A stretch of DNA of 64,000 nucleotides from JAWCQZ01 sp038869515 [NCBI: Halobacteria archaeon] (GTDB taxonomy: Archaea; Halobacteriota; Syntropharchaeia; JACQPP01). Made by a program: the position numbers and the translations under genes. Where the stretch lies: the NCBI GenBank assembly GCA_038869515.1, contig JAWCQZ010000010.1, positions 7,757-71,756 of the forward strand, written 5' to 3'. A model generated the notes under the pieces. It did not search any database. It saw nothing but the letters and a program-made list of their open reading frames with translations, and was not told the DNA's origin. Shown in pieces: positions 1 to 64,000 of the stretch (the stretch's first letter is position 1; every line of letters begins with the position of its first letter).

Positions 1-411
1 TGGGGGAACTGGGACTACGCGACCCTCCGGGCGAACCAGAAGGACTACTCCTCCGCAGACCGCCTCTACCACACCGCGGTTTCCACCCTCGACCCCGCGA
101 CGAGGAAGGAGATCATCGCCAACCTCCAGATACCGGCCGTCGAGAAGTGGAAACTGAGCGAGAGGCCGGCGCCGGAGACGTCGTCCTTCCTCTCCTCAAT
201 CAAGGAGAACCTCCGCGAGCGGCTTCTCAACCGCGGGGTCCCCGGCGCGGACCAAGACGGCGAGAAACTGACGCTCATCGGAAAGATTGCCAAGAAGACC
301 GGCCTCTACGACCAATATGAGGCATACAACCAGTGCGTCTCGGGCCAGCGGGGGGTCGGCGGATGCCTGGTCGACACCGTCGTCGGACCGCTGGGCGGCC
401 GGAGCCGCTGA
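1..411 (+). CDS. C-terminal end of an unrecognised protein (5' partial)
   Basis: An open frame enters from the left edge in frame 1 and ends at TGA 409-411, giving 136 residues. The codons are strongly C/G-ending, as in the neighbouring genes. The visible part is soluble and helical (motifs such as LTLIGKIAKKTGLYDQYEAY). It has two cysteines near the end (NQCVSGQ and GGCLVD) and no membrane segment. I recognise no family. The tRNA-Val gene starts 17 bases downstream on the opposite strand. The upstream part lies outside the window, so function and full length are unknown. Confidence 0.6.
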   Translation, partial: WGNWDYATLRANQKDYSSADRLYHTAVSTLDPATRKEIIANLQIPAVEKWKLSERPAPETSSFLSSIKENLRERLLNRGVPGADQDGEKLTLIGKIAKKTGLYDQYEAYNQCVSGQRGVGGCLVDTVVGPLGGRSR

Positions 412-427
412 GGCGGTTCCGGGTTCA

Positions 428-500
428 TGGGCCCGCCCGGATTCGAACCGGGGAACTCCGCCATGTCAAGGCGACGTCATAGCCGCTAGACCACGGGCCC
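428..500 (-). tRNA. tRNA-Val (anticodon GAC)
   Basis: The reverse complement folds as a 73-nt class I tRNA without an intron. It has a 7-bp acceptor stem GGGCCCG/CGGGCCC with discriminator A, an AGCGG-type D-loop, a 5-bp anticodon stem closing the loop TTGACAT (anticodon GAC), and a T-arm CCCGG-TTCGAAT-CCGGG. CCA is not encoded. It reads valine GUC codons. A second tRNA-Val (TAC) with the same acceptor stem is at 39206-39277. Confidence 0.95.
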
Positions 501-552
501 GGGGACCTTCACTCCCCACCACCCCCTCGCCCTTTATTCTTTCGGGCAGGAC

Positions 553-1449
553 CTACCGCGGCGCGCAGCGGGGGATCTCGACGCCGAGGACCTGCCGCGT
601 GTCGAGGCCGAGTTCGTGGAGGTGGGCGATGAGGAGACTCACCCCGGGACGGGAGCGGACCATCTCGCGGGCCCTCCCCGAGTCCCCCCTCAGTAGGTAG
701 TCGAGCCACGCCGTCGCGTAGTGGAGGATGAGGTCCTTGGTCCAGTGGGGGACGGAGGGGAGGTCGGAGATGGGGAGGAGGTGCTCCGAGCCGATGATGG
801 AGAGCCACGCCTTCGGCGGGTCGGCGGCGCGGTACATGGGCAGGTCGTTGAAGTAGTTGGGAGCGAGGACGAGGTCGAGGTCCCCCGAGATGAAGAGGGT
901 GTTGGGGTGGACCCGCTTCTCGAGGGGGAGGACGAACGTGGAGGCGGGGGGGAGAATCCAGTTGAAGGGCTGGATGGAGACCCGGGCCTTCACCCGGTCG
1001 TCCCGCACGGTCGCGGCCTGGTAGCCGCCGCGGGAGTGGCCCATGAGGGCCAGGGGCCCCCCCTCGACGACCGATTCCAGGGCGTCGAGGGCCGCCCTGG
1101 CGTTCTCGGCGTTCCTGCGGTGGTAGAACATCCGGCCGTCGATGAAGGTGTCCCACGAGGTCCGGGTGGTCCCCGGGGCGCGCCCCTCCCCGAGGAAGTC
1201 GAAGGCGAGGACGTGGTAGCCCGCGGCCGCCAGGCCGAGGCAGAGGCGGGTGTAGAGCCGGTGGTCCACGAGCCAGGCGGGGCAGAAGACCACCCCCGCC
1301 GGCTCGCCCCCGTTCTCCGGTGGCCGGAAGAGGCGCGCGGGCAGGTCGCCCACGGAGGCCTCCTCGAAGGAGACCCGGCCCAGGGCCCGGGCCGCCCGGT
1401 TGCGCAGGTCGGTGACGTCGGCGAGGAGGGCGAAGGCGCGCCGCACCAT
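553..1449 (-). CDS. alpha/beta-hydrolase (dienelactone hydrolase-like)
   Basis: A 298-residue alpha/beta-hydrolase. The nucleophile elbow GHSRGG places the serine at about residue 139. An acid follows in SGDLDL (about 190-192), and the histidine is in GSEHLL (about 223). The HG-type loop region FCPAWLVDHR precedes strand 4. I see no signal peptide, so it should be cytoplasmic; the substrate cannot be inferred. An ATG at 1467 would add six residues, but the ATG at 1449 sits about 26 bases from the TTTAA element at 1473-1477, matching the leaderless pattern seen elsewhere. That element also fits the divergent aroE start at 1499. Confidence 0.8.
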   Translation of the reverse strand: MVRRAFALLADVTDLRNRAARALGRVSFEEASVGDLPARLFRPPENGGEPAGVVFCPAWLVDHRLYTRLCLGLAAAGYHVLAFDFLGEGRAPGTTRTSWDTFIDGRMFYHRRNAENARAALDALESVVEGGPLALMGHSRGGYQAATVRDDRVKARVSIQPFNWILPPASTFVLPLEKRVHPNTLFISGDLDLVLAPNYFNDLPMYRAADPPKAWLSIIGSEHLLPISDLPSVPHWTKDLILHYATAWLDYLLRGDSGRAREMVRSRPGVSLLIAHLHELGLDTRQVLGVEIPRCAPR

Positions 1450-1470
1450 CCCCCGGAGTCGCCGCAACGG

Positions 1471-1480
1471 TCTTTAACCT
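1471..1480. promoter_or_regulatory. TATA-like element shared by divergent hydrolase and aroE
   Basis: TCTTTAACCT lies midway in the 49-base gap between the two divergent starts. The centre of TTTAA is about 24 bases from the aroE ATG (1499) and about 26 bases from the hydrolase ATG (1449). Archaeal TATA boxes sit about 26 bases before the transcription start, so one box may serve both leaderless transcripts. Confidence 0.5.
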
Positions 1481-1498
1481 CGCGTCCCCGGGAGTCCC

Positions 1499-2353
1499 AT
1501 GGCCCGAGGCCCCCGACGCAGTCCCGTTCACGCTCCGCAACGCGAGCTCCGGGGGCCGGGCACCGAGCGGTTCGGCATCTTCGGCGACCCCGTGGGCCAC
1601 ACCCTCTCGCCGCCGATGCAGGAGGCGGCCTTCCGGGCCCTCGGCATCGACGCGGTCTACCTCCCCTTCCGTGTCCCGCCGGAGCGCCTTGGGGCCGCCC
1701 TGGAGGGGGCCCGTTCCGCGGGGTTCCGGGGGCTCAACATCACGATTCCCCTGAAGGAGGCGGCGTTCCGCCGGGTCCGGCCCACCGAGGCGGCGCGGCG
1801 GATGAAGGCGGTCAACGCGGTGGACCTCCGGCGGGGCGTGGGCCACAACACCGACGGCGAGGGGGCGCTCCGCGCGCTCCTCCGGGCCCGGGTGGAGCCC
1901 CGGGGCCGGAGGCTCCTGCTCCTGGGGGCGGGGGGCGCGGCGCGGGCCGCCGCCCACGTCTTGGCGGAGCGGGGCGCTCAGGTCACCATCGCCAACCGGA
2001 CCCTTTCCCGCGCCCGCGGCCTCGCCCGGGAGGTGGGGGGGCGGGCGGTCCCCCTCGGCGCCCTGGCCCGGGAGGCGCCCCGGGCCGACATCGTGGTGAA
2101 CGCCACCTCGGCCGGCATGGAGGAGGGGTGCCTCCTCCGGGAGTCGTGGCTCCGGCCGGGCCAAGCGGTCTTCGACATGGTCTACCGGCCTCCGGAGACG
2201 GAGTTGCTGCGCCGGGCCCGTCGGCGGGGCGCGCGGGCCTTGAGCGGGGTGGAGATGCTGGTGGAGCAGGGGGCAGCCTCCTTCCGGTTCTGGACCGGAC
2301 GGGAGCCCCCGATCGGAGTGATGCGCCGGGCGGTTCGGGAGCGGCTTCAATGA
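1499..2353 (+). CDS. aroE: shikimate dehydrogenase
   Basis: A 284-residue enzyme that reduces 3-dehydroshikimate to shikimate with NADPH in aromatic amino-acid synthesis. The substrate domain shows the SLSPP-like TLSPPM (35-40), the catalytic Lys of ITIPLK (K86) and Asp of NTDG (D119). The cofactor domain has GAGGAA (143-148) and an NRT motif typical of NADP binding, followed by NATSAG. The first ~22 residues are an Arg/Pro-rich extension, so a later start is possible, but the TTTAA box fits ATG 1499. Its stop overlaps the tyrA start (ATGA at 2350), so the two are co-transcribed. Confidence 0.95.
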   Translation: MARGPRRSPVHAPQRELRGPGTERFGIFGDPVGHTLSPPMQEAAFRALGIDAVYLPFRVPPERLGAALEGARSAGFRGLNITIPLKEAAFRRVRPTEAARRMKAVNAVDLRRGVGHNTDGEGALRALLRARVEPRGRRLLLLGAGGAARAAAHVLAERGAQVTIANRTLSRARGLAREVGGRAVPLGALAREAPRADIVVNATSAGMEEGCLLRESWLRPGQAVFDMVYRPPETELLRRARRRGARALSGVEMLVEQGAASFRFWTGREPPIGVMRRAVRERLQ

Positions 2354-3213
2354 AAATCACAGTTGTCGGCGGCGCGGGCGGCATGGGCAGATTCTTCTGC
2401 CGGTTTTTTGCCAGCAAGGGTTGGGAGGTCCTCCTGGTGGACCTCGACCCCCGGGCCCCCGAGATCGCCACCGAGTTGGGCGTCGGCTACGAGAGCAGCG
2501 GACTCCGGGCGGTGAAGGAGAGCGACGGGGTCCTCGTCTCGGTCCCGATCCCCGCCGCCCCGGAGGCGATCGGGTCCCTCGCCCCCTCTCTGAGGCCGGG
2601 CTCCTTCCTCATGGATGTGACCTCCGTGAAGCGGGGCCCGGTGGATGCGATGAAGGCCTCCGCCCCCGCCGAGGCGGAGGTCATCGGGACCCACCCCCTC
2701 TTCGGCCCCACCGCCCGGGGCCTGGAGGGGCAGACCATCATCCTGACTCCGGTGGGGAGAGGCAAATGGTTCCAGAAAATCCAGGAGCTCTTCGAGTCGG
2801 CGGGGGCCCGCTGCCCGGTGATGACGCCCGAGGAGCACGACCGATGGATGGCGGTCATCCAGGGCCTCACCCATTTCACCCAGCTCGCCTTCGGCCTCAC
2901 CCTGCGGCGCCTCGGCTTCGATGTGGAGAGGGCGCGGGAGTTCATGAGCCCCTCCTACGAGGTCTCCGTGGACCTGGCGGGGCGCATCCTCGCCCAGAAC
3001 CCGAAACTCTACTTCGCCATCCAGAGGGGGCTCGACACGGAGCCGGTCCAGCGGGCCTTCCTGGAGGAGGTGGAGGGCCTCATGAAGCGCGTCCGCCAGG
3101 GCGACGAGGAGGGTTTCGCCCGGGAGTTCGTGGCGGCCCGGGAGCACTTCCGGAAGAGCCAGGAGGCCCTCCAGCGGACCGACGAGCTCATCGCGCGCTA
3201 CCGGAAGCGTTAG
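2350..3213 (+). CDS. tyrA: prephenate dehydrogenase
   Basis: A 287-residue TyrA-family enzyme that oxidatively decarboxylates prephenate to 4-hydroxyphenylpyruvate for tyrosine synthesis. The N-terminal Rossmann fold has GGAGGMG and an acidic residue at the end of strand 2 (VDLD), suggesting NAD. The GTHPLFGP motif carries the catalytic His. The C-terminal helical dimerisation domain contains the H-F-T-Q-type sequence THFTQL. There is no chorismate mutase or ACT domain. It starts within the aroE stop codon (ATGA). Confidence 0.93.
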   Translation: MKITVVGGAGGMGRFFCRFFASKGWEVLLVDLDPRAPEIATELGVGYESSGLRAVKESDGVLVSVPIPAAPEAIGSLAPSLRPGSFLMDVTSVKRGPVDAMKASAPAEAEVIGTHPLFGPTARGLEGQTIILTPVGRGKWFQKIQELFESAGARCPVMTPEEHDRWMAVIQGLTHFTQLAFGLTLRRLGFDVERAREFMSPSYEVSVDLAGRILAQNPKLYFAIQRGLDTEPVQRAFLEEVEGLMKRVRQGDEEGFAREFVAAREHFRKSQEALQRTDELIARYRKR

Positions 3214-3345
3214 GTCGTCCCCTCCGCACCGCCCGCGCCCCGTCGGCGGCCACGCGTGCCGTTGCCGGCAAGGCGAGAGTGTTCCCGAGTGGAGCGGCAA
3301 CGGCGTCACCTTTATCGCCCCGGGGTCTTGGACGTTGCGACGGCG

Positions 3346-4572
3346 ATGGCACATCGTCCCTGGGTGGGGCTCCTCCTGCTGGCGCTCCTCGCGCTCCCCG
3401 CCGCCGCCCAGCCGCCGGTCCTCCGGGTCACTCCCGACATCGTCGACCCCGACCTCCAGCCAGGCGAGCGGGGGAACGCCATCGTCACGCTTGCCAACGG
3501 GGGGAACCAGACCCTCACCCGACTCCGGTTGACCGCGCTCCTCGAGCCCCTCACCTCCCAGATCCAGGTCTCGCCGCGCTACCTGGAGAGGATCGACGGC
3601 GAGCAGTCGGCCCAGGTGAACCTCCCGCTCTCGGTGAACCCGGGGGCGGAGAAGGGGACCTTCACCATCCGTGTTGTGGTGAACTACTCACGGGGGGCCC
3701 TGGAGGAGTCGGCCGAGGGTTATGTCCGCATCAACATCACCAACCCGCCTCTCCTGGACGTGGTGGGGGTCCGGGCCGAGCCGCAGCCCGTGCCCCGCCA
3801 GCCCTTCAACCTCCAGGTGACGGTGAAGAACCAGGGGGTCGGGACCGCCCGCCACGTCCGCCTCCTCTTCGCCTACGAGGTCTCCCAGCAGCAGGAGGTC
3901 AACCCCACCCAGGCCTTCAGCCCGTCGGCGCTCGCCCAGTCCAACCTCCAGCTGGTCGAGATCCCCTTCAACCCCCTCCGGGACTTCATCGGATACGCAG
4001 GAACGCTGCGGCCCGGCGAGGAGGCCGTGGTGGAGTTCCCCCTCGTCTCCGGGGAGGGGGCGAAGTCGGGACCCTACTCTATCCCGGTCACCCTCCTCTA
4101 CCAGAGCGACAACGGCCAGGAGCAGAGCCCGGTGAAGACCGTGGTCGGCTTCGTTCTCGGCGGGGCGCCCCGCCTCGAGGTGGCGGGGGTCCGGACCGAC
4201 CCGGCCCGGGTGTCGCCGAACCAGGAGCTCCTCCTCACGGTCCAGTTGGAGAACGCCGGGACGGGCGAGGCGCGCTCGGTCAGGGCGGTCCTCGACGGCC
4301 GCGCCACCGAGTTCCTCGGGACCGTCCGGCCCCGGGACGTCGCCTCCCCCCTCTTCGCCCTGCGCTCCGGCCCCGCCGGCCTGGAGAACCACACCCTCGA
4401 GGTCCGCTACCTCGACGGCGAGGGGCGGGAACTCACCCTCCGGGAGGGGCTCACGGTCAACGTGGCGGGCGGCGGAAACGGTGGACCGGGGACCGCCGCC
4501 GGGGCCCTGCTCCTCGCAGCCGCGCTGGGGGCGCTCTGGTGGATGCGCCGCAGGCGCAAGACCCCCGATTGA
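3346..4572 (+). CDS. secreted, membrane-anchored CARDB-like surface protein
   Basis: A 408-residue exported protein. Residues 1-22 form a signal peptide ending AAAQP. Repeated beta-rich domains follow that resemble CARDB/COG1361 adhesion modules (phrases such as VTVKNQGVGTARHV and VQLENAGTGEARSV). A Gly-rich linker, one transmembrane helix near residue 385 and a basic tail end the chain. An in-frame GTG at 3256 would extend it, but TTTATC at 3311-3316 lies 30-35 bases before ATG 3346 and supports the shorter, leaderless form. The gene directly abuts an FtsX permease and an ATPase, so it probably serves that ABC system as its extracytoplasmic partner. Confidence 0.8.
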   Translation: MAHRPWVGLLLLALLALPAAAQPPVLRVTPDIVDPDLQPGERGNAIVTLANGGNQTLTRLRLTALLEPLTSQIQVSPRYLERIDGEQSAQVNLPLSVNPGAEKGTFTIRVVVNYSRGALEESAEGYVRINITNPPLLDVVGVRAEPQPVPRQPFNLQVTVKNQGVGTARHVRLLFAYEVSQQQEVNPTQAFSPSALAQSNLQLVEIPFNPLRDFIGYAGTLRPGEEAVVEFPLVSGEGAKSGPYSIPVTLLYQSDNGQEQSPVKTVVGFVLGGAPRLEVAGVRTDPARVSPNQELLLTVQLENAGTGEARSVRAVLDGRATEFLGTVRPRDVASPLFALRSGPAGLENHTLEVRYLDGEGRELTLREGLTVNVAGGGNGGPGTAAGALLLAAALGALWWMRRRRKTPD

Positions 4573-5730
4573 ATGGGCTCCATCTACCTCCGCTACGCCC
4601 TCCGGAACTTCGCCCACCGGAGAGGGCGGACCGCCCTGACCCTCCTCGGGGTCACCATCGGCGTTGCCGCCATCGTCACCCTGGTGGCCCTGGCCGACGG
4701 GCTCCAGTCGGCGGTCATCAGCACCCTCGAAAAGGTCCAGCGCATTACTGTGACCCAGCGGGGGGTCCTCTTCCCCGAGTCGAGCATCCTCCCCGCCGAC
4801 ACGGTGGAGCGGGTCGAGCGGGTGGAGGGGGTCCTCCAGGCAAGCCCCCAAATCCACCGCACCCTTGGCTCCATCGAGTCCAAGGAGGTCACCTTCAACC
4901 TCATCGGCGGCCCTCCGCCCTCCCTCCTCGGAATCGACCCCGCCCGGGAGAGGCTCTCCCCCGGATCCATGGTTCTGCGGAGCCTCCGCACCGGCCGCTT
5001 CCTCATTCCCGGGGACCGGCTCTCCGCGGTTCTCGGGAAGGACATCGCGGAGGCGTTCCACAAGCAGGTGGGCGACGTCCTCCGGCTCGAAAAGCGGGAG
5101 TTCAGGGTGGTGGGCATCTTCGAGACCGGCTCGCCCTTCGTGGACGGGGTGGTGGTGGTCCCCCTTGAGATCGCCCGGGAGATGGCGGGGCTCCGGTCGG
5201 GGGAGGTGAACACCGTGACGGTGGACGTCCGGGAGGTCTCCGACATCGACCGGGTGGCCAGGCGCATCGCGCTGAAAATCCCCGAGGTGAACGCGGAGAC
5301 CCCCGCCACCTCGGCGGCGCAGCTCTCCGACCTCCTCGGGACCGTCCGCTCCTCCGCCTTCGCGGTGACCGCCCTGGCGGCCATCGTGGGGGGGATCGGC
5401 GTGACCAACTCGATGCTGATGAACGTTCTGGAGCGGCGCCGTGAGATCGGCGTCCTGAAGGCGGTGGGGTGGTCGAACGGCGAGGTGATGCGGGCCATCC
5501 TGCTGGAGGGGGCCGCCATCGGCCTCCTCGGGGGCACGGTCGGGGCGGTCCTGGGGGCGGCGGCCCTCCCCGCCATCCAGGCGGCCCAGCCGAGCCTCGC
5601 CTACAACCTCTCGCCGGCCCTCGTGGTCCAGGCGCTCCTCTTCGCGCTCTTCCTGGGGCTCCTCGGGGGGCTCTACCCCGCATGGTCCACCACCCGCATC
5701 CAGCCCGCGGAGGCGCTGCGCTATGAGTGA
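4573..5730 (+). CDS. ABC transporter permease, MacB/FtsX type
   Basis: A 385-residue permease with the four-helix MacB/LolC topology. A first transmembrane helix (about 20-42) is followed by a long extracytoplasmic MacB-PCD domain (about 45-250). Three helices of the FtsX domain complete it, starting at AAIVGGIGVTNSMLMNVLERR and ending in a PAWSTTRIQPAEALRYE tail typical of the family. It starts on the base after the surface-protein stop and overlaps the ATPase start by 8 bases. The three genes therefore form one operon for a mechanotransducing export system of unknown substrate. Confidence 0.9.
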   Translation: MGSIYLRYALRNFAHRRGRTALTLLGVTIGVAAIVTLVALADGLQSAVISTLEKVQRITVTQRGVLFPESSILPADTVERVERVEGVLQASPQIHRTLGSIESKEVTFNLIGGPPPSLLGIDPARERLSPGSMVLRSLRTGRFLIPGDRLSAVLGKDIAEAFHKQVGDVLRLEKREFRVVGIFETGSPFVDGVVVVPLEIAREMAGLRSGEVNTVTVDVREVSDIDRVARRIALKIPEVNAETPATSAAQLSDLLGTVRSSAFAVTALAAIVGGIGVTNSMLMNVLERRREIGVLKAVGWSNGEVMRAILLEGAAIGLLGGTVGAVLGAAALPAIQAAQPSLAYNLSPALVVQALLFALFLGLLGGLYPAWSTTRIQPAEALRYE

Positions 5731-6397
5731 CGCGGTCCTGGAGGCCCGGGAGGTCACGAAGGTCTACACCCTCGGAAAGGAGCGGGTCCGGGCCCTCGAC
5801 GGGGTGAGCCTCCGGGTCGCCCGCGGCGAGTTCCTCGGCGTCTTCGGCGCGTCGGGGAGCGGCAAGTCCACCCTCCTGAACATGCTCGGGGCGCTCGACC
5901 GCCCCACCTCCGGCGACGTCCTCGTCGAGGGGGAGAACGTCGCCCGCCTCCGGGACGCGGCCCTCTCCCGCATCCGGCGGGAACGCATCGGCTTCGTCTT
6001 CCAGACCTTCCACCTCCTCGCCAACCTCACCGCCCTGGAGAACGTCATGGCGCCGCTGCTGCCGGTGGCGCGGGAGGCGACCCTCCGGACGCGGGCCGAG
6101 GAGCTCCTGCGGCGGGTGGGCCTCGGGGAGCGGCTCCGCCACCGCCCCTTCGAACTCAGCGGCGGGCAGCGGCAGCGGGTGGCCGTCGCCCGGGCCCTGG
6201 TCAACCGCCCGCGGTTCATCCTCGCCGACGAGCCCACCGGCAACCTCGACTCCAAGACCGGGGAGGAGATCCTCGACCTCTTCCAGGCGCTGAACCGGGA
6301 GGGGCAGACCCTGGTGGTGGTCTCCCACAACCCGGCGCTGGCGGACCGGTGCCACCGGTCGGTCGAGCTTCTCGACGGGAGGATCGCGGGGAGCTAG
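5723..6397 (+). CDS. ABC transporter ATPase, LolD/MacB type
   Basis: A 224-residue nucleotide-binding subunit. Walker A is GASGSGKST (42-50), the Q-loop is FVFQTFHLL, the signature is LSGGQRQRV, Walker B is FILADEPTGNLDS, and the H-loop is VVVSHN. The RERIGFVFQ/NLDS features are those of the LolD/MacB class that pairs with FtsX-like permeases. It partners the permease just upstream. Its stop codon overlaps the stop of the convergent MBL-fold gene by 4 bases (6394-6397). Confidence 0.93.
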   Translation: MSDAVLEAREVTKVYTLGKERVRALDGVSLRVARGEFLGVFGASGSGKSTLLNMLGALDRPTSGDVLVEGENVARLRDAALSRIRRERIGFVFQTFHLLANLTALENVMAPLLPVAREATLRTRAEELLRRVGLGERLRHRPFELSGGQRQRVAVARALVNRPRFILADEPTGNLDSKTGEEILDLFQALNREGQTLVVVSHNPALADRCHRSVELLDGRIAGS

Positions 6398-7020
6398 GTC
6401 TCCACGAGGCCGCCGGTCACCAGGTCCACGAACCGGCGGGCGGACCTGACCCGGTAGACCGGGTTGGTCCTCTTCTCGGAGTCCACCGTGGAGGCGGGGC
6501 GCGGCCCGTAGTCGTGGCCGGGGCAGACTTCAAGCTCGGGGTCGAGGCCCGCGATGCGCTGCAGGCTCTCCCACATCTTCGCCGGGTCGGAGTCGGGGAG
6601 GTCCACCCGGCCGAAGGAGCCCACGAAGAGGGTGTCGCCCGTCAGAAGCTTCCCCTTCACCTCGAACGTGACGCTGTCCTCCGTGTGGCCGGGAGTGTGG
6701 AGGACGCCGATTTTCACCCGCTCGCCGAGGCGGAGCACGTCCCCCTCCTTCAGCGCCAGTTCGGGCGACACAGGGGAGACCTTGTGCGCGGCTGTTTTGG
6801 CCCCCGCGTCCCTCGCCAGCCGCTTGGCGTCTGCGGAGTGGTCGATGTGGTGGTGGGTGGTGAGGACGTAGGCGACCGAGTAGCCCGCCTCGTCGGCGAG
6901 CCTCTGGAGGGGCCTGCCGTCGAAGGAGGGGTCCACGACGGCGGCCAGCTTGGTTCCCGGGTCGCCGACGAGGTAGGAGAAGTTGGCGGCGAGGTGGCTG
7001 AGGCTCCGCTCGAACAGCAT
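6394..7020 (-). CDS. MBL-fold hydrolase, glyoxalase II / persulfide dioxygenase-like
   Basis: A 208-residue metallo-beta-lactamase-fold protein. It has the metal motif THHHIDHS, a second-shell PGHTEDS, GDTLFVGSFGRVDL and PGHDYG. The order of these motifs is closest to the ETHE1/glyoxalase II branch, where one or two metals act on glutathione-type or persulfide thiol substrates. Which thiol an archaeon would use cannot be told from sequence. It is transcribed convergently with the ABC operon. Confidence 0.82.
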   Translation of the reverse strand: MLFERSLSHLAANFSYLVGDPGTKLAAVVDPSFDGRPLQRLADEAGYSVAYVLTTHHHIDHSADAKRLARDAGAKTAAHKVSPVSPELALKEGDVLRLGERVKIGVLHTPGHTEDSVTFEVKGKLLTGDTLFVGSFGRVDLPDSDPAKMWESLQRIAGLDPELEVCPGHDYGPRPASTVDSEKRTNPVYRVRSARRFVDLVTGGLVET

Positions 7021-7023
7021 GGG

Positions 7024-7182
7024 CTACCCCGGGTCTCCCCCCGCGTCGCCGTCCCCGGAGTCGCCGGGGGCCTCCCCGCTCTCCCCGCCGCCCTCCCTCT
7101 CATCGTCCGCCCCGTCCTCCAGCGGGAGGTCCTCCTCCCCCCTCTCCGGCGCGCGCCGCTCCCGCTTCTTGAGCCAGCCCAT
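7024..7182 (-). CDS. possible small acidic protein
   Basis: A 52-codon frame starting ATG 7182 directly after a GGAGG sequence, with a very acidic, Gly/Asp-rich tail. It lies between the ATP synthase subunit D gene and the MBL gene on the same strand and would fill an otherwise empty 210-base gap. No family is recognised. The low-complexity composition means it could be fortuitous. Confidence 0.3.
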   Translation of the reverse strand: MGWLKKRERRAPERGEEDLPLEDGADDEREGGGESGEAPGDSGDGDAGGDPG

Positions 7183-7235
7183 CCTCCGGGAGGGGGAGGG
7201 GGCGCGGAAAACGGTTGCGCCTGGCCGCGGCGGCC

Positions 7236-7922
7236 TCAAGCCGCCCCGACCCTCATGCTCCCCGCATCGGTCGAAACGGGGTGGGCCGTGGCCGCTTCCG
7301 CCTCCCCCTTTGCCTTGATGCGCTTCAGCCGGAAGATGTTCTCCCGCTCCATCTCCTCCAGCCGGAGGGTGATGAAAGCGGCCTGGGATTTCAGCCGCGG
7401 GATGACCCGGAACTCGAGGGCGTTGACCCGCCGCTTCGTGGCCTCCACTTCGTCCAGCAGCTTCCGGAGCGTGGTCTCCACCTCGGCGGCGTAGAGGATG
7501 TCCTCGAGGAGCGCCTCGTAGGCCTCCGCCACCACGTCGATTCGGTCGCTGGTCCCGATGACGCCGTAGCCCCGCTCCAGGAGCCGCTTGCGCGCAGCCC
7601 GCGCCTCGACCTTGGGGACGAGGACCCCCATGACGTTCTTGCTGCCCAGTTCGAGAGCCGGCAGCTCCCGCAGGGCGTCGGCGGCGCTGCGGATGGCCAT
7701 CGCCCCGTCCACCGCCTCGGCCAGGGCCCGCTTCTGCTCGGCCCGGAGGTAGTCCGCGACGATTTTCGAGCGGACGTCCTTGGCCTTGTTCAGGACCGCG
7801 AAGAACTCGAGGATGAGGCCGTCCCGCTTCATCTTCAGGAGGCGGTGGCCCATCTCGCTCAGCTTGATGCGCCGCTTCAGGGCGATGAGTTCGGAGCGGG
7901 TCGGCTTGACCTCGGCGGACAT
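7236..7922 (-). CDS. atpD: A-type ATP synthase subunit D
   Basis: A 228-residue coiled-coil subunit of the central rotor stalk of the archaeal A1Ao ATP synthase. The N-terminus VKPTRSELIALKRRI and following KRDGLI are diagnostic, and the C-terminal half (EVEATKRRVNALE, RLEEMERENIFRLKRIK) forms the second long helix. The protein should sit at the membrane with the catalytic A3B3 head. No other ATP synthase genes are in the window, so this subunit stands apart. On the minus strand GTTAAAAG at about 7945-7952 is a likely TATA box. Confidence 0.93.
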   Translation of the reverse strand: MSAEVKPTRSELIALKRRIKLSEMGHRLLKMKRDGLILEFFAVLNKAKDVRSKIVADYLRAEQKRALAEAVDGAMAIRSAADALRELPALELGSKNVMGVLVPKVEARAARKRLLERGYGVIGTSDRIDVVAEAYEALLEDILYAAEVETTLRKLLDEVEATKRRVNALEFRVIPRLKSQAAFITLRLEEMERENIFRLKRIKAKGEAEAATAHPVSTDAGSMRVGAA

Positions 7923-7982
7923 GGAACGACGGTGGACGGGGGCCCCTTTTAACTTTCCGGCGGGGGCCGGGGCGGGCCCCGC

Positions 7983-8762
7983 TCACTCGTTCTCGATTCT
8001 AGGGGCGAGCAGATACTCGACGCTCCCCTTCCCGCCCGCGACCTCGAACTTCATCTTCACCGGGTAGTCGCTCCCCAGCTCCAGGGAGACCTCGGGGGCC
8101 TTGCCGATGGCCTTGGTCATGTCGGAGAGGTAGTCGAGGCTGTAGAGGGAGCGGATTTTCGACGGCTTCGAGGCCCACTTCAGCTCGATGAGGCTCGCCT
8201 TGGGAATCTCCAGCCGGACCCGGTCGGTGTCCCCCTTGGCCTCCATGGCGAAGGCGTCCTCCTCCACGGCCAGGGCGAGGTAGTCGCTCACCTTCTCGGC
8301 GGCCCGGATGCCGGTCCGGAAGTCCGCCCCGGCGAGGCGGACCCGGGCCGGGAGGTCGAGGGGCGGGATGGTGGGGTCCTTGCGGATGTGCGCCAGGTCG
8401 AGGAGCCCGAGGGAGGCCTTCAGGTTGCCCAGGACGAGGTGGAGCTTCCGGGCCTCGTCGTCCACCTCGATTTCGACCCGGTCGGCCCCCTCCGCCATCC
8501 CGAGGAACTCCAGGAACTTCTTCAGGTCCACCCCGAACTCCGCCTCCCTCCCCTCGAACTTCTCGAACCCCTTGGCGGCGAGGCTGATGGCGACCATCGC
8601 CACGTTGGCCGCGTCCACAGCCCGGAGGGTGAGCTCCCCCCTGGAGACCTTGAATCGCCCCTCGTCCACGAGGATGGAGGCCGCCTCCAGGGAGTCCCGC
8701 AGGACCCCGGCGCCGATGGAGGCGCGGAAGACGGTGACCGCAGAACCGGCAGCGGAGGGCAT
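7983..8762 (-). CDS. pcn: DNA polymerase sliding clamp PCNA
   Basis: A 259-residue PCNA that encircles DNA and tethers polymerase, ligase and FEN-1. Hallmarks are the paired clamp domains with LRAVDAANVAMV, the interdomain connector region and the C-terminal LLAPRIENE, which contacts PIP-box partners. Its length is standard. The TTTAAA box at 8786 places a leaderless start at ATG 8762. That box appears to be shared with the divergent membrane-protein gene at 8815. RFC large subunit (37898-39073), its loader, is also in the window. Confidence 0.96.
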   Translation of the reverse strand: MPSAAGSAVTVFRASIGAGVLRDSLEAASILVDEGRFKVSRGELTLRAVDAANVAMVAISLAAKGFEKFEGREAEFGVDLKKFLEFLGMAEGADRVEIEVDDEARKLHLVLGNLKASLGLLDLAHIRKDPTIPPLDLPARVRLAGADFRTGIRAAEKVSDYLALAVEEDAFAMEAKGDTDRVRLEIPKASLIELKWASKPSKIRSLYSLDYLSDMTKAIGKAPEVSLELGSDYPVKMKFEVAGGKGSVEYLLAPRIENE

Positions 8763-8784
8763 ATGCGACAGACCCGCCGGAGGA

Positions 8785-8792
8785 GTTTAAAC
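8785..8792. promoter_or_regulatory. palindromic TATA box between pcn and a divergent gene
   Basis: GTTTAAAC is a perfect palindrome. Its centre (8788.5) lies 26.5 bases from both the pcn ATG (8762, minus) and the ATG at 8815 (plus). The whole gap is 52 bases and holds no other A/T-rich stretch, so one symmetric element must serve both leaderless promoters, or one of the starts is wrong. Confidence 0.65.
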
Positions 8793-8814
8793 CTTTTGGG
8801 CCGCTCGAAAGCCC

Positions 8815-9162
8815 ATGGACGGCCCGCCCCCCTCCGGCCCGCGCCTCCCCTCCCGGGGAGCTCTCGCGGCCTCCCTCCCTCCCGGCCTGGGCCACCTCCG
8901 GGCGCGCCGCTGGAGCCAGGGGCTCATGCTCCTCGCCGCCTCCCTCTTCTTCACCGCCGTCGCGGCCCACCCCGCGCACTACGCCGTCCCCCCGCCCCCG
9001 TGGGGGCTCGCCTTGGCGGGCCTCGCGGTGTTCACCCTCTTCTGGCTCTACGCGGCGCGGGACCTCGACCGCCACCCGGGGCCCGGGGCCAGCCGCGGGC
9101 GGGAGGTCACGGGCCGCCCTTGGGCCCCTTCCCGACGGGGGAGAGGGCCAGGAAGCCGATGA
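8815..9162 (+). CDS. small two-helix membrane protein
   Basis: A 115-residue protein. A Pro/Arg-rich N-terminus contains PGLGHLRARRWSQGLML, and two transmembrane helices follow (about 36-52 and 63-80). A basic tail ends the chain. The GLGHL..RRW..GL pattern resembles short membrane proteins that pack Gly-rich entry helices, but I assign no function. It shares the palindromic TATA box with pcn and overlaps the convergent gene 9107-9499 by 56 bases. Confidence 0.6.
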   Translation: MDGPPPSGPRLPSRGALAASLPPGLGHLRARRWSQGLMLLAASLFFTAVAAHPAHYAVPPPPWGLALAGLAVFTLFWLYAARDLDRHPGPGASRGREVTGRPWAPSRRGRGPGSR

Positions 9163-9499
9163 GCCCGATGGCGAGGACCGTCCCGTAGACCACCGAGGCG
9201 TAGACTCCGGTGGCCCAGAACCGCTCCCAGGTCTCGAAGTTGGGGTCGGTGGTCCCGGCGAAGGCGAGGTGGGCCGCCATGCCCGCCATCCCGAGGAGGG
9301 TGAGGACCAGGGCGATGCGCTGGATCTGGTCGAAGAGGAGGAAGAGGCGGGCCTTGATGAGCTCTTTGTTCTTCCGGAACTGGGAGAGGAAGAGCGCCAG
9401 GGAGAGGAGGGCCGCGGCCCCCAGGGCGAGGGTCAGAAGGCGCGGCCCGGGGGCGGCGGCTTGGACCAGGACGGCGGCGAGGGGCTCCACGCCCCTCAC
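9107..9499 (-). CDS. membrane protein paired with roadblock protein
   Basis: A 130-residue protein with three to four predicted transmembrane helices (about 18-36, 55-75 and 98-118). A cytoplasmic stretch QFRKNKELIKARLFLLFDQIQR lies between the first two. It begins with GTG at 9499, overlapping the roadblock stop codon as GTGA, so the two are translated together. No family is recognised. The tight coupling suggests it anchors or signals through the roadblock/LC7 protein at the membrane. Confidence 0.65.
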   Translation of the reverse strand: MRGVEPLAAVLVQAAAPGPRLLTLALGAAALLSLALFLSQFRKNKELIKARLFLLFDQIQRIALVLTLLGMAGMAAHLAFAGTTDPNFETWERFWATGVYASVVYGTVLAIGLIGFLALSPVGKGPKGGP

Positions 9500-9864
9500 C
9501 CAAGGAGTTCTTTGACCTTCTCGGCCGCCTTCCCCACGTTGACGAGGATCGGCCCGACCATGGCCTGGGGGCCCGTCAGGGCCACAAGGAGCGCCTTGGA
9601 GCCGGCGCCGGTCACGATGAGGTTCCCGTCTTTGGTCTCGACGATGACCCGGTCGGGGACCCCCTTCTTGAGTTCGGAGGAGGCGGTCTCGGCCGCGCCG
9701 AGCATGGTCGCGCTCATGGCCGCGAAGGTCTCGGCCCGGACGCTCGTGTGCATCGAGGAGGACATGAGGAGCCCGTCCCGGGAGACGATGGCGCTGGCGT
9801 TGATGCCGCCGCTCCGCTCCATCTCCCTCAGGGCCGCTTCCATCGACTCCCGCAGCGTGGCCAT
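9496..9864 (-). CDS. roadblock/LC7-domain protein
   Basis: A 122-residue single-domain protein of the roadblock/LC7 (MglB-like) fold. It shows the typical GGINASAIVSRDGLLMSSS strand-turn-strand start, a central helix MSATMLGAAETASSEL and the final VIVETKDGNLIVTGAGSKALLVAL sheet. These proteins act as dimeric platforms or GAPs for small Ras-like GTPases. No GTPase gene is adjacent here. A strong TATA (TTTTTATAAATA on the minus strand, about 9887-9898) precedes ATG 9864. It is co-translated with the membrane protein downstream. Confidence 0.88.
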   Translation of the reverse strand: MATLRESMEAALREMERSGGINASAIVSRDGLLMSSSMHTSVRAETFAAMSATMLGAAETASSELKKGVPDRVIVETKDGNLIVTGAGSKALLVALTGPQAMVGPILVNVGKAAEKVKELLG

Positions 9865-9987
9865 GGTGGGGGCCCATTCGCGGGGGTATTTATAAAAACT
9901 TCCCGCAAAGCGGACCGGGGGGCCGGTGTCGCCGAATCCGAAAATCGCCCCCGGATAGATGGGAGATGAAGTCCGCGGCGGGTTGCG

Positions 9988-10887
9988 TCACGCCCTCCGG
10001 AGGTCCCGGGCGCACTCCTCGGGCAGGCGGGTCCGCGTCCAGGTTCCCGCTCCGGTCTCGAGGCCGCCCCGGTATTTCACCCTCTCCCGGGACTCCAGGG
10101 CCGGGTAGAACTCGATGTGGAGGTGGAACCACCGCGCTCCCCGGGGGGCCTGGTGGACCGCCATCATCAACGGCATGGGCCGCCCGAAGAGCCGGTCGTA
10201 CTTCCGGAGGAGGCTCTTCAGGGCCGAAGCCAGGGGGAGCGGGTCCCGGAGGGCCCGGAGGTCCGGGATGTGCTCTTCCGGGACGAGGTGGACCTCGTGG
10301 GTCCACCGGGCGAAGCGCGGGACGTAGGCGGTCCACCCGCCCCGGGAGAGGACGCGGGACTCTCTCTTCCGCAGGTCGCACAGGAGGCACCGCCCGGTGG
10401 ACCTCCGGTGGGCCCGGAGGGCGGCCGCCTCCGTCTGGAGGACGGGGGGGACGAAGGGCAGGGCGTAGATCTGCCCGTGGGGGTGGTCGAGGGTGACCCC
10501 GTTCTCCCTCCCCCGGTTCTCGAAGACGAAGACATACTTGACGGAGGGGAGGGCCGAGAGGGCCGCGCTCCTCTCCCTCCAGAGGGCGACCACCCGGGCG
10601 ATGCGCTCCGCCGGGAGCTCCCCCAGGGAGCCCCGGTGGTCCGGGGTGTAGAGAACCACCTCGCAAGCGCCCCTCGCGGCCGATCGGCCCCCCCCGCCCT
10701 GGGGGATGAGGGAGGGGAACCGGTTCGGGACGGAGAGCACGTCGTAGGACTCCGGCACGTCGGGCCCCCCGGGGCAGAAGGGGCAGGAGCCCGGGAGGTT
10801 GGGCCTCCGGAACCTGCGGGGGGCCACGAGGACCCACTCCCGGAGGAGGGGGTTCCACCGCTTCCGGGGCCGGTCGGCGGCGGGCAT
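9988..10887 (-). CDS. galT: galactose-1-phosphate uridylyltransferase-like (HIT superfamily)
   Basis: A 299-residue GalT-type nucleotidyltransferase that exchanges UMP between UDP-glucose and galactose-1-phosphate. A zinc-site CPFCPG lies near residue 35, and the active-site signature DHPHGQIYALPF carries the uridylylated His. A second CLLC and the C-terminal FHLHIEFYP complete the fold. I chose ATG 10887 because homologues begin near KRWNPLLREWV and an A-rich GGAAAAGGG lies about 30 bases upstream. Starts at 10929 or 11010 would add Arg/Pro-rich sequence. Phosphoglucose isomerase lies just upstream. Confidence 0.85.
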   Translation of the reverse strand: MPAADRPRKRWNPLLREWVLVAPRRFRRPNLPGSCPFCPGGPDVPESYDVLSVPNRFPSLIPQGGGGRSAARGACEVVLYTPDHRGSLGELPAERIARVVALWRERSAALSALPSVKYVFVFENRGRENGVTLDHPHGQIYALPFVPPVLQTEAAALRAHRRSTGRCLLCDLRKRESRVLSRGGWTAYVPRFARWTHEVHLVPEEHIPDLRALRDPLPLASALKSLLRKYDRLFGRPMPLMMAVHQAPRGARWFHLHIEFYPALESRERVKYRGGLETGAGTWTRTRLPEECARDLRRA

Positions 10888-11010
10888 GGGCCGGGGTGGG
10901 GGGCCACCGGCATAGCCCTTTTCCGCCATTGACTGCCGCGCGCGCCGGAGGCGCGGAAGTTCGAGGCCCCGCGCGACGGGGCATGGGGAGCGCGAGTGGA
11001 ACGGCGACAA

Positions 11011-11811
11011 CTACCGCAGGACCCGTCTCCAGAGGTCCGCGAACTCCCGGGGTCTCGTCAGGAAGGCGAGTTCGTCGGGGGCTTTCCGGAGCCACCCGTA
11101 GATTTCGCCCCCGCGGGCCACCTCCCGGGCGGGCTTCGCCTCCCGCAGCGGCGGAGAGGGCGCCAGCCTCGGGTTCGGCGCGAACTTCCCGTCGGAGGTC
11201 TCGTAGTAGGCCGCGCCCCCCGCCCGCCGGTAGGGCTCGTAGAGGGACTGGAAGCCGTCGGCCACCAGGTTCGCCATCCGGAGCACCTTGCGGGAGGGGT
11301 TGATGGTGACGTGGCCGTAGCCGGGGGGGATGAGGACCTTGTCGCCCGCTTTGGCCCGGACGAGAACCGCGTCCTTGAGTCCTCCGGGGAGGGGGGGCGG
11401 GCCCGTGGATGCGGGGGCGGCAGCCCCCGGGGGGTCGCCGGCCGTGGCTCCCCCGGCGACAGTCTGCAGCAGGTAGTGGGCCTCCCCCTCCAGGACCTCG
11501 TAGAGTTCGGGGTAGGTCATCCCGCTCCCCGGGACCGGCGGGTGGTAGTGGCCCAGGGTCTTGACGAACTCCCGCCCGAGGGTCCCGGGCGGGATGACCG
11601 TGATGTCGTAGCGGAGCCCCCGCTCCTTCAGCAGCGCCCCGTCGCGCTCGCTCAGGAAGAGGCCCCGGTACATGAAGTAGACCGGCCGCTTCAGGTCGGC
11701 GTAGTGGAGGAAGGAGGGGTCGAGGAGAACCTCCCGCATCTCCTCCAGGGTCCGGGGAGCGGGCTCGGTGGTGCGGGCGCCGAACTGGAGGGGACCGGGT
11801 GCCGTGGGCAT
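11011..11811 (-). CDS. pgiA: cupin-type glucose-6-phosphate isomerase
   Basis: A 266-residue archaeal cupin phosphoglucose isomerase, interconverting glucose-6-P and fructose-6-P. The metal motif TLGHYHPP..PELYEVLEG (His, His, Glu) is clear, and the fourth ligand His is in PPGYGHVTINPS. Between the two halves of the barrel, after AHYLLQ, there is a roughly 30-residue Gly/Ala/Pro-rich insertion not usual for the family. Start ATG 11811 fits GGTTTTTGTG (about 11832-11841) as TATA. A start at 11868 has no box. Confidence 0.85.
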   Translation of the reverse strand: MPTAPGPLQFGARTTEPAPRTLEEMREVLLDPSFLHYADLKRPVYFMYRGLFLSERDGALLKERGLRYDITVIPPGTLGREFVKTLGHYHPPVPGSGMTYPELYEVLEGEAHYLLQTVAGGATAGDPPGAAAPASTGPPPLPGGLKDAVLVRAKAGDKVLIPPGYGHVTINPSRKVLRMANLVADGFQSLYEPYRRAGGAAYYETSDGKFAPNPRLAPSPPLREAKPAREVARGGEIYGWLRKAPDELAFLTRPREFADLWRRVLR

Positions 11812-11842
11812 CTTTTTATTCCCCGCCCCCCACACAAAAACC

Positions 11843-11974
11843 GTGTCGGAGGAGGTCTCCCAGGACAAGGTCTACTTCCAGTGCGGCACCTGCCAGTTCA
11901 CCTTCCAGGAGGACCCCGGCCAGTTCATCGTCAAGTGCCCCCAGTGCGCCTCGGAGAACAGCGCCCGGATCTGA
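11843..11974 (+). CDS. 43-residue zinc-ribbon protein
   Basis: A tiny protein with one four-cysteine zinc ribbon, CGTC followed 17 residues later by CPQC (YFQCGTCQFTF, IVKCPQCASEN). It starts with GTG 11843, about 28 bases after TTTTTATT (11812-11819), a clear leaderless promoter. It ends just before the convergent gatB. Such ribbons are usually nucleic-acid or protein interaction modules; no specific role can be assigned. Confidence 0.75.
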   Translation: MSEEVSQDKVYFQCGTCQFTFQEDPGQFIVKCPQCASENSARI

Positions 11975-11977
11975 TGC

Positions 11978-13876
11978 TCAGAGCCGCTTCTGCAGGGCCT
12001 TCCGCACCTCGGCCGCGTCGGCCCGCCCCTTCAGCCGCTTCAGGACTTGGCCCACGAGGAAGTTGAGCGCCTCCGGCTTGCCCCCCTTGTAGTCGCCCGC
12101 CGCCCTCGGGTTCTCCCCCAGAACGGCCTCGACGGCCTCCCCGATCTCCGAGGCCTCGGCCTTGGCGAGGCCCAGGCGGGAGACGAGGTCCCGGGGCGAG
12201 CCCCCGTCGTCAAGGAGGCTCCGGAGGACCGCTACGGCCGCGGGGTCGGAGACCTCCCCGGACTGGAGGAGCCGGAGGAGCTCGACCATCGCCCCGGGGG
12301 CCACCTCTCGGAGGGGCGCCGGCGCGGGCAGGGGGTTCCGGTCCGCATCCACCAGGACCGCCCCCGCGGCCTCCAGGGAGGCCCGGACCCGCCTCGCCTC
12401 TTCGGACGGGCCCGGGTCGAGAAGTCCCGGCGCCCAGATGACCGCCTTCACGGGCCGCCCCGACTTCCGGGCGACCTCCGCCCTCTGCCCCTCGATCTCC
12501 CCGGGCTCGACGTCGTAGAGGTGCTCCCGGACGACCCCCATGGCCCACGCCCCCTCCGGAGTCTCGGCCAGGAAATCGGGGCGGAAGGGGAGCCCCACGT
12601 CGGTGTCGGGGTAGGCCCGGAAGTTCCGGAGACCCATCCGCCGGGCGGCCTCCGCCATCTCCGGGGAGCGGAGCCTCCGGTAGCGCCCGTCCCGGAAGTT
12701 CACCTCGCCTTGATAGATGTCCGCAATCCAGGTGGCCGCCAGCTTCGGCTCCACCTCTTTCGCCACGGCCTCGAACAACCGGGCCAATCGGTACTCCCCG
12801 GCCAGGACCCGGGCGTGCTGCTCCGAGATGGAGAACTCCCCCACGAACCGCTCCGCCTTCGCGTCCGGCAGCTCCGGCAGCGAGACCCGTTCGCCCCACT
12901 CCTTCACCCGGAAGGGGACCAGGTCGGGCTCCGGGAAGTAGCGGTAGTCCTCCTCGGTCTCCTTGCCCCGGAGGGGCGTGGTAATGCCCCGCGCCTCGTC
13001 GTAGTGGCGAGTCTCCTGCGCAATCCTCTGGCCCCGCCGCAGGAGCCCCTTCTGGCGCGCAATCTCGAAGGTGAGGGCCCGTTCGACCCCCTTGGCCGAG
13101 CCGATGTTCTTCACCTCGACCCGGTTCCCCCCCGCGAGTGAGATGTTGGCGTCGGCCCGGAGCGCCCCCTCGCGCTCGGGGTCGCACACCTCCAGGTACT
13201 CCAGCACCGTCCGGAGGGCCTGCAGGAAGCGGCGCGCCTCCCGGGGGCTCCGGAGGTCGGGCTCCGTGACCACCTCGAGGAGCCCCACGCCGGAGCGGTT
13301 GTAGTCGATGAGCGAATAGGGCGCCGTCTCGATGGAGCCTCCGGGGTAGAGGAGGCGACCCGGGTCCTCCTCCATGTGGACCCGCCGGATGCGGATCTCC
13401 CGCCTTCTCGGCCCCCGACCCTCGTGTTCCGGATTCGAACGGGGTTGGGTCGGGGGCCCCGCCCCGTCGCCGTCCAGGAGGACCCGCCCCCCCGTCGCCA
13501 GGGGGAAGTCATACTGGGAGATCTGGAACCCCCGGGGCAGATCGGGGTAGAAGTAGTTCTTGCGGTAGAAGAGGGTCCGGTCGGCCACCTCGCACCGGAG
13601 GGCCCGCGCGACACTGAGCCCCGCCTCCACCGCCCGGCGGTTGATGTTCGGCAGCGCCCCGGGGAGCCCCAGGCAGACCTCGCACACCCGGGTGTTGGGC
13701 TCCGCCTCCTGGTAGTCGCACGGGCAGCCGCAGAAGAGTTTCGTCCGGAGCCGGTTCAGCTGGACGTGGACCTCGAGGCCGATGAGGAGGCCGTCGCCGG
13801 GGAAGGATGAAGGATGGGGGAGGAGGGGCGCAGGACCGTCTTCCGCTTTCATCCTTCCGCCTCCATCCTTCGTCAT
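11978..13876 (-). CDS. gatB: Asp/Glu-tRNA amidotransferase subunit B with an inserted domain
   Basis: A 632-residue GatB, the subunit that binds and phosphorylates mischarged Asp-tRNA(Asn) or Glu-tRNA(Gln). The cradle is clear: IGLEVHVQL (32-40), a zinc site FCGCPC..CEVC (48-68), HMEEDPGRL, NRSGVGLLEVVTEPD and DYRYFPEPD (310-318). The C-terminal YqeY-like tail ends LNFLVGQVLKRLKG. Usual GatB is about 470-480 residues. The excess lies in a block at about 400-525 after GEVNFRDGRYRR, plus a Pro/Arg-rich loop at 136-159 and a ~27-residue N-terminal extension. The extension is encoded by GGAAGGATG/CATCCTTCC inverted repeats (13801-13871). The start overlaps the gatA stop (ATGA). Confidence 0.9.
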   Translation of the reverse strand: MTKDGGGRMKAEDGPAPLLPHPSSFPGDGLLIGLEVHVQLNRLRTKLFCGCPCDYQEAEPNTRVCEVCLGLPGALPNINRRAVEAGLSVARALRCEVADRTLFYRKNYFYPDLPRGFQISQYDFPLATGGRVLLDGDGAGPPTQPRSNPEHEGRGPRRREIRIRRVHMEEDPGRLLYPGGSIETAPYSLIDYNRSGVGLLEVVTEPDLRSPREARRFLQALRTVLEYLEVCDPEREGALRADANISLAGGNRVEVKNIGSAKGVERALTFEIARQKGLLRRGQRIAQETRHYDEARGITTPLRGKETEEDYRYFPEPDLVPFRVKEWGERVSLPELPDAKAERFVGEFSISEQHARVLAGEYRLARLFEAVAKEVEPKLAATWIADIYQGEVNFRDGRYRRLRSPEMAEAARRMGLRNFRAYPDTDVGLPFRPDFLAETPEGAWAMGVVREHLYDVEPGEIEGQRAEVARKSGRPVKAVIWAPGLLDPGPSEEARRVRASLEAAGAVLVDADRNPLPAPAPLREVAPGAMVELLRLLQSGEVSDPAAVAVLRSLLDDGGSPRDLVSRLGLAKAEASEIGEAVEAVLGENPRAAGDYKGGKPEALNFLVGQVLKRLKGRADAAEVRKALQKRL

Positions 13877-15273
13877 GACGGGCCGCACCCCGGCGGCCAC
13901 CGGACGAAATCGGTCCGCTTCTGGAAGGCGTAGCCCGCCCGGAACAGGGTCCTTTCCTCGAAGGGCCGGCCGATGAGTTGGAGGCCGATGGGTAGGTCGC
14001 GCCCGTCCGCACGTTCGAACCCGCAGGGGATGGAGAGGGCGGGGACCCCGGCCAGGTTCACCGGAACCGTCTCCACGTCGGCGGCGTAGAGGGCGAGGGG
14101 GTCGGCGATTTTCTCCCCCAGGCGCGGCGCTGTGAAGGGCATGGTGGGGGTCGCCAGGAGGTCGTGCTCCTGCAGGGCCTCCTCGAACTGCTCCCGGAGG
14201 AGCGCCCGGACCCGGAGGGCCTTCAGATAGTAGCGGCCGTAGTAGCCCGCGGAGAGGGCGTAGGTCCCGAGGAGGATGCGCCGCCTCACCTCGGGCCCGA
14301 ACCCCGCCCCCCGCACCTCGGAGAAGGCGGCGTTCCAGTCGCCGCCCTTGGGGGGGTGGAGGCCGTAGCGGAGGCCGTCGAAACGGCTCAGGTTGGAGGA
14401 GGCCTCCGCGACCGCGATGGTGTAGTAGGCCGGGAGGGCCCACTTCACCGCGTCGAGGGAGACCTCCTCCACCTCGGCCCCCGCCTCGGCCAGGAGCCCG
14501 ATGGCGTCGCGGACAGCCCTCTCCACGGGCTTCGTGATCCCCTGGAACATCTCCCGGACCACGCCGATGGAGAGGTCCGAGACGCCCTCCCGGAGTGCCG
14601 CGGCGTAGCCGGTGCGGGGGACCCCCTTGGCTTGCGTCGGGTCCCTCGGGTCCTCGGTCGCTATCGCCTCGAGGAGCGGCGCCAGTTCCTCCGCGGTCCG
14701 GGCAATGGGGCCCACCTGGTCCAGGGAGTTCGCGTAGGCGACGAGGCCGTAGCGGGAGACGAGGCCATAGGTCGGCTTGAGGCCGGTGACGCCGCAGAAA
14801 GAGGCGGGGCACCGGACCGAACCGCCGGTGTCGGAGCCGAGGGCCAGCGGCGCGAGGCCGGCCGCCACCGCCGCCCCGCTCCCGCCGGAGGAGCCTCCCG
14901 GAACGCGGTCCGGGTCCCACGGGTTTCGGGTGGGCCCGAAGCCGCTCCACTCCCCCGTGGAGCCCATCGCGAACTCGTCCATGTTGGTCTTCCCGACAAC
15001 CGCCGCCCCCGACCTCCGGAGCCCCTCGACCACGTGGGCATCGTAGGGCGGGAGGTAGCCTTGGAGGATGCGGCTGGCGCAGGTGGTCGCGAGACCCCGC
15101 GTCGAGAGGTTGTCCTTGACCGCCACCGGGACGCCCGCGAGGGGGCCGCCCCGCCTGACCCCCTCGGCCTGCTCCTCCCGGGCCCTCGGGTTGACCGCCA
15201 GGTAGCAGTGGAAGGGGTCCCGGGCGATGCGCTCAAGGAGGGAGGCCAGCCTCCCGGGGCTCCAGCCGCTCAC
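13873..15273 (-). CDS. gatA: Asp/Glu-tRNA amidotransferase subunit A
   Basis: A 466-residue amidase that releases ammonia from glutamine for transfer to the tRNA-bound amino acid. The Ser-cisSer-Lys triad is visible as K53 (VAVKDN), S128 (GGSSGGS) and S152 (SDTGGSVR), with the spacing expected of GatA. The chain has standard length and ends with LPIGLQLIGRPFEE. It starts GTG at 15273, overlapping the gatC stop as GTGA, and its own stop overlaps gatB. The operon order is gatC-gatA-gatB. Confidence 0.95.
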   Translation of the reverse strand: MSGWSPGRLASLLERIARDPFHCYLAVNPRAREEQAEGVRRGGPLAGVPVAVKDNLSTRGLATTCASRILQGYLPPYDAHVVEGLRRSGAAVVGKTNMDEFAMGSTGEWSGFGPTRNPWDPDRVPGGSSGGSGAAVAAGLAPLALGSDTGGSVRCPASFCGVTGLKPTYGLVSRYGLVAYANSLDQVGPIARTAEELAPLLEAIATEDPRDPTQAKGVPRTGYAAALREGVSDLSIGVVREMFQGITKPVERAVRDAIGLLAEAGAEVEEVSLDAVKWALPAYYTIAVAEASSNLSRFDGLRYGLHPPKGGDWNAAFSEVRGAGFGPEVRRRILLGTYALSAGYYGRYYLKALRVRALLREQFEEALQEHDLLATPTMPFTAPRLGEKIADPLALYAADVETVPVNLAGVPALSIPCGFERADGRDLPIGLQLIGRPFEERTLFRAGYAFQKRTDFVRWPPGCGPS

Positions 15274-15560
15274 GGCCCCTTCCCCGCCAGGATGCGGGGC
15301 CCCCGGACGTATCCCCTCTCCGTCCCGGCGGCGTTGTCGAGGACCGCCTTCGGGTCGAGGCAGGGCCGGGGCTCGTCCTCCCGGAAGACCGACTCGAGGC
15401 GGAGGACGTGGTGGAGGGGCTCCTCCGCCGCGGGCGCGCGGTCGAGTTCCCGGAAGAGCCCCAGCACCGCCTCCATCTCCCCGGCGAGGGCGGGCTTCTC
15501 CTCCTCCCGGAGCCGGAGGCGGGCGAGGCGCGCGATGCGCTCGAGTTCGGGGATTTCCAT
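15270..15560 (-). CDS. gatC: Asp/Glu-tRNA amidotransferase subunit C
   Basis: A 96-residue GatC that wraps around GatA and stabilises its contact with GatB. The helical N-terminus IPELERIARLARLRL and the C-terminal extended strand with LDPKAVLDNAAGTERGYVRGPRIL are characteristic. ATG 15560 is preceded at about 27 bases by TTTATC, so I prefer it over ATGs at 15569 and 15593. It is the first gene of the gatCAB operon, divergent from trkA. Confidence 0.92.
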   Translation of the reverse strand: MEIPELERIARLARLRLREEEKPALAGEMEAVLGLFRELDRAPAAEEPLHHVLRLESVFREDEPRPCLDPKAVLDNAAGTERGYVRGPRILAGKGP

Positions 15561-15645
15561 CCATCCCATCCACGAGAGGGGGAAGATAAACACCCTCGGC
15601 GACCGCGGTCAAGGTTTTTCCCCCCGTCGGGCCGATAGGCGCCCC

Positions 15646-16314
15646 ATGTACGTCATCGTCGTCGGCCTCGGGCGGGTGGGACAGTATGTCGTCGAGTTCC
15701 TGGTCCCGAGGAAGCACACCGTGGTGGCGGTGGACCTTGACCCGGAGCGCTGCCGCGAAATCACCTCCCGCTTCGACGTCGTGGCAATCCCGGGCGACGC
15801 CACCGCTCAGCGAATCCTCGAGCAGGCGGGGGCCTCCAAGGCCGACTCTCTCATCGCCACCACCGGCGATGACTCCGTGAACTTCATGGCGGCCCACCTC
15901 GCCCGGAGCCTCGGGGTGAAGCACCTGGTGAGCGTCCTCAACCGCCGCGAGCACCAGCCCCTCTTCGCCGCCGCCTCCATCGCCCTCGTCGAGAACCCCG
16001 AGATGGAGGTGGCGAAGCACCTCTACTGGGCGGTGGAGCGCCCCAACGTCCGGGACCTGCTCCGGCTGGGGGAGGAGAAGGTGGAGATGTTCGAGGTGAC
16101 CGTCGGGGGGGACTCCGACGCGGCCGACAAGAACCTCGGGGAGCTGAAACTCGCCGACGCGACCGTGGTGGCGATCGAGCGGAAGAACAAGCTCATCATC
16201 CCCCGGGGGGACACCCGCGTCCAGCCCGGGGACAAGGTGACCCTCTTCGCCGCCGGGGAGGCGGTGGAGAAGCTGGCCACCCTCTTCGTCGGGAAGAACT
16301 CCGGGAAGAAGTAG
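15646..16314 (+). CDS. trkA: TrkA-type K+ transport/channel regulatory protein
   Basis: A 222-residue cytoplasmic RCK/TrkA protein. An RCK-N Rossmann domain (VVGLGRVGQYVVEFL, then VVAVDLD and GDAT) binds nucleotide. A C-terminal TrkA-C domain (about 140-215) ends with VQPGDKVTLFAAGEAVEKL. Such proteins gate Trk/Ktr potassium transporters in response to NAD(H) or ATP. No membrane subunit is adjacent. A T-rich box AAGGTTTTT at 15611-15619 lies about 31 bases before the ATG. Confidence 0.9.
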   Translation: MYVIVVGLGRVGQYVVEFLVPRKHTVVAVDLDPERCREITSRFDVVAIPGDATAQRILEQAGASKADSLIATTGDDSVNFMAAHLARSLGVKHLVSVLNRREHQPLFAAASIALVENPEMEVAKHLYWAVERPNVRDLLRLGEEKVEMFEVTVGGDSDAADKNLGELKLADATVVAIERKNKLIIPRGDTRVQPGDKVTLFAAGEAVEKLATLFVGKNSGKK

Positions 16315-16315
16315 C

Positions 16316-16732
16316 GTGGCGAGGCTCCACCGGTTTCGCGAGCCGAGGGTCACCGTGGACGCGGTCATCCTCGAGAGGGGCCGCGTCGTCCTGGTCCGCC
16401 GGGGGACCCCGCCGTTCCGGGGCCGCTTCGCGCTCCCCGGGGGGTTCCTGGAGCCGGGCGAGACCGTGGAGCGGGCGGCGCGGAGGGAGGCCCGGGAGGA
16501 GACCGGCCTCCGCGTCGCGCTGACGGGGCTGGTGGGGGTCTACTCGGGGCCCGGGCGCGACCCGAGGGGCCCGGTGGTGACGGTCGCCTTCCGGGCGCGG
16601 CGGGTCTCGGGGAGCCTCCGCGGGGGGGACGACGCCGCCGAAGCGCGCTGGTTCGGGACTGGAAATGTGCCGCCGCTCGCCTTCGATCATCGGAAGATTC
16701 TTCGGGACGCCCTGCGGATGGGGCGGCGATGA
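16316..16732 (+). CDS. Nudix hydrolase
   Basis: A 138-residue Nudix protein. The catalytic box GFLEPGETVERAARREAREETGL matches GX5EX7REUXEEXGU exactly. It starts with GTG 16316, two bases after the trkA stop, and overlaps aspS by ATGA. The VVLVRRG..PFRGRFALPGG lead-in is that of ADP-ribose/NAD-type pyrophosphatases, but the substrate cannot be fixed from sequence. A second Nudix is at 56986-57642. Confidence 0.9.
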   Translation: MARLHRFREPRVTVDAVILERGRVVLVRRGTPPFRGRFALPGGFLEPGETVERAARREAREETGLRVALTGLVGVYSGPGRDPRGPVVTVAFRARRVSGSLRGGDDAAEARWFGTGNVPPLAFDHRKILRDALRMGRR

Positions 16733-18009
16733 CCCCCACCCACGCCAGCGACCAGGTCACCCCGGAGTTGGAGGGGAAGCGGGTCACCGTGGCGGGGTGG
16801 GCGGAGGAGACCCGGGACATGGGGGGGCTCCTCTTCCTGGTCCTGAGGGACGGCCACGGGAAGGTGCAGGTGACGCTCGCCAAGAAGCGCGTCGATGCGT
16901 CGCTCTTCGACGCCGCCCGCGCCGTTCCGCGGGAGTCGGTGGTGGAGGTGACCGGGACCGTCCGGCGGGAGCCGAAGGCGCCCGGGGGGTGCGAACTCCA
17001 GCCCGACTCCCTCCGGGTGGTCTCGGCGGCGCGGAGCCCGCTCCCGCTCGACCCCTCCGAGAAGGTCCCCGCGGAGCTCGACACCCGCCTCGACGCGCGC
17101 TTCCTCGACCTGCGGCGGCCGGCGGTCCAGGCGATCTTCCGGCTGCGGTCGGAGCTCCTCCAGACCCTCCGCGCGCTGTTTGCGGAGCGGGGCTTCGTCG
17201 AGATCTACACCCCGAAAATCCTCGCCGCGGCCGCCGAGGGGGGTGCCGCCCTCTTCCCGGTCGCCTACTTCGAGCAGGAGGCGTTCCTCGCCCAGAGCCC
17301 CCAGTTGTACAAGCAGTCGATCATGGCGACCGGCCTCGACCGGGTCTTCGAAATCGGGCCCATCTTCCGCGCCGAGGAGCACGACACCCGCAAGCACCTG
17401 AACGAGGCGGTCTCCATCGACGTGGAGTGCGCCTGGATGGACGACGCGCAGGTGATGGACCTGGCGGAGGAGGTGGTGGCGGCGTGCTACGCGCGGGCCG
17501 CGGGGAGCCGGTGGCTCAAGCCGCTGCAAACCGAGTTGAAGGTGCCGAAGCGCCCCTTCCGGCGGCTCACCTACCGGGAGGCCGTGTCGCTGATTCCCGA
17601 CCACGCGCGGTTCGGCGAAGACCTCTCCACCGCGGCGGAGAAGGCGCTCGGGGACAGAATCGGAGCCCCCTACTTCATCACCGACTGGCCCGCGCGGCTC
17701 AAGCCCTACTACACCCAGCCGGGCTCCGACCCCGCCCTCTGCAAGGGGTTCGACCTGATGCACCCGCGGATGGAACTTGCGTCCGGCGGCCAGCGGGTCC
17801 ACGACCCCGACCTGCTCGAGAAGCGCATCCGGGAGCAGGGGCTGAGCCCGGAGCGGTTCGAGTTCTACCTGCGGGCGTTCCGCTACGGGATGCCCCCCCA
17901 CGCCGGGTGGGGGATGGGGCTCGACCGGCTGATGGCGTGCATCGTGGGGGCGGAGAACATCCGGGAAGTGGTGCTGTTTCCGCGGGACCGGAAGCGATTG
18001 GTGCCGTAG
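16729..18009 (+). CDS. aspS: aspartyl-tRNA synthetase, archaeal type (probably non-discriminating)
   Basis: A 426-residue class IIb synthetase. The N-terminal OB-fold anticodon domain begins VTVAGWAEETRDMGG. Motif 2 is FEIGPIFRAEEHDTRKHLNE, and motif 3 is GWGMGLDRLMACIVG. From memory of the family, discriminating archaeal enzymes carry Trp in the W-E-V-K-D-L-G-G-like segment and Lys in the following loop, whereas non-discriminating ones carry Pro in the loop. Here the loop reads KAPGGCE and the Trp position is Glu. With gatCAB in the same window this suggests Asn-tRNA is made by transamidation, though no complete genome is available to exclude AsnRS. Confidence 0.93.
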   Translation: MTPTHASDQVTPELEGKRVTVAGWAEETRDMGGLLFLVLRDGHGKVQVTLAKKRVDASLFDAARAVPRESVVEVTGTVRREPKAPGGCELQPDSLRVVSAARSPLPLDPSEKVPAELDTRLDARFLDLRRPAVQAIFRLRSELLQTLRALFAERGFVEIYTPKILAAAAEGGAALFPVAYFEQEAFLAQSPQLYKQSIMATGLDRVFEIGPIFRAEEHDTRKHLNEAVSIDVECAWMDDAQVMDLAEEVVAACYARAAGSRWLKPLQTELKVPKRPFRRLTYREAVSLIPDHARFGEDLSTAAEKALGDRIGAPYFITDWPARLKPYYTQPGSDPALCKGFDLMHPRMELASGGQRVHDPDLLEKRIREQGLSPERFEFYLRAFRYGMPPHAGWGMGLDRLMACIVGAENIREVVLFPRDRKRLVP

Positions 18010-18361
18010 CGGCTCATGATGAAAACAAGCGACGGCGGAAGAAACAACCGCACTTTGCCGTGTTCAGAGAGCCCGCAGAAGACCGCACCGCCCTCGGGCT
18101 CATCTCCAGGAAGTCGGTGCAGCAGGAGTGGTCGGGGGCCTTCCTGAGCCGCAGCCGCTCCCGCCATCCGTCGCTCATCGCCGGTGCGAATCTGCAATTT
18201 TCCAACGGCCACAGAGCGACGGCCTCAAAAACGCTGGCGCTTCCACGCCCTTGCGCCCGCGCGCGGGCCCTTCCGGGGCCCCTGCGTTCAAAACCCGCCC
18301 CGGGCCGGGAACTCCGCGGCGCGCAGGACTGGATAACTTAAATAGAAGCCAGCCGGCTTCG
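18010..18361 (+). other. intergenic region with no convincing gene
   Basis: The 352 bases between aspS and the endonuclease IV gene are less GC-biased than the flanks. Short open frames exist on both strands (for example 18014-18205 minus), but none has the C/G-ending codon pattern or a recognisable protein. The last 25 bases hold the promoter of the next gene (CTTAAATA at 18337-18344). The rest may be a decayed gene; I see no repeat or RNA signature. Confidence 0.5.
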
Positions 18362-19210
18362 ATGGGAATGTCCCTCCTCGGCGCCCACGTCTCCATCTCC
18401 GGCTCCGTCGCCAACGCCCCGGAGAATGGCGCCCGCATCGGCTGCGAGGCCATCCAGATTTTCTCGAAGAACCAGCGCCAGTGGAAAGCGAAGCCCCTGA
18501 CCGACGCGGAGGCGGAAGCATTCAAATCTGCGATGGAGAAGCACCACATCCGCGCCGCCATGGTCCACGACTCCTACCTCATCAACCTCGCCGACCCGGA
18601 GGAGGCGGGTTGGAAGCGCTCGGTGGCCGCATTCGTGGACGAGATGGAGCGGTGCGAGGCTCTCGGAATCCCGCGGCTGGTCTTCCACCCCGGCGCACCG
18701 AAGGAGGCGGGGGAGGAGTTTGGCCTGAAGCGCATCGCCGAGGCGCTCGACCGCAGCCTCTCGAAGGCGAAGGCCGGGAGCGTCTCGCCGCTCATCGAGA
18801 ACACCGCGGGCCAGGGCTCCAACGTCGGGTGGCGGTTCGAGCACCTGCGCGCCATCCTCGACTCCCTCTCCGACCCGAAGCGGGTGGGAATTTGCATCGA
18901 CACCTGCCACACATTCGCGGGCGGCTACGACATCCGGACCAGGGAGGGCTGGGAGGCGACTTTGAAGGAGTTCGACCGGGTCGTGGGGCTGGAGAAAATC
19001 GGCGCCTTCCACCTCAACGACTCCAAGAAGGAGTTGAACTGCCGCGTGGACCGCCACGAGCACATCGGGCAGGGGCGCATCGGCGCCGAACCCTTCCGGG
19101 CGCTGGTCCGCGACCCGCGGTTCAAGGAGACCCCCATGGCCCTCGAGACCCCGGGGGAGGACTCCGATTTCGAGCGGAACTTGAAACTCCTGAAGCGGTT
19201 CCGCGGCTGA
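18362..19210 (+). CDS. nfo: endonuclease IV (AP endonuclease)
   Basis: A 282-residue TIM-barrel AP endonuclease that incises abasic DNA in base-excision repair. Signatures are LLGAHVSISG, QIFSKNQRQW, VFHPG, ENTAGQGSNVG, GICIDTCHTFAGGYD, FHLNDSK and RVDRHEHIGQG, which together supply the trinuclear zinc ligands. The length is normal. CTTAAATA (18337-18344) lies about 25 bases upstream of ATG 18362/18368; either start gives the family N-terminus MSLLGAH. Confidence 0.96.
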   Translation: MGMSLLGAHVSISGSVANAPENGARIGCEAIQIFSKNQRQWKAKPLTDAEAEAFKSAMEKHHIRAAMVHDSYLINLADPEEAGWKRSVAAFVDEMERCEALGIPRLVFHPGAPKEAGEEFGLKRIAEALDRSLSKAKAGSVSPLIENTAGQGSNVGWRFEHLRAILDSLSDPKRVGICIDTCHTFAGGYDIRTREGWEATLKEFDRVVGLEKIGAFHLNDSKKELNCRVDRHEHIGQGRIGAEPFRALVRDPRFKETPMALETPGEDSDFERNLKLLKRFRG

Positions 19211-19252
19211 CCCCGCAAAAGCCATTTCACGCCCCCCGCGCCACGTTTCCCC

Positions 19253-19843
19253 ATGGAGAATCCATCCCTGGCCGTGGTGGACCTCTGGCTCCGGGAGGAG
19301 CTGGAGGAGGCCCTCCGCTTCGTGGGCCGGAGACTCCGCGGCGAAATCCCCATCCCCGGCCTCCGGGGGTTCCTCGCCGACATCCTGGTGGACCGGGCGC
19401 GGAAACTCGGCCTGAAGAAGATCGACTACCTCCTCGAGAACGCCGGCGATTCCCGCAGCCCCGACGGCTGGAGGGACTACGCGGAGCTCCAGGAGGTCTA
19501 CCGGAGGGCCCGGCGGGACCACCCGCGCTTCCCCGACCTCGAGGACCTCCTCCGGACGGCCTACCTCCGCGCATCGGGGGTGGTGGCCCGCCTCTTGAAG
19601 GCGCGGGGGGGGACCATGGGGGAGCTCCTGCGGAGCGCCTACCCGACCCGCCAGGAGGCCCTTGAAGCGGTCCAGAGGGAGCTGGAGATGCTCGACCGCC
19701 TCCTCGACCTGGTCGGAAAGAACCTCGGCCTGGTCGCCTTCCCGGGGCCGGTCCGGGGGCCCTGGCTCCGCCTCGCCCGGGAGACCGCCGATTTCTCGCG
19801 GGGGAGGCTCGTCGCATTCGTGGAGGAGGCCTACGCCCGGTGA
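19253..19843 (+). CDS. hypothetical helical protein
   Basis: A 196-residue all-helical, highly charged soluble protein, rich in Arg, Glu and Leu heptads (LREELEEALRFVGRRLRGE, AVQRELEMLDRLLDLVGKN). There is no cysteine, signal peptide or membrane segment. I do not recognise a family. It ends in a GTGA overlap with an MFS transporter gene, so the two are co-expressed. Confidence 0.75.
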   Translation: MENPSLAVVDLWLREELEEALRFVGRRLRGEIPIPGLRGFLADILVDRARKLGLKKIDYLLENAGDSRSPDGWRDYAELQEVYRRARRDHPRFPDLEDLLRTAYLRASGVVARLLKARGGTMGELLRSAYPTRQEALEAVQRELEMLDRLLDLVGKNLGLVAFPGPVRGPWLRLARETADFSRGRLVAFVEEAYAR

Positions 19844-21033
19844 GCGAGCCGCACCCGGCCGCCGACAGGGTCCCTCGCGAGTTTCGCCGGAACGTGGCCA
19901 TCCTCGGCCTCGTCTCCTTTTTCAACGACTTCGGCAGCGAGATGGCGCTGCCGCTGCTCCCCTTCTTCCTCCTCTCCCTCGGCGCCACCCCCGCCCACAT
20001 CGGCCTCATGGAAGGGGCGGCCCTCGGGGCGGTCTACTTCGCCACCCTCCCCGCGGGCCTCCTCTCCGACCGGCTGGTGCGCCGGAAGCCGGTGGTCGTC
20101 GCGGGCTACGCCGTCGCGGCCCTCTCCCGGGCCGGCTTCGTGGCGGCGACCCACTGGACCCACCTCCTCGCGGCCCGCCTCTCCGACCGGGTCGGGAAGG
20201 GCCTCCGGGGGCCCCCCCGGGACGCCCTGGTGGCGGAGTCGGAGGCCCGCGCCCGGTGGGGCCGCGCCTTCGGCCTCCAGCGCGCCCTCGACACCGCAGG
20301 GGCGGTGGCGGGCTCGGTGTGCGCGCTCCTCTTCCTCGCGGCGGGGGCGGACTACCGGGCGGTCTTCCTGGTCGCCCTCGCGCCCTCCCTCCTTTCGGTC
20401 CTCCTGCTGCTCGGGGTCCGGGAGACCGGCTCCGGAGTCCGACGGCGGGAGCGGCTGCCGCGCCGCCCGGTCGGGCCGGAGTTGAAGCGGTTCATGGGGG
20501 TCGCCCTCCTCTACGCCGCCGGGAGCCTCGGCGCGGTCCTCCTCCTCCTGCGGGCCTCGGAACTTGGCGCCTCCCCGGCCGCGGGGGCGGGGCTCTATAT
20601 CCTCTTCAACGTCGCGGGGGCCGCGCTCGCCTACCCGACGGGCCGCCTCTCCGACCGGGTCGGACGGAGGCGGGCGGTCCTCCTCTGCCTCCTCGTCCAG
20701 GCCGCCGCGATGGGGAGTTTCGCCGCCGCGCCCCCGGGGCTCCTCCTGGCCCCCCTCTTCCTCCTCGCGGGCTTCGCCTACGAGTTCTTCCAGACCTCCT
20801 CCCGCGCCTACGTGGCCGACCTCGCGCCGCCGGAGCGGCGGGCCACCTTCTTCGGGGGCTACCAGGTCGTTCTCGGCGCCGGAACCGTGGCGGGCGGCGC
20901 GGCGGCGGGGGCCCTCTGGGCCGCCCGCGGGGCGGAGGCCGCCTTCGGCCTCGCGGCGGGGCTGGTCCTGCTCTCGGCCCTCGTGCTGGCGACCGGGCGC
21001 AAACGGGAAAATTTTAACCCGCCACCGGCCTAG
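19840..21033 (+). CDS. MFS transporter
   Basis: A 397-residue protein with twelve hydrophobic segments in two six-helix halves. The loop 2-3 motif LLSDRLVRRKP, the loop 4-5 motif DRVGKGLRGPPRDAL and the second-half repeat LSDRVGRRRAV are hallmark MFS signatures. The GKGLRGPPRDAL form is seen in small-molecule/drug-efflux-like MFS proteins. It starts GTG 19840 within the stop of the upstream hypothetical gene. The substrate is unknown. Confidence 0.9.
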   Translation: MSEPHPAADRVPREFRRNVAILGLVSFFNDFGSEMALPLLPFFLLSLGATPAHIGLMEGAALGAVYFATLPAGLLSDRLVRRKPVVVAGYAVAALSRAGFVAATHWTHLLAARLSDRVGKGLRGPPRDALVAESEARARWGRAFGLQRALDTAGAVAGSVCALLFLAAGADYRAVFLVALAPSLLSVLLLLGVRETGSGVRRRERLPRRPVGPELKRFMGVALLYAAGSLGAVLLLLRASELGASPAAGAGLYILFNVAGAALAYPTGRLSDRVGRRRAVLLCLLVQAAAMGSFAAAPPGLLLAPLFLLAGFAYEFFQTSSRAYVADLAPPERRATFFGGYQVVLGAGTVAGGAAAGALWAARGAEAAFGLAAGLVLLSALVLATGRKRENFNPPPA

Positions 21034-21041
21034 CCTCCAGC

Positions 21042-21755
21042 GTGCCCGCGCTCCCCCCCAAGGGCCCCAAGGCCGACGTCGGCAACCTCGCCCTCGCCAC
21101 CCAGGCCTCGTTGCGCGTCCGGGAGGAGGGGCTCGGCCTGAACATCCACATCGACCCCTTCCAGGTGAAGGAGCCGGCGAAGACCGACCTCATCTTCATC
21201 ACCCACCCCCACTTCGACCATTGCGACCCGAAGTCCGTCGAAAGGCTCTACACCAAGGGCAAGACACGCGTCGTCGCCCCCGCCGAGTGCTTCAATGACC
21301 TCAAGGGGCTCGCGAGGGAGGACTGCCACGTGGTCGCCCCGGGCCAGTCCTCCGAGATTTTCGGCGTCCCCTTCACCACGCTGCCCGCCTACAACCTCGT
21401 CCAGGAGCGCGCCCACTTCCACCCGCGGGAGAAAGGGTGGGTCGGCTACGTCCTGAAGGTGAACCGGCAGACCCTCTACCACGCGGGGGACACCGACCTC
21501 ATCCCGGAGATGGGCCCGCTCGCGAGCCGCCTCAACCTCGGCTTCCTCTGCGCCGGGGGGACCTACACGATGTCGGTGGACGAGGCGCTGAAGGCGGCGG
21601 AGTCCATCCGGGCCGACATCACGGTCCCGATGCACCTCATCCCGGTCGACCCGAAGGACGTCACGAAGCAGCGGAGGGAGGCGGAGCGGTTCAAGACCGC
21701 GATGGAGACGAAGAAGATGAGGGCGGAAGTGATGGGCGGGTTCGGGAAGTTCTGA
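21042..21755 (+). CDS. MBL-fold metal-dependent hydrolase (UPF0173-like)
   Basis: A 237-residue metallo-beta-lactamase-fold protein. It has THPHFDHCD as the first metal motif, then YHAGDTDLIPEM and a late His in VPMHLIP. The arrangement is that of the UlaG/UPF0173 branch rather than of glyoxalase II. It starts GTG 21042, about 30 bases after AAAATTTTAA (21007-21016), a clear TATA region. The substrate is unknown. Confidence 0.82.
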   Translation: MPALPPKGPKADVGNLALATQASLRVREEGLGLNIHIDPFQVKEPAKTDLIFITHPHFDHCDPKSVERLYTKGKTRVVAPAECFNDLKGLAREDCHVVAPGQSSEIFGVPFTTLPAYNLVQERAHFHPREKGWVGYVLKVNRQTLYHAGDTDLIPEMGPLASRLNLGFLCAGGTYTMSVDEALKAAESIRADITVPMHLIPVDPKDVTKQRREAERFKTAMETKKMRAEVMGGFGKF

Positions 21756-21873
21756 AACTGTCGCCGGTCCACTCCCGACAGAAGACGGAAAAACGGCGGT
21801 GTTGCTATCTCGCCAGGCCCCGTGCTCTTGCCCACGCCCCAAGCCATAAGCCCCGGAGGTTCGAAGAGGTCCG

Positions 21874-22479
21874 ATGCGCCAAATCATCTTGTTCGCCCGT
21901 CGCGCCCCCACCTCCCCGGGGTTCAAGTTGAACGACCTCCCGGGCGCGGGCCGGATGGACCTCGTCTGCCGGTGCGTCACCTCCGCCCTCTTTCTCTCCG
22001 AAGAGATCCGGCGCGACACCGCGATTGCGGCGGTCCTCGACGGGGCCCCCGACCCCCCGAAGGCCGTCACTTTCCACGGCGCGAAGGTCCGGCGGCTCTA
22101 CCCCGACGAGCGCAACGTCGCCTCGCACATCCAGATTGCGCTGGAGGCGAGCCTCCGGGCGGGGCCGGGCGAGGTCCCCGAACCGGAGCCCGGAATCACC
22201 GTGGCCCGGAAAGGGCTTGAGTCCATTTTGAAGGAGCGGGCAGAGGAGGGCCGAGCATTGCTCTATTTGCACAAGCAGGGGGAGGACCTCCGCAAGGCCG
22301 AGTTGCCCGGGGGCGCGACCTTCGTCCTGGGCGACCACCTCGGATTGCCGAAGGCGGCGGAAGGGCTCCTGGAGCGTCTCGGGGCGCGGCGGCTCTCGGT
22401 GGGGCGGGTTGAATATCTCGCCAGCCACGTCATCGCCGTGGTGCACAACGAACTGGACCGGCGGCTGGAGGGTCCATGA
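21874..22479 (+). CDS. trmY: tRNA (pseudouridine(54)-N1)-methyltransferase
   Basis: A 201-residue SPOUT-class methyltransferase that converts pseudouridine-54 of archaeal tRNAs to N1-methylpseudouridine. The phrases LNDLPGAGRMDLVCRCVTSALFLS, IRRDT, GAPDPPK and LYPDERN are near-diagnostic of TrmY. The trefoil-knot SAM site is the FVLGDHLGLP and VEYLASHVI region. The promoter CCATAAGCC (about 21844-21852) fits a leaderless ATG 21874. TruA, a tRNA pseudouridine synthase acting elsewhere in tRNA, is at 30031. Confidence 0.94.
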   Translation: MRQIILFARRAPTSPGFKLNDLPGAGRMDLVCRCVTSALFLSEEIRRDTAIAAVLDGAPDPPKAVTFHGAKVRRLYPDERNVASHIQIALEASLRAGPGEVPEPEPGITVARKGLESILKERAEEGRALLYLHKQGEDLRKAELPGGATFVLGDHLGLPKAAEGLLERLGARRLSVGRVEYLASHVIAVVHNELDRRLEGP

Positions 22480-22510
22480 AAAAACATCCTCCTCAAGAAC
22501 GTCGTCTTCA

Positions 22511-22542
22511 CTCAGGGGTCGCGCGGTGGCGAGTCCCCTGAG
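22511..22542. terminator. possible bidirectional terminator hairpin
   Basis: CTCAGGGG (22511-22518) and CCCCTGAG (22535-22542) form a perfect 8-bp inverted repeat around a 16-base loop. It lies in the 116-base gap between the convergent trmY and PHP genes. The position suits a transcript end for either gene, but archaeal termination relies mainly on T-tracts, which are weak here. Confidence 0.4.
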
Positions 22543-22595
22543 GCCCGCGCCCGCGCGCAAGGAGCTGCCTGCATTCCGGAGGTCGGTGGAGGAAT

Positions 22596-23483
22596 CTATA
22601 CCCGTCTGAGGAACAACGCGGCGGCCATCAATGCGATGAACACAAGGGCCGCCGCCTGCGCGGGAAGGGGCCAGTCGAACCGGATTTTCTCCAGCGCCTC
22701 CGGGTTCGCGTTCAGTTTCGACGCCCACGGCTCCTGGGCGTGGAACCTCCCCTCCCACGCCACCGCGTTCCTCCGCTCCCGCAGGGCCTTCAGCACCTCC
22801 GCTTCGGTCAACTCCGGGACGAGAACGCAGGTGGTCGCCTCCCCGAGGCCGTCGGCGAAGTGGGAGTCGCTCACCCCGATTTTGAGCGTGTCGTTGTAGA
22901 GGCCGAGCCCCTGCAGGATGGCGGTGAACTCCTCGACCTCCCGGTGCTTCCCCTCGAAGGCGACCGCCGTGTTCACCCACTCGTAGCCGTCGGCCTTCCC
23001 GTTCTCGAAGACCGGCAGGACGTTCCGGTGGTAGCGGGCGGCCGGGTGGTTGATGATGGCGATGCCCCCCTGGCGGCGGATCTCCTCCAGCGTCTCGTTC
23101 AGAGGCAGCCACCGGGAGACCGTGGTCCGGATTCCGAGGGCCCCCACGTGCCAGGAGGCGGTGGTGACCTCCTCCCCGGTGATGACCAGGATGGGGAAGC
23201 CCGCGAGCCCGCCCCACCACTTGACGAGGTCGCCGCCGAAGGCGGTGTTGTGGTCGGTGACCACCACGAAGTCGTTGTTCCTGCGCTGGAGCGTCGCGAG
23301 GAAGTCGTGGGGGTGGACCCGGGCGTCGAAGGAGGGGAAGAGGTGGGTGTGCATGTCGCCGCAGGCGAGGCGGAGGCCGTCCACCGTCACCACGGTCGGC
23401 CCCCGGCCGTCGTAGGCGGCGGAGAGGGCGAGGGACGCCGCCAGGGCGGCCGCGGCGATTCCGAGGAGGGCGACCGGCCTCAT
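22596..23483 (-). CDS. membrane-anchored PHP-domain phosphoesterase
   Basis: A 295-residue protein with an N-terminal signal-anchor helix (about 4-24), a PHP domain and a C-terminal transmembrane helix (about 272-291). PHP motifs are GDMHTHLFPS, VVVTDHNT, ITGEEV, IINHPAA and GVSDSHF, giving the usual His/Asp metal cluster for phosphoester hydrolysis. The double anchor implies the catalytic domain faces outside. The substrate is unknown. Its start overlaps the stop of the Yip1-like gene upstream (ATGA at 23480-23483). Confidence 0.85.
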   Translation of the reverse strand: MRPVALLGIAAAALAASLALSAAYDGRGPTVVTVDGLRLACGDMHTHLFPSFDARVHPHDFLATLQRRNNDFVVVTDHNTAFGGDLVKWWGGLAGFPILVITGEEVTTASWHVGALGIRTTVSRWLPLNETLEEIRRQGGIAIINHPAARYHRNVLPVFENGKADGYEWVNTAVAFEGKHREVEEFTAILQGLGLYNDTLKIGVSDSHFADGLGEATTCVLVPELTEAEVLKALRERRNAVAWEGRFHAQEPWASKLNANPEALEKIRFDWPLPAQAAALVFIALMAAALFLRRV

Positions 23484-24106
23484 GGTCCGGGGACCGCGTA
23501 CCGCGCCTCCGTGAAGAAGAGGAAGACGTCGGGCTGGATGAACAGGTGGGGGACGAGGAGCATGGCCGAGAAGAGGAGGGCCAGGAGGGCGACCGCGAGC
23601 CGGGCCCGCCCCTTGCTCAGCCCGTAGGCGACCTGGACGCCGCGCCTCTGGAGCGCGAAGAACCAGACGGCGAAGGCGAGCCCCGGCGGGATGCCGGCGT
23701 AGGGCTCGCTGAAGAGGAGGGTGTGCTCGAACCCCTTGAGGGCGGTGGGCGGCACGAGCAGCAGCGCCCCGATGAGGATGGGGAGCCAGGAGACGACCGC
23801 CACCGTCGCGCCCGCGCCCCGGGAGCCCTCTCCTCCCAGGGCCCGGCAGAGAATGTGGAGGAGCCCCATGTGGAGGGCGAGGAAGCCGAGCCAGAACGCG
23901 AAGATGTGGAGGACGTGGCTCGCCAGCAGCATCCGGGACCAGAAGTAGGAGCCGAGGACCGCCATGAGGGCGGCGGTGAAGAGCCAGTGGGCGGCGATGT
24001 CGCGGCGGGACCAGGGGCTCCGTTTCAGGGCCTCGAATGCCCGGGTCGGGCGGCGGACGAGGAGGCGGGAGAGGTTGGAGGTCGGGACGGGGGCGGCCTC
24101 GCCCAT
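23480..24106 (-). CDS. Yip1-like multi-pass membrane protein
   Basis: A 208-residue protein with about five transmembrane helices. A cytoplasmic N-terminus (RLLVRRPTRAFEALKRSP) precedes them, the typical lead-in of archaeal/bacterial Yip1-domain proteins. A conserved-looking membrane block lies around GATVAVVSWLPILIGALLLVPP. It is co-translated with the PHP phosphoesterase. The function is unknown; a role in membrane organisation is only suggested by the family. Confidence 0.7.
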   Translation of the reverse strand: MGEAAPVPTSNLSRLLVRRPTRAFEALKRSPWSRRDIAAHWLFTAALMAVLGSYFWSRMLLASHVLHIFAFWLGFLALHMGLLHILCRALGGEGSRGAGATVAVVSWLPILIGALLLVPPTALKGFEHTLLFSEPYAGIPPGLAFAVWFFALQRRGVQVAYGLSKGRARLAVALLALLFSAMLLVPHLFIQPDVFLFFTEARYAVPGP

Positions 24107-24143
24107 GGGCCGCCTGGGGCGGTCCCCCTCCTATAGGTGGCGG

Positions 24144-25883
24144 CTATGGGGACTTCCGCCCCGCCATCTGGGCCCGCGCCTCTTCCATGATGATGGCCGC
24201 GAGCCGCCGGGTGGCCTTGTCGAGCCTCTCCTTCGCGGCGTTGACCCTGGCGAACTCCTCCGTCTCCAGCGCCTTGTGGGCCTCCAGGAGCGCCCCGTCC
24301 GCCTCCCTCCGCTCCTCCGGCGTGAGGCGCGCACCGAACTCCTTCAGCGCCTTCACCGACGCCAGGACCGCGGTCTGGAGCCCCAGTTTCGCCTCGGCTG
24401 TCTGGCGCTTCTTCATGTCCTCCATCGCCTTCTCGACCGAGGCCTTCACCATCTCCTGCACCCTCTCGTCGGCGACGTCCACTGCCGATTTCACCGTGGT
24501 CTCCACCTTCTTCCCGGTGCGGGTGTCCATGGCGAGGACCTGGAGGATGCCGTTCTCGTCAATCGTGAACTGGACGCCGATGCGGTGGGTCATGGCGGGA
24601 GCGGGCTCCACCTCGAGGTAGAACTTGCCGAGGGAGAAGTTGTCCGCCGCCATCTCGCGCTCCCCCTGGAGGACGTGGATGAGGATCTTCCGCTGCCCCT
24701 CGACGTGGTTCGAGAACATCTCCCCCGCCTTGGTCGGAATCGTCGTGTTCCGGGGGATGAGGATGTTCATCAGCCCCCCCATCGTCTCGATGCCGAGGCT
24801 GAGCGGCGTCACGTCGAGAAGGAGGACGCTCGGCGACTCCCCCGCGAGGACCGAGCCCTGGATGGCCGCCCCGTGGGCGACCACTTCCATGGGGTCGATG
24901 CCCGCCTCGGGCTCCTTGCCCAGAAGCGAGGCCACGAGCCTCCGCACCGCGGGCATCCGGGTGGGCCCGCCGACCAGGACCGCGCTCTCCACCGCCGGGG
25001 GGTCGAGGCGGGCGTCGGCGAGGGCCTGCAGGAGGGGGCCCCGGCACCGCTCCAGGAGGGGGAGGAAGAGCCCTTCGAGCTCGGCCCGCGTCAGGGTGCG
25101 GCGGAAGCCCTTCCGGCCGCCGAGGAACGGGAGGTTGATCTCGGTCGCCTCCTCGGCGGAGAGGCGGATTTTCGCCTCTTCGGCGGCCTCGCGCAGTTTG
25201 GCCGTCGAGGAGGCGTCGAGGGGCCCCGCCTCGGCGGAGAGCCGCTCCACCAGGGCGCGGTCCATGTCGGTCCCGCCCAACTGCGTGTCGCCGCTGGTCG
25301 CCATGACCTGGAAGACCCCCTCCTGGAACTCGAGGAGGGTCACGTCGAGCGTCCCGCCGCCGAGGTCGAAGACCAGCACACGGTGGCTCCCCTTCCTGTC
25401 CAGACCGTAGGCGAGACAGGCGGCGGTGGGCTCGTTCAGGATGCGGACCGCTTCGAGGCCCGCCATTTCCCCGGCCTTTTTGGTCGCCGTCCGCTGGGCG
25501 TCGTTGAAGTAGGCGGGGACGGTGACGACCGCCTTCTCCACCGGCTCGCCGAGGTGGGCGGAGGCGTCCTCCCTGATTTTCCGGAGCAGGATGGCGCTCA
25601 GGTCCACCGGGGTGTACTCCTTGCCGAAAATCGAATACTTGTGGCCGCTCCCCATTTTTCGCTTGAAGGCGGCGACGGTTCCCTCCGGGTTGGCTGCGGC
25701 CTGGCGGCGCGCCGGCTCGCCCACCAGGACCGTCCCGTCCCGCTGGAAGCCGATGACGCTCGGGAAGTTCTTCCCGTAGGGCGATGGCCCCTCGCGGCTC
25801 GGGATGGTGACCGGCCTGCCCCCCCGGACCACCGCGGCCGAAGAGTTGCTCGTCCCGAGGTCGATGCCGATGATGGGCGCCAT
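24144..25883 (-). CDS. dnaK: Hsp70 chaperone DnaK
   Basis: A 579-residue Hsp70. The nucleotide-binding domain has IIGIDLGTSNSSAAV, VVTVPAYFNDAQR, ILNEPTAACLAYG, FDLGGGTLDV and VLVGGPTRMPAV. The interdomain linker LLLDVTPLSLGIETMGG follows, then the substrate-binding beta domain (VLQGEREMAADNFSLGKF) and a helical lid. It is shorter than bacterial DnaK (about 610-640) because the lid and tail are trimmed; no EEVD-like tail is present. tfb and a J-domain protein lie upstream on the same strand; grpE is not seen. Confidence 0.96.
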   Translation of the reverse strand: MAPIIGIDLGTSNSSAAVVRGGRPVTIPSREGPSPYGKNFPSVIGFQRDGTVLVGEPARRQAAANPEGTVAAFKRKMGSGHKYSIFGKEYTPVDLSAILLRKIREDASAHLGEPVEKAVVTVPAYFNDAQRTATKKAGEMAGLEAVRILNEPTAACLAYGLDRKGSHRVLVFDLGGGTLDVTLLEFQEGVFQVMATSGDTQLGGTDMDRALVERLSAEAGPLDASSTAKLREAAEEAKIRLSAEEATEINLPFLGGRKGFRRTLTRAELEGLFLPLLERCRGPLLQALADARLDPPAVESAVLVGGPTRMPAVRRLVASLLGKEPEAGIDPMEVVAHGAAIQGSVLAGESPSVLLLDVTPLSLGIETMGGLMNILIPRNTTIPTKAGEMFSNHVEGQRKILIHVLQGEREMAADNFSLGKFYLEVEPAPAMTHRIGVQFTIDENGILQVLAMDTRTGKKVETTVKSAVDVADERVQEMVKASVEKAMEDMKKRQTAEAKLGLQTAVLASVKALKEFGARLTPEERREADGALLEAHKALETEEFARVNAAKERLDKATRRLAAIIMEEARAQMAGRKSP

Positions 25884-25940
25884 GGGGAGAGGGCTCCGGG
25901 TGGGCCTTGAACCCTTTCAGTTTTCTCTATTTTCCCGGGG

Positions 25941-26936
25941 CTACGCGGCTCTTGGACCCAAGTCCAGGCCCAGTTTCAGTGCCAGTTCCTTGTAGCGGTT
26001 CCGGATGGTGACCTCGGAGACACCCGCCACCCGGGCCAGTTCCCGCTGTGGCGGGGCGCGGTCGGCCAGCAGCGACGCGATGTAGATGGAAGCCGCCGCC
26101 ATGCCGTCCGGCGATGCGGCCCCGAGGAGCTTCTTCTCCCGGGCGGTGTTCAGGAGGTCGAGGGCTTTGCGGCGGATTTCGTGCTCCAGGTGGAGCTCGG
26201 AGCAGAACCGGTCGATGTAATCGGTGCTCGACACCGGCGCCAGCTTCAGTTCCAGTTCACGGGCCATGAGGCGGTAGGCGCGGGCGATGTCCTTCCGGGA
26301 GACGCGGGCCACCGCGGCCACCTCGTCGAGGGTGCGGGGGATGCCCCCGCCCCGACAAGAGGCGTAGAGGGTCGCGGCGGCGACCGCCTCGATGGAGCGG
26401 CCCCGGATGAGCCCCTTGTCCACGGTCTTCCGGTAGAGGACCGCGGCCTTCTCCCGGATGTTCCTGCTCAGGCCGAGGCTGGAGGACATGCGGTCGATTT
26501 CGCTGAGGGCGAAGGCGAGGTTCCTCTCGGCGGCGCTGCTCACCCGGGCGCGGCGCTGCATCTTCCGCAGCCGGTAGAACTGCTCACGGTTCCGCAGCTC
26601 CTGGCCGCGGGCGTCCCGGTTGCGCCAGTCGATCTCGGTGGTGAGCCCCTTGTCGTGGATGGTGAGGGTGAGGGGGGCGCCCGAGCGGGCCCGCTGGGCG
26701 CGCTGCTCGGCGTCGTAGGCCGACCACTCGGGGCCGGTGTCGATGATCGACTCGTCCACCACGAGGCCGCAGTCGGAGCAGTACATCTCGCCCCGCTGGT
26801 AGTCCCGGCGGATCTGGGGGGAGGAGCACTCGGGGCACTCGGTGATGCGGTTGGCTACCTTGGGCCCCTCCCCGGAGGGGGGACCCTCCCCCGCGGAGGG
26901 GGGCGGAGGGGTCCGACGGACTTCTTCTTCTGCCAT
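25941..26936 (-). CDS. tfb: transcription initiation factor TFB
   Basis: A 331-residue TFIIB homologue that recruits RNA polymerase to TBP-bound promoters. An N-terminal zinc ribbon (CPECSS..YCSDCG, about 34-57) precedes the B-reader/linker. Two cyclin-like repeats follow (about 125-215 and 225-315), with the recognition helix region [15 protein letters not shown] reading the BRE. I prefer ATG 26936 (MAEEEV); ATG 26960 would add eight residues. The upstream 100 bases are unusually A/T-rich for this genome. It sits between dnaK and a J-domain gene, so it may be a stress-linked TFB. Confidence 0.95.
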
Positions 26937-26960
26937 GGTAGAATTGAGAGGCGGCTCCAA

Positions 26961-27060
26961 ATACGGCCATTTGGTCTTATCAACTTTTTGTGTTTTTTGT
27001 GTTTTATCTTATTATAGTTTCTAAAGCCTATCAATGTTTCCTGTTTTCGGAACTCCGAAA
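26961..27060. promoter_or_regulatory. A/T-rich control region with a 16-base palindrome
   Basis: This is the most A/T-rich stretch of the first 60 kb, with several overlapping TATA-like sequences (TTATCTTATTATAG and others). Its right end is TTTCGGA-AC-TCCGAAA (27045-27060), a perfect 7-bp inverted repeat ending at the J-domain gene stop codon. It may be the tfb promoter plus an operator, or a terminator of the J-domain gene. Confidence 0.5.
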
Positions 27061-27807
27061 TTAAAGTCCCATGCTCTTGATTGTTAGAATCCGCTCCGCC
27101 ACCAGCCCTTCGAACCTCGAGAGGTAGGAGAACCAGGAGGCGAGCCGCCCCAACTCCCTGTGGAGGGGGGTCCGGGGAGGGGGGGTCTCCCGCCATCTCC
27201 GGTCCAGCCCCTCCAGCTCCCCTGCGACCCGTCTCTTCCGCTCCTCCAGTTTAGCCCGGAGACCCTCCAGGGCCCGCTTCTGCTCCCCCCACCCCCCCTC
27301 CAGGGCCGCCGACGCCGCGGCGAGGGGGGATTTGCGCTCGGCGGCGAACCGGTCGAAGGCCTGGCAGACCCTCTGCACCTCCAGGGAGAGTTCCATCATC
27401 TCCCGGTCCACCACCGCCGCCCCGGGGGCCATCGGGGACCGCCCTGAACCCAACCCCGTTTCGCCGGCCGAAGGCGAGAGTTCGGGGCGGTCCAAGCCCC
27501 CCGCCTCCATCGAGATGAGGACCGGAATCCGGGTCTTCGCGTCCCGGAGGGTGGCGTGGGCCCGGTTCAGCAGGGAGGACCACCCGAGGGCATCCTCCCG
27601 GCGCTCCGGGGGCGCGTGGTCGGGGTGGAGCCGCATGCTCAACCGCCGGTAGGCCTCCTTCAGGGCCCCCTCGTCGAGGAGGGGGCGGGGCTCGACCCCG
27701 AGGAGGGAGAAGGGGTCGGTCTCCCGGGGCGGGAGCATTTCCCCGCACGAGCCGCAGAAGGGCCCTCGGGCCGGGATTCCGCACTTCGGGCATCGCGGGT
27801 CGGACAT
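27061..27807 (-). CDS. zinc-ribbon J-domain protein (HscB/DnaJ-like)
   Basis: A 248-residue co-chaperone-like protein. An N-terminal zinc ribbon CPKC..CGSC (about 5-23) is followed by a J domain: DPFSLLGVEP, ALKEAYRRLSMRLHPDH with the essential HPD, then SSLLNRAHATLRD. The order resembles HscB. A Gly/Pro linker leads to a C-terminal coiled coil (KRALEGLRAKLEERKRRV). The HPD motif should stimulate the ATPase of the nearby DnaK. ATG 27807 fits GTGATATGGG about 30 bases upstream; ATG 27831 does not. Confidence 0.82.
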   Translation of the reverse strand: MSDPRCPKCGIPARGPFCGSCGEMLPPRETDPFSLLGVEPRPLLDEGALKEAYRRLSMRLHPDHAPPERREDALGWSSLLNRAHATLRDAKTRIPVLISMEAGGLDRPELSPSAGETGLGSGRSPMAPGAAVVDREMMELSLEVQRVCQAFDRFAAERKSPLAAASAALEGGWGEQKRALEGLRAKLEERKRRVAGELEGLDRRWRETPPPRTPLHRELGRLASWFSYLSRFEGLVAERILTIKSMGL

Positions 27808-27921
27808 GGTGGCTCTGTGGGAGGTGGACACCCGCCCATATCACTTCTCTCAACTTCCGGGGAGGGCGGGCTTCTGGACGGGGGGCGGGCCCCCGGGCTC
27901 TCCCCGCGACCATCGGCGCGC

Positions 27922-28218
27922 CTACTCTTTGACTCCGGCGACCTTCCCGAAACTCCGGTAGACCTCGCACCTCTTCCGTGCGCATCGCCCCCAGCCCTTC
28001 AACTGCCACTTGTGGAGCCCGAGATTGCAGAGCGGGTGCTTGGCGAGCCGTTTCCCGAGCCGGACGAGGGGCCCCTTCGCCGCGCCTCCGATTTTCCGGA
28101 GCCGGTCGAGGGCGGGGCGCAGAGGCGCCGCGACCCCCTTCGGCCGCTTCTCCTTGGGGGCGTCGGCCCCCTTCTCCCCGGCCTCTTTGGGCGGCTCGGC
28201 GCTCTTCGCCCCGGCCAT
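27922..28218 (-). CDS. small basic Cys-containing protein
   Basis: A 98-residue, Lys/Arg/Pro-rich protein. A low-complexity N-terminal half is followed by a compact C-terminal CNLGLHKW..CARKRCEVYR motif (one His and three Cys, about residues 64-86). That motif could bind one zinc. No family is recognised with certainty. It begins 7 bases after the marC stop codon on the same strand and is probably co-transcribed. Confidence 0.6.
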   Translation of the reverse strand: MAGAKSAEPPKEAGEKGADAPKEKRPKGVAAPLRPALDRLRKIGGAAKGPLVRLGKRLAKHPLCNLGLHKWQLKGWGRCARKRCEVYRSFGKVAGVKE

Positions 28219-28225
28219 TGCAACC

Positions 28226-28864
28226 CTAAGAGGTCTGGGCCAGGAGCCGGAAGACGTTCCAGGTCCCGGTCGCGATGAACTGGACGGCGATGGCGGCGAG
28301 GAAGAGCCCCATGACCCGGAGGGCCACCAGGGAGCCGCTGACCCCGAGGACCCGGCGGAACCGCTCGCCGAAGGTGAAGAAGAGGAGGACCGCCCCGAAG
28401 GTCAGCAGGATGGAGCCGATCACCAGGCCCCGCTCCACCAGCCCGGCCCCCGACATGAAGATGACCACCGTGGTGATGGCCCCGGGGCCCGTGAGCATCG
28501 GCATCGCCAGGGGAAATATGGAGAAGTCGGTTTTCCCCTTCGCCTCGCTCGCCTCCTCCTCGGTGTAGGACTCCCGGGAGCGCCGCCCCTGCATCATGTC
28601 CACCGCCACGAGGAGGAGCAGGAGCCCCCCCGCGATCCGCAGGTAGTTCGCGTCCACGCCGAAATAGCGCAGAAGCGCCTCGCCGGCGAGGGCGAAGAGC
28701 AGGAGGAGGATGCAGCCCGTGAGGGCCGCCTTGCGCCCGATGCGGACCCGCTCCTCCGGGCTCAGGTGCGAGGTGAGGGCCATGTAGGTCACCGTGTTGC
28801 TGACGGGGTCCACGATGGCGAAGATCGTCCCGAGGACCAGCAGGAACGATGCGCCCTCGGCCAT
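28226..28864 (-). CDS. MarC-family membrane protein
   Basis: A 212-residue UPF0056/MarC protein with six transmembrane helices. The first helix carries IFAIVDPVSNTVTY, and a second repeat has FPLAMPMLTGPGAIT, the twin family signatures. A charged loop RRSRESYTEEEASEAKGKTDFS sits between the halves. The transport substrate of the family is not established. It is transcribed with the small basic protein downstream. Confidence 0.9.
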   Translation of the reverse strand: MAEGASFLLVLGTIFAIVDPVSNTVTYMALTSHLSPEERVRIGRKAALTGCILLLLFALAGEALLRYFGVDANYLRIAGGLLLLLVAVDMMQGRRSRESYTEEEASEAKGKTDFSIFPLAMPMLTGPGAITTVVIFMSGAGLVERGLVIGSILLTFGAVLLFFTFGERFRRVLGVSGSLVALRVMGLFLAAIAVQFIATGTWNVFRLLAQTS

Positions 28865-28897
28865 CCCGGGAATTTCCGCTCCTCCTTGAAGGCCTTT

Positions 28898-29956
28898 TCA
28901 GCCGACCTCGACGGCGGTCCCCTCGCCGGCGGCGATTTCGGGCCTCCCGTCGGGCGCCGCCTTCACCCGCCCCCCGGTGATGCGGAGGGGGGTCCCGACG
29001 TCGAGTCTCGGGAGCAGGTCGGCCCGGTCCCCCCAGAGGGAGACCCGGACCCGTCCCGAGCCGTCGGAGATGTGGATGGTCGCCACCCTCCGGGGCGCCC
29101 CGCCCCTCCCCGCGACCTCGCGGACCTCGCCGATGCCGCTCACCTCTCCGGCGACCGTGCAGAGGGTCCCGGGGACGAGCCGGTCGAGGGGGACCGGTCC
29201 CGCCTCGGCGGGGACCTCCTGCGCCGCGGGCCGGAGGCGGGTCCGGGCGTGGAGGTGGAGCTCCATCTGCCCCGCCCGCTCCTTCGCCTCGCCGTTCTCG
29301 ACCTCGACCGACGCCCCCGGCTCCAGGGGCAGGTCGTTCTCCCACGCAACGCCCCGGATCTGGACCGGGCCCTGCGCGAGCCGCAGCTCCCGGAACCCCC
29401 CGCGCGCCCCGTCGGCCCGGACGAACTCCCGGGGGCGCACCTCGAGGACGCGCACGCGGACGAGGGGGATGGGGCCGGGCCGGAGGAAGGCGAGGGAGGC
29501 GGGCTCGACCCGAACCGGCTCGGGGGCGGGCTCCATCTCCCGGACCGACAGCTCCACCCCGGCCGGACCCGGCCGCACGACCCCGAGGAGCCGGAGGTCT
29601 TCGCCTGCCTGAACGGGTGTGGCGGGGTCCCACACCACCGCCCGGGCTGTGCCGGTGGGGTCGGCGAGCACCATCTCGACCCGGAGCCCGCTCGACCCAT
29701 CGGGGCGCTGGAACCGCCTCTCCGCCTTGTGGATGACCTTCGCCACCACCCGCGCCACAGCCCTCTCCGGGAGGTCGCGGAGGGGAGTCCGCTCCACATC
29801 GAGTCCCGCCTCCCGGAGGACCAGGAGGGCGGCGGTGGGCGCGTCGAAGAACTCGCCCAGCAGTTCCCGCTTCTCCTCGACCCGCCGGAGGAACTCGTCG
29901 AACGGGAGCAGCGACTTCGCCGGCTCGTGGAGGCGGCGGAGAGTTTCGTCGGCCAT
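28898..29956 (-). CDS. RPA-like protein with several OB folds
   Basis: A 352-residue protein built from OB-fold repeats. Phrases such as VEMVLADPTGTARAVVWD, FRELRLAQGPVQIRGVAWEND and ATIHISDGSGRVRVSLWGDRADLL are the strand-4/5 signatures of RPA/SSB folds. It lacks the C-terminal zinc finger of classical RPA41. A helical N-terminal part (LHEPAKSLLPFDEFLRRVEEKRELLG) precedes the OB folds. It is most likely a single-stranded-DNA-binding protein. A short single-OB protein is at 39370-39657. I chose ATG 29956 because 30022 leaves no room for a promoter. Confidence 0.82.
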   Translation of the reverse strand: MADETLRRLHEPAKSLLPFDEFLRRVEEKRELLGEFFDAPTAALLVLREAGLDVERTPLRDLPERAVARVVAKVIHKAERRFQRPDGSSGLRVEMVLADPTGTARAVVWDPATPVQAGEDLRLLGVVRPGPAGVELSVREMEPAPEPVRVEPASLAFLRPGPIPLVRVRVLEVRPREFVRADGARGGFRELRLAQGPVQIRGVAWENDLPLEPGASVEVENGEAKERAGQMELHLHARTRLRPAAQEVPAEAGPVPLDRLVPGTLCTVAGEVSGIGEVREVAGRGGAPRRVATIHISDGSGRVRVSLWGDRADLLPRLDVGTPLRITGGRVKAAPDGRPEIAAGEGTAVEVG

Positions 29957-30030
29957 CGAGAGAGGGTCGCCGAATCGCCGGAAGGCCGTTTCGGTGGTTC
30001 TCTTTTTAGACCGGGCGCCCAACGGGGCCG

Positions 30031-30843
30031 ATGCTCCTCCTCAAACTCGCCTACCTCGGGGGCGCCTACCACGGATTCCAGTTCCAGCCCGGGGTCCCGA
30101 CGGTCGAGGGGGAGTTGCGGAAAGTCTTGAGGGAGATCGGGGCCTTCGCGGGCCCCGGGGTCGGCGTCTGCTGCCGGACAGACCGGGGAGTCTCAGCCCG
30201 CGCCCAGGTGGTCGCCTTCGACGAGAAGGACGGGGCCCGCGCCCTCCCCCGCGCCATCAACGCCCGCCTGCCCCCCGACATCTGGGTGTGGGCCCGGGCG
30301 GCGGCCCCCCCGGGCTTCGAGCCCTGGAAGTCGGTCCTCCACCGGCTCTACCGCTACTGGGCGCCGGTCCCGGAGGGATTCGACGCGGCCCGCGCCAGGC
30401 AGGCGGCGCAACTCCTGCCGGGGACCCGGGATTTCTCCGCCTTCTCGCCCGACAAGGGGGAGACCAAGAGCCTGCTCAAGGTCTCGGTGAAGCAGCAGGG
30501 CCCGCTGGTGCTCTTCGAGTTCCGCGGCAAGTCGTTCGCGCGGGAGATGGTGCGGCGGATGGCCGGCGCTCTCCTCGCGGTCGGTTCGGGGCGGAGGGGC
30601 GAGGATTGGGTGCGGCGCCTCCTCGAGGAGCCCCGGGGGGAGGGCGCGCCGCCCGCGCCCCCGGAGGGGCTGGTCCTGTGGGACGTGGGGCTCCGGCGGG
30701 TCGCGTGGGAGGCGGACATCTACGCGTTGCGCCGGGCGATGGAGGGCTTGGATGCCACCCGGGCCCCCCTCCTCCAGAGGGCGGCGGTGGCCGGGGCCCT
30801 GGCCGATGGACTCAAGCGTGAAATGGCGCGGGGGGGAGGATGA
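30031..30843 (+). CDS. truA: tRNA pseudouridine synthase A
   Basis: A 270-residue TruA that makes pseudouridine at positions 38-40 of the tRNA anticodon arm. The catalytic Asp is D51 in CRTDRGVSA, preceded by YHGFQFQPG and followed by the conserved YRYW and FREMVRRM-like FAREMVRRMAGALL. CTTTTTAGACC (30002-30012) is the likely TATA for this leaderless start. It heads an operon with the TauE-like and mch genes through ATGA overlaps. Confidence 0.95.
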   Translation: MLLLKLAYLGGAYHGFQFQPGVPTVEGELRKVLREIGAFAGPGVGVCCRTDRGVSARAQVVAFDEKDGARALPRAINARLPPDIWVWARAAAPPGFEPWKSVLHRLYRYWAPVPEGFDAARARQAAQLLPGTRDFSAFSPDKGETKSLLKVSVKQQGPLVLFEFRGKSFAREMVRRMAGALLAVGSGRRGEDWVRRLLEEPRGEGAPPAPPEGLVLWDVGLRRVAWEADIYALRRAMEGLDATRAPLLQRAAVAGALADGLKREMARGGG

Positions 30844-31592
30844 GCGCCGACCCGGGCCTGGAGTTGCTCTGGCTCCTCCCCGCGGGTCTCCTCATCGGCC
30901 TCGCATCCTCGATGGTGGGAGTCGGCGGCGGCGTCTTCATGGGCCCGCTCCTCGCTCTCGGCTTCGGCTTCGCCCCCGCCCGGGCCTTCGGGACCAGTTT
31001 GGGGGCGATGGCCCCCATGGCGCTCTCCTCGGCCCTCGCCTACCGACGGCAGGGCCACGTGAAGTGGCAGCTCGCTCTCTATCTGGTCCCCCTCGCCGCC
31101 GCAGGCGGGGTCCTCGGCGCCTGGGCGACGACCGCGATTTCGCCCGAGGCGCTCCGGTGGGGGTTCGGCCTCTTCGTCGTCGCCATCGGGGCCGCTCTCG
31201 TGCTGCGCCCCGGGGGGCCGAAGGAGGACTCGAGGTTCAAGCTCCCCCGGGCCGCCCTCGCCCCCCTCGGCCTCGGGGTGGGCTTCGCCTCAGGGCTCCT
31301 TGGCATCGGCGGCGGCGTCCTCATGGTGCCTGCCCTCATGGCCGTGGGGCTCGACATCCGGGCCGCCGTGGCGACGTCGCTCCTCGCCATCCTGCCGACC
31401 AGCCTCTTCGGGGCGGGGGCCCACTACGCGCTCGGCTCCCTCGCCCTCCCCCACGCCCTCCTCCTGGCGGCGGGCGCCATCCCGGGGGCCCAGGTCGGGG
31501 CGCGGCTCGCGGCCAGGGTGAGCCGGAGGAGCCTCGCCTACCTGCTGGCGGCGGTCCTCGTCTACTCCGCGGTCCGGATGTGGTCGGGATGA
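30840..31592 (+). CDS. TauE/SafE-family membrane transporter
   Basis: A 250-residue protein with about eight helices and the twin repeat of the TauE/SafE (DUF81) family: GLASSMVGVGGGVFMGPLL in the first half and GFASGLLGIGGGVLMVPAL in the second. Members export sulfite, sulfonates or other anions. It overlaps truA and mch by 4 bases on each side, so it is embedded in that operon. The substrate is unknown. Confidence 0.9.
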   Translation: MSADPGLELLWLLPAGLLIGLASSMVGVGGGVFMGPLLALGFGFAPARAFGTSLGAMAPMALSSALAYRRQGHVKWQLALYLVPLAAAGGVLGAWATTAISPEALRWGFGLFVVAIGAALVLRPGGPKEDSRFKLPRAALAPLGLGVGFASGLLGIGGGVLMVPALMAVGLDIRAAVATSLLAILPTSLFGAGAHYALGSLALPHALLLAAGAIPGAQVGARLAARVSRRSLAYLLAAVLVYSAVRMWSG

Positions 31593-32494
31593 GCGGGGCC
31601 AACGCGGACACGGTCCGGATCTTCGAGGAGATGGCCCGCCTGGCCCCCGAGTTGGGGGTTGCGACCTCCACCCTCTCCAACGGCGCGCGGGTCGTGGATG
31701 CGGGGGTCTCCGCCCCGGGCTCCACGGAGGCGGGGCTCCTGGCCGCCCGCGTCACACTGGGGGAACGGGCGCGGGTCGAGTTGCGGAAGGAGGGGGGCCG
31801 GACCTGGGTCCATGTCGAGAGCGAAGACCCCGCCCTCGCCACCCTCGGGTGCCAGTTCGCCGCCTGGATGGTCCCGATGGGCGACTCCCGGGGGATGGCA
31901 TCGGGGCCGGGGCGCATCCTCGCCCGGAAACCGAAGTTGCTCTACGAGAAACTCGGATTGTCGGAGAGGAGCGACGTCGCGGTCTTCTTCCTCGAAGCGG
32001 ACCGCCTCCCGACGCCCGATGTCGCCGATTTTCTCGCGAGGGGGTGCGGCCTCGAACCCCGCGCCCTCCGGATGGTCGTGGCTCCCCCGGCGAGCCCGGC
32101 GGGACTCGTTCAAATCTGTTCGCGCGCCCTGGAGAACGGGATGCTGCGGCTCTACAACGAGGGGTTCCCGGTCGGGAAAATCCGCAAGGCGCGGGGCCGG
32201 GCGCCGTTGGCGGAGCCCCCGCCAGGGAAGGACCCGGTCCCCTCCCTCAACGACAACATCCGCTTCTCGGGCGAGGCGACAGCGGAGGTGGAGTGGAGCC
32301 CTCCCGAGGAGTTGGAGGGCTGGGCCGCGCGGGCGGTGACCGCGGGGACGCCCGAGGAGAAGAAACCGTTCGCCCGGATTCTCGAGGAGGCGATGGGGGA
32401 CTTCCGCAACATCGCGGTCCGGGTCTTCTCGCCCGCGAAGTTCACCTTTGTCGAGACACGCTCAGGGAAGCGATTTGGAGCCGGGAAAATTTAG
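31589..32494 (+). CDS. mch: methenyltetrahydromethanopterin cyclohydrolase
   Basis: A 301-residue Mch that interconverts 5,10-methenyl- and N5-formyl-tetrahydromethanopterin. Family signatures run the whole length: VRIFEEMARLAPELGV, NGARVVDAGVSAPGS, EAGLLAARVTLG, LATLGCQFAAW, GDSRGMASGPGRIL, ALENGMLRLYNEGF and FSPAKFTFVETRSG. It shows that the organism uses a methanopterin-type C1 carrier. No other C1-pathway gene is adjacent, and the operon partners are tRNA modification and a transporter. Confidence 0.9.
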   Translation: MSGANADTVRIFEEMARLAPELGVATSTLSNGARVVDAGVSAPGSTEAGLLAARVTLGERARVELRKEGGRTWVHVESEDPALATLGCQFAAWMVPMGDSRGMASGPGRILARKPKLLYEKLGLSERSDVAVFFLEADRLPTPDVADFLARGCGLEPRALRMVVAPPASPAGLVQICSRALENGMLRLYNEGFPVGKIRKARGRAPLAEPPPGKDPVPSLNDNIRFSGEATAEVEWSPPEELEGWAARAVTAGTPEEKKPFARILEEAMGDFRNIAVRVFSPAKFTFVETRSGKRFGAGKI

Positions 32495-32759
32495 TCCCGG
32501 CCCCGGCCATGCAGGGGATGGGGGAGGGTCCGGACTTGAACGCGGATCCTCCCGCGGGCGCCGTCTACCCGGTGCGCCCGAATCGTGTGGGCGCGGGGGT
32601 CCCGGCAGCGGCCGCCTCCCGGCCCGGGTTGGCCCAGAAGCGTGTAGGGCCGCCGAACGGTTCTTGGCCGCCTTTGCCTCTACCCCCCATACGCCGGGGG
32701 GGCTATGGCCCTGGGCCGAGAGCGGGGTGAAAGTAATCCTTACCCGGAAACCGCTATCC

Positions 32760-32930
32760 ATGGACCCCGGAAATCCTGGCCTTTGTGCGACCTGCGTCCA
32801 CTCCCGGAAAGTCGAGACCACCCGGGGGACGGCCTACTGGATGTGCGAACTGTCGAAGAGCGACCCGCGGTTTCCCAAATATCCGAGGCTGCCGGTCGCC
32901 AGGTGCGAGGGCTACCGCGCCGTGGCGTAG
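32760..32930 (+). CDS. 56-residue four-cysteine protein
   Basis: A small protein with CATC near the N-terminus, then W.C in AYWMCELS, and a final CEGY after FPKYPRLPVAR. The CxxC...C...C spacing with the PRFP.YPRLPV phrase is a pattern I associate with small uncharacterised proteins of archaea and bacteria. It probably binds one metal. AAGTAATCC (about 32731-32739) lies 25 bases upstream of the ATG. Its 3' end overlaps the convergent ETF gene by 19 bases. Confidence 0.75.
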   Translation: MDPGNPGLCATCVHSRKVETTRGTAYWMCELSKSDPRFPKYPRLPVARCEGYRAVA

Positions 32931-34753
32931 GCTTCCGCGGCGGGTCGGAGAGGTCCCTCCAACTCGCGGGCAAGACGGGGGACCACCCGGCTCCAGTCCC
33001 CGACGATTCCGAGGTCCGCGCTCTGGAATATGGGCGCCTTCGGGTCCGGGTTGATGGCGATGACGAATCCCGCCCGCCGCATTCCCACGGTGTGCTCCAC
33101 GGCCCCGCGGATGCCGATCGCCATGTAGATTCGGGGAGCGATGGCACGCCCGGTCAGCCCCACTTGGTGGTGGCGGGGGAGCCAGCCCGCGTCCACCACA
33201 TCGCGGGTCGCCGCCATGGGCGCCCCGAGCCGTTCGGCCAGGAGCCGCAGGGCCGGGAGGTTCTCGGGGACCCCGATGCCCATGCCAACGCCCACGATGA
33301 CCTCCGCGTGATCCAGGGCGGTCGCTTCAGACCCTTCGTTCACCGATCGCATCACGACCCGGACCCTGGGCGGGGGGAGCCGGACCCGCAACCGCTCGAC
33401 ACGGGCGGTCCGGCCGGAGTCCGGACTCCTGGCCTTCAGCATCCCCGGCCTGACGGTGGCCATCTCCGGCCACGTGCGGGAGAGGATGGGGGCCACCACG
33501 TTCCCACCGAAGGCGGGCTTGTGCTGGACCAGCCGCCCGTCGCCCCCGATGCCGAGGTCGATGCAGTCCCCGGTGAGGCCCAGGCCGAGGCGGGCGGCCA
33601 CCCGCGGGGCCAGGTCGCGCCCGTAGGCGGTGGAGGGCAGGAGAACCGACCGGGGGCGATGTTCCCGGATGGCGTCCGCGAGAACGGCGGCATGGGCGTC
33701 GGTGGTCCAGGGCTCGAGGCCGGGGTCGTCGGCCAGGAGGACCCGGTCGGCGCCGTGGGCGGCGAGGGCGGTGGCGTGCTTCTCCAAACGGTGACCCATG
33801 AGCAAGGCCGCCACCTCCCCGCCCGCCTTGTCGGCCAGGTCCGCGGCCTTTCCGAGAAGTTCCGCACTCACTGGCCGGAGGGTCGGGCCCTGGGCCTCGG
33901 CCACCACCCAGAAGGGCCGGCCGGCGCTCCTCGGGGCGGGCGGGGGCCCCCCGCCTCCATCGGCGGGCCTCGCGGGTCTTCGGTCCCGGAGGACGCGCAC
34001 CACCTCGCCCACGGCCTCTTCGACGGGCTCTGAAGGGACGATGCGCCGCTCCCGGGGGACCTCGACGGTCTGCAGCCCCGCCACCTCGGTGGGAGAGCCC
34101 GCCTTTCCGAAGATGGAGGAGTCGGAGGAGAGGTCGACCGCGGTCACGGCCTCGACGGGCAGGGCCTTGGCCCTTTCCCGCCCCTCCCGGGTCGGAAGCG
34201 GCTCGGATGCCAGGTCCTCGGCCACGGTGAGAAGGGCCGGGAGAGAGGTTTCGACGATTTCGAATCCCGAGTCGGTCTCCCGCTGGGCCGCCAAGCTCCG
34301 CCCGAAGAGGGCGAGGCTCCGGACACCGGTGACCTGGGGCACGTCCAGCAGTTCGGCCGTCTCGGGGCCGACCTGGCTGGTCTCCGCATCGGTGCTGCAT
34401 TTTCCGCAGAAGACCAGGTCGAACCCGGTCCTCCGGATGGCCAGCGCGAGGGCCCGGGCGGTGGCCAGGGTGTCGGAGCCCGCGAAGGCCCGGTCCGAGA
34501 GGTGGACGGCCCGGTCGGCCCCCAGGGCGAGGCAGTGCTCCAGGGCCGCGCGGGCCTGGGGCGGCCCCATGGTCATGACCACGACCTCGCCGCCGTAGCT
34601 ACGCTTCAGCTCCACCGCCTTGGCGACAGCCCGGAGGTCGAAGGAGTTGACCTCCAGGGGGACCCCCTCCCGTCTCAGGGTGCGGGTCTGGGGGTCGAGG
34701 ACCATCGCCTTCGCCGCGGGGACCTGCTTGACGCAGACGACGATTCTCGGCAT
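32912..34753 (-). CDS. etfBA: electron transfer flavoprotein, beta-alpha fusion
   Basis: A 613-residue single-chain ETF. The N-terminal half (about 1-255) is the beta subunit (IVVCVKQVP, FCGKCSTDAETSQVGPETAELL, with the AMP/FAD-binding loop). The Pro-rich linker near 265-280 leads to the alpha subunit. The C-terminal FAD domain has QVGLTGRAIAPRIYMAIG and GFVIAINPDPKAPIF. ETFs pass electrons from flavin dehydrogenases to a membrane quinone reductase or bifurcate them. Normally EtfB and EtfA are separate genes. It precedes a NarK-like porter on the same strand, but no FixC/FixX-like partner is visible. Confidence 0.93.
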   Translation of the reverse strand: MPRIVVCVKQVPAAKAMVLDPQTRTLRREGVPLEVNSFDLRAVAKAVELKRSYGGEVVVMTMGPPQARAALEHCLALGADRAVHLSDRAFAGSDTLATARALALAIRRTGFDLVFCGKCSTDAETSQVGPETAELLDVPQVTGVRSLALFGRSLAAQRETDSGFEIVETSLPALLTVAEDLASEPLPTREGRERAKALPVEAVTAVDLSSDSSIFGKAGSPTEVAGLQTVEVPRERRIVPSEPVEEAVGEVVRVLRDRRPARPADGGGGPPPAPRSAGRPFWVVAEAQGPTLRPVSAELLGKAADLADKAGGEVAALLMGHRLEKHATALAAHGADRVLLADDPGLEPWTTDAHAAVLADAIREHRPRSVLLPSTAYGRDLAPRVAARLGLGLTGDCIDLGIGGDGRLVQHKPAFGGNVVAPILSRTWPEMATVRPGMLKARSPDSGRTARVERLRVRLPPPRVRVVMRSVNEGSEATALDHAEVIVGVGMGIGVPENLPALRLLAERLGAPMAATRDVVDAGWLPRHHQVGLTGRAIAPRIYMAIGIRGAVEHTVGMRRAGFVIAINPDPKAPIFQSADLGIVGDWSRVVPRLARELEGPLRPAAEAYATAR

Positions 34754-34754
34754 G

Positions 34755-36083
34755 TCAGCGCGAGGGCGGGACGGAGGGGGCTCTCGGGGAAGGCGGGGTG
34801 GAGGGCACGTCGGCGCCGATGCCGTGGCCGGGTTCCGGCGAGTGCTCGACCGTGTGCGGGGTGACCTGGACCCCCGCCCGGAGCATGGACTGCACGGTCG
34901 CGTGGAGCCAGACCAAACTGGCGCCGCTCAGGAGGAACAGGGCTAGGAACGTGGTCTCCGGGACGCCCGTCAACTGGGTCGTGTACCCGAAAAGGGGAGG
35001 AAGGACGAAGCCGCCGAGGGCGCCCAGCAGCCCCACCTGGCCGCCCACGGCCCCCACATCCCCCGGAAAGTGCTGGGGGATGAACTTGTAGACCGCGGCC
35101 TTGCCGATGCCCATGCAAATCCCAATGGAGACGACCGCGAGAGTGAACCACCATGGAGAGGTGACGATTCCCGGGAGGGAGAGGGGCAGAGCCAGAGCCG
35201 TGGTGGCGCCGAGGGTCCAGTACATCACTGGCCGGGCGCTCAGGGCGTCGGACGCCCATCCCCCCAGGGGGCGCAGGAGGCTGGCCGGGAAGATGAAGAG
35301 GGCGGTCAGGAGGGCGGCCGTCCCCAGCGGGAGGCCGAAGGTGTCCACGTAGTATTTCGGCAGCCAGAGGGAGAGGGCGACATAGGCGCCGAAGACCACG
35401 ACGTAGTAGAGGCCGAAGCGCCAGACCCTCACGCTCTGGAGGGGCCGGAGCATTTCGGTGAACGAGCGGTCGGACCCGGGCCTCCGGTCGGGCCGTGGGA
35501 GGAAGAGCCATATGAGCGCTGCCATGGCGACGAGCAGGAGGGCGTAAAGGACGGGCACGAAGCGCCAGCCCCCAGGCAGCGCGCCGCTCCACAATCCCCC
35601 AGCGGGTACCAGGGTGATCAGGGCGGGCCCGATGAACTTGGTCACCGACGCCCCCACGTTGCCCGCGCCGAAGACCCCCAGGGCGAACCCCTGCCTCTCT
35701 GCAGGGAACCACGCGGAGCACCAGGCGATGCCTATGGAGAACGTGTTCCCGGCCAGGCCGGTCCAGAGGGCGTAGAGCACCAGTTCCGGGTAGGAGTGGG
35801 CCTGGCTCACCAGGAGGGCGCCCGGGGCGGTGGCGAGGAGGAGCGCGGTGAAGACTTTCCCGCCCCCGTGCCGGTCGGCCAGGACGCCGAAGAGCAGGCG
35901 CGGGAGGGAGCCCCCGAGGACGGCGGCAGCCAAGAGCCAGCCCAACTGCGTGTCGCTCAGGCCGAACTCCTTCCGGATGGGAATCCCGAGGATTCCGAAC
36001 ATCGTCCAGACAGCGAATGCCAGGGTGAACCCGGCGGTGGAGAGCCATAGCACTCGGGCCCGCGCTCTTTCGGCCCCGGTCAT
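34755..36083 (-). CDS. narK: NarK-type nitrate/nitrite MFS porter
   Basis: A 442-residue MFS protein with twelve helices. Motifs match NarK/NasA-type porters: LLFGVLADRHGGGKVF after helix 2, the Gly-rich GVFGAGNVGASVTKFIGP of helix 5, and the second Gly-rich block GIGKAAVYKFIPQHFPGDVGAVGGQVG of helix 11. These motifs bind nitrate or nitrite. A Pro/Ser-rich tail of about 45 residues follows the last helix. The start overlaps the stop of the molybdopterin-domain gene (ATGA at 36080-36083). It fits with NirK at 42889-44418, which would consume imported or exported nitrite. Confidence 0.85.
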   Translation of the reverse strand: MTGAERARARVLWLSTAGFTLAFAVWTMFGILGIPIRKEFGLSDTQLGWLLAAAVLGGSLPRLLFGVLADRHGGGKVFTALLLATAPGALLVSQAHSYPELVLYALWTGLAGNTFSIGIAWCSAWFPAERQGFALGVFGAGNVGASVTKFIGPALITLVPAGGLWSGALPGGWRFVPVLYALLLVAMAALIWLFLPRPDRRPGSDRSFTEMLRPLQSVRVWRFGLYYVVVFGAYVALSLWLPKYYVDTFGLPLGTAALLTALFIFPASLLRPLGGWASDALSARPVMYWTLGATTALALPLSLPGIVTSPWWFTLAVVSIGICMGIGKAAVYKFIPQHFPGDVGAVGGQVGLLGALGGFVLPPLFGYTTQLTGVPETTFLALFLLSGASLVWLHATVQSMLRAGVQVTPHTVEHSPEPGHGIGADVPSTPPSPRAPSVPPSR

Positions 36084-36646
36084 GGGCCCGCCTCCGGGGG
36101 AAAGAGTCCATACCTCTCCTGGAACGCCCTCGCCAAGCTCCCGTCCTTGCTCTGCCCCAGGAGGGTCTTGATGCCCAGGGGGTTGTTCGGGAAGACCCGG
36201 ATGCCCGCGAGCCACTTGACGCTCTTGTATCCCTGGAGGAACGGGACCACCAGCCGCATCGGGCCGCCGTGCTCGTGGGGCAGGGGCGTCCCGTTCATGC
36301 CGGTCGCCAGCAGGACCCGCGGGTCGAGGGCCTCGGCCCGGGTCAGGACCTCGAAGTAGTGGCCGTCGCGGGAGTAGAAGGCGAAGAAGTTCCCGCCCCC
36401 CGCGTCCAGCCCGGTCCGGGCCAGGACGTCGCCCAGGCGGAAGCCCTCCCAGGTCACCCCCTCGATGACGCAGTTGAAAATCTGGCAGATGAGGGGCACG
36501 TGGGTCCGGATGGTCCCCCCCGCACCCGGGCTGGTGTGGGACGCCGGCTCCAGGGACTTCAGGTCGGCCAGCCGGAACCGCTTCGGCTTGCAATCGAGGC
36601 CGCAGAAAACCAATTCCAGGCCCTCCGGGCCGTGGCGCGGAGCCAC
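36080..36646 (-). CDS. sulfite-oxidase-fold molybdopterin-domain protein
   Basis: A 188-residue protein containing just the oxidoreductase molybdopterin-binding domain. The likely Mo-coordinating Cys is in VPLICQIF (about residue 53). EGVTWEGFRLGDVL, FYSRDGHYFEVLTRAEALDP and HEHGGPMRLVVPFLQGYKSVKWLAGI follow, all family hallmarks. There is no Tat signal, heme domain or dimerisation domain, so it should be cytoplasmic and rely on partners. It shares an operon with the NarK-like porter. The GTG start at 36646 is a guess: the frame is open to 36937, but that part is antisense to another gene. Confidence 0.72.
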   Translation of the reverse strand: MAPRHGPEGLELVFCGLDCKPKRFRLADLKSLEPASHTSPGAGGTIRTHVPLICQIFNCVIEGVTWEGFRLGDVLARTGLDAGGGNFFAFYSRDGHYFEVLTRAEALDPRVLLATGMNGTPLPHEHGGPMRLVVPFLQGYKSVKWLAGIRVFPNNPLGIKTLLGQSKDGSLARAFQERYGLFPPEAGP

Positions 36647-36898
36647 GCGGACCAGTGGCGGAGCCGGAGACCCGACCCCGGGGAACTGCTGGAACGCCTG
36701 GAGTTGTGCAACTTTTTCAAAATCAGCACCAGCGGGGGCGGGCAGTTCACGTTGCTGCCCTGCTCCGCACCCCTCCGCGAATTCTCCAAGTGGGTCGTGA
36801 CCGATTTCCTCGAGGCGCTGGGGCACCGCGCCGAGGTCCAGGAGGATCTGGCGAAGCTGCGGGTGAAGGTCCCGGGCCCCGACTCCCCGGGCTCCTGA
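36632..36898 (+). CDS. small hypothetical protein divergent from the molybdopterin gene
   Basis: An 88-residue frame starting GTG 36632, with strongly C/G-ending codons and a plausible globular sequence (ELLERLELCNFFKIS, FTLLPCSAPLREFSKWVVTDFLEALGH). CAGAAAACC about 26 bases upstream could be the TATA box. Its first 15 bases overlap the start of the divergent gene at 36646, where GTGGC-GCGGA-GCCAC gives both proteins a Val-Ala start. No family is recognised. Confidence 0.6.
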   Translation: MARSHADQWRSRRPDPGELLERLELCNFFKISTSGGGQFTLLPCSAPLREFSKWVVTDFLEALGHRAEVQEDLAKLRVKVPGPDSPGS

Positions 36899-36971
36899 AG
36901 GGACGGCGAGGGCGTCGCCCATCCCTGCTCCGGGCACCTCCTCGGGCGGGCTGCCCGCTGGGCCTCCGGGT

Positions 36972-37901
36972 TCACGCCTCCCTCCCTCCCCGTCGGCTCC
37001 CGAGGCGCGCCTCGACCTCCTCCGTCACGTCCTCCGGCTCCCGCGGCTTGCCCCCCGAATCCACCAGCGCCCCGCCCTTGAACGCCAACTCCCCACGCGC
37101 GAACCTCTCCAGGGTCGCCAGGGTCAACGGCACCTCCCGCGCGAACTGCGCCTTCCGGATGGCGGTGAAGAGCGGATAGGACCCCCCGGGGTAGCGCCAG
37201 TCGGGGAACCGCTTCTGCAGGTCGGCGACCGTGAGGCCGTGGCCCCGGTCCTCGTCCAACTGCTTCCAGAGGGGGTCGAACTCCGGTCCCCGGAGGCGGA
37301 CCCGGCAGTGGGTGGCGCAGGGCCCCCGGTCGAGGTCGAGGGTCATCCGGTGGAGCATCGCCCCGGCGAACTCGGAGCGCCGGCGGATGTGCTCCCACAT
37401 CACGTGGGTCCAGTGGCCCGCGATTTCGGCCCCGCCCCCCGGCGACAGCGGGGAGGGGTGGAGGTTCAGGATGTCCAGTTCCCGCAGGAACTCCGGGCTC
37501 CGGATGACCATGATGTAGCCGAGGGCGAGGTCCACCGCGGGCCTCGGCCTCCGCAGGGGCGCGAGCCGCTTCAGCGCCTCAGCGTGGAAGGCGCGGTTCC
37601 AGGCCGCCTCGTCCCGCCGCTTCAGGTCGGGGTTGAACTTCAGGGAGGAGAGGGCCGCCGTCTTCAGGCCGAGCCGGTCCGCCTCGTCGAGGAGGCGGTC
37701 CGATTCGGGCCGGTCGCCGCGCTCCCGGTTCACGAAGAGGTAGCGGACGGAGGGGCCGTCGGCCTCCAGCCCCTCCACCACCGACTTCAGCAAGAGGCGG
37801 GCGTCGTCGTCCCTCCCGGAGGAGAGGATGCCGACTTCGAGAGGCTTGCCCCTGACCGCGCGCTGCACGGGCCGCTTCCTCGGCGGAGTCTTCCTCTTCA
37901 T
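36972..37901 (-). CDS. formyltransferase-fold protein (PurN/Fmt-like)
   Basis: A 309-residue protein with a Lys/Arg-rich N-terminus and a formyltransferase Rossmann fold starting VGILSSGRDDDARLLL. The catalytic Asn-His-Asp set appears as N146 and H148 in ILNLHPSPLSPG and D191 in LDLDRGP. Formyltransferases use formyl-THF or formyl-H4MPT-like donors; the acceptor here (GAR, tRNA or a sugar) cannot be decided, and the long N-H-D spacing region is divergent from PurN. It overlaps rfcL by ATGA. Confidence 0.75.
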   Translation of the reverse strand: MKRKTPPRKRPVQRAVRGKPLEVGILSSGRDDDARLLLKSVVEGLEADGPSVRYLFVNRERGDRPESDRLLDEADRLGLKTAALSSLKFNPDLKRRDEAAWNRAFHAEALKRLAPLRRPRPAVDLALGYIMVIRSPEFLRELDILNLHPSPLSPGGGAEIAGHWTHVMWEHIRRRSEFAGAMLHRMTLDLDRGPCATHCRVRLRGPEFDPLWKQLDEDRGHGLTVADLQKRFPDWRYPGGSYPLFTAIRKAQFAREVPLTLATLERFARGELAFKGGALVDSGGKPREPEDVTEEVEARLGSRRGGREA

Positions 37902-39073
37902 TTCCGGTCCGCCAGCCAATCCATCTGCTTCTCCTCCAGCCCCAGCCCCGAGAGGTCCGCCCCCAGCTTCGCGAGCGCCTTGAGGACCGGAAGAGCCTCC
38001 CGGGCCTTGGCCTTCGGGATGGAGAGGGAGTGGGCGACCCGGGCGGCCACGGCGTCCCCGGTCCGCCCCGCGAAGAACCAGTAGAGGTCGGGCTTCTCCA
38101 CGTAGCGGGTCGGGGCGGGCGCGGGCCCCGTGGCCGGGATGCCGAAGGCGAGGAGCGAGGTGGCGTAGCGCCACAGCCGGTAGTTCTGTCCCCGGGCGGC
38201 ACGGCCGAGGAACACGTCTGCCCGCTGGACCACCCGGAGCGCCTCCCGAAGCCCGCCGCCGCTCCGGGCCCGGGGGAGGTTCTCCTCCGCCAGCTGGACC
38301 GTCTCCTCGGGGTCGGCGTCCGCCCGCTGGAGGGCGGCGTAGGCCTCCCGGCCCGATCTCTGGAAGAGCGCCTCCAGGACCTCGCGCACCTCGGCCGCCC
38401 GGTCGCGGGAGGAGAGGACCGGCGTCGCGGCCCCGGCCCACGCCTCCATATCCATGAGGGCGGAGCGGAGGTCCCCCCCCGCGTTGCGGGCGAGGGCCTG
38501 CAGGGCGGTCTCTTCGATTTTCATCTTCTCCGCGGCCGCGACCCTCTTCAGGGCCGAGAGGATGTCCTCTTCGGCGAGGGGACGGAGAGCGATCGCCGCG
38601 CACGCCTTCCGCAGCGGGTAGGGCATCCGCTCGGGGTGGTTGGCGGTGAGGAGGACCGGGTGGGAGGTCTCCTTCACCAGCCGCCCCAGGGCCGCGTAGC
38701 CCCCGCGGTCGTAGTTGCCGTGGAGGGCGTCCGCCTCGTCCATCAGGATGAGTTTTCGGCCTCCGAAGAGCGTCTGCTGCTTCGCCGCCGCGAGGGCCAC
38801 CGACTCGACCCTCTCCTGGGTCCGGGCGTCGCTGGCGTTCATCTCGACCACTTCCCACCCCATCTCCCTGGCGAGGGCGAGCGCCGCCGAGGTCTTCCCG
38901 CACCCCGGGGGCCCGTGGAGGAGGAGGGCCTTGCCCCTCTTCGGCCACTGCTCGGCCCACGCCCGGATTTGGGGGGCTGCCTCTCCCTGGCCGACCACGT
39001 CGGAGAGTTTCTGGGGGCGGTGCCTCTCCACCAGCGGGAGACGGGCGGGTCCCGGGTTGCCGGTCCGGTCCAT
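37898..39073 (-). CDS. rfcL: replication factor C large subunit
   Basis: A 391-residue clamp-loader AAA+ ATPase. Walker A is HGPPGCGKTS, Walker B is LILMDEADAL, the sensor-1 region is LLTANHPERMP, and the arginine/sensor-2 region is AGGDLRSALMDME. RFC box II-like LSDVVGQGEAAPQIRAW opens the protein. It loads PCNA (7983-8762) with the small subunit, which is not in the window. It lacks the long Lys-rich tail common in archaeal RfcL but ends EEKQMDWLADRK, a possible short PIP-like motif. CCAAAAGAATC about 27 bases upstream is the TATA region. Confidence 0.94.
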   Translation of the reverse strand: MDRTGNPGPARLPLVERHRPQKLSDVVGQGEAAPQIRAWAEQWPKRGKALLLHGPPGCGKTSAALALAREMGWEVVEMNASDARTQERVESVALAAAKQQTLFGGRKLILMDEADALHGNYDRGGYAALGRLVKETSHPVLLTANHPERMPYPLRKACAAIALRPLAEEDILSALKRVAAAEKMKIEETALQALARNAGGDLRSALMDMEAWAGAATPVLSSRDRAAEVREVLEALFQRSGREAYAALQRADADPEETVQLAEENLPRARSGGGLREALRVVQRADVFLGRAARGQNYRLWRYATSLLAFGIPATGPAPAPTRYVEKPDLYWFFAGRTGDAVAARVAHSLSIPKAKAREALPVLKALAKLGADLSGLGLEEKQMDWLADRK

Positions 39074-39135
39074 GGAGAAGGGGAGGGTGCTCCCCTTTGA
39101 TTCTTTTGGCGCCCCGATGGGACCGCAATCAGCGA

Positions 39136-39161
39136 CCGGAAACCCTCAGGGGGGTTTCCGG
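39136..39161. repeat. perfect 10-bp inverted repeat upstream of tRNA-Val
   Basis: CCGGAAACCC (39136-39145) and GGGTTTCCGG (39152-39161) are perfect complements around TCAGGG. It lies between the rfcL promoter (about 39100) and tRNA-Val (39206). It could be an operator or a stem in a transcript; no T-tract follows. Confidence 0.5.
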
Positions 39162-39205
39162 ACGGGCAAGGGTCATAGGGGTGCAAGGGGCTGAAGGTGT
39201 TGCGA

Positions 39206-39277
39206 GGGCCCGTGGTCCAACGGCCAAGACACTGCCCTTACAAGGCGGAGACCCAGGTTCGACTCCTGGCGGGCCCA
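39206..39277 (+). tRNA. tRNA-Val (anticodon TAC)
   Basis: A 72-nt tRNA with acceptor stem GGGCCCG/CGGGCCC, discriminator A, anticodon stem CTGCC/GGCGG around CTTACAA (anticodon TAC) and T-arm CCAGG-TTCGACT-CCTGG. There is no intron, and CCA is not encoded. It reads GUA/GUG valine codons and shares its acceptor stem with tRNA-Val(GAC) at 428-500. Confidence 0.95.
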
Positions 39278-39369
39278 TGCCGCGGCCCTCGGACAGCTCG
39301 CCGAGAAACGGCGCGCGGCCAGTCGGCGTGATGGGGCCCGAAATATCCGTGACGGAAGGGCCGCGGGCG

Positions 39370-39657
39370 TCAGCCCGAGACCTGGATTTTCCCCTTCCGG
39401 GGAACCCCCAGCTGGAGGGTGCCCTTGAACTCGCGGACGTAGGCCCCGGAGACCTCGAGGGTCTTCCCGGGGGCGACGCCGTTGCCCTGGTCGCCCCAGA
39501 GGGAGAGTTCGATCTTGCCCGAGCCGTCGTCCAGCTGGACCACCGTGAGGGTGTTCTCCCCATACCGGGTCGTCACCCTCCGCGGGGGTTCCACCTGGAT
39601 CACCGACGCCTTCAGGACGACGTTCGACGCGCCGGGCTTCAACTCGGAGATTTTCAT
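39370..39657 (-). CDS. ssb: single OB-fold ssDNA-binding protein
   Basis: A 95-residue single-domain protein matching the SOSS-B/crenarchaeal SSB type. It has ISELKPGASNVVLKASV, then VVQLDDGSGKIELSLWGDQ, the strand pair that carries the ssDNA-stacking aromatics, and a final LQLGVPRKGKIQVSG. There is no acidic tail. Its start overlaps the stop of the TRAM-domain gene (ATGA at 39654-39657), so the two nucleic-acid-binding proteins are made together. Confidence 0.9.
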   Translation of the reverse strand: MKISELKPGASNVVLKASVIQVEPPRRVTTRYGENTLTVVQLDDGSGKIELSLWGDQGNGVAPGKTLEVSGAYVREFKGTLQLGVPRKGKIQVSG

Positions 39658-40274
39658 TCCTCGGTCCCGTCCGGTCCGTCCTCCGACCCCTCCGCGGGCC
39701 CCTCCTCATCGCGGGCCGGGGGCTTCCCCGCCGGCTCCTCGGAGCCCGAGGCGGCCTCTCCGGTGGCCAGTTCCGCGACCGCGAAGCGCTGCGCGACCTC
39801 ACGGATGCGGACCTTCACGCGTTCGCCCTTCTGGGTCCCGGGGACGAAAATGACGAAATTCTCGACGCGGGCGATGCCGTCGCCCTTGTTCCCGACCTCG
39901 GCGATCTCGACGTCGTGGATCTCTCCGACCCGGACCGAGGCCTCGGGGGAGGGCCTGCGGGGCCCCCGGAATCCCCCTCCGCCGCCGTAGCCTCCCCGGC
40001 CGCCGCCGCGGAAGCCTCCGCCACCGCCGCGGCCGCCGTAGCCGCCCCCGCCGCGCTGCTTCTGGTAGCAGTCCCGGCAATAGACGGGCCGGTCCTGGGT
40101 GGGCTTGAACGGGACCTGAGTATCTACGCCGCAATCGGCGCACCTGACGGGGTGCATCTCCGCGGGCTCCCGGAAGCCCCCGTAGCCGCCGCGGCTCCCG
40201 TAACCTCCGCCGCCGCGGCTCCCGTAGCCACCGCCTCCGCGGCCCCGGTAGCCACCTCCGCCTCGATATCCCAT
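39654..40274 (-). CDS. TRAM-domain protein with Gly-rich repeats and a zinc finger
   Basis: A 206-residue protein in four parts. A Gly/Arg/Tyr repeat region comes first (about 1-36, GGYGSRGG units). A CxxC-x16-CxxC zinc finger follows (CADC..CRDC, about 45-68), then a second Gly-rich stretch (about 75-105). A TRAM domain (about 112-168; VGEIHDVEIAEVGNKGDGIAR, NFVIFVPGTQKGERVKV) precedes an acidic tail. Stand-alone TRAM proteins are archaeal RNA chaperones; RGG-like repeats and a zinc finger would add RNA affinity. GCCTTATCCC about 29 bases upstream of ATG 40274 is the TATA. Confidence 0.88.
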   Translation of the reverse strand: MGYRGGGGYRGRGGGGYGSRGGGGYGSRGGYGGFREPAEMHPVRCADCGVDTQVPFKPTQDRPVYCRDCYQKQRGGGGYGGRGGGGGFRGGGRGGYGGGGGFRGPRRPSPEASVRVGEIHDVEIAEVGNKGDGIARVENFVIFVPGTQKGERVKVRIREVAQRFAVAELATGEAASGSEEPAGKPPARDEEGPAEGSEDGPDGTEE

Positions 40275-40666
40275 GGTGTCCGCCCCTTACACCCCACCGG
40301 GGGGATAAGGCTTCCCCCGCCTCTTGCCGGGGCCCCCGCGGGGCTCTTGGGGGTCAAAATCGCACTCCTGCGGCATTCCTGCTCGAGAATCGCGGGATTC
40401 GCTCCCGCCCCCGGCGGGCTCCAAAGGCGAAAACCGGGGGGTTCCCGGGGGCGCCAACCCCTTGGGGCGCCCGGGGGGACCCCGTCGGGGCGGCTCACCC
40501 GGTCCAGCGGTAGCAGCCGGGAACGTCCTCGGACTCGACCTTCGCCGGCCCCTCGGCGGCGACCATCGGAGTGGCCCCGGGCCAGTTCGCGTGGCAGGTA
40601 TAAAAACGGGGCTCTTGCCGCTGCCCCGGCGGCGTTTCTGGGGGGTCATCGGGGGCGGGTGGCGGC
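40275..40666 (-). other. non-coding, hairpin-rich gap with one possible 23-codon frame
   Basis: The 392 bases upstream of the TRAM gene contain inverted repeats such as GGGCGCC...GGCGCCC (about 40460-40483) and GAATC-GCGG-GATTC (about 40391-40404). A strong TATAAAAA sits at 40599-40606. Read leftward it could serve a 23-codon frame at 40495-40566 (minus) with coding-like codons and the end PGCYRWTG. Read rightward it would start an RNA near 40629. I see no full-length gene. Confidence 0.4.
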
Positions 40667-40906
40667 TCATCGCCCGGGGGCAGAGCTCCCCCGCGGAAAC
40701 GCGGCTCCGCGCTCATCTCTCCGGGACGCGGGGAGGCCCGGGGACCTCTCCGGAGGCCCGAAGGCCCGGACGTGTCTGCCCGGCTCTCCGGGCTCCCACC
40801 TCTGGATGTGCTTGAACAGCGCACGCGCGGTGGTGCAGTTGTACCCGCAGATGCAGTAGTAGTTGGCGCGGTTGGGCGCCGCGGGCGGAGTGGCGCTCGA
40901 GCCCAT
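40667..40906 (-). CDS. small Cys/His zinc-finger-like protein
   Basis: A 79-residue frame from ATG 40906. The core NYYCICGYNCTTARALFKHIQRW holds three cysteines and a histidine spaced like a C2H2-type finger, and its codons are strongly C-ending, unlike the surrounding non-coding sequence. The C-terminal third is Pro/Arg-rich. ATG 40966 or 41209 would lengthen it with low-complexity sequence, so the start is uncertain. No family is recognised. Confidence 0.5.
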   Translation of the reverse strand: MGSSATPPAAPNRANYYCICGYNCTTARALFKHIQRWEPGEPGRHVRAFGPPERSPGLPASRRDERGAAFPRGSSAPGR

Positions 40907-41743
40907 CGGCACCGGGAATGGCGGCCGCCGCGCGGGGGGGGCGGGAGGCGCGGGGAGCGGGCTCATGCCCACGACCTCGTCAACCCGACCGCCATCTTGA
41001 GGGCCGGATGATGGAGAGTTGGCATCGGAAACAGAGTCGCGACCCCGCCCTTCGACCGATTCGGGGCACCACCACACAACTGGCACGGCAGGGGGCGGCC
41101 AAGAACCGCAAGACGCCCCGGAATCAGGCGGCGGCGATGGGCAATGGAAGGGTCGGTCATGGGGGTTCCTCGGGGGCGCGTCGCCACTCCGAAAATTCAA
41201 TCCGTCCATAGCAATCTCAGCGTTCAGAAACGGCTATTGGCGAACTGCCTTTTGCGCAACGCTGGTTCTCCAGGGGTTCTCCTTGCGTATAAGGTTGCGG
41301 GCACGGGTACGCGCGACAGGAATCTTGTTGTGCAAGGAAATGATAGCGCGGAACCCTGCCCTCCGCGCCCGCTCGCGATATGACGACGGGCGCGGGGGCG
41401 CAGAACCCGCCCCTCGCTTCGCTCGGGGCGGGTTCTGCGAGTATAGACCCCCGGGAACCCCGTCGGGCGGAGGGGGCCCGGGGGTGGGGCCGCCCTTTTG
41501 CGCGCGGGCTCCGCCCGCGCGCAAAAGGGCCTATGTTCCAAGTTCAGGCACCCGACCGGCGGGGAAGTGCAACTTCGCAGACTCCACGGTCCGAAAGTCT
41601 GCAGTTTCGCAGAGAAGCGGTGGCGAATCTGGCCGGCTTGGGCCCTCCAAGCCACCGGAACCCGTCCCCAATGTCTGCTCGACGGCAGGGGGCCGGAACC
41701 CGTTGTTGCAGCGGGACGGTCTGCCCTCCGGAACGCAGACGAC
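40907..41743. other. non-coding region containing a stem-loop cluster
   Basis: In 837 bases I find no frame with normal codon usage. Base composition is less GC-biased from 41200 to 41360. Features present are a TATA-like GCGTATAAGG (41284-41293), four consecutive perfect inverted repeats (41363-41530, listed separately) and a fifth, GCAGACT...AGTCTGC (41577-41602). A structured RNA or the remains of a mobile element are both possible. Confidence 0.5.
41363..41530 (+). repeat. cluster of four perfect stem-loops
   Basis: Four inverted repeats follow one another. CCGCGCCCG pairs with CGGGCGCGG (41363-41371/41387-41395). CGCAGAACCCGCCCC pairs with GGGGCGGGTTCTGCG (41399-41413/41425-41439, 15 bp). 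ACCCCCGGG pairs with CCCGGGGGT (41447-41455/41477-41485). GCCCTTTTGCGCGCGGGC pairs with its complement (41492-41509/41513-41530, 18 bp, 3-base loop). A TATA-like GTATAAGG lies about 75 bases before the first stem, which would put a rightward transcript start near 41315. This could be a structured non-coding RNA; no known class is recognised. Confidence 0.6.
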
Positions 41744-41863
41744 CTATCCCGGCTCGTTCTCCACACGCACCAAGGTCGCCTCGGCGATGTTGGCGGCCCC
41801 GTAGCCGATGCGCCTCCCGGAGCGGCCGATGCGGGGGCGGGTGAGCCGGGGCTGAGGCGTCAT
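41744..41863 (-). CDS. 39-residue protein co-translated with the RMD1-like gene
   Basis: A short frame whose ATG (41863) overlaps the stop of the upstream membrane protein as ATGA, the coupling used throughout this genome. It is basic at the start and ends GYGAANIAEATLVRVENEPG with ordinary codon usage. No family is recognised. The overlap is the main support. Confidence 0.45.
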   Translation of the reverse strand: MTPQPRLTRPRIGRSGRRIGYGAANIAEATLVRVENEPG

Positions 41864-42828
41864 CGTGGCAGGAGGGCCCGGCCCACCTCGAAGAGCAGGA
41901 GGGCGACGATGGCGGCCTCCAGGACCAGCATGTAGAAGTTGCTCGCCCGCTGGGAGGCCATTTCGTGGAGGTCCTCCAGGGTCCCGAGCCGCTCCTTCAC
42001 CTCCTGGGTCTTTTCGTCCAGGTGCAGCCGCCGGGAGGCGAGGGCGTAGAGCTTGGCGGTGTACCAGTCCCCGAAGAGGTCGATGTCGCGCCGGATGGCC
42101 TCGAACTCCAGCAGGAACCCGGTCCGGAGGCGGAGGATGTCCTGCCACGCCCGGCGGCTGCGGAGCCACCGGCCCTGCCCCCGGCCGCCCCGGAGGCCCG
42201 CCATGGCCGCCTCCACCTCCGCGTCGAGGACCCGGAGTTTGAGCAGTTGGATGTTGGCGAGGGTCAGGATTTCCGCGATTTCCTGGAACTCGCGCTCGTC
42301 CGAGAAAACCACGGCCCCGTCCCAGCCGACGACGGCCAGGTCGTCGGCCCCGTAGCGGAGGCTCGCCGCCGCCAGGGTCGTCGCCACGACGTCCGGAGCC
42401 ATCTCCTCCGTCTCGGCGTGGAGGAGGCCCACGATGCGGGCCTTCCGCGCCTCCGAGAGCGTTCCCGGGTCGTCCGATGCGCAGTAGAGGGCGTACTCCT
42501 CCGCCAAGGCCCCGGGAGGCGCGTAGTTGCGCGCTAGGCCGTGGCAACGGTCGAGGAGTTCCCGCTTGAACTTCAGGACCGAGAGGTCGAAGAGGTCTCC
42601 CGCCTCCGCCCCCGCCTCGGCGACCACGGTGGAGGGGTGGTAGAACTTGACCCGGAAATTCACGGGCCGGTCCTGGACGCGCGCCTCCTCGGATGCGAGG
42701 AGGCGGTGGCCGGGGAGGACCTCCGGATAGGCGGGCGCCGCGCGGACAGGCTCGGGGCCCACGGCCTCCCCGCCCTCCAGGGCGCGGCCTACGTCCACGG
42801 CGACGAGGCAGAGAATGCGGGACTTCAT
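41860..42828 (-). CDS. RMD1/DUF155-like membrane protein
   Basis: A 322-residue protein. The C-terminal two-thirds fit the DUF155 (RMD1/YagE) pattern: EILTLANIQLLKLRVLDAEVE, a helical bundle with RRDIDLFGDWYTAKLYALASRRL, EVKERLGTLEDLHEMASQRASN, and a final transmembrane helix near residues 300-318. Yeast members sit in mitochondrial or vacuolar membranes; the archaeal role is unknown. It follows nirK by 60 bases on the same strand and might be read through from it. A GTG at 42834 would add two residues. Confidence 0.75.
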   Translation of the reverse strand: MKSRILCLVAVDVGRALEGGEAVGPEPVRAAPAYPEVLPGHRLLASEEARVQDRPVNFRVKFYHPSTVVAEAGAEAGDLFDLSVLKFKRELLDRCHGLARNYAPPGALAEEYALYCASDDPGTLSEARKARIVGLLHAETEEMAPDVVATTLAAASLRYGADDLAVVGWDGAVVFSDEREFQEIAEILTLANIQLLKLRVLDAEVEAAMAGLRGGRGQGRWLRSRRAWQDILRLRTGFLLEFEAIRRDIDLFGDWYTAKLYALASRRLHLDEKTQEVKERLGTLEDLHEMASQRASNFYMLVLEAAIVALLLFEVGRALLPR

Positions 42829-42888
42829 CTCCACAGGTGGACGGGGCAGGCCTTCAACGTTCCACCGTCCCGGCCGGGGTGACGAGCC

Positions 42889-44418
42889 TCAGTGACCCGC
42901 GGCCGAGGTCCCGCCGGGGGTCACGGCCTTGTAGACCGCGGGATTCTCCGGCCCCTCGACCTCAATGAATCCGACGGCCCCCTTGTCGAGGGCCCGGGTC
43001 AGGGAGTGGTCCACCAGGATGTAGCGTCCGGGGACGTCGAGGGCGAACTCCACGGCCGCAGCCCCGCCTGCGGGGACCGTGGTGGTCTGGACGTCCCGGA
43101 TGGGGTCCTTGAGGGCCCCCTCGGGGTAGACCTTGTCGAAGATTTCACCGATGACGTGGAACGACGAGGGCAGGAAGGCCCCGACCCCCACGTAGATGCG
43201 GACCCTCTCCCCGACCTTCGCCTTCAGGGCGTTGGCGCCGGTCAGCGCGGCCACCTTGCCGTTGAATGTCACGTACTCGGGGTGCTCCAACTGCATCTTC
43301 TCACCGCTGAAGGGCTGGAGCCCCTTCTCGCCCCGCTTGCCTTCGGTGTACCACTCGCCCTGGACGACGTAGAACTCGCGGTCCACCGACGGCAGCCCCT
43401 CCTTCGGCTCCACGAGAATCATCCCGTAGAGGCCGTTGGCCACGTGGCTCGGGATGTGGGGCGTTGCGCAGTGGTAGATGTAGATGCCGGGGTTGACCGC
43501 CTTGAAGGTGAAGACCCTCTCCTCGCCCGGCTTGGCCTGGGTCAAGACCGCGCCGCCGCCGGGGCCGGTCACCGCGTGGAGGTCGATGGAGTGGGGCTGG
43601 GTGCTGTCGGCGGCGTTCTTCAGGTGGAACTCCACCGTGTCCCCCTCCCGGACCCGCAGCATGGGGCCGGGGACCGTCCCGTTGTAGGTCCAGTAGCGGT
43701 AGTGGACACCGTCGGCCATCTCCCCGACCACCTCCCGGACCTCGAGGTCGATGCGGACGGTGGCGGGCTCCTTGCGGGTGATGGGCGGAGGGACGTCATC
43801 GCCCCGGCGGACCACGTCGGCGGAGGGGCCGGTGTAGGGCCCGGCGGCCGCGGTCTTCGGGACGGAGGGGGCGGATGTCGCCGTGGCGGGGGCGGCCCCC
43901 TGGACGACGATTTTGCCCTTCATGCCCGCTTCGTAGTGGCCCGGGATGTGGCAGCCCGCCTCGTAGGTCCCGGCCCTGAGTTCGATGACCGGGCTCTCCT
44001 GGGTCTTTCCGGCGTCGATGTTCTCGATGTCGACCAGCACGCCCGGCGTCACCACCCCGTGCTTGTCGCCGCCCGCGGCCATCGCCTTCTTGTGGGCGGC
44101 GACAGCCTCGGCCTTCTGCGCCTCGGAGTAGAGGACGAACTCGTGGGGCGCCACGCCTTTGTTGGTGACGACGAACTTCACCTTGCCGGGGTTCAGCGTG
44201 ACGTCGGGCGTGATGGCGAATTCACTGAGCTCGATGGCGACCACCTGCACCCCGTCCACCACCCTGACGTTCGTGGAGACCGGCCCGGGAGCCGGGGGCG
44301 CGGCCGGGGGGGCGGCCCCGGAGGGGGTCGTGGCGGTGGGGGGCGCTGTGCAGCCCGAGACCAGGAGGGCGGCGGCGAGCAGGGCGGCCGGCGGAAGGAG
44401 GCGCAGCCGATTCATCAT
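42889..44418 (-). CDS. nirK: copper nitrite reductase with an N-terminal cupredoxin domain (lipoprotein)
   Basis: A 509-residue exported enzyme. A lipobox LVSGC (C23) is followed by a Pro/Ala linker and a plastocyanin-like cupredoxin (about 50-172) with type-1 copper ligands H92, C156, H161 and M166. A two-domain NirK follows (about 200-495). NirK type-1 ligands are H276, C317, H325 and M333. Type-2 ligands are H281, H316 and H471. Catalytic Asp279 (HSIDLHA) and His421 (SFHVIGEIFD, the AniA-like form) are present. It reduces nitrite to NO outside the membrane; the fused cupredoxin may be the electron donor. CCTTATGG (about 44441-44448) and the operator at 44457 form the promoter. Confidence 0.92.
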   Translation of the reverse strand: MMNRLRLLPPAALLAAALLVSGCTAPPTATTPSGAAPPAAPPAPGPVSTNVRVVDGVQVVAIELSEFAITPDVTLNPGKVKFVVTNKGVAPHEFVLYSEAQKAEAVAAHKKAMAAGGDKHGVVTPGVLVDIENIDAGKTQESPVIELRAGTYEAGCHIPGHYEAGMKGKIVVQGAAPATATSAPSVPKTAAAGPYTGPSADVVRRGDDVPPPITRKEPATVRIDLEVREVVGEMADGVHYRYWTYNGTVPGPMLRVREGDTVEFHLKNAADSTQPHSIDLHAVTGPGGGAVLTQAKPGEERVFTFKAVNPGIYIYHCATPHIPSHVANGLYGMILVEPKEGLPSVDREFYVVQGEWYTEGKRGEKGLQPFSGEKMQLEHPEYVTFNGKVAALTGANALKAKVGERVRIYVGVGAFLPSSFHVIGEIFDKVYPEGALKDPIRDVQTTTVPAGGAAAVEFALDVPGRYILVDHSLTRALDKGAVGFIEVEGPENPAVYKAVTPGGTSAAGH

Positions 44419-44456
44419 GGCTGCTTCTCGGCCCGCGGGCCCATAAGGCTTCCATC

Positions 44457-44474
44457 GTCACTCGGGGAAGTGAC
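44457..44474 (-). promoter_or_regulatory. operator site a (nirK)
   Basis: GTCACT-CGGGGA-AGTGAC, a perfect 6-bp inverted repeat with a 6-base spacer. Read in the nirK direction, the TTAT of the TATA box follows the last half-site after exactly 10 bases (AGTGAC-N8-CC-TTATGG). It is one of six such sites between 44.4 and 56.9 kb. Confidence 0.8.
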
Positions 44475-44648
44475 AAGTTGCCCTCCTCCCCGGACCCTTC
44501 GGACCTTTCGGCTCGCTGCATGCCGCTTCCGGGAGACATCGGGACCGGTCCGGGGCCGTCCGGCCCATCCTTCGGCCGCGACGGTGCCCTTCATGCCCCG
44601 CTACCGGCAGGGCGGAGGGCATTTAAGCGGAGTTTCGCACCTCTCTCC

Positions 44649-44942
44649 ATGCCCGAAAAGGCCTCCATGGAGTGCGCCTTCTGCAAGGGCCCCGTGGGCT
44701 TCGACCAGCTCTTCACCTTCATCAAGGCGGGCCCCGTCCACTTCGACTGCTTCCGCAAGGATGCGGAGGGGCGCAAGGCCCCGAAAGTCCTCGCGGACCT
44801 CCTGGAGGCCGAACTCAAACTGCTGGTGGCCTACAAGGTCGCGGCCAAGTCGGCCGACGGGGACCTGAAGGCCCTCTTGGAGGCCCAGGGGAAGGACGCG
44901 GAGAGGCACGCCGCCCTGCTGACCAAGCGCCTCTCGGGCTGA
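44649..44942 (+). CDS. DUF2175-like zinc-binding protein
   Basis: A 97-residue protein. CAFCKGPVGFDQLFTFIKAGPVHFDCF is a CxxC...HxxC metal site of the kind seen in DUF2175 proteins. The C-terminal half is helical (LADLLEAELKLLVAYKVAAK). CATTTAAG (about 44619-44626) is a TATA box 26 bases before ATG 44649. It is convergent with the stress-protein gene downstream. The function is unknown. Confidence 0.8.
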   Translation: MPEKASMECAFCKGPVGFDQLFTFIKAGPVHFDCFRKDAEGRKAPKVLADLLEAELKLLVAYKVAAKSADGDLKALLEAQGKDAERHAALLTKRLSG

Positions 44943-44946
44943 CCCC

Positions 44947-45417
44947 TCACTTCACCACCAGGACCGACACCTTGGCCTCGTGGACCACGGCGCCGGAGAC
45001 GCTGCCGAGGAAAAGGCGGCCGATGCCCGAGAGCCCCCGGGAGCCCACGACCAGCAGGTCGAACTTCCCCTTCTCGGCGAACTTGAGAATTTGGGTGGGG
45101 ACGTGCCCCTCCTGGATTCGGGTCTCAGCCTCCACCTTCTGCCGCCGCGCCAGGTCGGCCACCCGGTCCAGCACCTTGCGGGCCTCCGCCAAGAGGTGCT
45201 GGCGGAGGTCCTCACTGTAGTCGAAGGCCCCTCCCCCCGCCATGAAGACCCCCGCGTTGTAGACCTGCGCCGGGACGTGGACCACCGAGACGAAGGTGAG
45301 GGAGGCCCCGGTCTCCCGGGCGAGGGAGACGGCCGCCGCCGCAGCCCGGACCGCGGGCTCCGAGCCGTCCACGGCGGCGAGGATGCTCCGGAATGAGGAG
45401 GTCTTGGGGGCGGCCAT
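44947..45417 (-). CDS. universal stress protein (UspA family)
   Basis: A 156-residue single-domain Usp. ILAAVDGSEPAVRAA opens the Rossmann-like fold, and the ATP-binding loop VGSRGLSGIGRLFLGSVS matches G-2x-G-9x-G-S. It ends VSVLVVK. It follows a small membrane-protein gene by one base and is under operator b. Its 44981-45112 segment is identical in DNA to part of the Usp gene at 53026-53433. Confidence 0.93.
   Translation of the reverse strand: MAAPKTSSFRSILAAVDGSEPAVRAAAAAVSLARETGASLTFVSVVHVPAQVYNAGVFMAGGGAFDYSEDLRQHLLAEARKVLDRVADLARRQKVEAETRIQEGHVPTQILKFAEKGKFDLLVVGSRGLSGIGRLFLGSVSGAVVHEAKVSVLVVK
44981..45112. repeat. 132-bp exact repeat, copy 1
   Basis: This stretch of the Usp gene is identical, base for base by eye, to 53060-53191 in the Usp gene 8 kb away, while the flanks of the two genes differ strongly. 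It encodes the ATP-loop half of the protein. It indicates recent gene conversion or partial duplication. Confidence 0.85.
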
Positions 45418-45418
45418 C

Positions 45419-45586
45419 TCAGGTCCGGATTCGCGCCACAGCGGCGAGCAGGACCATGAGGAAACCCACGATGACCGCCGCGGCGGCCACAGCCAGCAGG
45501 AGGAGACTGTCGAGGCCCAAGTCCTCCCCCGGGAGGGCGTGGACCGGGTCGGCGGTCCGGTCGCGGAGAATCGTCTCCATGGTCAT
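45419..45586 (-). CDS. small single-helix membrane protein
   Basis: A 55-residue protein with a short charged N-terminus and one transmembrane helix (about 28-50, LLLLAVAAAAVIVGFLMVLLAA). ATG 45586 lies 26 bases from CTTATGG (45607-45613), so it is leaderless; ATG 45580 or 45610 are less well placed. It is the first gene after operator b and precedes the Usp gene by one base. Confidence 0.65.
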   Translation of the reverse strand: MTMETILRDRTADPVHALPGEDLGLDSLLLLAVAAAAVIVGFLMVLLAAVARIRT

Positions 45587-45622
45587 ATCTGAGTTCCCGG
45601 GAATCTCCATAAGGACTTCTCC

Positions 45623-45640
45623 GTCACCGGTGAGAGTGAC
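45623..45640 (-). promoter_or_regulatory. operator site b (small membrane protein-Usp unit)
   Basis: GTCACC-GGTGAG-AGTGAC. In the transcription direction the last half-site GGTGAC is followed after 10 bases by TTAT of CCTTATGG, the same spacing as at the other operators. Confidence 0.8.
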
Positions 45641-45649
45641 ACCCCGCCC

Positions 45650-45904
45650 TCACCCGTGGGGACGCCCGGGGGTGCGGCGTGCGCGACCTTCCGGGAAGGC
45701 GTTCCGGGCCAGGCTCCGGAGACCGGTGCCGAGGAGCGCGAGGCCCGCTCCGAGGCCCGCGACCTGGAACAGGAGGAAGGGGGCCCCACTCTCCACCGGG
45801 GCCTGGAGCCCTTTGGCGAGGGCGGAGGCCGCCAGCCCCGCCAGGGCCAGGCCGAGAACCACGAGAAGCCCATCGGCCGCGTCCTGCGAAGGGGCGCCCT
45901 CCAT
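45650..45904 (-). CDS. small two-helix membrane protein
   Basis: An 84-residue protein with two transmembrane helices (about 12-28 and 42-60) and a basic tail. ATG 45904 is placed 28 bases from GTTATCGG, under operator c. The frame is open further upstream without a stop to ATG 46129, which overlaps the stop of gene 46126-46284 as ATGA. A longer 159-residue read-through product is therefore possible, although it would cross operator c. No family is recognised. Confidence 0.6.
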   Translation of the reverse strand: MEGAPSQDAADGLLVVLGLALAGLAASALAKGLQAPVESGAPFLLFQVAGLGAGLALLGTGLRSLARNAFPEGRARRTPGRPHG

Positions 45905-45942
45905 CCGCCTACGGCACCCTCCCGCCCGATAACTCCGGCTGT

Positions 45943-45960
45943 GTAACCGGCAGGGGTGAC
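45943..45960 (-). promoter_or_regulatory. operator site c
   Basis: GTAACC-GGCAGG-GGTGAC, the same element with one mismatch in the promoter-proximal half. In the leftward direction TTAT of AGTTATCGG follows after exactly 10 bases, and the ATG (45904) lies 28 bases beyond. Confidence 0.75.
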
Positions 45961-46125
45961 AAAACTCCTGCCCCCCGGCCGGGTCCCCCGTGGCGCCGAT
46001 GGGGGCCCGGGCCGCACGCACCCGGAGAAAGGCGCGAAGGGCGGCGACGGGGCGGAGCCATTTCTGCCAGCGGGCCCAGGTGAAGGCGGTGTCGAAGGCC
46101 GCCGCCAGGGCGATGCCCGGCGCAA

Positions 46126-46284
46126 TCATGGCGCGCCTCCCGCCCGCGGCATCGGGAGCCCGTGGGAAGCGTCCATCCGCCGGAACAGGAGGCAAAGGGG
46201 GCCCAGGAGGACCGGCGCCGCCAGGAGGAATGGGGCGGCGATGGGCCGCAGGACGCGGGTCGCCGCCCCGGCGAGCCTCGCCAT
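46126..46284 (-). CDS. 52-residue membrane peptide
   Basis: A short frame from ATG 46284 with one long hydrophobic segment (PIAAPFLLAAPVLLGPLCLLF) followed by a hydrophilic tail. Its stop overlaps an ATG at 46129 (ATGA) that opens a frame continuing into the 45650-45904 gene. A T-tract at 46316-46320 may be part of its promoter. The function is unknown. Confidence 0.5.
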   Translation of the reverse strand: MARLAGAATRVLRPIAAPFLLAAPVLLGPLCLLFRRMDASHGLPMPRAGGAP

Positions 46285-46373
46285 CCGGGGGTTCGGGCCA
46301 CGGTCCCTCGCCCCCTTTTTCCCGCGTCGCCTTATGCCGGTTTCAGCGGGAAGATGGGCAGCCCCTCAGGAAT

Positions 46374-47678
46374 CTACGTAGGGGACCCCTTCGGGACGAA
46401 GAGCCGGGAGGCGAGGAGCCCCAGGGCCACCATCCCCAAGCCGAAGCTGGCCCCGTGCCACCCGGTGCAGAGGAGGAGAGCGAGGCAGGTGGCCGCCCCC
46501 GCGGCGGGCAGGAGGGCGCGCTTCCCGCTGCCCGGGGCCTCTCCCCTCCGCCAGAGCACCAGGAGGGCGAGGTTCACCATGGTGAAGAGAAGGAGGACCG
46601 CCCCGTTGCTCAGTTCGGCGACGGTGGTCAGGTCCCCCAGAAGGGCGAAGCCGGCGGCCAGGAGGGCGGCGGCGACGGTGGCGGCCCAGGGGGTGCGGCG
46701 GCGGCCCACCCTCCCGAGCCACCGGGGGAGGGCGCCCGCCTGCCCCATCCCATAGAGGTTCCGCGAGACCGAGAGCATCATCAGGAGGACCGTGTTCGCG
46801 GTGGCGGCGAGGGCGAGGAGCACCAGGAGGAGTCCCGTCCGGGGACCCGCCACTGTGCCCACCATCAGGGCCAGGGGCGAAGCGCTTCCTTCGAGTTGTT
46901 GCCAGGGGACCGCGCTGACCACCGCGACCGCCACCAGGATGTAGATGGCCGTGGTGATGGCGACGGCGGTCAGGATGGCCCGCGGGAGGACCCGCTCGGG
47001 CTGGCGGGCCTCCTCCGCCATGTTGGCCAGCCCTTCGAACCCCAGGTAGGCGAAGAAGATGAGAGCCGCGGCCCCGCCGATGCCCGCGAGCCCGTGGGGC
47101 ATCTCCAGGTAGTCCGCCTCCCCCCAGCGGGGCAGGCCGAAGGCGATGACCAGCAGGAGCCCGAGCAGTTCGACCAGGGTGAAGGCCACCGCGAACCCGA
47201 CGGACTCCCGGATGCCGGCCCAGAGGAGGAGGCCGCACAGCCCGATGAGGAGGAGCGCGCCCGCAGCGAGAGGGAGGGGGAGGAGGACCTGGAGGTAGCC
47301 CGCGAATCCCAGGGAAATCGCTGCGATGGCCACCACGTTGGAGGCCGACATGACCCACCCTCCGATGAATCCGGCTCGCATCCCGAAGGCCGCCCGGAGA
47401 TACTGGAACTCGGCCGCGTTCCGGGGGTGGAGGGCGGAGAGGCGGGCGTAGGAGTGGGCCGTGAGCGCCGAGACGACTCCGGCGGCGAGGAACGCGAGCC
47501 AGAGCGCCCCGCCCGCCCTCCCTGCGGCGGGCCCGATGAGGGCGTAGATGCCGGCGCCCAGGATGACCCCGACCCCGGAGAGGGCGACGCCCCAGAAGCC
47601 GAGGCCGCGGCGGAGGCCGGGGGAGGAAGTGGAGCCCTCCGGAACGGCGGTCCCGCCTGCCTCAGCGGCCGACCCCAT
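46374..47678 (-). CDS. APC-family amino-acid permease
   Basis: A 434-residue transporter with twelve helices. The first helix has the APC signature GVGVILGAGIYALIGPAAG, and helix 6-7 carries GAAALIFFAYLGFEGLANMAEEARQPERVLPRAI, diagnostic of the family. The substrate is unknown. It is the last gene of the operon headed by hsp20. Its ATG shares a base with the AMP phosphorylase stop (TGATG), and a GTG start at 47681 is also possible. Confidence 0.9.
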   Translation of the reverse strand: MGSAAEAGGTAVPEGSTSSPGLRRGLGFWGVALSGVGVILGAGIYALIGPAAGRAGGALWLAFLAAGVVSALTAHSYARLSALHPRNAAEFQYLRAAFGMRAGFIGGWVMSASNVVAIAAISLGFAGYLQVLLPLPLAAGALLLIGLCGLLLWAGIRESVGFAVAFTLVELLGLLLVIAFGLPRWGEADYLEMPHGLAGIGGAAALIFFAYLGFEGLANMAEEARQPERVLPRAILTAVAITTAIYILVAVAVVSAVPWQQLEGSASPLALMVGTVAGPRTGLLLVLLALAATANTVLLMMLSVSRNLYGMGQAGALPRWLGRVGRRRTPWAATVAAALLAAGFALLGDLTTVAELSNGAVLLLFTMVNLALLVLWRRGEAPGSGKRALLPAAGAATCLALLLCTGWHGASFGLGMVALGLLASRLFVPKGSPT

Positions 47679-49225
47679 CACCGCTCCAGGATGAAGGGGC
47701 GCGGGTGGGGGACCCGCGCCGGAATCTTGTCAAGGAGCATCTTCTGCTCCAGCCCCCGGGCCACCACCACCGGCTCGCTCTCCGACGCCATCCGCAGGGC
47801 GTGCTCGATGCGGCTCCCGTTGCTGGAGAAGATGGAGAAGAGCAGGCCGCCCCGCTTGACGCGGGAGCCGGTCTTGACGTGGAGCAGGACCCCCGCCCCC
47901 GGGTCCCGGGGGGCCCCGGCCTCCCGGGCCACCGCCGCGATTTCGGCGTTTTTGACCCAGAGGACGCGCCCCTCCTTGGCGGCGCGGATGTTGGCGCGCC
48001 GCCCGATGGGAATGTCGGAGGGGCGGACCTCGGGGTCGCCCCCCTGCTCGGCGATGATTTGGCGCATCTTCGCCTCCGCCTTGCCGCTCCGGAGGAGCCT
48101 CCGGGCGTGCTCGGTCCCGGAGTTCCGCCCCTTGACCGTCTCAAACAGGAGTCCCGCGAGGCGGGTCGCTTTCTCCGCCAGGTCGGCCGGACCCCTCCCG
48201 CGGAGGGCCTCCAGGGCCTCCCGGGCCTCGAGGGCGGGCCCGATGGCGCGCCCCACAGGCTGCTCCCCCAGGGTCACGGCGCAGGCCACCTTCATTCCAA
48301 GGCGCCCCCCCAGGGCGATGAAGTCGCGGGCCAGGGCGTGGGCCTCCCCGACGGTCTTCACCTTGGCCCCCCGGCCCGTGGGGATGTCGAGGACCACGAA
48401 GCGGGCCCCCACCGCCTTCTTCTTCGAGAGGATGGAGGGCATGAGCAGGGGGTCGATGCTCAGGGGATACTCGACCTGGATGAAGAGATCGTCCGCCGGG
48501 GCGAGATTGAGGGCGCCCCCCCACGCGATGCAGCCGTGGGTCCTCTTCACCACCCGGAGAATCTCCTCCGCCTCCAGGGCCACCGGGGCGAGAACCTCGA
48601 AGCGGTCGGCGGTCCCCGCGGGGGAGGTGATGGCGCGGGAGGAGGTCTTGGGGATGGTGAGCCCCGCGGCGGCCACCAGCGGGACGACGAGCAGGGAGGT
48701 CTTGTCTCCCGGGATGCCACCGACGCTGTGCTTGTCCACCACGTTCCTCGCCGGCACCCGCAGGGTGCGCCCGGTCTCCAGCATCGCCCGGGAGAGGGCC
48801 TCGGCCTCCTCCAGGGACACGCCGTGGAGTTCCAGGGCCACCACGAAGGCCGTCAACTCCGGGTCGGAGAGGCGGCGGTCGAGCGCGTCGCGGACGATGG
48901 TCCCCATTTTTCCCCCGTCGAGGCGGTTCCCGGTCACCTTCTCCCGGATGTAGGCCACCGACTCCGGCCTCTCCCCGTGCTCGACGGCTACGGGGTCTCC
49001 CGGCCGTAGGCCGAAGAAACGGGTGACCGCGTCGCCGGTCACCAACTCCCCCGGCTCGGCGAACCGCGCCGTGATGTCGGCGATGGCCGAGAGGGAGCGG
49101 CCCCGGTTCCGCAACTCGACCCGGTCGAGGGCGTGGATGGAGAGGGCCTCGGCGTCCTGCTTGTTCAGGATGACGAAGGGCTTCCCCCCGGCCTCGAGGC
49201 TCAGCGGGCGGGCGCGCAGCCTCAT
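47678..49225 (-). CDS. deoA: AMP phosphorylase
   Basis: A 515-residue archaeal AMP phosphorylase that converts AMP (or CMP, UMP) and phosphate to base and ribose-1,5-bisphosphate. An N-terminal ~80-residue swapped beta domain is typical of the archaeal type. The nucleoside-phosphorylase core follows (ARNVVDKHSVGGIPGDKTSLLVVP; KTSSRAITSPAGTAD), with a C-terminal domain beginning ANIRAAKEGRVLWV. It overlaps the RuBisCO gene by ATGA and forms the first step of the AMP pathway with the two genes upstream. Confidence 0.94.
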   Translation of the reverse strand: MRLRARPLSLEAGGKPFVILNKQDAEALSIHALDRVELRNRGRSLSAIADITARFAEPGELVTGDAVTRFFGLRPGDPVAVEHGERPESVAYIREKVTGNRLDGGKMGTIVRDALDRRLSDPELTAFVVALELHGVSLEEAEALSRAMLETGRTLRVPARNVVDKHSVGGIPGDKTSLLVVPLVAAAGLTIPKTSSRAITSPAGTADRFEVLAPVALEAEEILRVVKRTHGCIAWGGALNLAPADDLFIQVEYPLSIDPLLMPSILSKKKAVGARFVVLDIPTGRGAKVKTVGEAHALARDFIALGGRLGMKVACAVTLGEQPVGRAIGPALEAREALEALRGRGPADLAEKATRLAGLLFETVKGRNSGTEHARRLLRSGKAEAKMRQIIAEQGGDPEVRPSDIPIGRRANIRAAKEGRVLWVKNAEIAAVAREAGAPRDPGAGVLLHVKTGSRVKRGGLLFSIFSSNGSRIEHALRMASESEPVVVARGLEQKMLLDKIPARVPHPRPFILER

Positions 49226-50574
49226 CTCGGCCTCCTCCGGCCCCACGTTTCAAGAGCCTGGCGCAGGGCGGGGGAGGAGCGGGCAGCCGACGCCGGCGAG
49301 CGCCCCTCCATGAACGCATCCACCGCGTCCCGCACCGCCCGGGCCCCCGCCCCGCTGCCCCCGGGGTGGCCGTGGACCCCGCCCCCCATCTGGAGGACGA
49401 GGTCCGCCCCCATGCGGCCGAGGAGCGGCGCCGCGATGCCGGGGTGGACGCCCCCTGATGCCACCGGCAGGACGGGGAGCATGGCCCCCCACTCCTCGCC
49501 GAGGGTGTGGAGGGAGGGGTTCGGCGGGACGCGGGAGAACCTCCGGTGGTTCCGCCGCTCGCCCGGCGGGTGGGGCGGCTCCGCGAGGTGGACCTGGATT
49601 TGACGAACCTCGCCGGGCGCGCCCTCCAGTTTCCCCGCGCCCGCGGTCCCGACGTGGAGCTGGTCGGCGCCGAGGAGGCGCGCGATTTCCGCCACCGCGA
49701 GCATGGACATGCCGTGGCGCGGGTTGCGGGTGAAGGCGGCGTGGAAGGCGCGGTGGGCGTGGATGGCGAGGCCCAGGTCGCCGCACGCCTCCCGCAGGCT
49801 GCGGAGGGCGAGCCAGCCCGTGGTCAGGATGTCCACCATGGCGTAGCGCCCCCCGTGGCGGGCGACGAGGCGGGCCCGCCGCTCCATCTCCCGGAGGGTC
49901 GGGGCGGTGACGTTGACCAGGTAGTCCTTGCGCTCGCCGGTCGCCTCCTCGATGCGGTCGCGGATGCGGAGGGCGAGGGCCACCCGCCTTCCGAAGGGGT
50001 TGAACCTCTGCCCCGCCAGGTTCTCGTCGTCCTTGAGGAGGTCGAGCCCCCCGGTCCAGATTTGGCGCGCGATCTCGCAGTGCTCCGCCGTGGTCAGCCC
50101 CACCTTGGGCTTCGGGACCGTGGCGAGGAGGGGCCGCTCGGGCACCCCCATCGCCTTGCGGACCCCGTCAATGCCGAACCGGGGCCCCGGGAAGGAGTCG
50201 CGGAGGGCGCGCGGCCACCGGATGTCCTGGAGGCGGAGGCTCGCCACAGCCTTCATCCCGAAGACGTTGCCCGCCACCGAGGCGAGGACCTGCGGCATGT
50301 TCCCCCGCTCGAAGTGCTGCAGAGGGTAGGCGATGCGGGCCCAGACCGCCGACCCCTCCCGCTCCATCGCGTAGACCCGCGCCCCCACCCGGCGGACGTG
50401 GGGATGGCAGAGGCCCCGGAGGCGGGTCCAGGTCCCCACCGAACTCTCGGCCGCCACGGCCCCGGCAGCCCGCTCTGCGCTCTCTCCCCGGGGCACCCCG
50501 ATGCGGAAGGAGGCGAGCAGGTCCGAAGGGCGGGGCCGGTAGCCGAGGTCCACGAAATCCTCGTAGCCCGTCAT
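49222..50574 (-). CDS. rbcL: ribulose-1,5-bisphosphate carboxylase, form III
   Basis: A 450-residue archaeal RuBisCO large subunit. Active-site residues are intact: K155 and K157 in VPKPKVGL, the carbamylated K181 with D183 and E184 in GGLDLLKDDEN, HAHRAFHAAFTR (H272/H274), loop-6 K315 in GTAGAGKLEG, S373 in PVASGG and the phosphate loop QMGGGVHGHPGG. A ~25-residue charged insertion (about 335-360) follows loop 6. It carboxylates RuBP made from AMP, giving two 3-phosphoglycerates. It is coupled by ATGA overlaps to isomerase and AMP phosphorylase genes. Confidence 0.95.
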   Translation of the reverse strand: MTGYEDFVDLGYRPRPSDLLASFRIGVPRGESAERAAGAVAAESSVGTWTRLRGLCHPHVRRVGARVYAMEREGSAVWARIAYPLQHFERGNMPQVLASVAGNVFGMKAVASLRLQDIRWPRALRDSFPGPRFGIDGVRKAMGVPERPLLATVPKPKVGLTTAEHCEIARQIWTGGLDLLKDDENLAGQRFNPFGRRVALALRIRDRIEEATGERKDYLVNVTAPTLREMERRARLVARHGGRYAMVDILTTGWLALRSLREACGDLGLAIHAHRAFHAAFTRNPRHGMSMLAVAEIARLLGADQLHVGTAGAGKLEGAPGEVRQIQVHLAEPPHPPGERRNHRRFSRVPPNPSLHTLGEEWGAMLPVLPVASGGVHPGIAAPLLGRMGADLVLQMGGGVHGHPGGSGAGARAVRDAVDAFMEGRSPASAARSSPALRQALETWGRRRPR

Positions 50575-51431
50575 CGCAGCTCCCGGAGTCTCCGGACCAC
50601 GGCGGCGGGCGTCCGGACCCCCTCCTCGGTGACGACGCGGCTCACCCGCTCCCACGGGGTGACGTCGAAAGCCGGGTTGAAGACGCGGACCCCGGCGAGG
50701 CGGCGGTGGACTTCGGCGGGGGGGCGCTCCTCGATGACCAGGCGGGGGCGACGGTCCATCTTGAGGGCGCTCGCCGCCACCACGAAGGGGCGCCCGTGCT
50801 CCCGGGCGGCGAGGGCGAGGAGGGAGGTTCCGATCTTGTTCACCACTCCCGCCGGGGGCCGGGACCGCAGGGCGTCGGCCCCCACCAAGACCAAGTCGGC
50901 CCGGGCCACCGCCGCTCCCATCGCGGGGTCGGGGACGAGGGTCACCGGAATCCCCGCGCTCCGCAGTTGCTTCGCGGTCCGGATGCCCTGGCGCACCGGC
51001 TCCGTCACGGTGGCGATGGCCGAGAACCTCCGGCCCCGCCTCCACGCCTCCTCCAGGATGGAGAGGGCCTCTCCGGAGTGGCAGTGGGTCAGGACGGCGG
51101 CTCCGGTGCGGACGAGGGGTGCCCCCGAAGCGGCGACGCGCCGGGTCGAGTCGCGCAACTGCGAGAGGAGGGCGTCGAGGGAACGGAGACCGGGCTCCTC
51201 CCGGAGGGCCTCGAGGCAGTTGTGGAGGACCGCCGCCGTGGGCCGCGCCTCCTCCATGCGGCGCGCGAGAAGCCAGAACCCCCGGCCGAACCCCTCCCGC
51301 TCCGCGACCCCCCGGAGGTGGAGGAGGCTCCGGAGGGCGATCTCCTTGGCCCCCTGGATGCGAAGGTCCTTCAGCCTCCGGAGGAACGCGCCGGAACTCT
51401 CCGTCCCGCGGAAGCGGTCACCGGACGACAA
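50571..51431 (-). CDS. ribose-1,5-bisphosphate isomerase
   Basis: A 286-residue member of the eIF2B/MtnA-like isomerase fold. The catalytic Cys is in VLTHCHSGEAL and the Asp in LVLVGADALRSR, with the helical N-terminus LKDLRIQGAKEIALRSL. It isomerises ribose-1,5-bisphosphate to ribulose-1,5-bisphosphate, linking AMP phosphorylase to RuBisCO. The best start is TTG 51431, 13 bases inside the upstream Usp gene. The open frame to 51584 is antisense-like and not protein-like, and no ATG/GTG is in frame nearby. Confidence 0.9.
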   Translation of the reverse strand: MSSGDRFRGTESSGAFLRRLKDLRIQGAKEIALRSLLHLRGVAEREGFGRGFWLLARRMEEARPTAAVLHNCLEALREEPGLRSLDALLSQLRDSTRRVAASGAPLVRTGAAVLTHCHSGEALSILEEAWRRGRRFSAIATVTEPVRQGIRTAKQLRSAGIPVTLVPDPAMGAAVARADLVLVGADALRSRPPAGVVNKIGTSLLALAAREHGRPFVVAASALKMDRRPRLVIEERPPAEVHRRLAGVRVFNPAFDVTPWERVSRVVTEEGVRTPAAVVRRLRELR

Positions 51432-51864
51432 GCACGGAGCCTCCGGTCCCCCGCGCCACGGCCCACGAGACCCTTCCCGGAAGCGCGGCAGGGAGGCCCG
51501 AGAGGCCCCGGCGCCCCACCACGACGAGGTCGCAGCGGAGGCTCCGTGCCGCCTTCGCGATTTCGCGGGCCGGGCTCCCCTCAACGATGCGCGTCTCCAC
51601 CCGGGCCCTCCGGGAGCGCCCCCGCCCCACCCGCTCCAGGAGCCGCTCGGCCTGGCGCTTCCACTCCTCCCGGACAGACCGGAGGTAGGACTCGGGCAGG
51701 AAGTCCCGGAAGGGCCAGGGCATCTCGACGACGTGGAGCAGGGTCACGCGCGCCCCCGTGGCGGCGGCGAGGTCGAGGGCGAACCGGGCTGCCCTGATGG
51801 AGGGCTCCGAGCCGTCCACGGCGGCGAGGATTCGGCGCGGGGCTCCGCCGGGGAGCCGGCTCAT
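51418..51864 (-). CDS. universal stress protein
   Basis: A 148-residue Usp: RRILAAVDGSEPSIRAA at the start and VGRRGLSGLPAALPGRVSWAV as the nucleotide loop. In the loop the usual G-9x-G-S end is altered (PGRVS), so ATP binding may be weakened. It overlaps the Usp gene upstream by ATGA and the isomerase gene downstream by 14 bases. Confidence 0.9.
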   Translation of the reverse strand: MSRLPGGAPRRILAAVDGSEPSIRAARFALDLAAATGARVTLLHVVEMPWPFRDFLPESYLRSVREEWKRQAERLLERVGRGRSRRARVETRIVEGSPAREIAKAARSLRCDLVVVGRRGLSGLPAALPGRVSWAVARGTGGSVLVVR

Positions 51865-52334
51865 TTCACGACCAGCACCGACACCTTCGACTGCTGGACC
51901 AGGGCGCTGGAGACGCTCCCCAGGAACATCCGGTCCACGCCCGAGAGGCCCCGGGAGCCCACCACCAGCAGGTCGAAGTTCCCCTTGTCGGCGAAGCGGG
52001 CGATTTCAACGGCGGGGTGGCCGTGGAGAACCCTGACCTTCGCATCCAGCCCCTCCCTGCGGGCCATGGGCACCACCCGGGCCAGGGCCTCCCGGGCCTC
52101 CTCCGCAAGATAGTCCTCCACATCCCTGGACACGGCGGTGGCGTACTCCGGGGCGACAGGGACTTGGACCACGGTCGCCGCCGTCAAGTCGGCCCCCGAC
52201 ATCGCCGCAAGGTCGACGGCCACCCGGGCCGCCTTCATGGAGGCCTCGGAGCCGTCCACGGCCACGAGGACCCTCTCGAGAGGGCGGATGGGGGGTCCCT
52301 CCATGGCTTCCCCGTGGACTCCAAGCGCCTTCAT
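51861..52334 (-). CDS. universal stress protein
   Basis: A 157-residue Usp with RVLVAVDGSEASMKAARVAV and the full ATP loop VGSRGLSGVDRMFLGSVS, ending VSVLVVK. An internal ATG at 52304 (MEGPPIRP) is an alternative start. It lies 55 bases after hsp20 and is followed without a gap by another Usp gene, so it is in the operon under operator d. Confidence 0.92.
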   Translation of the reverse strand: MKALGVHGEAMEGPPIRPLERVLVAVDGSEASMKAARVAVDLAAMSGADLTAATVVQVPVAPEYATAVSRDVEDYLAEEAREALARVVPMARREGLDAKVRVLHGHPAVEIARFADKGNFDLLVVGSRGLSGVDRMFLGSVSSALVQQSKVSVLVVK

Positions 52335-52389
52335 CCTCTCTCTGTCGCGGGGCGGGGTTACACCCGAGGCCGAGGTTCCAGGGCGGGGC

Positions 52390-52959
52390 TCAATCCACCC
52401 GGACCTTCCGGCTCCCGGGCTTCTTTCCCGCCCTCTCCAGGACCACCTGGAGGACTCCGTTCTTGCAGGTCGCCTTGGCCGTCTCGGGCTTCACCGGACA
52501 GGGGAGGTCCACTTCCCGGAAATATTTCCGGTCCTTGCGGTCCACCCGGATGGTCACCTGCTCCTCGGAGGTCTCCAGATGAACGTCCTCCTTCTCGACT
52601 CCCGGAACTTCGGCGGTCACGGTGACGGTCTTTTCGTTCTCCATGACGTCCACCAGGGGCTCCCGGGTCCCCGGCTCCAGGGCGGTCCGCGCCGGGGAGA
52701 CGAGGCCGGGGACGTTGCCGAACTCCTCGAAGCGGGGCTTGCCCCTGTCGTCCACCCGGAAGGTCCAGCCGTAGACGCAGGGGCCCCCCTTCTCCGGCGG
52801 AGGCAACTCCCCCCTCCGGGCCTGCTCCACGAGGCGGCCCATGTGGCGTCGCATGCGGGCGAACTGGTCGTCCACGTCGTCGAAGAAGTCCCGGAAGCCG
52901 AAGAGGTCGTCGAAGTCCCACTCGATGGGGCGGCTCCTGGGGATTTTGCGTGGCTCCAT
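52390..52959 (-). CDS. hsp20: Hsp20 small heat-shock protein
   Basis: A 189-residue small heat-shock protein. A ~100-residue N-terminal arm rich in Asp/Phe (WDFDDLFGFRDFFDDVDDQF) precedes the alpha-crystallin domain (about 108-185), with VTAEVPGVEKEDVHLE, DRKYFREVDLPCPV and the GVLQVVL motif. It is an ATP-independent holdase. ATG 52959 is leaderless, 30 bases from CCTTTTTGACC. A start at 53004 would lie inside operator d. It heads a seven-gene operon running to the APC permease. Confidence 0.93.
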   Translation of the reverse strand: MEPRKIPRSRPIEWDFDDLFGFRDFFDDVDDQFARMRRHMGRLVEQARRGELPPPEKGGPCVYGWTFRVDDRGKPRFEEFGNVPGLVSPARTALEPGTREPLVDVMENEKTVTVTAEVPGVEKEDVHLETSEEQVTIRVDRKDRKYFREVDLPCPVKPETAKATCKNGVLQVVLERAGKKPGSRKVRVD

Positions 52960-52999
52960 CGCCGAGGCAACTCTCCCGGAGGTCAAAAAGGGTTGCTCT

Positions 53000-53017
53000 G
53001 TCACCGGCAGGGGTGAC
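53000..53017 (-). promoter_or_regulatory. operator site d (hsp20-usp-RuBisCO operon)
   Basis: GTCACC-GGCAGG-GGTGAC, perfect, extended to TGTCACC...GGTGACA. In the leftward direction TTTTT of CCTTTTTGACC follows the last half-site after 10 bases. It is the clearest copy of the motif. Confidence 0.85.
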
Positions 53018-53025
53018 AGCGGGGT

Positions 53026-53433
53026 CTACCGCACGACGAGAACCGAGGTCTTGGCGTGCTGGACCACGGCGCCGGAGACGCTGCCGAGGAAAAGGCGGCC
53101 GATGCCCGAGAGCCCCCGGGAGCCCACGACCAGCAGGTCGAACTTCCCCTTCTCGGCGAACTTGAGAATTTGGGTGGGGACGTGCCCCTCCACGACCCTG
53201 GTCTTCACGGCGACCCGGTCCCTCCGCGCCTGCTCCTCGACGCGCCGGAGGGTCTTCTCCGCCATCTTGCGGACTTCGACCCGGAGCTCCTGCAGGTACT
53301 CGAGGGGCGCCCGGGGGGGCTCGACCACCATCACGGCGGTGAGGGGGGAGCCGGTGGAGCGGGCGATGCGGGCCGCCATCTTCGCGGCCCGGAGGGCGTG
53401 GGCCGAGCCGTCCACGGCCACCAGGATCTTCAT
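53026..53433 (-). CDS. universal stress protein
   Basis: A 135-residue Usp starting MKILVAVDGSAHALRAAKMA, with ATP loop VGSRGLSGIGRLFLGSVS. Residues encoded by 53060-53191 match the Usp at 44947-45417 exactly at the DNA level. It is the last gene of the unit under operator e, and its stop lies 9 bases from operator d. Confidence 0.93.
   Translation of the reverse strand: MKILVAVDGSAHALRAAKMAARIARSTGSPLTAVMVVEPPRAPLEYLQELRVEVRKMAEKTLRRVEEQARRDRVAVKTRVVEGHVPTQILKFAEKGKFDLLVVGSRGLSGIGRLFLGSVSGAVVQHAKTSVLVVR
53060..53191. repeat. 132-bp exact repeat, copy 2
   Basis: Identical by eye to 44981-45112 within another Usp gene; the sequence diverges immediately outside both ends. Confidence 0.85.
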
Positions 53434-53440
53434 GGCCCCT

Positions 53441-53842
53441 CTATCCGTGCTGGGGGACGATAAGGATTGGGGTCCGGGCGACGTTCATCACGTCCTGGGC
53501 GGTGGACTGGTGGACGAACCGATAGATGCGGTCGTACTGGAAGTGGCCCATCACGATCATGTCGTAGCCGAGGCCGAGGCGGGCGACCCGCTCGGCGAGT
53601 GCCTCGGGCCCCCCCGACACCTCCTCCACGACGAAGGTCGCCTTCACCCCCTTGTCCCGGCAGAGCTCCTCGATGCGCGCGAGCCCCCGCCGCCGGAGCT
53701 CCTTGATCTCCCGGAGCTCGCTCTTCGGGTTGAGGGTCACCACCTTGAGGCTCGCCCCGAGGGCCTTGGCGTAGGCGATGGCGGCCATCATCAGCGTGTC
53801 GGACTCCCGGAGGGGGTTCACCGGGACGAGGATCTTCTTCAT
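53441..53842 (-). CDS. divergent universal stress protein
   Basis: A 133-residue UspA-fold protein (KKILVPVNPLRESDTLMMAA start, LIVPQHG end). The nucleotide loop reads MGHFQYDRIYRFVHQSTAQDV, keeping the position but not the usual G-2x-G-9x-G-S pattern, so it probably does not bind ATP in the standard way. It lies 7 bases before the Usp gene at 53433 on the same strand. Confidence 0.85.
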   Translation of the reverse strand: MKKILVPVNPLRESDTLMMAAIAYAKALGASLKVVTLNPKSELREIKELRRRGLARIEELCRDKGVKATFVVEEVSGGPEALAERVARLGLGYDMIVMGHFQYDRIYRFVHQSTAQDVMNVARTPILIVPQHG

Positions 53843-53882
53843 CGGCCGCCCCGGAGAGGGGGCCGAAGAGCGACGGGGTCGC

Positions 53883-54224
53883 TCATGTCCGGCCCCTCCC
53901 GTCGCCCTCGAGGGCGGCCTTGAGCTCCTTGTGCCTCTCGGCGATGATTTTCTTGAACGCCTTCGTCTCCTTCCGGATGCGGCGGGCGGTCTCCCTGTCC
54001 CCCAGGTAGTCCACCCAGTCGGCCACCCACCCCGCCTGCTCCTCCGTGAACTTCTCGAGGTGGGCATGGAGTTCGTCGAAGTTCCGGATGGCGAGGTCGC
54101 GGAGGTAGTAGGGCTCCCGCCCGGTGGGGTGGAACAGTTTCCGCGCCACGTCGGCGGCGGGGCGGGCCGCGGGGGGGAGGACCGAGGGGCGCGCGGCCTC
54201 CCGGGCCCTGGGGCCCTTTGCCAT
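53883..54224 (-). CDS. hypothetical protein of the stress island
   Basis: A 113-residue soluble helical protein. The basic N-terminus is disordered-looking. The core FHPTGREPYYLRDLAIRNFDELHAHLEKF and WVADWVDYLGDRETARRIRKE suggests a compact helical fold similar to small DUF5752-like proteins, but I am not certain of the family. It begins one base after the zinc-finger gene and shares its unit under operator e. Confidence 0.7.
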   Translation of the reverse strand: MAKGPRAREAARPSVLPPAARPAADVARKLFHPTGREPYYLRDLAIRNFDELHAHLEKFTEEQAGWVADWVDYLGDRETARRIRKETKAFKKIIAERHKELKAALEGDGRGRT

Positions 54225-54225
54225 C

Positions 54226-54378
54226 TCAGGAGACCTCCTCGAGTTCCGCCCGGGGATCGAAGAGGCGCCGGTCGAAGGTGGAGGCGCACCGACCGGAGCA
54301 GAAGTGGCGATCCCGCCACATCAGTTTCCGGGTGATGGGCTCGGAGAGAACGGACCTTCCGCACACTTCGCAGTTCAT
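54226..54378 (-). CDS. 50-residue TRASH/MYM-like zinc finger
   Basis: A small protein with CEVCGRSVL at the N-terminus and FCSGRCASTFD about 22 residues later, the four-cysteine layout of TRASH/YHS-type metal-binding fingers. These modules sense or carry heavy metals in archaea. ATG 54378 overlaps the stop of the upstream gene as ATGA, and the next gene begins one base after its stop. Confidence 0.75.
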   Translation of the reverse strand: MNCEVCGRSVLSEPITRKLMWRDRHFCSGRCASTFDRRLFDPRAELEEVS

Positions 54379-54899
54379 GCGCTGGCCTCCTCGCAGAGGC
54401 CCCCGCGCACTCCTGAATTCAACCGGTGGGACTCTCCAGCGTTCCGGGCCCCGGCGCACTCCCTGAGCCAGGCGTCGAGGAGCATCCAGAAGTGCTCCAG
54501 CGCCTCGGCGGCCTCGGATCCCCGGCCCGAGCGGCCGAGCCTCCAGACATCCTCCCAGAGGGCGCGGACCTCCCGGGAGGCGCCGGTGTCGGCGGGCAGG
54601 TTCTGCGCGCACCGGAGGAATTCCAGGTCCGCCTCGGCGAGGAGAAGGAGGGCGGGGCCGGATGGGAGGGTCTCTGCGAGTCCTTCCAGAAGGTCGTAGA
54701 GCACGGGGGGCGGCCCCGCCGCCAGTTGCGGGCCGGGGGAGACCCCCCCTCGCGCCTTGCGGCGCTCGCCGCCTCGCGCTGCGCGCAAGATGACTCCGCG
54801 GCCCCGGTCCGTCCGCCTTGCGGCGGGCGGGCGCCGGCGCGCGTCTCCGGCGTCTGCGCCGGGTTCCGGGAGGGGTCTTCCATGGTCCCAGTCGCCCAT
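54375..54899 (-). CDS. hypothetical helical protein with a disturbed N-terminus
   Basis: The C-terminal ~110 residues are a normal-looking helical protein (VLYDLLEGLAETLPSGPALLLLAEADLEFLRCAQN, EALEHFWMLLDAWLRECAG). The N-terminal ~65 residues are Arg/Gly/Pro-rich. They are encoded by sequence with repeated CCTTGCGGCG words and hairpins (54753-54870). The predicted transcript start (about 54888) lies after ATG 54899; the next ATG, 54883, is in another frame. An insertion or frameshift near the 5' end is likely; GTG 54704 is an alternative start. Family unknown. Confidence 0.45.
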   Translation of the reverse strand: MGDWDHGRPLPEPGADAGDARRRPPAARRTDRGRGVILRAARGGERRKARGGVSPGPQLAAGPPPVLYDLLEGLAETLPSGPALLLLAEADLEFLRCAQNLPADTGASREVRALWEDVWRLGRSGRGSEAAEALEHFWMLLDAWLRECAGARNAGESHRLNSGVRGGLCEEASA

Positions 54900-54927
54900 C
54901 CTCGCGGAATTCCAAAAGGGCTCGTCT

Positions 54928-54945
54928 GTCACCGGCGAGGAGGAC
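54928..54945. promoter_or_regulatory. operator site e between the stress operon and trmB-like gene
   Basis: GTCACC-GGCGAG-GAGGAC: the half nearest the leftward promoter is perfect, the other degenerate. Leftward, TTTT of CCCTTTTGG follows after 10 bases. Rightward, the possible TATA of the regulator gene (GTTTTTCC, about 54948-54955) starts only a few bases away, so binding here would cover it. Confidence 0.7.
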
Positions 54946-54976
54946 ATGTTTTTCCCCCTCCCGCCGAAGGGGGTCC

Positions 54977-56146
54977 ATGGCCCCCGACTCCACTTCCCCG
55001 CTCCAGAGGCTCCTCGACCTGGGTCTCACCGAGTACCAGGCCAAGGTCTACCTCGCTCTCCTGAAGGCGGGCGCGGCGACGGCGAGCCAGTTGACCTCCT
55101 TGTGCGACGTCCCGAGGACCCGCATCTACCCGACCATGGAGCAGTTGCACGAGAAGGGGCTGGCGAACGTCCTCCCCGAGACCCCCATCCGCTACCGCCC
55201 CGTCCCCATCGGGGACTATCTGGAGCGGCGGGCGCGAGAGATGCGGAGCCGGGCCGACGAGATGGACGCCCTCAAGGGGACCTACGCCGAGGCCTTCGCC
55301 ATCCGGGGCCAGGTGACCCCCGCCGCCGCGGGCTCCTTCGAGGTCCACCGGGGTCGGGACAACGCCCGGGAGAAACTGCTCCAGATGTGGGGCCGGGCGA
55401 GGAAATCGATCGAGTTCGTCGGGAGCGGCCACGCGCCCCCGCGCCTCCTGGGAAAACTCTACACCACGGCCCGGGAGCGGAGGCAGGCGGGGGCCAAGGT
55501 CCGCTTCATCTTCCCCCTCAAGACCCCCCACATGGAAAGGGTCAAGTCGGCGCTCTCCGATTTCGACGTCCGCTTCTCCCTGGAGGTCCCCCCGGTGGAC
55601 GTCTGCGTCACCGACGGCCGGGAGGTCATCCTCATCCACCGCATCCCCGACGACCCCGACCCCTACAAGGGGGAGGACGCCGCCATCTGGACCGACGACC
55701 CCGCCATCGGCGAGGCGCGGACCCGCCTCTTCGAGTCCTTCTGGAGGGACGCCTCGAGCCCGGAGCACCCGACCCTCGCCATGGTCCCCGCCGCCCTCCG
55801 GGACTGGCTGGAGGTGGAGGGGGTCAAGCCCAAGTTGGCGCTGGAGGGGATGGCCCGCAACCTCGGGACCCAGTTGGGCGCCTCGATGAAGAGCGAGACC
55901 GTCTCCGGCATCCTGAAGGAGTTGAATTCCATATTCACCGAAACCGACATTGCCAACGTCGGCAAGGGGAAGGGGAACCGGGTCTTCGTCCGGTGCCGCT
56001 ACCACGACATCACGGGAGCCTGCCCGGAGTACGACACCTTCTGCCGGACCCTCCTTCAGACGGTCTTCCGGGAGAAACTGGGCCCGGACGCCGTGAGCGA
56101 AATCACCCACACCCAGAGAGAGGGGTGCTCGGTCGAACTGAAATAG
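54977..56146 (+). CDS. TrmB-family transcriptional regulator with a Cys-rich C-terminal domain
   Basis: A 389-residue regulator. Residues ~8-75 form a TrmB winged helix (LGLTEYQAKVYLALLKAGAATASQL, RIYPTMEQLHEKGLA). The TrmB effector/PLD-like domain follows (about 110-265; FEVHRGRDNAREKLLQM, KSIEFVGSG, DVCVTDGREVILIHR). A ~110-residue C-terminal domain ends RYHDITGACPEYDTFCRTLL...REGCSVELK with several cysteines, like V4R/heme- or metal-sensing output domains. It is divergent from the stress operon across operator e, the classic position for the regulator of that operator. Confidence 0.85.
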   Translation: MAPDSTSPLQRLLDLGLTEYQAKVYLALLKAGAATASQLTSLCDVPRTRIYPTMEQLHEKGLANVLPETPIRYRPVPIGDYLERRAREMRSRADEMDALKGTYAEAFAIRGQVTPAAAGSFEVHRGRDNAREKLLQMWGRARKSIEFVGSGHAPPRLLGKLYTTARERRQAGAKVRFIFPLKTPHMERVKSALSDFDVRFSLEVPPVDVCVTDGREVILIHRIPDDPDPYKGEDAAIWTDDPAIGEARTRLFESFWRDASSPEHPTLAMVPAALRDWLEVEGVKPKLALEGMARNLGTQLGASMKSETVSGILKELNSIFTETDIANVGKGKGNRVFVRCRYHDITGACPEYDTFCRTLLQTVFREKLGPDAVSEITHTQREGCSVELK

Positions 56147-56163
56147 GGGCGGGGGCCCCGGGG

Positions 56164-56610
56164 TCACTTCCCTTCCCCGTTCAGGCGGGCATTCAGGGAC
56201 TCAAGCAGGTTGAGGAGCTCCATCAGGTCCCGGACCCTCCCCTCCACCTTCGCCCGGCCGTCGAAGTAGGCCTCCGAGAGAACTCCGGCCGGGTGGCCCA
56301 GGAGGGCCTGCCGGGCGGCGAGGGGGCCCAGGATGACCCGGGTGGAGGCCGACTCCGCGTGGGGTCCTCTCACCACTTTGCCCCGGCGGATCCGGACGCA
56401 GGCGAGGGTCTCTCCCGCGTCCGACTCGAAGGCGACGTGGAGGTCGGGGGTCCGCGCCACGTCCCCCGCCAGGGGGCCCCGGGGGCGGGCGAAGGCCTCG
56501 AGGGCGTCGAAGAGGAGGTGGAAGTCCGCCGCCGAGCCCTTGCCCTTCCGCCGCAGTTCCCGGAGGTCCCGGACGGGCTCCCGGTCGGCCCCCCGAACCT
56601 TCGGCGTCAT
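56164..56610 (-). CDS. SCP2-like lipid-binding domain protein
   Basis: A 148-residue protein with the SCP2 sterol-carrier pattern: a short helix (LLFDALEAFARPR), a five-stranded sheet (DLHVAFESDAGETLACVRIRRGKVV, STRVILGPLAARQALLG) and the final YFDGRAKVEGRVRDLMELLNLL. Members bind lipids or act as accessory domains. It is convergent with the TrmB-like gene (18-base gap). The promoter is unclear because an inverted-repeat element occupies the upstream region. Confidence 0.7.
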   Translation of the reverse strand: MTPKVRGADREPVRDLRELRRKGKGSAADFHLLFDALEAFARPRGPLAGDVARTPDLHVAFESDAGETLACVRIRRGKVVRGPHAESASTRVILGPLAARQALLGHPAGVLSEAYFDGRAKVEGRVRDLMELLNLLESLNARLNGEGK

Positions 56611-56985
56611 GGGACGCTCCTCCCGGGGAGGGAATTGCGGAAGACCGGCCCCGGGAAGAGCGGGGGTCGAGGGGGGCCGAAGCGAGTGGCCCCCGCGGGG
56701 GTTCTTGGCGTCGCAGCCTCACGGCGAGGGGATGCTCCTGTTCCCGGGGCCGGTCTTTCCCGGGAGCGTCGTTGTCCGGTGGTCATGGGCTCCCATCCGG
56801 AATTGGGCGGGGGACCGGATGACCTGTTCTCCGTCACCGAAGATGGTGACAGTCCTCCCGGGAAGGCCCACGCAAGAATGGGCCGGGCGATGCAGGCGCG
56901 GGGCCACCCCCGATTGGGCGGTAGTCAAAAAGTGCCCCGGAGATGGCGACCCCAGGATTCAATAGGGGCGGGCCCATCCCGCTCC
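56611..56985. other. non-coding region with inverted-repeat element and operator f
   Basis: GGAAGACCGGCCCCGGGAA (56639-56657) and TTCCCGGGGCCGGTCTTTCC (56741-56760) are complementary except for one base, enclosing GGGGGCC-GAAGCGAGT-GGCCCCC (about 56673-56695). The GAAGCGAG loop word also occurs in the 15-bp stem at 41399-41439 (as CTCGCTTC). Operator f follows at 56833, then a possible TATA (TTCAATAG, about 56957-56964) of the Nudix gene. A 25-codon frame (56719-56796, minus) has the right distance from operator f but no protein character. Confidence 0.5.
56833..56850 (-). promoter_or_regulatory. operator site f (orphan or decayed promoter)
   Basis: GTCACC-GAAGAT-GGTGAC is a perfect inverted repeat. 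Read leftward, the position of the TATA box 10 bases on reads GGTCATCC, a weak version. No intact gene follows at the usual 26-30 bases; the nearest minus-strand gene starts at 56610. It may be a promoter whose gene was displaced by the inverted-repeat element. Confidence 0.65.
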
Positions 56986-57642
56986 ATGGACCCCCGCGCC
57001 TTCGCCGCCCTCGAAGCCCGGTTCGGGCCGCCCCGCGTCAGGGAGTTCGGCTCCCTCGAGTGCCTTCCGGGCGAGTCGGTGATGGTGGACCGGGCCGCCT
57101 CCCGGGGGAGGAACCACGACGTCAGCCTCTGGATTCCCCGCGACGGGGGGGTCGTCGTCATCCGCAAGCACTCCTACCCGAGGTGGCTCTTCCGCCTCCC
57201 GAGCGGCGCGGTCCACGACGGTGAAGCGGTCGAGGAGGGCGTGAAGCGGGAGGCGAAGGAGGAGACCGGCCTCGACGTCGAGGTGGAGGCCTACCTGCTC
57301 CGCGCTTCGGTGACCCTGACCTACCGGAGAACCTGGAGGCCCGAATCGCCGCCGCCCCCGCCGGGGGCCTTCAGCCGCCTGCCCGCCGGCACCCACCACC
57401 AACCCCCTGAAGAGGTCCGGGTCCCCTGGGTCTCCCACGTCTTCCGGGTCCGCGCGACCGACGGGCCCCTCGACCCGGTGGACAAGAGGGAGATCGCCGA
57501 CATCCGGGTGGCGGGCCTCGATGAGTTCCGGACGACGCTGCGGGACAACCTGGTGAAGGCGGGGGGCGGGTTCACGTTCCGGGGGTGGATCACCGACGCC
57601 CTGGCCGAATCGGGATTTCTCGAACCCCGTCCTCCCACATGA
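56986..57642 (+). CDS. Nudix hydrolase
   Basis: A 218-residue Nudix protein. The box GAVHDGEAVEEGVKREAKEETGL satisfies GX5EX7REUXEEXGU, preceded by VSLWIPRDGGVVVIRKHSYPRWLFRLPSG. A Pro-rich insertion (about 120-145) and a C-terminal extension ending GWITDALAESGFLEP follow. The substrate is unknown. Its 3' end overlaps the broken JAMM gene by 53 bases. TTCAATAG lies 26-28 bases upstream. Confidence 0.88.
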   Translation: MDPRAFAALEARFGPPRVREFGSLECLPGESVMVDRAASRGRNHDVSLWIPRDGGVVVIRKHSYPRWLFRLPSGAVHDGEAVEEGVKREAKEETGLDVEVEAYLLRASVTLTYRRTWRPESPPPPPGAFSRLPAGTHHQPPEEVRVPWVSHVFRVRATDGPLDPVDKREIADIRVAGLDEFRTTLRDNLVKAGGGFTFRGWITDALAESGFLEPRPPT

Positions 57643-57883
57643 ACGCCCTGACCTCCCGGTCGGAGAGGCTGAGAATCGCCCGCGGCAGGCCCCCCTCCCG
57701 GAGGCAGGGCACATCCCATTGCGACGGCTGCGCGGGGGCCTCCGCGGGGTGGCTGTGGTAGATGGCCACCACCTACTTGCCCCGCCCCCCGGCCTCCATC
57801 CAGGCGCGGTAGAGCTCCTCGGGCGGAATCTCGAATCGGACCGGCGAGCCGAGGCGGTTGGTCGCCGGGCGGGCCTCCCCCAC
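57590..57883 (-). pseudogene. JAMM/MPN-domain metalloprotease fragment with an in-frame TAG
   Basis: One reading frame encodes SPVRFEIPPEELYRAWMEAGGRGK, then TAG (57773-57775), then VVAIYHSHPAEAPAQPSQWD with the full JAMM motif H-x-H-x7-S-x2-D, and a normal C-terminus RAILSLSDREVRAFMWEDGV. Family members have Glu or similar at the TAG position (RGxEVVAIYHSHP), so GAG to TAG is one base change. The N-terminal part with the catalytic Glu is missing, cut off by the divergent promoter at about 57901. Most likely a pseudogene; TAG recoding is the less likely option. Confidence 0.75.
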
Positions 57884-57928
57884 GCTATTCCTGGAAAAAT
57901 GGATAAACCGGGGGGCCCACCGCAGGGG

Positions 57929-58696
57929 ATGGCCGCCTCCATCCCCGTCCACGCCATCGAGACCCGCTTCTTCGAGCGCGGGGGCGAGTTCGTCCTCATC
58001 GCCTACGTGGACGACCCCCGAGCCGAGACCCTCCGCGACCTCCCCCGCAAGGAGGTGCTCAACGCCGACCGCATCTACCTCGTGAGCCCCTCCCGGACCG
58101 TGGAGGTGGACCGCCGGCTGGTGGAGAAGACCCTCCCCCTCAGATTCGATGACGCCGTGACCCGGGCCCGCTGGAGCCTGGAGCGGGACTACGGCGTCGG
58201 GACGGTCGAGGACGCCCTCGCCGTCCGCATCCCCCGGAAGTCCATCGCCGAGTTCAGCGCCGACGACACCCGGGCCATCCGGGAGAAGTTCCAGGGCGGC
58301 AAGGGCCCGCATGCCGACGCCTCCTCAATCCTCGTCATCGCCGACGGCGACTACATCCGCCTCAACCCCTACCGGTTCTGGGCGGAGGTCCGTTCGGAGA
58401 GCGTCGCGTCGGGGCTCACCCGGTCGGAGATGGCCCGCTGGGCCTGGAAGCGCCTGCGGGCGCGCGGCTGGGTCCGGGGGGCCGAGGTGGTCGACGCCTG
58501 CGGCGTGGTCCACGAGCTCGATTTGGTGAGGCGCCGCCCCCGGGCCGGCCTGCGGTGCTACCCGGAGGCGGGCAGCGTCGAGACCTTCTCCCTCCTCGCC
58601 GCGGCCCTGGGGCTCTCCGAGGCCCTGGCGGTGGCGGCCGAGGGGGACCTCCGGCCGCAGCCCCCGGCCCGCGCCGTCCGGCTGAAGGACCTATGA
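57929..58696 (+). CDS. hypothetical protein upstream of radB
   Basis: A 255-residue soluble protein of mixed alpha/beta character, with ERGGEFVLIAYVDDPRAETLRDLP and ADASSILVIADGDYIRLNPYRFWAEV. I recognise no domain or catalytic motif. ATG 57929 follows GGATAAACC (about 57901-57909); ATG 57899 would add ten residues and overlap that box. Its stop overlaps radB (ATGA), so it may be a DNA-repair accessory by association only. Confidence 0.7.
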   Translation: MAASIPVHAIETRFFERGGEFVLIAYVDDPRAETLRDLPRKEVLNADRIYLVSPSRTVEVDRRLVEKTLPLRFDDAVTRARWSLERDYGVGTVEDALAVRIPRKSIAEFSADDTRAIREKFQGGKGPHADASSILVIADGDYIRLNPYRFWAEVRSESVASGLTRSEMARWAWKRLRARGWVRGAEVVDACGVVHELDLVRRRPRAGLRCYPEAGSVETFSLLAAALGLSEALAVAAEGDLRPQPPARAVRLKDL

Positions 58697-59418
58697 GCAG
58701 CGGACCCGACGGGCCGAGCGACCGCCTCCCGACCGGCTGCGCCAGCCTCGACCGCCTCCTCGGCGGAGGCTTCGAGTTCGGGGCCCTCTCCCAGGTATTC
58801 GGCGAGGGGGGCTCGGGCAAGACCAGCCTCGCGCTCCAGCTGGCGGTGGCAACGGCCCGCGCCGGCAAGAAGGCGGTCTACATCGACACCGAGGGGCTCT
58901 CGGCCGAGCGGTTCCGCCAGATCTCGGGGCCGGAGGTCAAGGCGGTCTCGGGCAGGGTCATCGTCTTCGAACCCCGCTCCTTCCTCGAGCAATCGTCGGT
59001 CCTGGAGGACGTGGAGCGCATCGCCCGGGAGGGGGTGGGCCTCGTGGTCTGGGACTCCGCCACCTTCTACTACCGGCTGGAACTGGGCGGCGACGAGCAG
59101 GCCCTGAAGCGGGAACTGGGCCGCCAGATGGCCGCCCTCCTCCGCATCGCGCGGGAGCGCAACCTCGTGGCGCTCGTCACCAACCAGATTTACACCGACA
59201 TCGACCACGACGCCATCCGGCCCCTGGGGGGCTCCATCGTGGAGCACCTCTGCAAGACCATCCTCCAGCTGGAGAAGACCGGCAAGGCGGGGCGGCGGAG
59301 GGCGGTCCTCAAGAAGCACCGGAGCCTCGCCGAAGGGACCTCCTGCGAGGTCCGCCTCACCGACCGGGGGCTGGAGGACGTTCCCGACGAGGTCGCGGTC
59401 GAAATCCGGAACCGATGA
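58693..59418 (+). CDS. radB: RadB recombinase paralogue
   Basis: A 241-residue RecA-core protein: Walker A GEGGSGKTS (37-45), Walker B LVVWDSAT, LVTNQIYTDID and the C-terminal LKKHRSLAEGTSCEVRLTDRG. It lacks the N-terminal HhH domain of RadA, as RadB does. It modulates RadA-dependent recombination. ATGA overlaps join it to the hypothetical gene upstream and a membrane protein downstream. Confidence 0.93.
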   Translation: MSSGPDGPSDRLPTGCASLDRLLGGGFEFGALSQVFGEGGSGKTSLALQLAVATARAGKKAVYIDTEGLSAERFRQISGPEVKAVSGRVIVFEPRSFLEQSSVLEDVERIAREGVGLVVWDSATFYYRLELGGDEQALKRELGRQMAALLRIARERNLVALVTNQIYTDIDHDAIRPLGGSIVEHLCKTILQLEKTGKAGRRRAVLKKHRSLAEGTSCEVRLTDRGLEDVPDEVAVEIRNR

Positions 59419-60017
59419 GCGAAGGCGCTGGCGACGAGACGCGCCTCGGGACCGGGCTCGCCGCCATCCTCGTTTTTCTCCTCTACCTCGGCTCGGTGGC
59501 GCTCGCCTACGGGCCCGCTTTCCGGCCCGACGCCCTCCGGACCGCCGTCACCGTCACCGATGTCTCGCCCGCGGGGGGGCCCGCCCCATTCCGCTTCTTC
59601 CCCGCCCTCCCGGGCCCGAAGGGCAACGTCACCGAGATGGCGGCCGCCGTGGTCTCCACCCCGCGCCTCGCCCTCTTCGAGCCGGCGTGGAAGGGGTACG
59701 AGAGGGCGCGCGCCTACATCCTCTGGGTCACCGAGGACTCCTTCTGGAACGACTCCGCGGGCCGGCTCTGGGTGGACCCGTTCGACGTCCAGGAGCCGAC
59801 GGTTCCCCTGACGCTGAAGCAGCAGCGCGCCCTCCTGGCGCCGGCGAACGCGGTCGCGTGGGCGATGGGGTGGCCGGCCGCGATTCTCGGGGGCCTCATC
59901 GGGCTCTGGTGGTGGCGCAGGTGGTCGGGGAAGGCGCTCCTGGTGATGGTGGCGGCGTGGGCGCTGCTCGGGGGAGGGGTGTATGGCGGAGGGTATCTGG
60001 CGGGGCTCGGGGCGTAG
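59415..60017 (+). CDS. membrane protein downstream of radB
   Basis: A 200-residue protein with an N-terminal transmembrane helix (about 12-33), an extracytoplasmic domain of about 110 residues (VTVTDVSPAGGPAPFRFFPALPG, YILWVTEDSFWNDSAGRLWVDPF) and two C-terminal helices (about 150-168 and 172-195). No family is recognised. It overlaps radB by ATGA. Confidence 0.75.
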   Translation: MSEGAGDETRLGTGLAAILVFLLYLGSVALAYGPAFRPDALRTAVTVTDVSPAGGPAPFRFFPALPGPKGNVTEMAAAVVSTPRLALFEPAWKGYERARAYILWVTEDSFWNDSAGRLWVDPFDVQEPTVPLTLKQQRALLAPANAVAWAMGWPAAILGGLIGLWWWRRWSGKALLVMVAAWALLGGGVYGGGYLAGLGA

Positions 60018-60069
60018 TCGTGCGGTTCCCGATTCGATAGAGATTCAAGGGACGGCGCGCAGAGGTCCC

Positions 60070-60735
60070 ATGGTCCAGGTCAAAATCTGCGGGAACACCG
60101 CCGCGGAGGATGCCCGCGCCGCCGAGGCGGCGCGCGCCGACCTCATCGGGCTCATCATCGAGCCGCCCGTGGAGACGCCCCGGAAAATCACGCTCGACCG
60201 GGCCCGCGACATCGCCCGCTCGCTGCTGAAGCCGGTGGTGGCGGTCTTGGTGGACCCGACCCCCGAGTTCGCCCTGAAGGCGGCCGACGCGACCAACGCC
60301 TGGGCGGTCCAGTTGAGCGGCAACGAGCCGCTAGACCTCGTGCGGAAAATCACCGACGGGGTCCGGACGTTCAAAACGGTTCACGTCGAGCCCGATGGGC
60401 GCATCCGGCTGCCTCCGGGGATGGCTGAGCCCGGCGCCTACCTCCGGGGGCTGGAGGACGCGGCCGACTTCCTCCTCCTCGACTCCGCCGCGCCCGGCAA
60501 GGCCGGGGGGACAGGCCGGACCCACAACTGGTCCAACGCCCGGGCGACCAAGGAGCTGGTCGGCATCCCGCTCATCCTCGCGGGGGGGCTCACCCCGGAC
60601 AACGTCGCGCAGGCGGTGGCGGAGGTGGACCCGTGGGGGGTGGATGTCGCCTCGGGGGTGGAGGCGAGCCCGGGCCGGAAGGACCCCGCCAGGATGAAAC
60701 TCTTTGTCTCCAATGCCAAAGGGCGCAAGCCATAA
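60070..60735 (+). CDS. trpF: phosphoribosylanthranilate isomerase
   Basis: A 221-residue TIM barrel of tryptophan synthesis. The catalytic Cys is in VQVKICGNT, the catalytic Asp in FLLLDSAAPG, and the phosphate loops are GGTGRTHNW and ILAGGLTPDNV with GVDVASGVE. TTCGATAGAG about 30 bases upstream is the likely TATA. trpB lies 1.66 kb downstream, separated by a methyltransferase gene. Confidence 0.95.
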   Translation: MVQVKICGNTAAEDARAAEAARADLIGLIIEPPVETPRKITLDRARDIARSLLKPVVAVLVDPTPEFALKAADATNAWAVQLSGNEPLDLVRKITDGVRTFKTVHVEPDGRIRLPPGMAEPGAYLRGLEDAADFLLLDSAAPGKAGGTGRTHNWSNARATKELVGIPLILAGGLTPDNVAQAVAEVDPWGVDVASGVEASPGRKDPARMKLFVSNAKGRKP

Positions 60736-60823
60736 GCATGACTGCAGTTCGAAAGGTTCGGATGGGGAGGACACTTTCACCCTGCCGGGTCGTCGCTTTA
60801 AGCGCAGATGCGAAGAGGTCTCA

Positions 60824-62281
60824 ATGGCCCAAGTATTAGAACTCACTCAGCGCGAGAAACACTTCTCGAGCAAAGAGAAGATTCTTGGCCAGTTTTTGAC
60901 GCCTGGGGAAATCGCCGAGTTCATCGTCTCTTTTGCCAAGCTCTGCCTGCCGGATGGGAAATCGGCTTGCGATCCCGCCTGCGGGGACGGGATATTTCTG
61001 GACAGGCTCGTTCAACATGGTTTCGCACACGTCACCGGAATTGATGCGGACCCGTCCGTTCTTTCCGCCGTTTCGCCCCATGTCAAGCGCTGCACCCAAA
61101 TCATCATCGAGGACGCCCTTAAGAAATTCCAGACCCTTGAGAGTCGCGCAAGGGACAGGCACAAAGTGAAGTTTGACGTTGTGGTTGGAAATCCGCCTTA
61201 CAGTTCAAAATATGGCCGCGTCGCATCAAAAGCGACTCTGTCATCGTACTTCCTGGGCCGCGGCAGGAAGAGCCAGGCTATTGAGGCCCTCTTTCTGGAG
61301 AGGTTTATCGAACTGTCAAAGCCAGGTGGTTTCATCGGAATCATATTGCCCGATGGTCCGTTCATTAACGCAGGACTGGAGGATGCCCGCCAGTTCCTCC
61401 TTGACAACGTGACTCCTCTAGCCATCGTTTCCTTGCCGCGAAACATTTTCCGCGGCGAGAAGTCGACGACATCAAAGACCACCATCCTCATGGCAAGAAA
61501 GGAGCCTTACAAAGGGGAAACGGTCCTTATGGCAGAATTGGATTCCCTCGAAAATTTGGAACAGATTCGTGAGGCTTTTCTATCGGGACAGGATAATCGA
61601 ACGGCATTCTGGATTAAAAATATCAATTCGATGTCTCTTCATCCTGCTTCGCACCGACCCGAGCGTTCACAGCCCGCATGGAGAGTGCCCTCGGCACCCC
61701 TCTCCCGCTTCATCGAGCAGATGTTCACCGGAGCGACCCGGTATGGGAAAGAGCGGAAGTTTTCAAGAGATGGCATCCCCTACACCTCGGCCAAAGCGGT
61801 CACATGGCTTGGCGTGGATTTCAGCCGCGACGGCAGGTTTGTGAGGCCGGGCAGTCCGATGGACATCCGCAGAGCCAAAACAGAAGTCAACGACATCCTG
61901 TTCGTCCGGGTGGGAGTAGGATGTTCCGGCAGAGCAGCGGTCGTAACAGATGAAAAGGACGCGGGTATTGCAGACGACTGGATATACGTCATTCGGGTTA
62001 GAGGGGTCTCACCGTTTTATGCGGCTTTTTTCCTCGCGACTCGAGACGGGCAGAGCCAGGTCGAATCCATGAAACGAGGCACAGGCACGGTGACGATACC
62101 GCAGCGGCTTCTAAAAAATATTCGAATTCCCATCCCCTCTTCTGGCTTACAAAAAAAATGCGAAGAGTTTTACAATAAAATGACTGCTCTGCGTCGCAAC
62201 GGCGATCCGGGGGGGGCCAAAGCGTGCTTTGAACAAATCACCAGCTATATCGAGAAAGAGCTTAATAAATCGTCATGTTAA
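60824..62281 (+). CDS. N6-adenine DNA methyltransferase with specificity domain (foreign-looking)
   Basis: A 485-residue class-gamma-like aden­ine methyltransferase. It begins EKILGQFLTP, with motif I DPACGDGIFL (50-59) and motif IV NPPY (123-126). The C-terminal part (about 290-485) resembles a type I S-subunit/type IIG recognition domain (VGVGCSGRAAVVTD, GTGTVTIPQRLLKNIRIPIP). No nuclease domain or adjacent restriction gene is visible, so it is an orphan or a solitary IIG-like remnant. Base composition and codons are visibly less GC-biased than in all neighbours. CTTTAAGC (about 60796-60803) is the TATA. Confidence 0.88.
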   Translation: MAQVLELTQREKHFSSKEKILGQFLTPGEIAEFIVSFAKLCLPDGKSACDPACGDGIFLDRLVQHGFAHVTGIDADPSVLSAVSPHVKRCTQIIIEDALKKFQTLESRARDRHKVKFDVVVGNPPYSSKYGRVASKATLSSYFLGRGRKSQAIEALFLERFIELSKPGGFIGIILPDGPFINAGLEDARQFLLDNVTPLAIVSLPRNIFRGEKSTTSKTTILMARKEPYKGETVLMAELDSLENLEQIREAFLSGQDNRTAFWIKNINSMSLHPASHRPERSQPAWRVPSAPLSRFIEQMFTGATRYGKERKFSRDGIPYTSAKAVTWLGVDFSRDGRFVRPGSPMDIRRAKTEVNDILFVRVGVGCSGRAAVVTDEKDAGIADDWIYVIRVRGVSPFYAAFFLATRDGQSQVESMKRGTGTVTIPQRLLKNIRIPIPSSGLQKKCEEFYNKMTALRRNGDPGGAKACFEQITSYIEKELNKSSC

Positions 62282-62398
62282 TTCGCACTGATAGCAATAA
62301 AATAAAATCCGGAAAAATGTTCGGTCATCGGATCACATCCTCCTTGGCCTCTCCGGCGAAGAACTATTGGCTCGAGGACAAGCGAGGGGACGACAAAA

Positions 62399-63610
62399 AT
62401 GGGTGACGCTCGCAAACGCTACAAAGGCCGCCTCCCCGACGCCTCGGGCTACTTCGGCGACTTCGGCGGCCGCTTCGTCCCCGAGACCCTCATGAGCGCG
62501 CTCCTCGAACTGGAGCGGGCCTACACGCGCGCGTCGAAGGACCCGGCCTTCTGGAGGGAGTTTCACGCCCTCCTGGCCGACTACGGCGGCCGGCCGACGC
62601 CGCTCTACCGCGCCCGGAACCTGTCGAAACGCCTCGGCATGAGACTCTACATCAAGCGCGAGGACCTGATGTTCACCGGGGCCCACAAGTTGAACAACTG
62701 CCTCGGCCAGGGGCTCCTGGCGCGGCGGATGGGCAAGAGACGCATCATCGCCGAAACGGGAGCCGGACAGCACGGGGTCGCCACCGCCACCGCGGCCGCG
62801 ATGCTCGGCCTCCCCTGCGAGGTCTACATGGGAGCGGTGGACGTGGGGCGGCAGGCGCTCAACGTCTTCAAGATGAAACTGCTGGGGTCGCGGGTCATCC
62901 CGGTGGGGTCGGGTTCGAAGACCTTGAAGGACGCCATCAACGAGGCGCTCCGGGACTGGGTGACCAACGTCCGGACCACATACTACCTGCTCGGCTCGGT
63001 GGTCGGCCCCCACCCCTACCCGAGGATGGTGCGCGACTTCCAGAGGGTCATCGGCGCCGAGGCGCGGAAGCAAATCCTCGATGCGGAGGGCCGCCTCCCC
63101 GACGCCGTGGTCGCCTGCGTCGGCGGCGGCTCCAACGCCATGGGGGCGTTCTACGAGTTCCTCGACGACCCCCGGGTCGAACTCATCGGGGTCGAGGCGG
63201 GCGGTAAGGGCATCGCGAGCCGCAAGCACGCCGCAACTCTCGTCGCCGGGGAGACCGGGGTGCTCCACGGGGCGAAGACGAAACTCCTGCAGGACCGGTG
63301 GGGCCAGGTGACCGAGACCCACTCCGTCTCGGCTGGCCTGGATTACCCGGGAGTCGGGCCGGAGTTGAGTTTCCTGGCAGGCGAGGGGCGGGTCCGGGCC
63401 GAGTCGGCCACCGACAAGGAGGCGCTGGCGGCGTTCGAACTCCTCTCGAAGAGCGAGGGCATCATGCCGGCCCTCGAACCGAGCCACGCCCTCGGGTGGC
63501 TGGCGAAGCACCGGAGGGAGTTCCGGGGGAAGACGGTGATTCTCAACCTGTCGGGGAGGGGGGACAAGGATGTACATGTCGTCGGGAAAGCGATGGGGGA
63601 ACACGGGTAG
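62399..63610 (+). CDS. trpB: tryptophan synthase beta subunit
   Basis: A 403-residue TrpB1-type subunit that condenses indole and serine with PLP. The PLP lysine is in [13 protein letters not shown], the substrate loop is [13 protein letters not shown], the phosphate-binding loop is GGGSNAMG, and LSGRGDKDV ends the domain. trpA is not in the window. It is separated from trpF by the methyltransferase gene and an A/T-rich spacer (62282-62340). Confidence 0.95.
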
Positions 63611-63616
63611 GGTCCA

Positions 63617-64000
63617 TCAACCATCCACCAAGCCAAGCAGCCCAAAAAAGTCCCCCCAGATTCCGGTGGGGAACCGGAAGGCCGGTATTTTGCCCCTTTC
63701 GCAGCCCCGGAAGAAGCGGTTCACCGCCTCCCGGAGCCGCTCGACTGAGCCATGGAACCGGTTGCTGGCGGCCCCGGCCTTCACGAACTTCCAGAAAGGC
63801 TCGACGATGTTGAGGTTCGGGGAGTAGGTGGGCAGGAAGACCAGGGCGACCCGCCTGCCCTCCTCGCCCTCCACGAACTCCCTGACGCGACGGCTCCGGT
63901 GGATGGCGTAGTTGTCGAGGACGAGGTTCTTCCCCTCCCGGAGGCCATTGATGCCCCGCTCCTCGTAGCGCCGGAGCCACTCCCGGACGGTCTCGGGGCT
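63617..64000 (-). pseudogene. IS630-type transposase, internally deleted and 5' partial
   Basis: Read leftward from the window edge, one open frame gives an HTH segment SPETVREWLRRYEERGINGL. It is followed at once by GKNLVLDNYAIHRS and TYSPNLNIVEPFWKFVKA, the second Asp and the Glu of the DDE triad. In IS630 transposases about 150 residues, including the first catalytic Asp, separate these parts. The deletion is in frame, so the remaining protein cannot be active. It may be a non-autonomous derivative. The 5' end is outside the window. Confidence 0.8.

What the first reader, a model, noticed from the sequence alone, without database searches (positions are those of the whole stretch)
44457..56850. 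Undescribed regulon: GTCACC-N6-GGTGAC operators at fixed spacing before stress, nitrite-reductase and RuBisCO operons
Seen: six inverted repeats (44457, 45623, 45943, 53000, 54928, 56833) share GTCACC-N6-GGTGAC. Five precede consecutive minus-strand units: nirK; a membrane peptide plus Usp; a second membrane peptide; hsp20-usp-usp-isomerase-rbcL-deoA-permease; and the five-gene stress unit ending in a Usp. In all five the promoter-proximal half-site is followed after exactly 10 bases by TTAT or TTTT of the TATA box, and the start codon usually follows 26-30 bases later. I saw no other copies outside this island. Inference: an activator (or repressor) binding upstream of the BRE controls all units together, joining nitrite respiration, universal stress proteins and AMP-derived RuBisCO metabolism.
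Basis: partly seen in the sequence, partly recalled or inferred. Interest (0 to 1): 0.93.

Follow-up and report, generated by a model that had tools for sequence, protein, structure and literature searches.

The report
Local TrmB operator island in archaea
A run of neighbouring archaeal genes for nitrite reduction, stress proteins and an AMP-recycling RuBisCO pathway carries the same DNA switch at nearly the same place in each promoter, and a rare, possibly redox-sensing regulator gene in the middle of the run is the likely hand on that switch.

Summary
The palindromes are real: GTNACY-N6-RGTNAC occurs 5 times exactly in the window against 0.06 expected, all within 44.4-56.9 kb, plus a weaker sixth site (54928). 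In five of six the proximal arm is followed after exactly 10 bases by TTAT/TTTT. Only two sites are exact GTCACC-N6-GGTGAC; 56833 lacks that TATA. The one relative found with the TrmB-like gene (69% identity; G001/L001) keeps the operator at two orthologous promoters, trmB and a small gene beside it. A matrix trained only on the window ranks three L001 sites first, within 4.2 kb; in that genome the only two exact matches lie on the trmB contig. But nirK (84% identical), hsp20 and usp homologues there carry no operator, and RuBisCO was not found. So this is a local regulon around trmB, conserved in its core but not its membership. Position upstream of the TATA box favours activation. The regulator joins a TrmB reader to a Cys-bearing tail partly related to an ArsR-V4R (MsvR-type) regulator; redox or NO sensing is inferred. 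New variant of a known kind.

The parts
44457..44474 (-). operator of nirK, GTCACTTCCCCGAGTGAC; TTAT at 44443-44446
45623..45640 (-). operator of membrane peptide + usp unit, GTCACTCTCACCGGTGAC; TTAT at 45609-45612
45943..45960 (-). operator of second membrane peptide, GTCACCCCTGCCGGTTAC; TTAT at 45929-45932
53000..53017 (-). operator of hsp20-usp-usp-isomerase-rbcL-AMP phosphorylase-permease unit, GTCACCCCTGCCGGTGAC; TTTTT at 52985-52989
54928..54945 (-). operator between trmB (+) and the five-gene stress unit (-), GTCCTCCTCGCCGGTGAC; TTTT at 54914-54917 on minus, TTTTT 3 bases away on plus
   Evidence: conserved in L001 at 9935
56833..56850 (-). operator upstream of the small conserved gene, GTCACCATCTTCGGTGAC; TCAT at the TATA position
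   Evidence: conserved in L001 at 12556 with TTAT
54977..56146 (+). TrmB-like regulator, 389 aa: TrmB winged helix (Pfam PF01978), middle domain, Cys-bearing C-terminal domain whose helical part is related to an ArsR-V4R regulator
42889..44418 (-). nirK, copper nitrite reductase with N-terminal cupredoxin
   Evidence: TIGR02376 354 bits, cutoff 296; cupredoxin Pfam matches
45419..45586 (-). 55-aa membrane-type peptide (by eye), no family match
44947..45417 (-). universal stress protein
   Evidence: PF00582
45650..45904 (-). 84-aa membrane-type peptide (by eye), no family match
52390..52959 (-). Hsp20
   Evidence: PF00011
51861..52334 (-). universal stress protein
   Evidence: PF00582 117 bits
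51418..51864 (-). universal stress protein
   Evidence: PF00582 107 bits
50571..51500 (-). ribose-1,5-bisphosphate isomerase-like protein (start approximate)
   Evidence: PF01008; TIGR00511 170 bits, below its cutoff of 314
49222..50574 (-). type III RuBisCO large chain
   Evidence: TIGR03326 545 bits, cutoff 497
47678..49246 (-). AMP phosphorylase
   Evidence: TIGR03327 583 bits, cutoff 535
46374..47681 (-). amino-acid permease
   Evidence: PF13520
54375..54899 (-). first gene of the five-gene stress unit, no family match; start uncertain
54226..54378 (-). small TRASH-domain-like protein
   Evidence: PF24273 25.8 and PF08394 24.8 bits, just under their cutoff of 27
53883..54224 (-). 113-aa protein, no family match
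53441..53800 (-). Usp-like protein
   Evidence: PF00582 37 bits
53026..53433 (-). universal stress protein
   Evidence: PF00582 118.7 bits
56164..56610 (-). 148-aa conserved protein, 51% identical over 132 aa to the L001 gene at the same place; no family match above cutoff

Best explanation
The palindromes are operators of the TrmB-family protein encoded at 54977-56146. A dimer reads the two GTNACY arms about two helical turns upstream of the TATA box, just outside the BRE, and most likely helps TBP/TFB to bind, so that the minus-strand units from nirK to the small gene at 56.6 kb are switched on together. The regulator's C-terminal domain, with four cysteines kept in both known orthologues and a helical part related to an ArsR-V4R (MsvR-type) regulator, probably senses a redox or nitrosative signal. 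Shown: the motif, spacing, clustering with trmB in two genomes, conservation at two orthologous promoters, domain make-up. Inferred: that TrmB binds, that it activates, what it senses. The confidence is for TrmB control through these operators with either sign; repression (first rival) is a share of it.
For: 5 exact sites against 0.06 expected. TATA at exactly +10 in 5 of 6 sites. A window-only PWM ranks L001 sites 14134, 12556, 9935 at 16.8, 16.7, 15.1, next best 10.8. In G001 (1.5 Mb held) the only two exact matches are on the trmB contig, and the site before trmB is a one-mismatch match. Of 98 oriented contexts, both strands of all 49 matches in G001 at up to one mismatch, two have TTAT/TTTT at +10, both on the trmB contig: L001 9935 plus and 12556 minus. 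Operator kept at the orthologous promoters of trmB and of the small gene (proteins 51% identical). Operator-to-start distance is alike: 38, 36, 38, 40 in the window, 39 for trmB (GTG) and 35 for the PhoU-domain gene in L001. TrmB winged helix 68 bits. TrmB relatives activate from sites upstream of BRE/TATA: review PMC4158304 and OxsR PMC9426492 (passages read). C-terminal kinship with the ArsR-V4R protein of G336: hhalign 91% over 47 columns, shuffle Z 12.4.
Against: No binding or expression data. One relative only carries the full regulator: 1 of 58 genomes of its class at E<=1e-20; 3 of 392 of the phylum sample at E<=1e-25, the other two 27-30% identical over residues 8-262 only; so conservation rests on one comparison, with a MAG of unknown completeness. 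nirK, hsp20 and usp homologues in G001 have no operator. 56833 has no clear TATA at +10, and L001 14134 has ATAT or GTAT there. The minus side of L001 9935 has CAATATAAA at +10 and no clear gene start found behind it. The Cys half of the C-terminal domain shows no significant similarity to V4R by sequence (Z about -1), Pfam V4R does not match, and fold matches are weak. MsvR represses from sites upstream of TATA (PMC3729527), so position does not prove activation.
Confidence: 0.68

Rival explanations
1. Same regulator and operators, but it represses: the bound dimer blocks TFB/BRE access, and a signal releases it to switch the island on. (A share of the 0.68 above, about three tenths.)
For: MsvR represses from boxes upstream of TATA (PMC3729527, passages), and the regulator's tail is partly related to an ArsR-V4R protein of MsvR-like build. 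In the window trmB's own TTTTT lies only 3 bases from operator 54928, a place where binding should occlude TBP.
Against: The ten-base gap leaves room for the BRE, is kept in 5 of 6 window units, and the place matches activating sites of TrmBL1/Tgr and OxsR. In L001 trmB's own TTTTT is at +10.
Confidence: 0.2
2. The operators belong to another regulator not encoded here, and trmB is just one of its targets.
For: trmB in L001 has an operator at its own promoter like any target; no binding test exists.
Against: In G001 the three good sites lie within 4.2 kb around trmB, and no other of the 49 one-mismatch matches has the promoter spacing, which is the pattern of a local regulator.
Confidence: 0.12
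3. The palindromes are not operators but RNA hairpins (terminators of the upstream unit) or remnants of a small mobile repeat.
For: Two sites lie just behind the stop codon of the preceding minus-strand gene: 45623 (9 bases) and 53000 (8 bases); the arms could pair.
Against: The T-rich word is 10 bases away rather than directly behind the stem; spacing to the next start codon is nearly fixed; arms are kept while most spacers differ; site 54928 lies between divergent genes, where no terminator is needed.
Confidence: 0.05

Closest known systems
TrmBL1/Tgr and the Thermococcales glycolytic motif (TATCAC-N5-GTGATA)
   Same: TrmB-family winged helix; inverted repeat with TCAC...GTGA half-sites; sites upstream of BRE/TATA go with activation (PMC4158304, passages read).
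   Different: Here GTCACY-N6-RGTGAC, TCAC and GTGA three bases further apart; genes are stress, nitrite and AMP/RuBisCO genes rather than sugar genes; a different C-terminal domain; the regulon looks like a local island.
OxsR of Haloferax volcanii
   Same: TrmB-family protein, thiol-dependent, activates from a palindromic motif upstream of BRE/TATA (PMC9426492, passages read).
   Different: OxsR is a single winged-helix domain with a different, CG-rich motif; its key Cys is at the predicted dimer interface, not in a C-terminal domain.
MsvR of methanogens
   Same: Regulator with a V4R domain whose cysteines matter for redox-dependent binding, inverted repeat upstream of TATA, autoregulated (PMC3729527, passages read). 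The regulator here shares a helical segment with an ArsR-V4R protein of G336 that has the same domain build; I did not compare it with MsvR itself.
   Different: MsvR reads DNA with an ArsR-type helix-turn-helix, its motif is TTCG-based, and it represses.
DosR/OsdR dormancy regulons of actinobacteria
   Same: Many Usps and small heat-shock genes under one hypoxia/NO-linked switch (search listing and abstract openings only; gene content otherwise recalled).
   Different: Response regulator of a two-component system, bacterial promoters; resemblance is in gene content alone.

Membership tests
TrmB family of archaeal regulators | TrmB winged helix PF01978 | tested here: met
   68.3 bits against a cutoff of 25.6; PDB match to TrmBL2 5bpd, E 4e-10
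TrmB family of archaeal regulators | sugar-binding C-terminal domain of TrmB/TrmBL1 | tested here: not met
   Of the TrmB-type models only the winged helix matched in Pfam; NCBIfam TrmBL1 matched residues 9-105 only, 48.7 of 650 bits
TGM regulon | TATCAC-N5-GTGATA operator | tested here: not met
   Sites read GTNACY-N6-RGTNAC; half-site core shared, spacing not
TrmB-type activation | operator upstream of BRE/TATA | tested here: met
   TATA-like word at +10 from the proximal arm in 5 of 6 sites
MsvR | ArsR-type helix-turn-helix | tested here: not met
   TrmB winged helix instead
V4R domain | match to PF02830 | tested here: not met
   No match at E up to 5 for residues 242-389
V4R/H-NOX/Bet3 fold | same fold (that these share a fold is recalled) | tested here: inconclusive
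   H-NOX (3tfd Z 5.5, rmsd 2.7, 78 aligned), YslB (3njc 5.4, 4.4, 102) and Bet3 complex (2j3w 5.3, 4.4, 103) appear behind ribosomal S6 permutants (6i6y 7.4, 2.5, 77)
Regulon conserved in relatives | operator at orthologous promoters | tested here: inconclusive
   Kept at trmB and the small gene; absent at nirK, hsp20, usp
Type III RuBisCO/AMP pathway | AMP phosphorylase, isomerase and type III RuBisCO together | tested here: met
   TIGR03327 and TIGR03326 above cutoff; isomerase TIGR00511 its best match but below cutoff
Activator function | TrmB binding raises transcription | not testable with these tools
   needs binding and transcription assays

The most novel reading that the evidence does not exclude
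A chimera of a TrmB reader and an MsvR-type sensor tail, a kind of regulator I found no description of, senses redox state or nitric oxide through its cysteines and switches on an archaeal counterpart of the bacterial DosR dormancy regulon: nitrite reductase, five Usps, Hsp20 and the AMP-to-RuBisCO pathway together, tying carbon salvage from AMP to hypoxia or nitrite respiration. The regulon grows by genes moving next to trmB and gaining the operator.
Probability: 0.3. Interest if true: 0.78.

Novelty: new variant of a known kind. Interest (0 to 1): 0.6.

Why it matters
My searches of the open-licence library found no paper holding nirK, universal stress protein and TrmB (0) or AMP phosphorylase, RuBisCO, archaea and universal stress protein (0). 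Six hold TrmB, RuBisCO and archaea: five seen in the listing only; in the sixth, PMC4463584, the passages treat RuBisCO and TrmB as separate proteomic changes. If true, a single operator shared with nitrite reductase and stress genes would say when these cells use the AMP/RuBisCO pathway, and it can be tested with one purified protein and six promoters.

Tried and rejected
Genome-wide regulon: not supported for G001, where one-mismatch matches number 49 against 63 for the reversed control, and 2 of 98 oriented contexts show TTAT/TTTT at +10. Exact motif across the class: 49 of 58 genomes have a match, with counts in the range of the reversed control (G001: 2 against 0) (the list of places was cut short, the per-genome counts were not). 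So the motif has weight only through its clustering.

Search for more trmB orthologues: genome contigs gave one locus out of 27 pattern stretches, with a query that finds close relatives only; class 1 of 58; phylum sample of 392 genomes; viral contigs none. RuBisCO in the class at E<=1e-20: 2 of 58 genomes, 41% identity, not G001; the DNA around those two scored 10.2 at best.

Structure of the whole regulator: mean pLDDT 46, not used. C-terminal domain alone: pLDDT 75.7, pTM 0.70 from a two-sequence alignment; Foldseek gave nothing at E<=0.001; VIA rows stay under the level the tool calls trustworthy. A heme-type H-NOX reading was not pursued. The name SCP2-like for the small gene, used in my notes, is by eye and found no family support, so I do not use it. 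In drafting I wrote that the ten spacer bases often read RGAGAANNCC; only one of six does (45623), and three of six begin RGAG.
Full report
Setting. The window is 71% G+C and archaeal by its genes (TrmB, archaeal AMP phosphorylase, type III RuBisCO); no whole genome is held for it. The island runs from nirK at 42.9 kb to a small conserved gene at 56.6 kb. Each minus-strand unit that I recognise in it (units are inferred from gene order, not from transcripts) starts behind one of the six palindromes; trmB starts on the plus strand at 54977.

The motif. The shared form is GTNACY-N6-RGTNAC. It occurs five times exactly in 64 kb, all among the six sites; shuffles give 0.06 on average and at most 1 (100 shuffles). 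With one mismatch allowed there are 8 matches against 2.36 expected. The consensus was taken from the sites themselves, so I also made an independent test. A matrix from the six window sites was run on the 21-kb contig of a relative: the first three hits score 16.8, 16.7 and 15.1 and the fourth 10.8. In 20 Markov simulations of 64 kb the best chance score was 11.6 to 16.8, so a single site of 15-16 is not proof; three such sites within 4.2 kb around trmB are hard to get by chance (judgement, not computed).

Promoter geometry. In 5 of 6 sites TTAT or TTTT begins exactly 10 bases after the proximal arm; this word starts at 0.15% of positions in the window. Three of the six ten-base spacers begin RGAG. 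The start codon lies 38, 36, 38 and 40 bases behind the site for four units, which with TATA at about -26 means leaderless transcripts (inference from archaeal promoter rules, PMC4158304). For 54928 the start is uncertain. 56833 has TCAT where the others have TTAT or TTTT, but its counterpart in L001 has TTAT there.

The regulator. The TrmB-like protein has a clear TrmB winged helix and matches TrmBL2 structures. Its last 120 residues are rare: of 392 genomes of the phylum sample two match at E<=1e-4, G001 strongly and G336 weakly (E 9e-5 for one genome). The G336 protein is an ArsR-type helix-turn-helix joined to a V4R domain (PF02830, E 3e-15), the build of MsvR. The shared part is the helical segment before V4R (hhalign 91%; shuffle Z 12.4). 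The Cys-bearing half, with C340, C349, C356 and C384 kept in both orthologues, is not significantly similar by sequence, and the fold comparison is only suggestive. I therefore call the tail partly related to V4R regulators, not a V4R member.

The relative. One public genome carries an orthologue at 69% identity (Euryarchaeota archaeon isolate NC_groundwater_1310, contig JACQPP010000123.1; G001). The small gene lies beside trmB in the same orientation in both; L001 has a GNAT gene between. The operator is kept at the trmB promoter and at the small gene's promoter. A third L001 site lies 35 bases before the ATG of a gene with MazE-type and PhoU domains. In G001 as held only the two latter sites match the motif exactly. 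Of 98 oriented contexts, both strands of all 49 one-mismatch matches, two have TTAT/TTTT at +10, and both are on the trmB contig.

Evidence against a fixed regulon. G001 has a nirK 84% identical to the window's whose surrounding 3.6 kb hold no operator (best PWM score 7.7) and whose upstream DNA has an ordinary TATA-like stretch. Its best hsp20 homologue (60%) and five usp homologues (32-46%) have no good site in the 2-3.5 kb around them (best 10.9; a second, 37% hsp20 homologue 13.1, downstream of the gene). RuBisCO was not found in G001 at E<=1e-20, but G001 is a MAG of unknown completeness. The simplest reading is a local regulon: genes that sit near trmB have operators, the same genes elsewhere do not. 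That this holds in the window's own genome beyond the 64 kb is untested.

How it most likely works. A TrmB dimer on the palindrome would sit just upstream of the BRE, about two helical turns from TATA, where TrmBL1, Tgr and OxsR activate. Given TrmB control I put activation ahead of repression at roughly seven to three; MsvR shows that sites upstream of TATA can also repress.

What the island would do. NirK, type III RuBisCO and AMP phosphorylase are above NCBIfam cutoffs; the isomerase is below its cutoff. With five Usp or Usp-like genes and Hsp20 the set recalls bacterial dormancy regulons such as DosR and OsdR (listing, gene content otherwise recalled). A redox or nitrosative signal is my guess from the cysteines and nirK; no call tests it.

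Novelty. The parts are known kinds. New, as far as I searched, are the operator, the set of genes, the joining of a TrmB reader to a tail related to an ArsR-V4R regulator, and the spread of one operator over neighbouring units. Searches for TrmB with V4R gave two papers seen only in the listing; for nirK, Usp and TrmB none; for AMP phosphorylase, RuBisCO, archaea and Usp none. The library holds open-licence papers only.

Noticed in passing
42889-44418; L071: NirK carries a fused N-terminal cupredoxin in the window; the translation of the G001 orthologue looks, by eye, as if it had two such domains.
   Followed up: partly
56700-56800; L001 12400-12520: The leader behind operator 56833 keeps a stretch coding for LPGKTGPG(N/D)R in both genomes, in frame with the small gene in L001 but not in the window; a leader peptide or a frameshift.
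   Followed up: no
L001 16749-20067: Near trmB in the relative lies a molybdopterin enzyme with a Rieske_3 domain followed by a Rieske-like small protein (by eye), resembling arsenite oxidase; no good operator score there.
   Followed up: no
L001 14134-14151: Operator-like site before a gene with MazE-type and PhoU domains, a likely regulon member in the relative.
   Followed up: partly
44625-44942: DUF2175 gene divergent from nirK; no TTAT/TTTT within 50 bases on its side of operator 44457.
   Followed up: no
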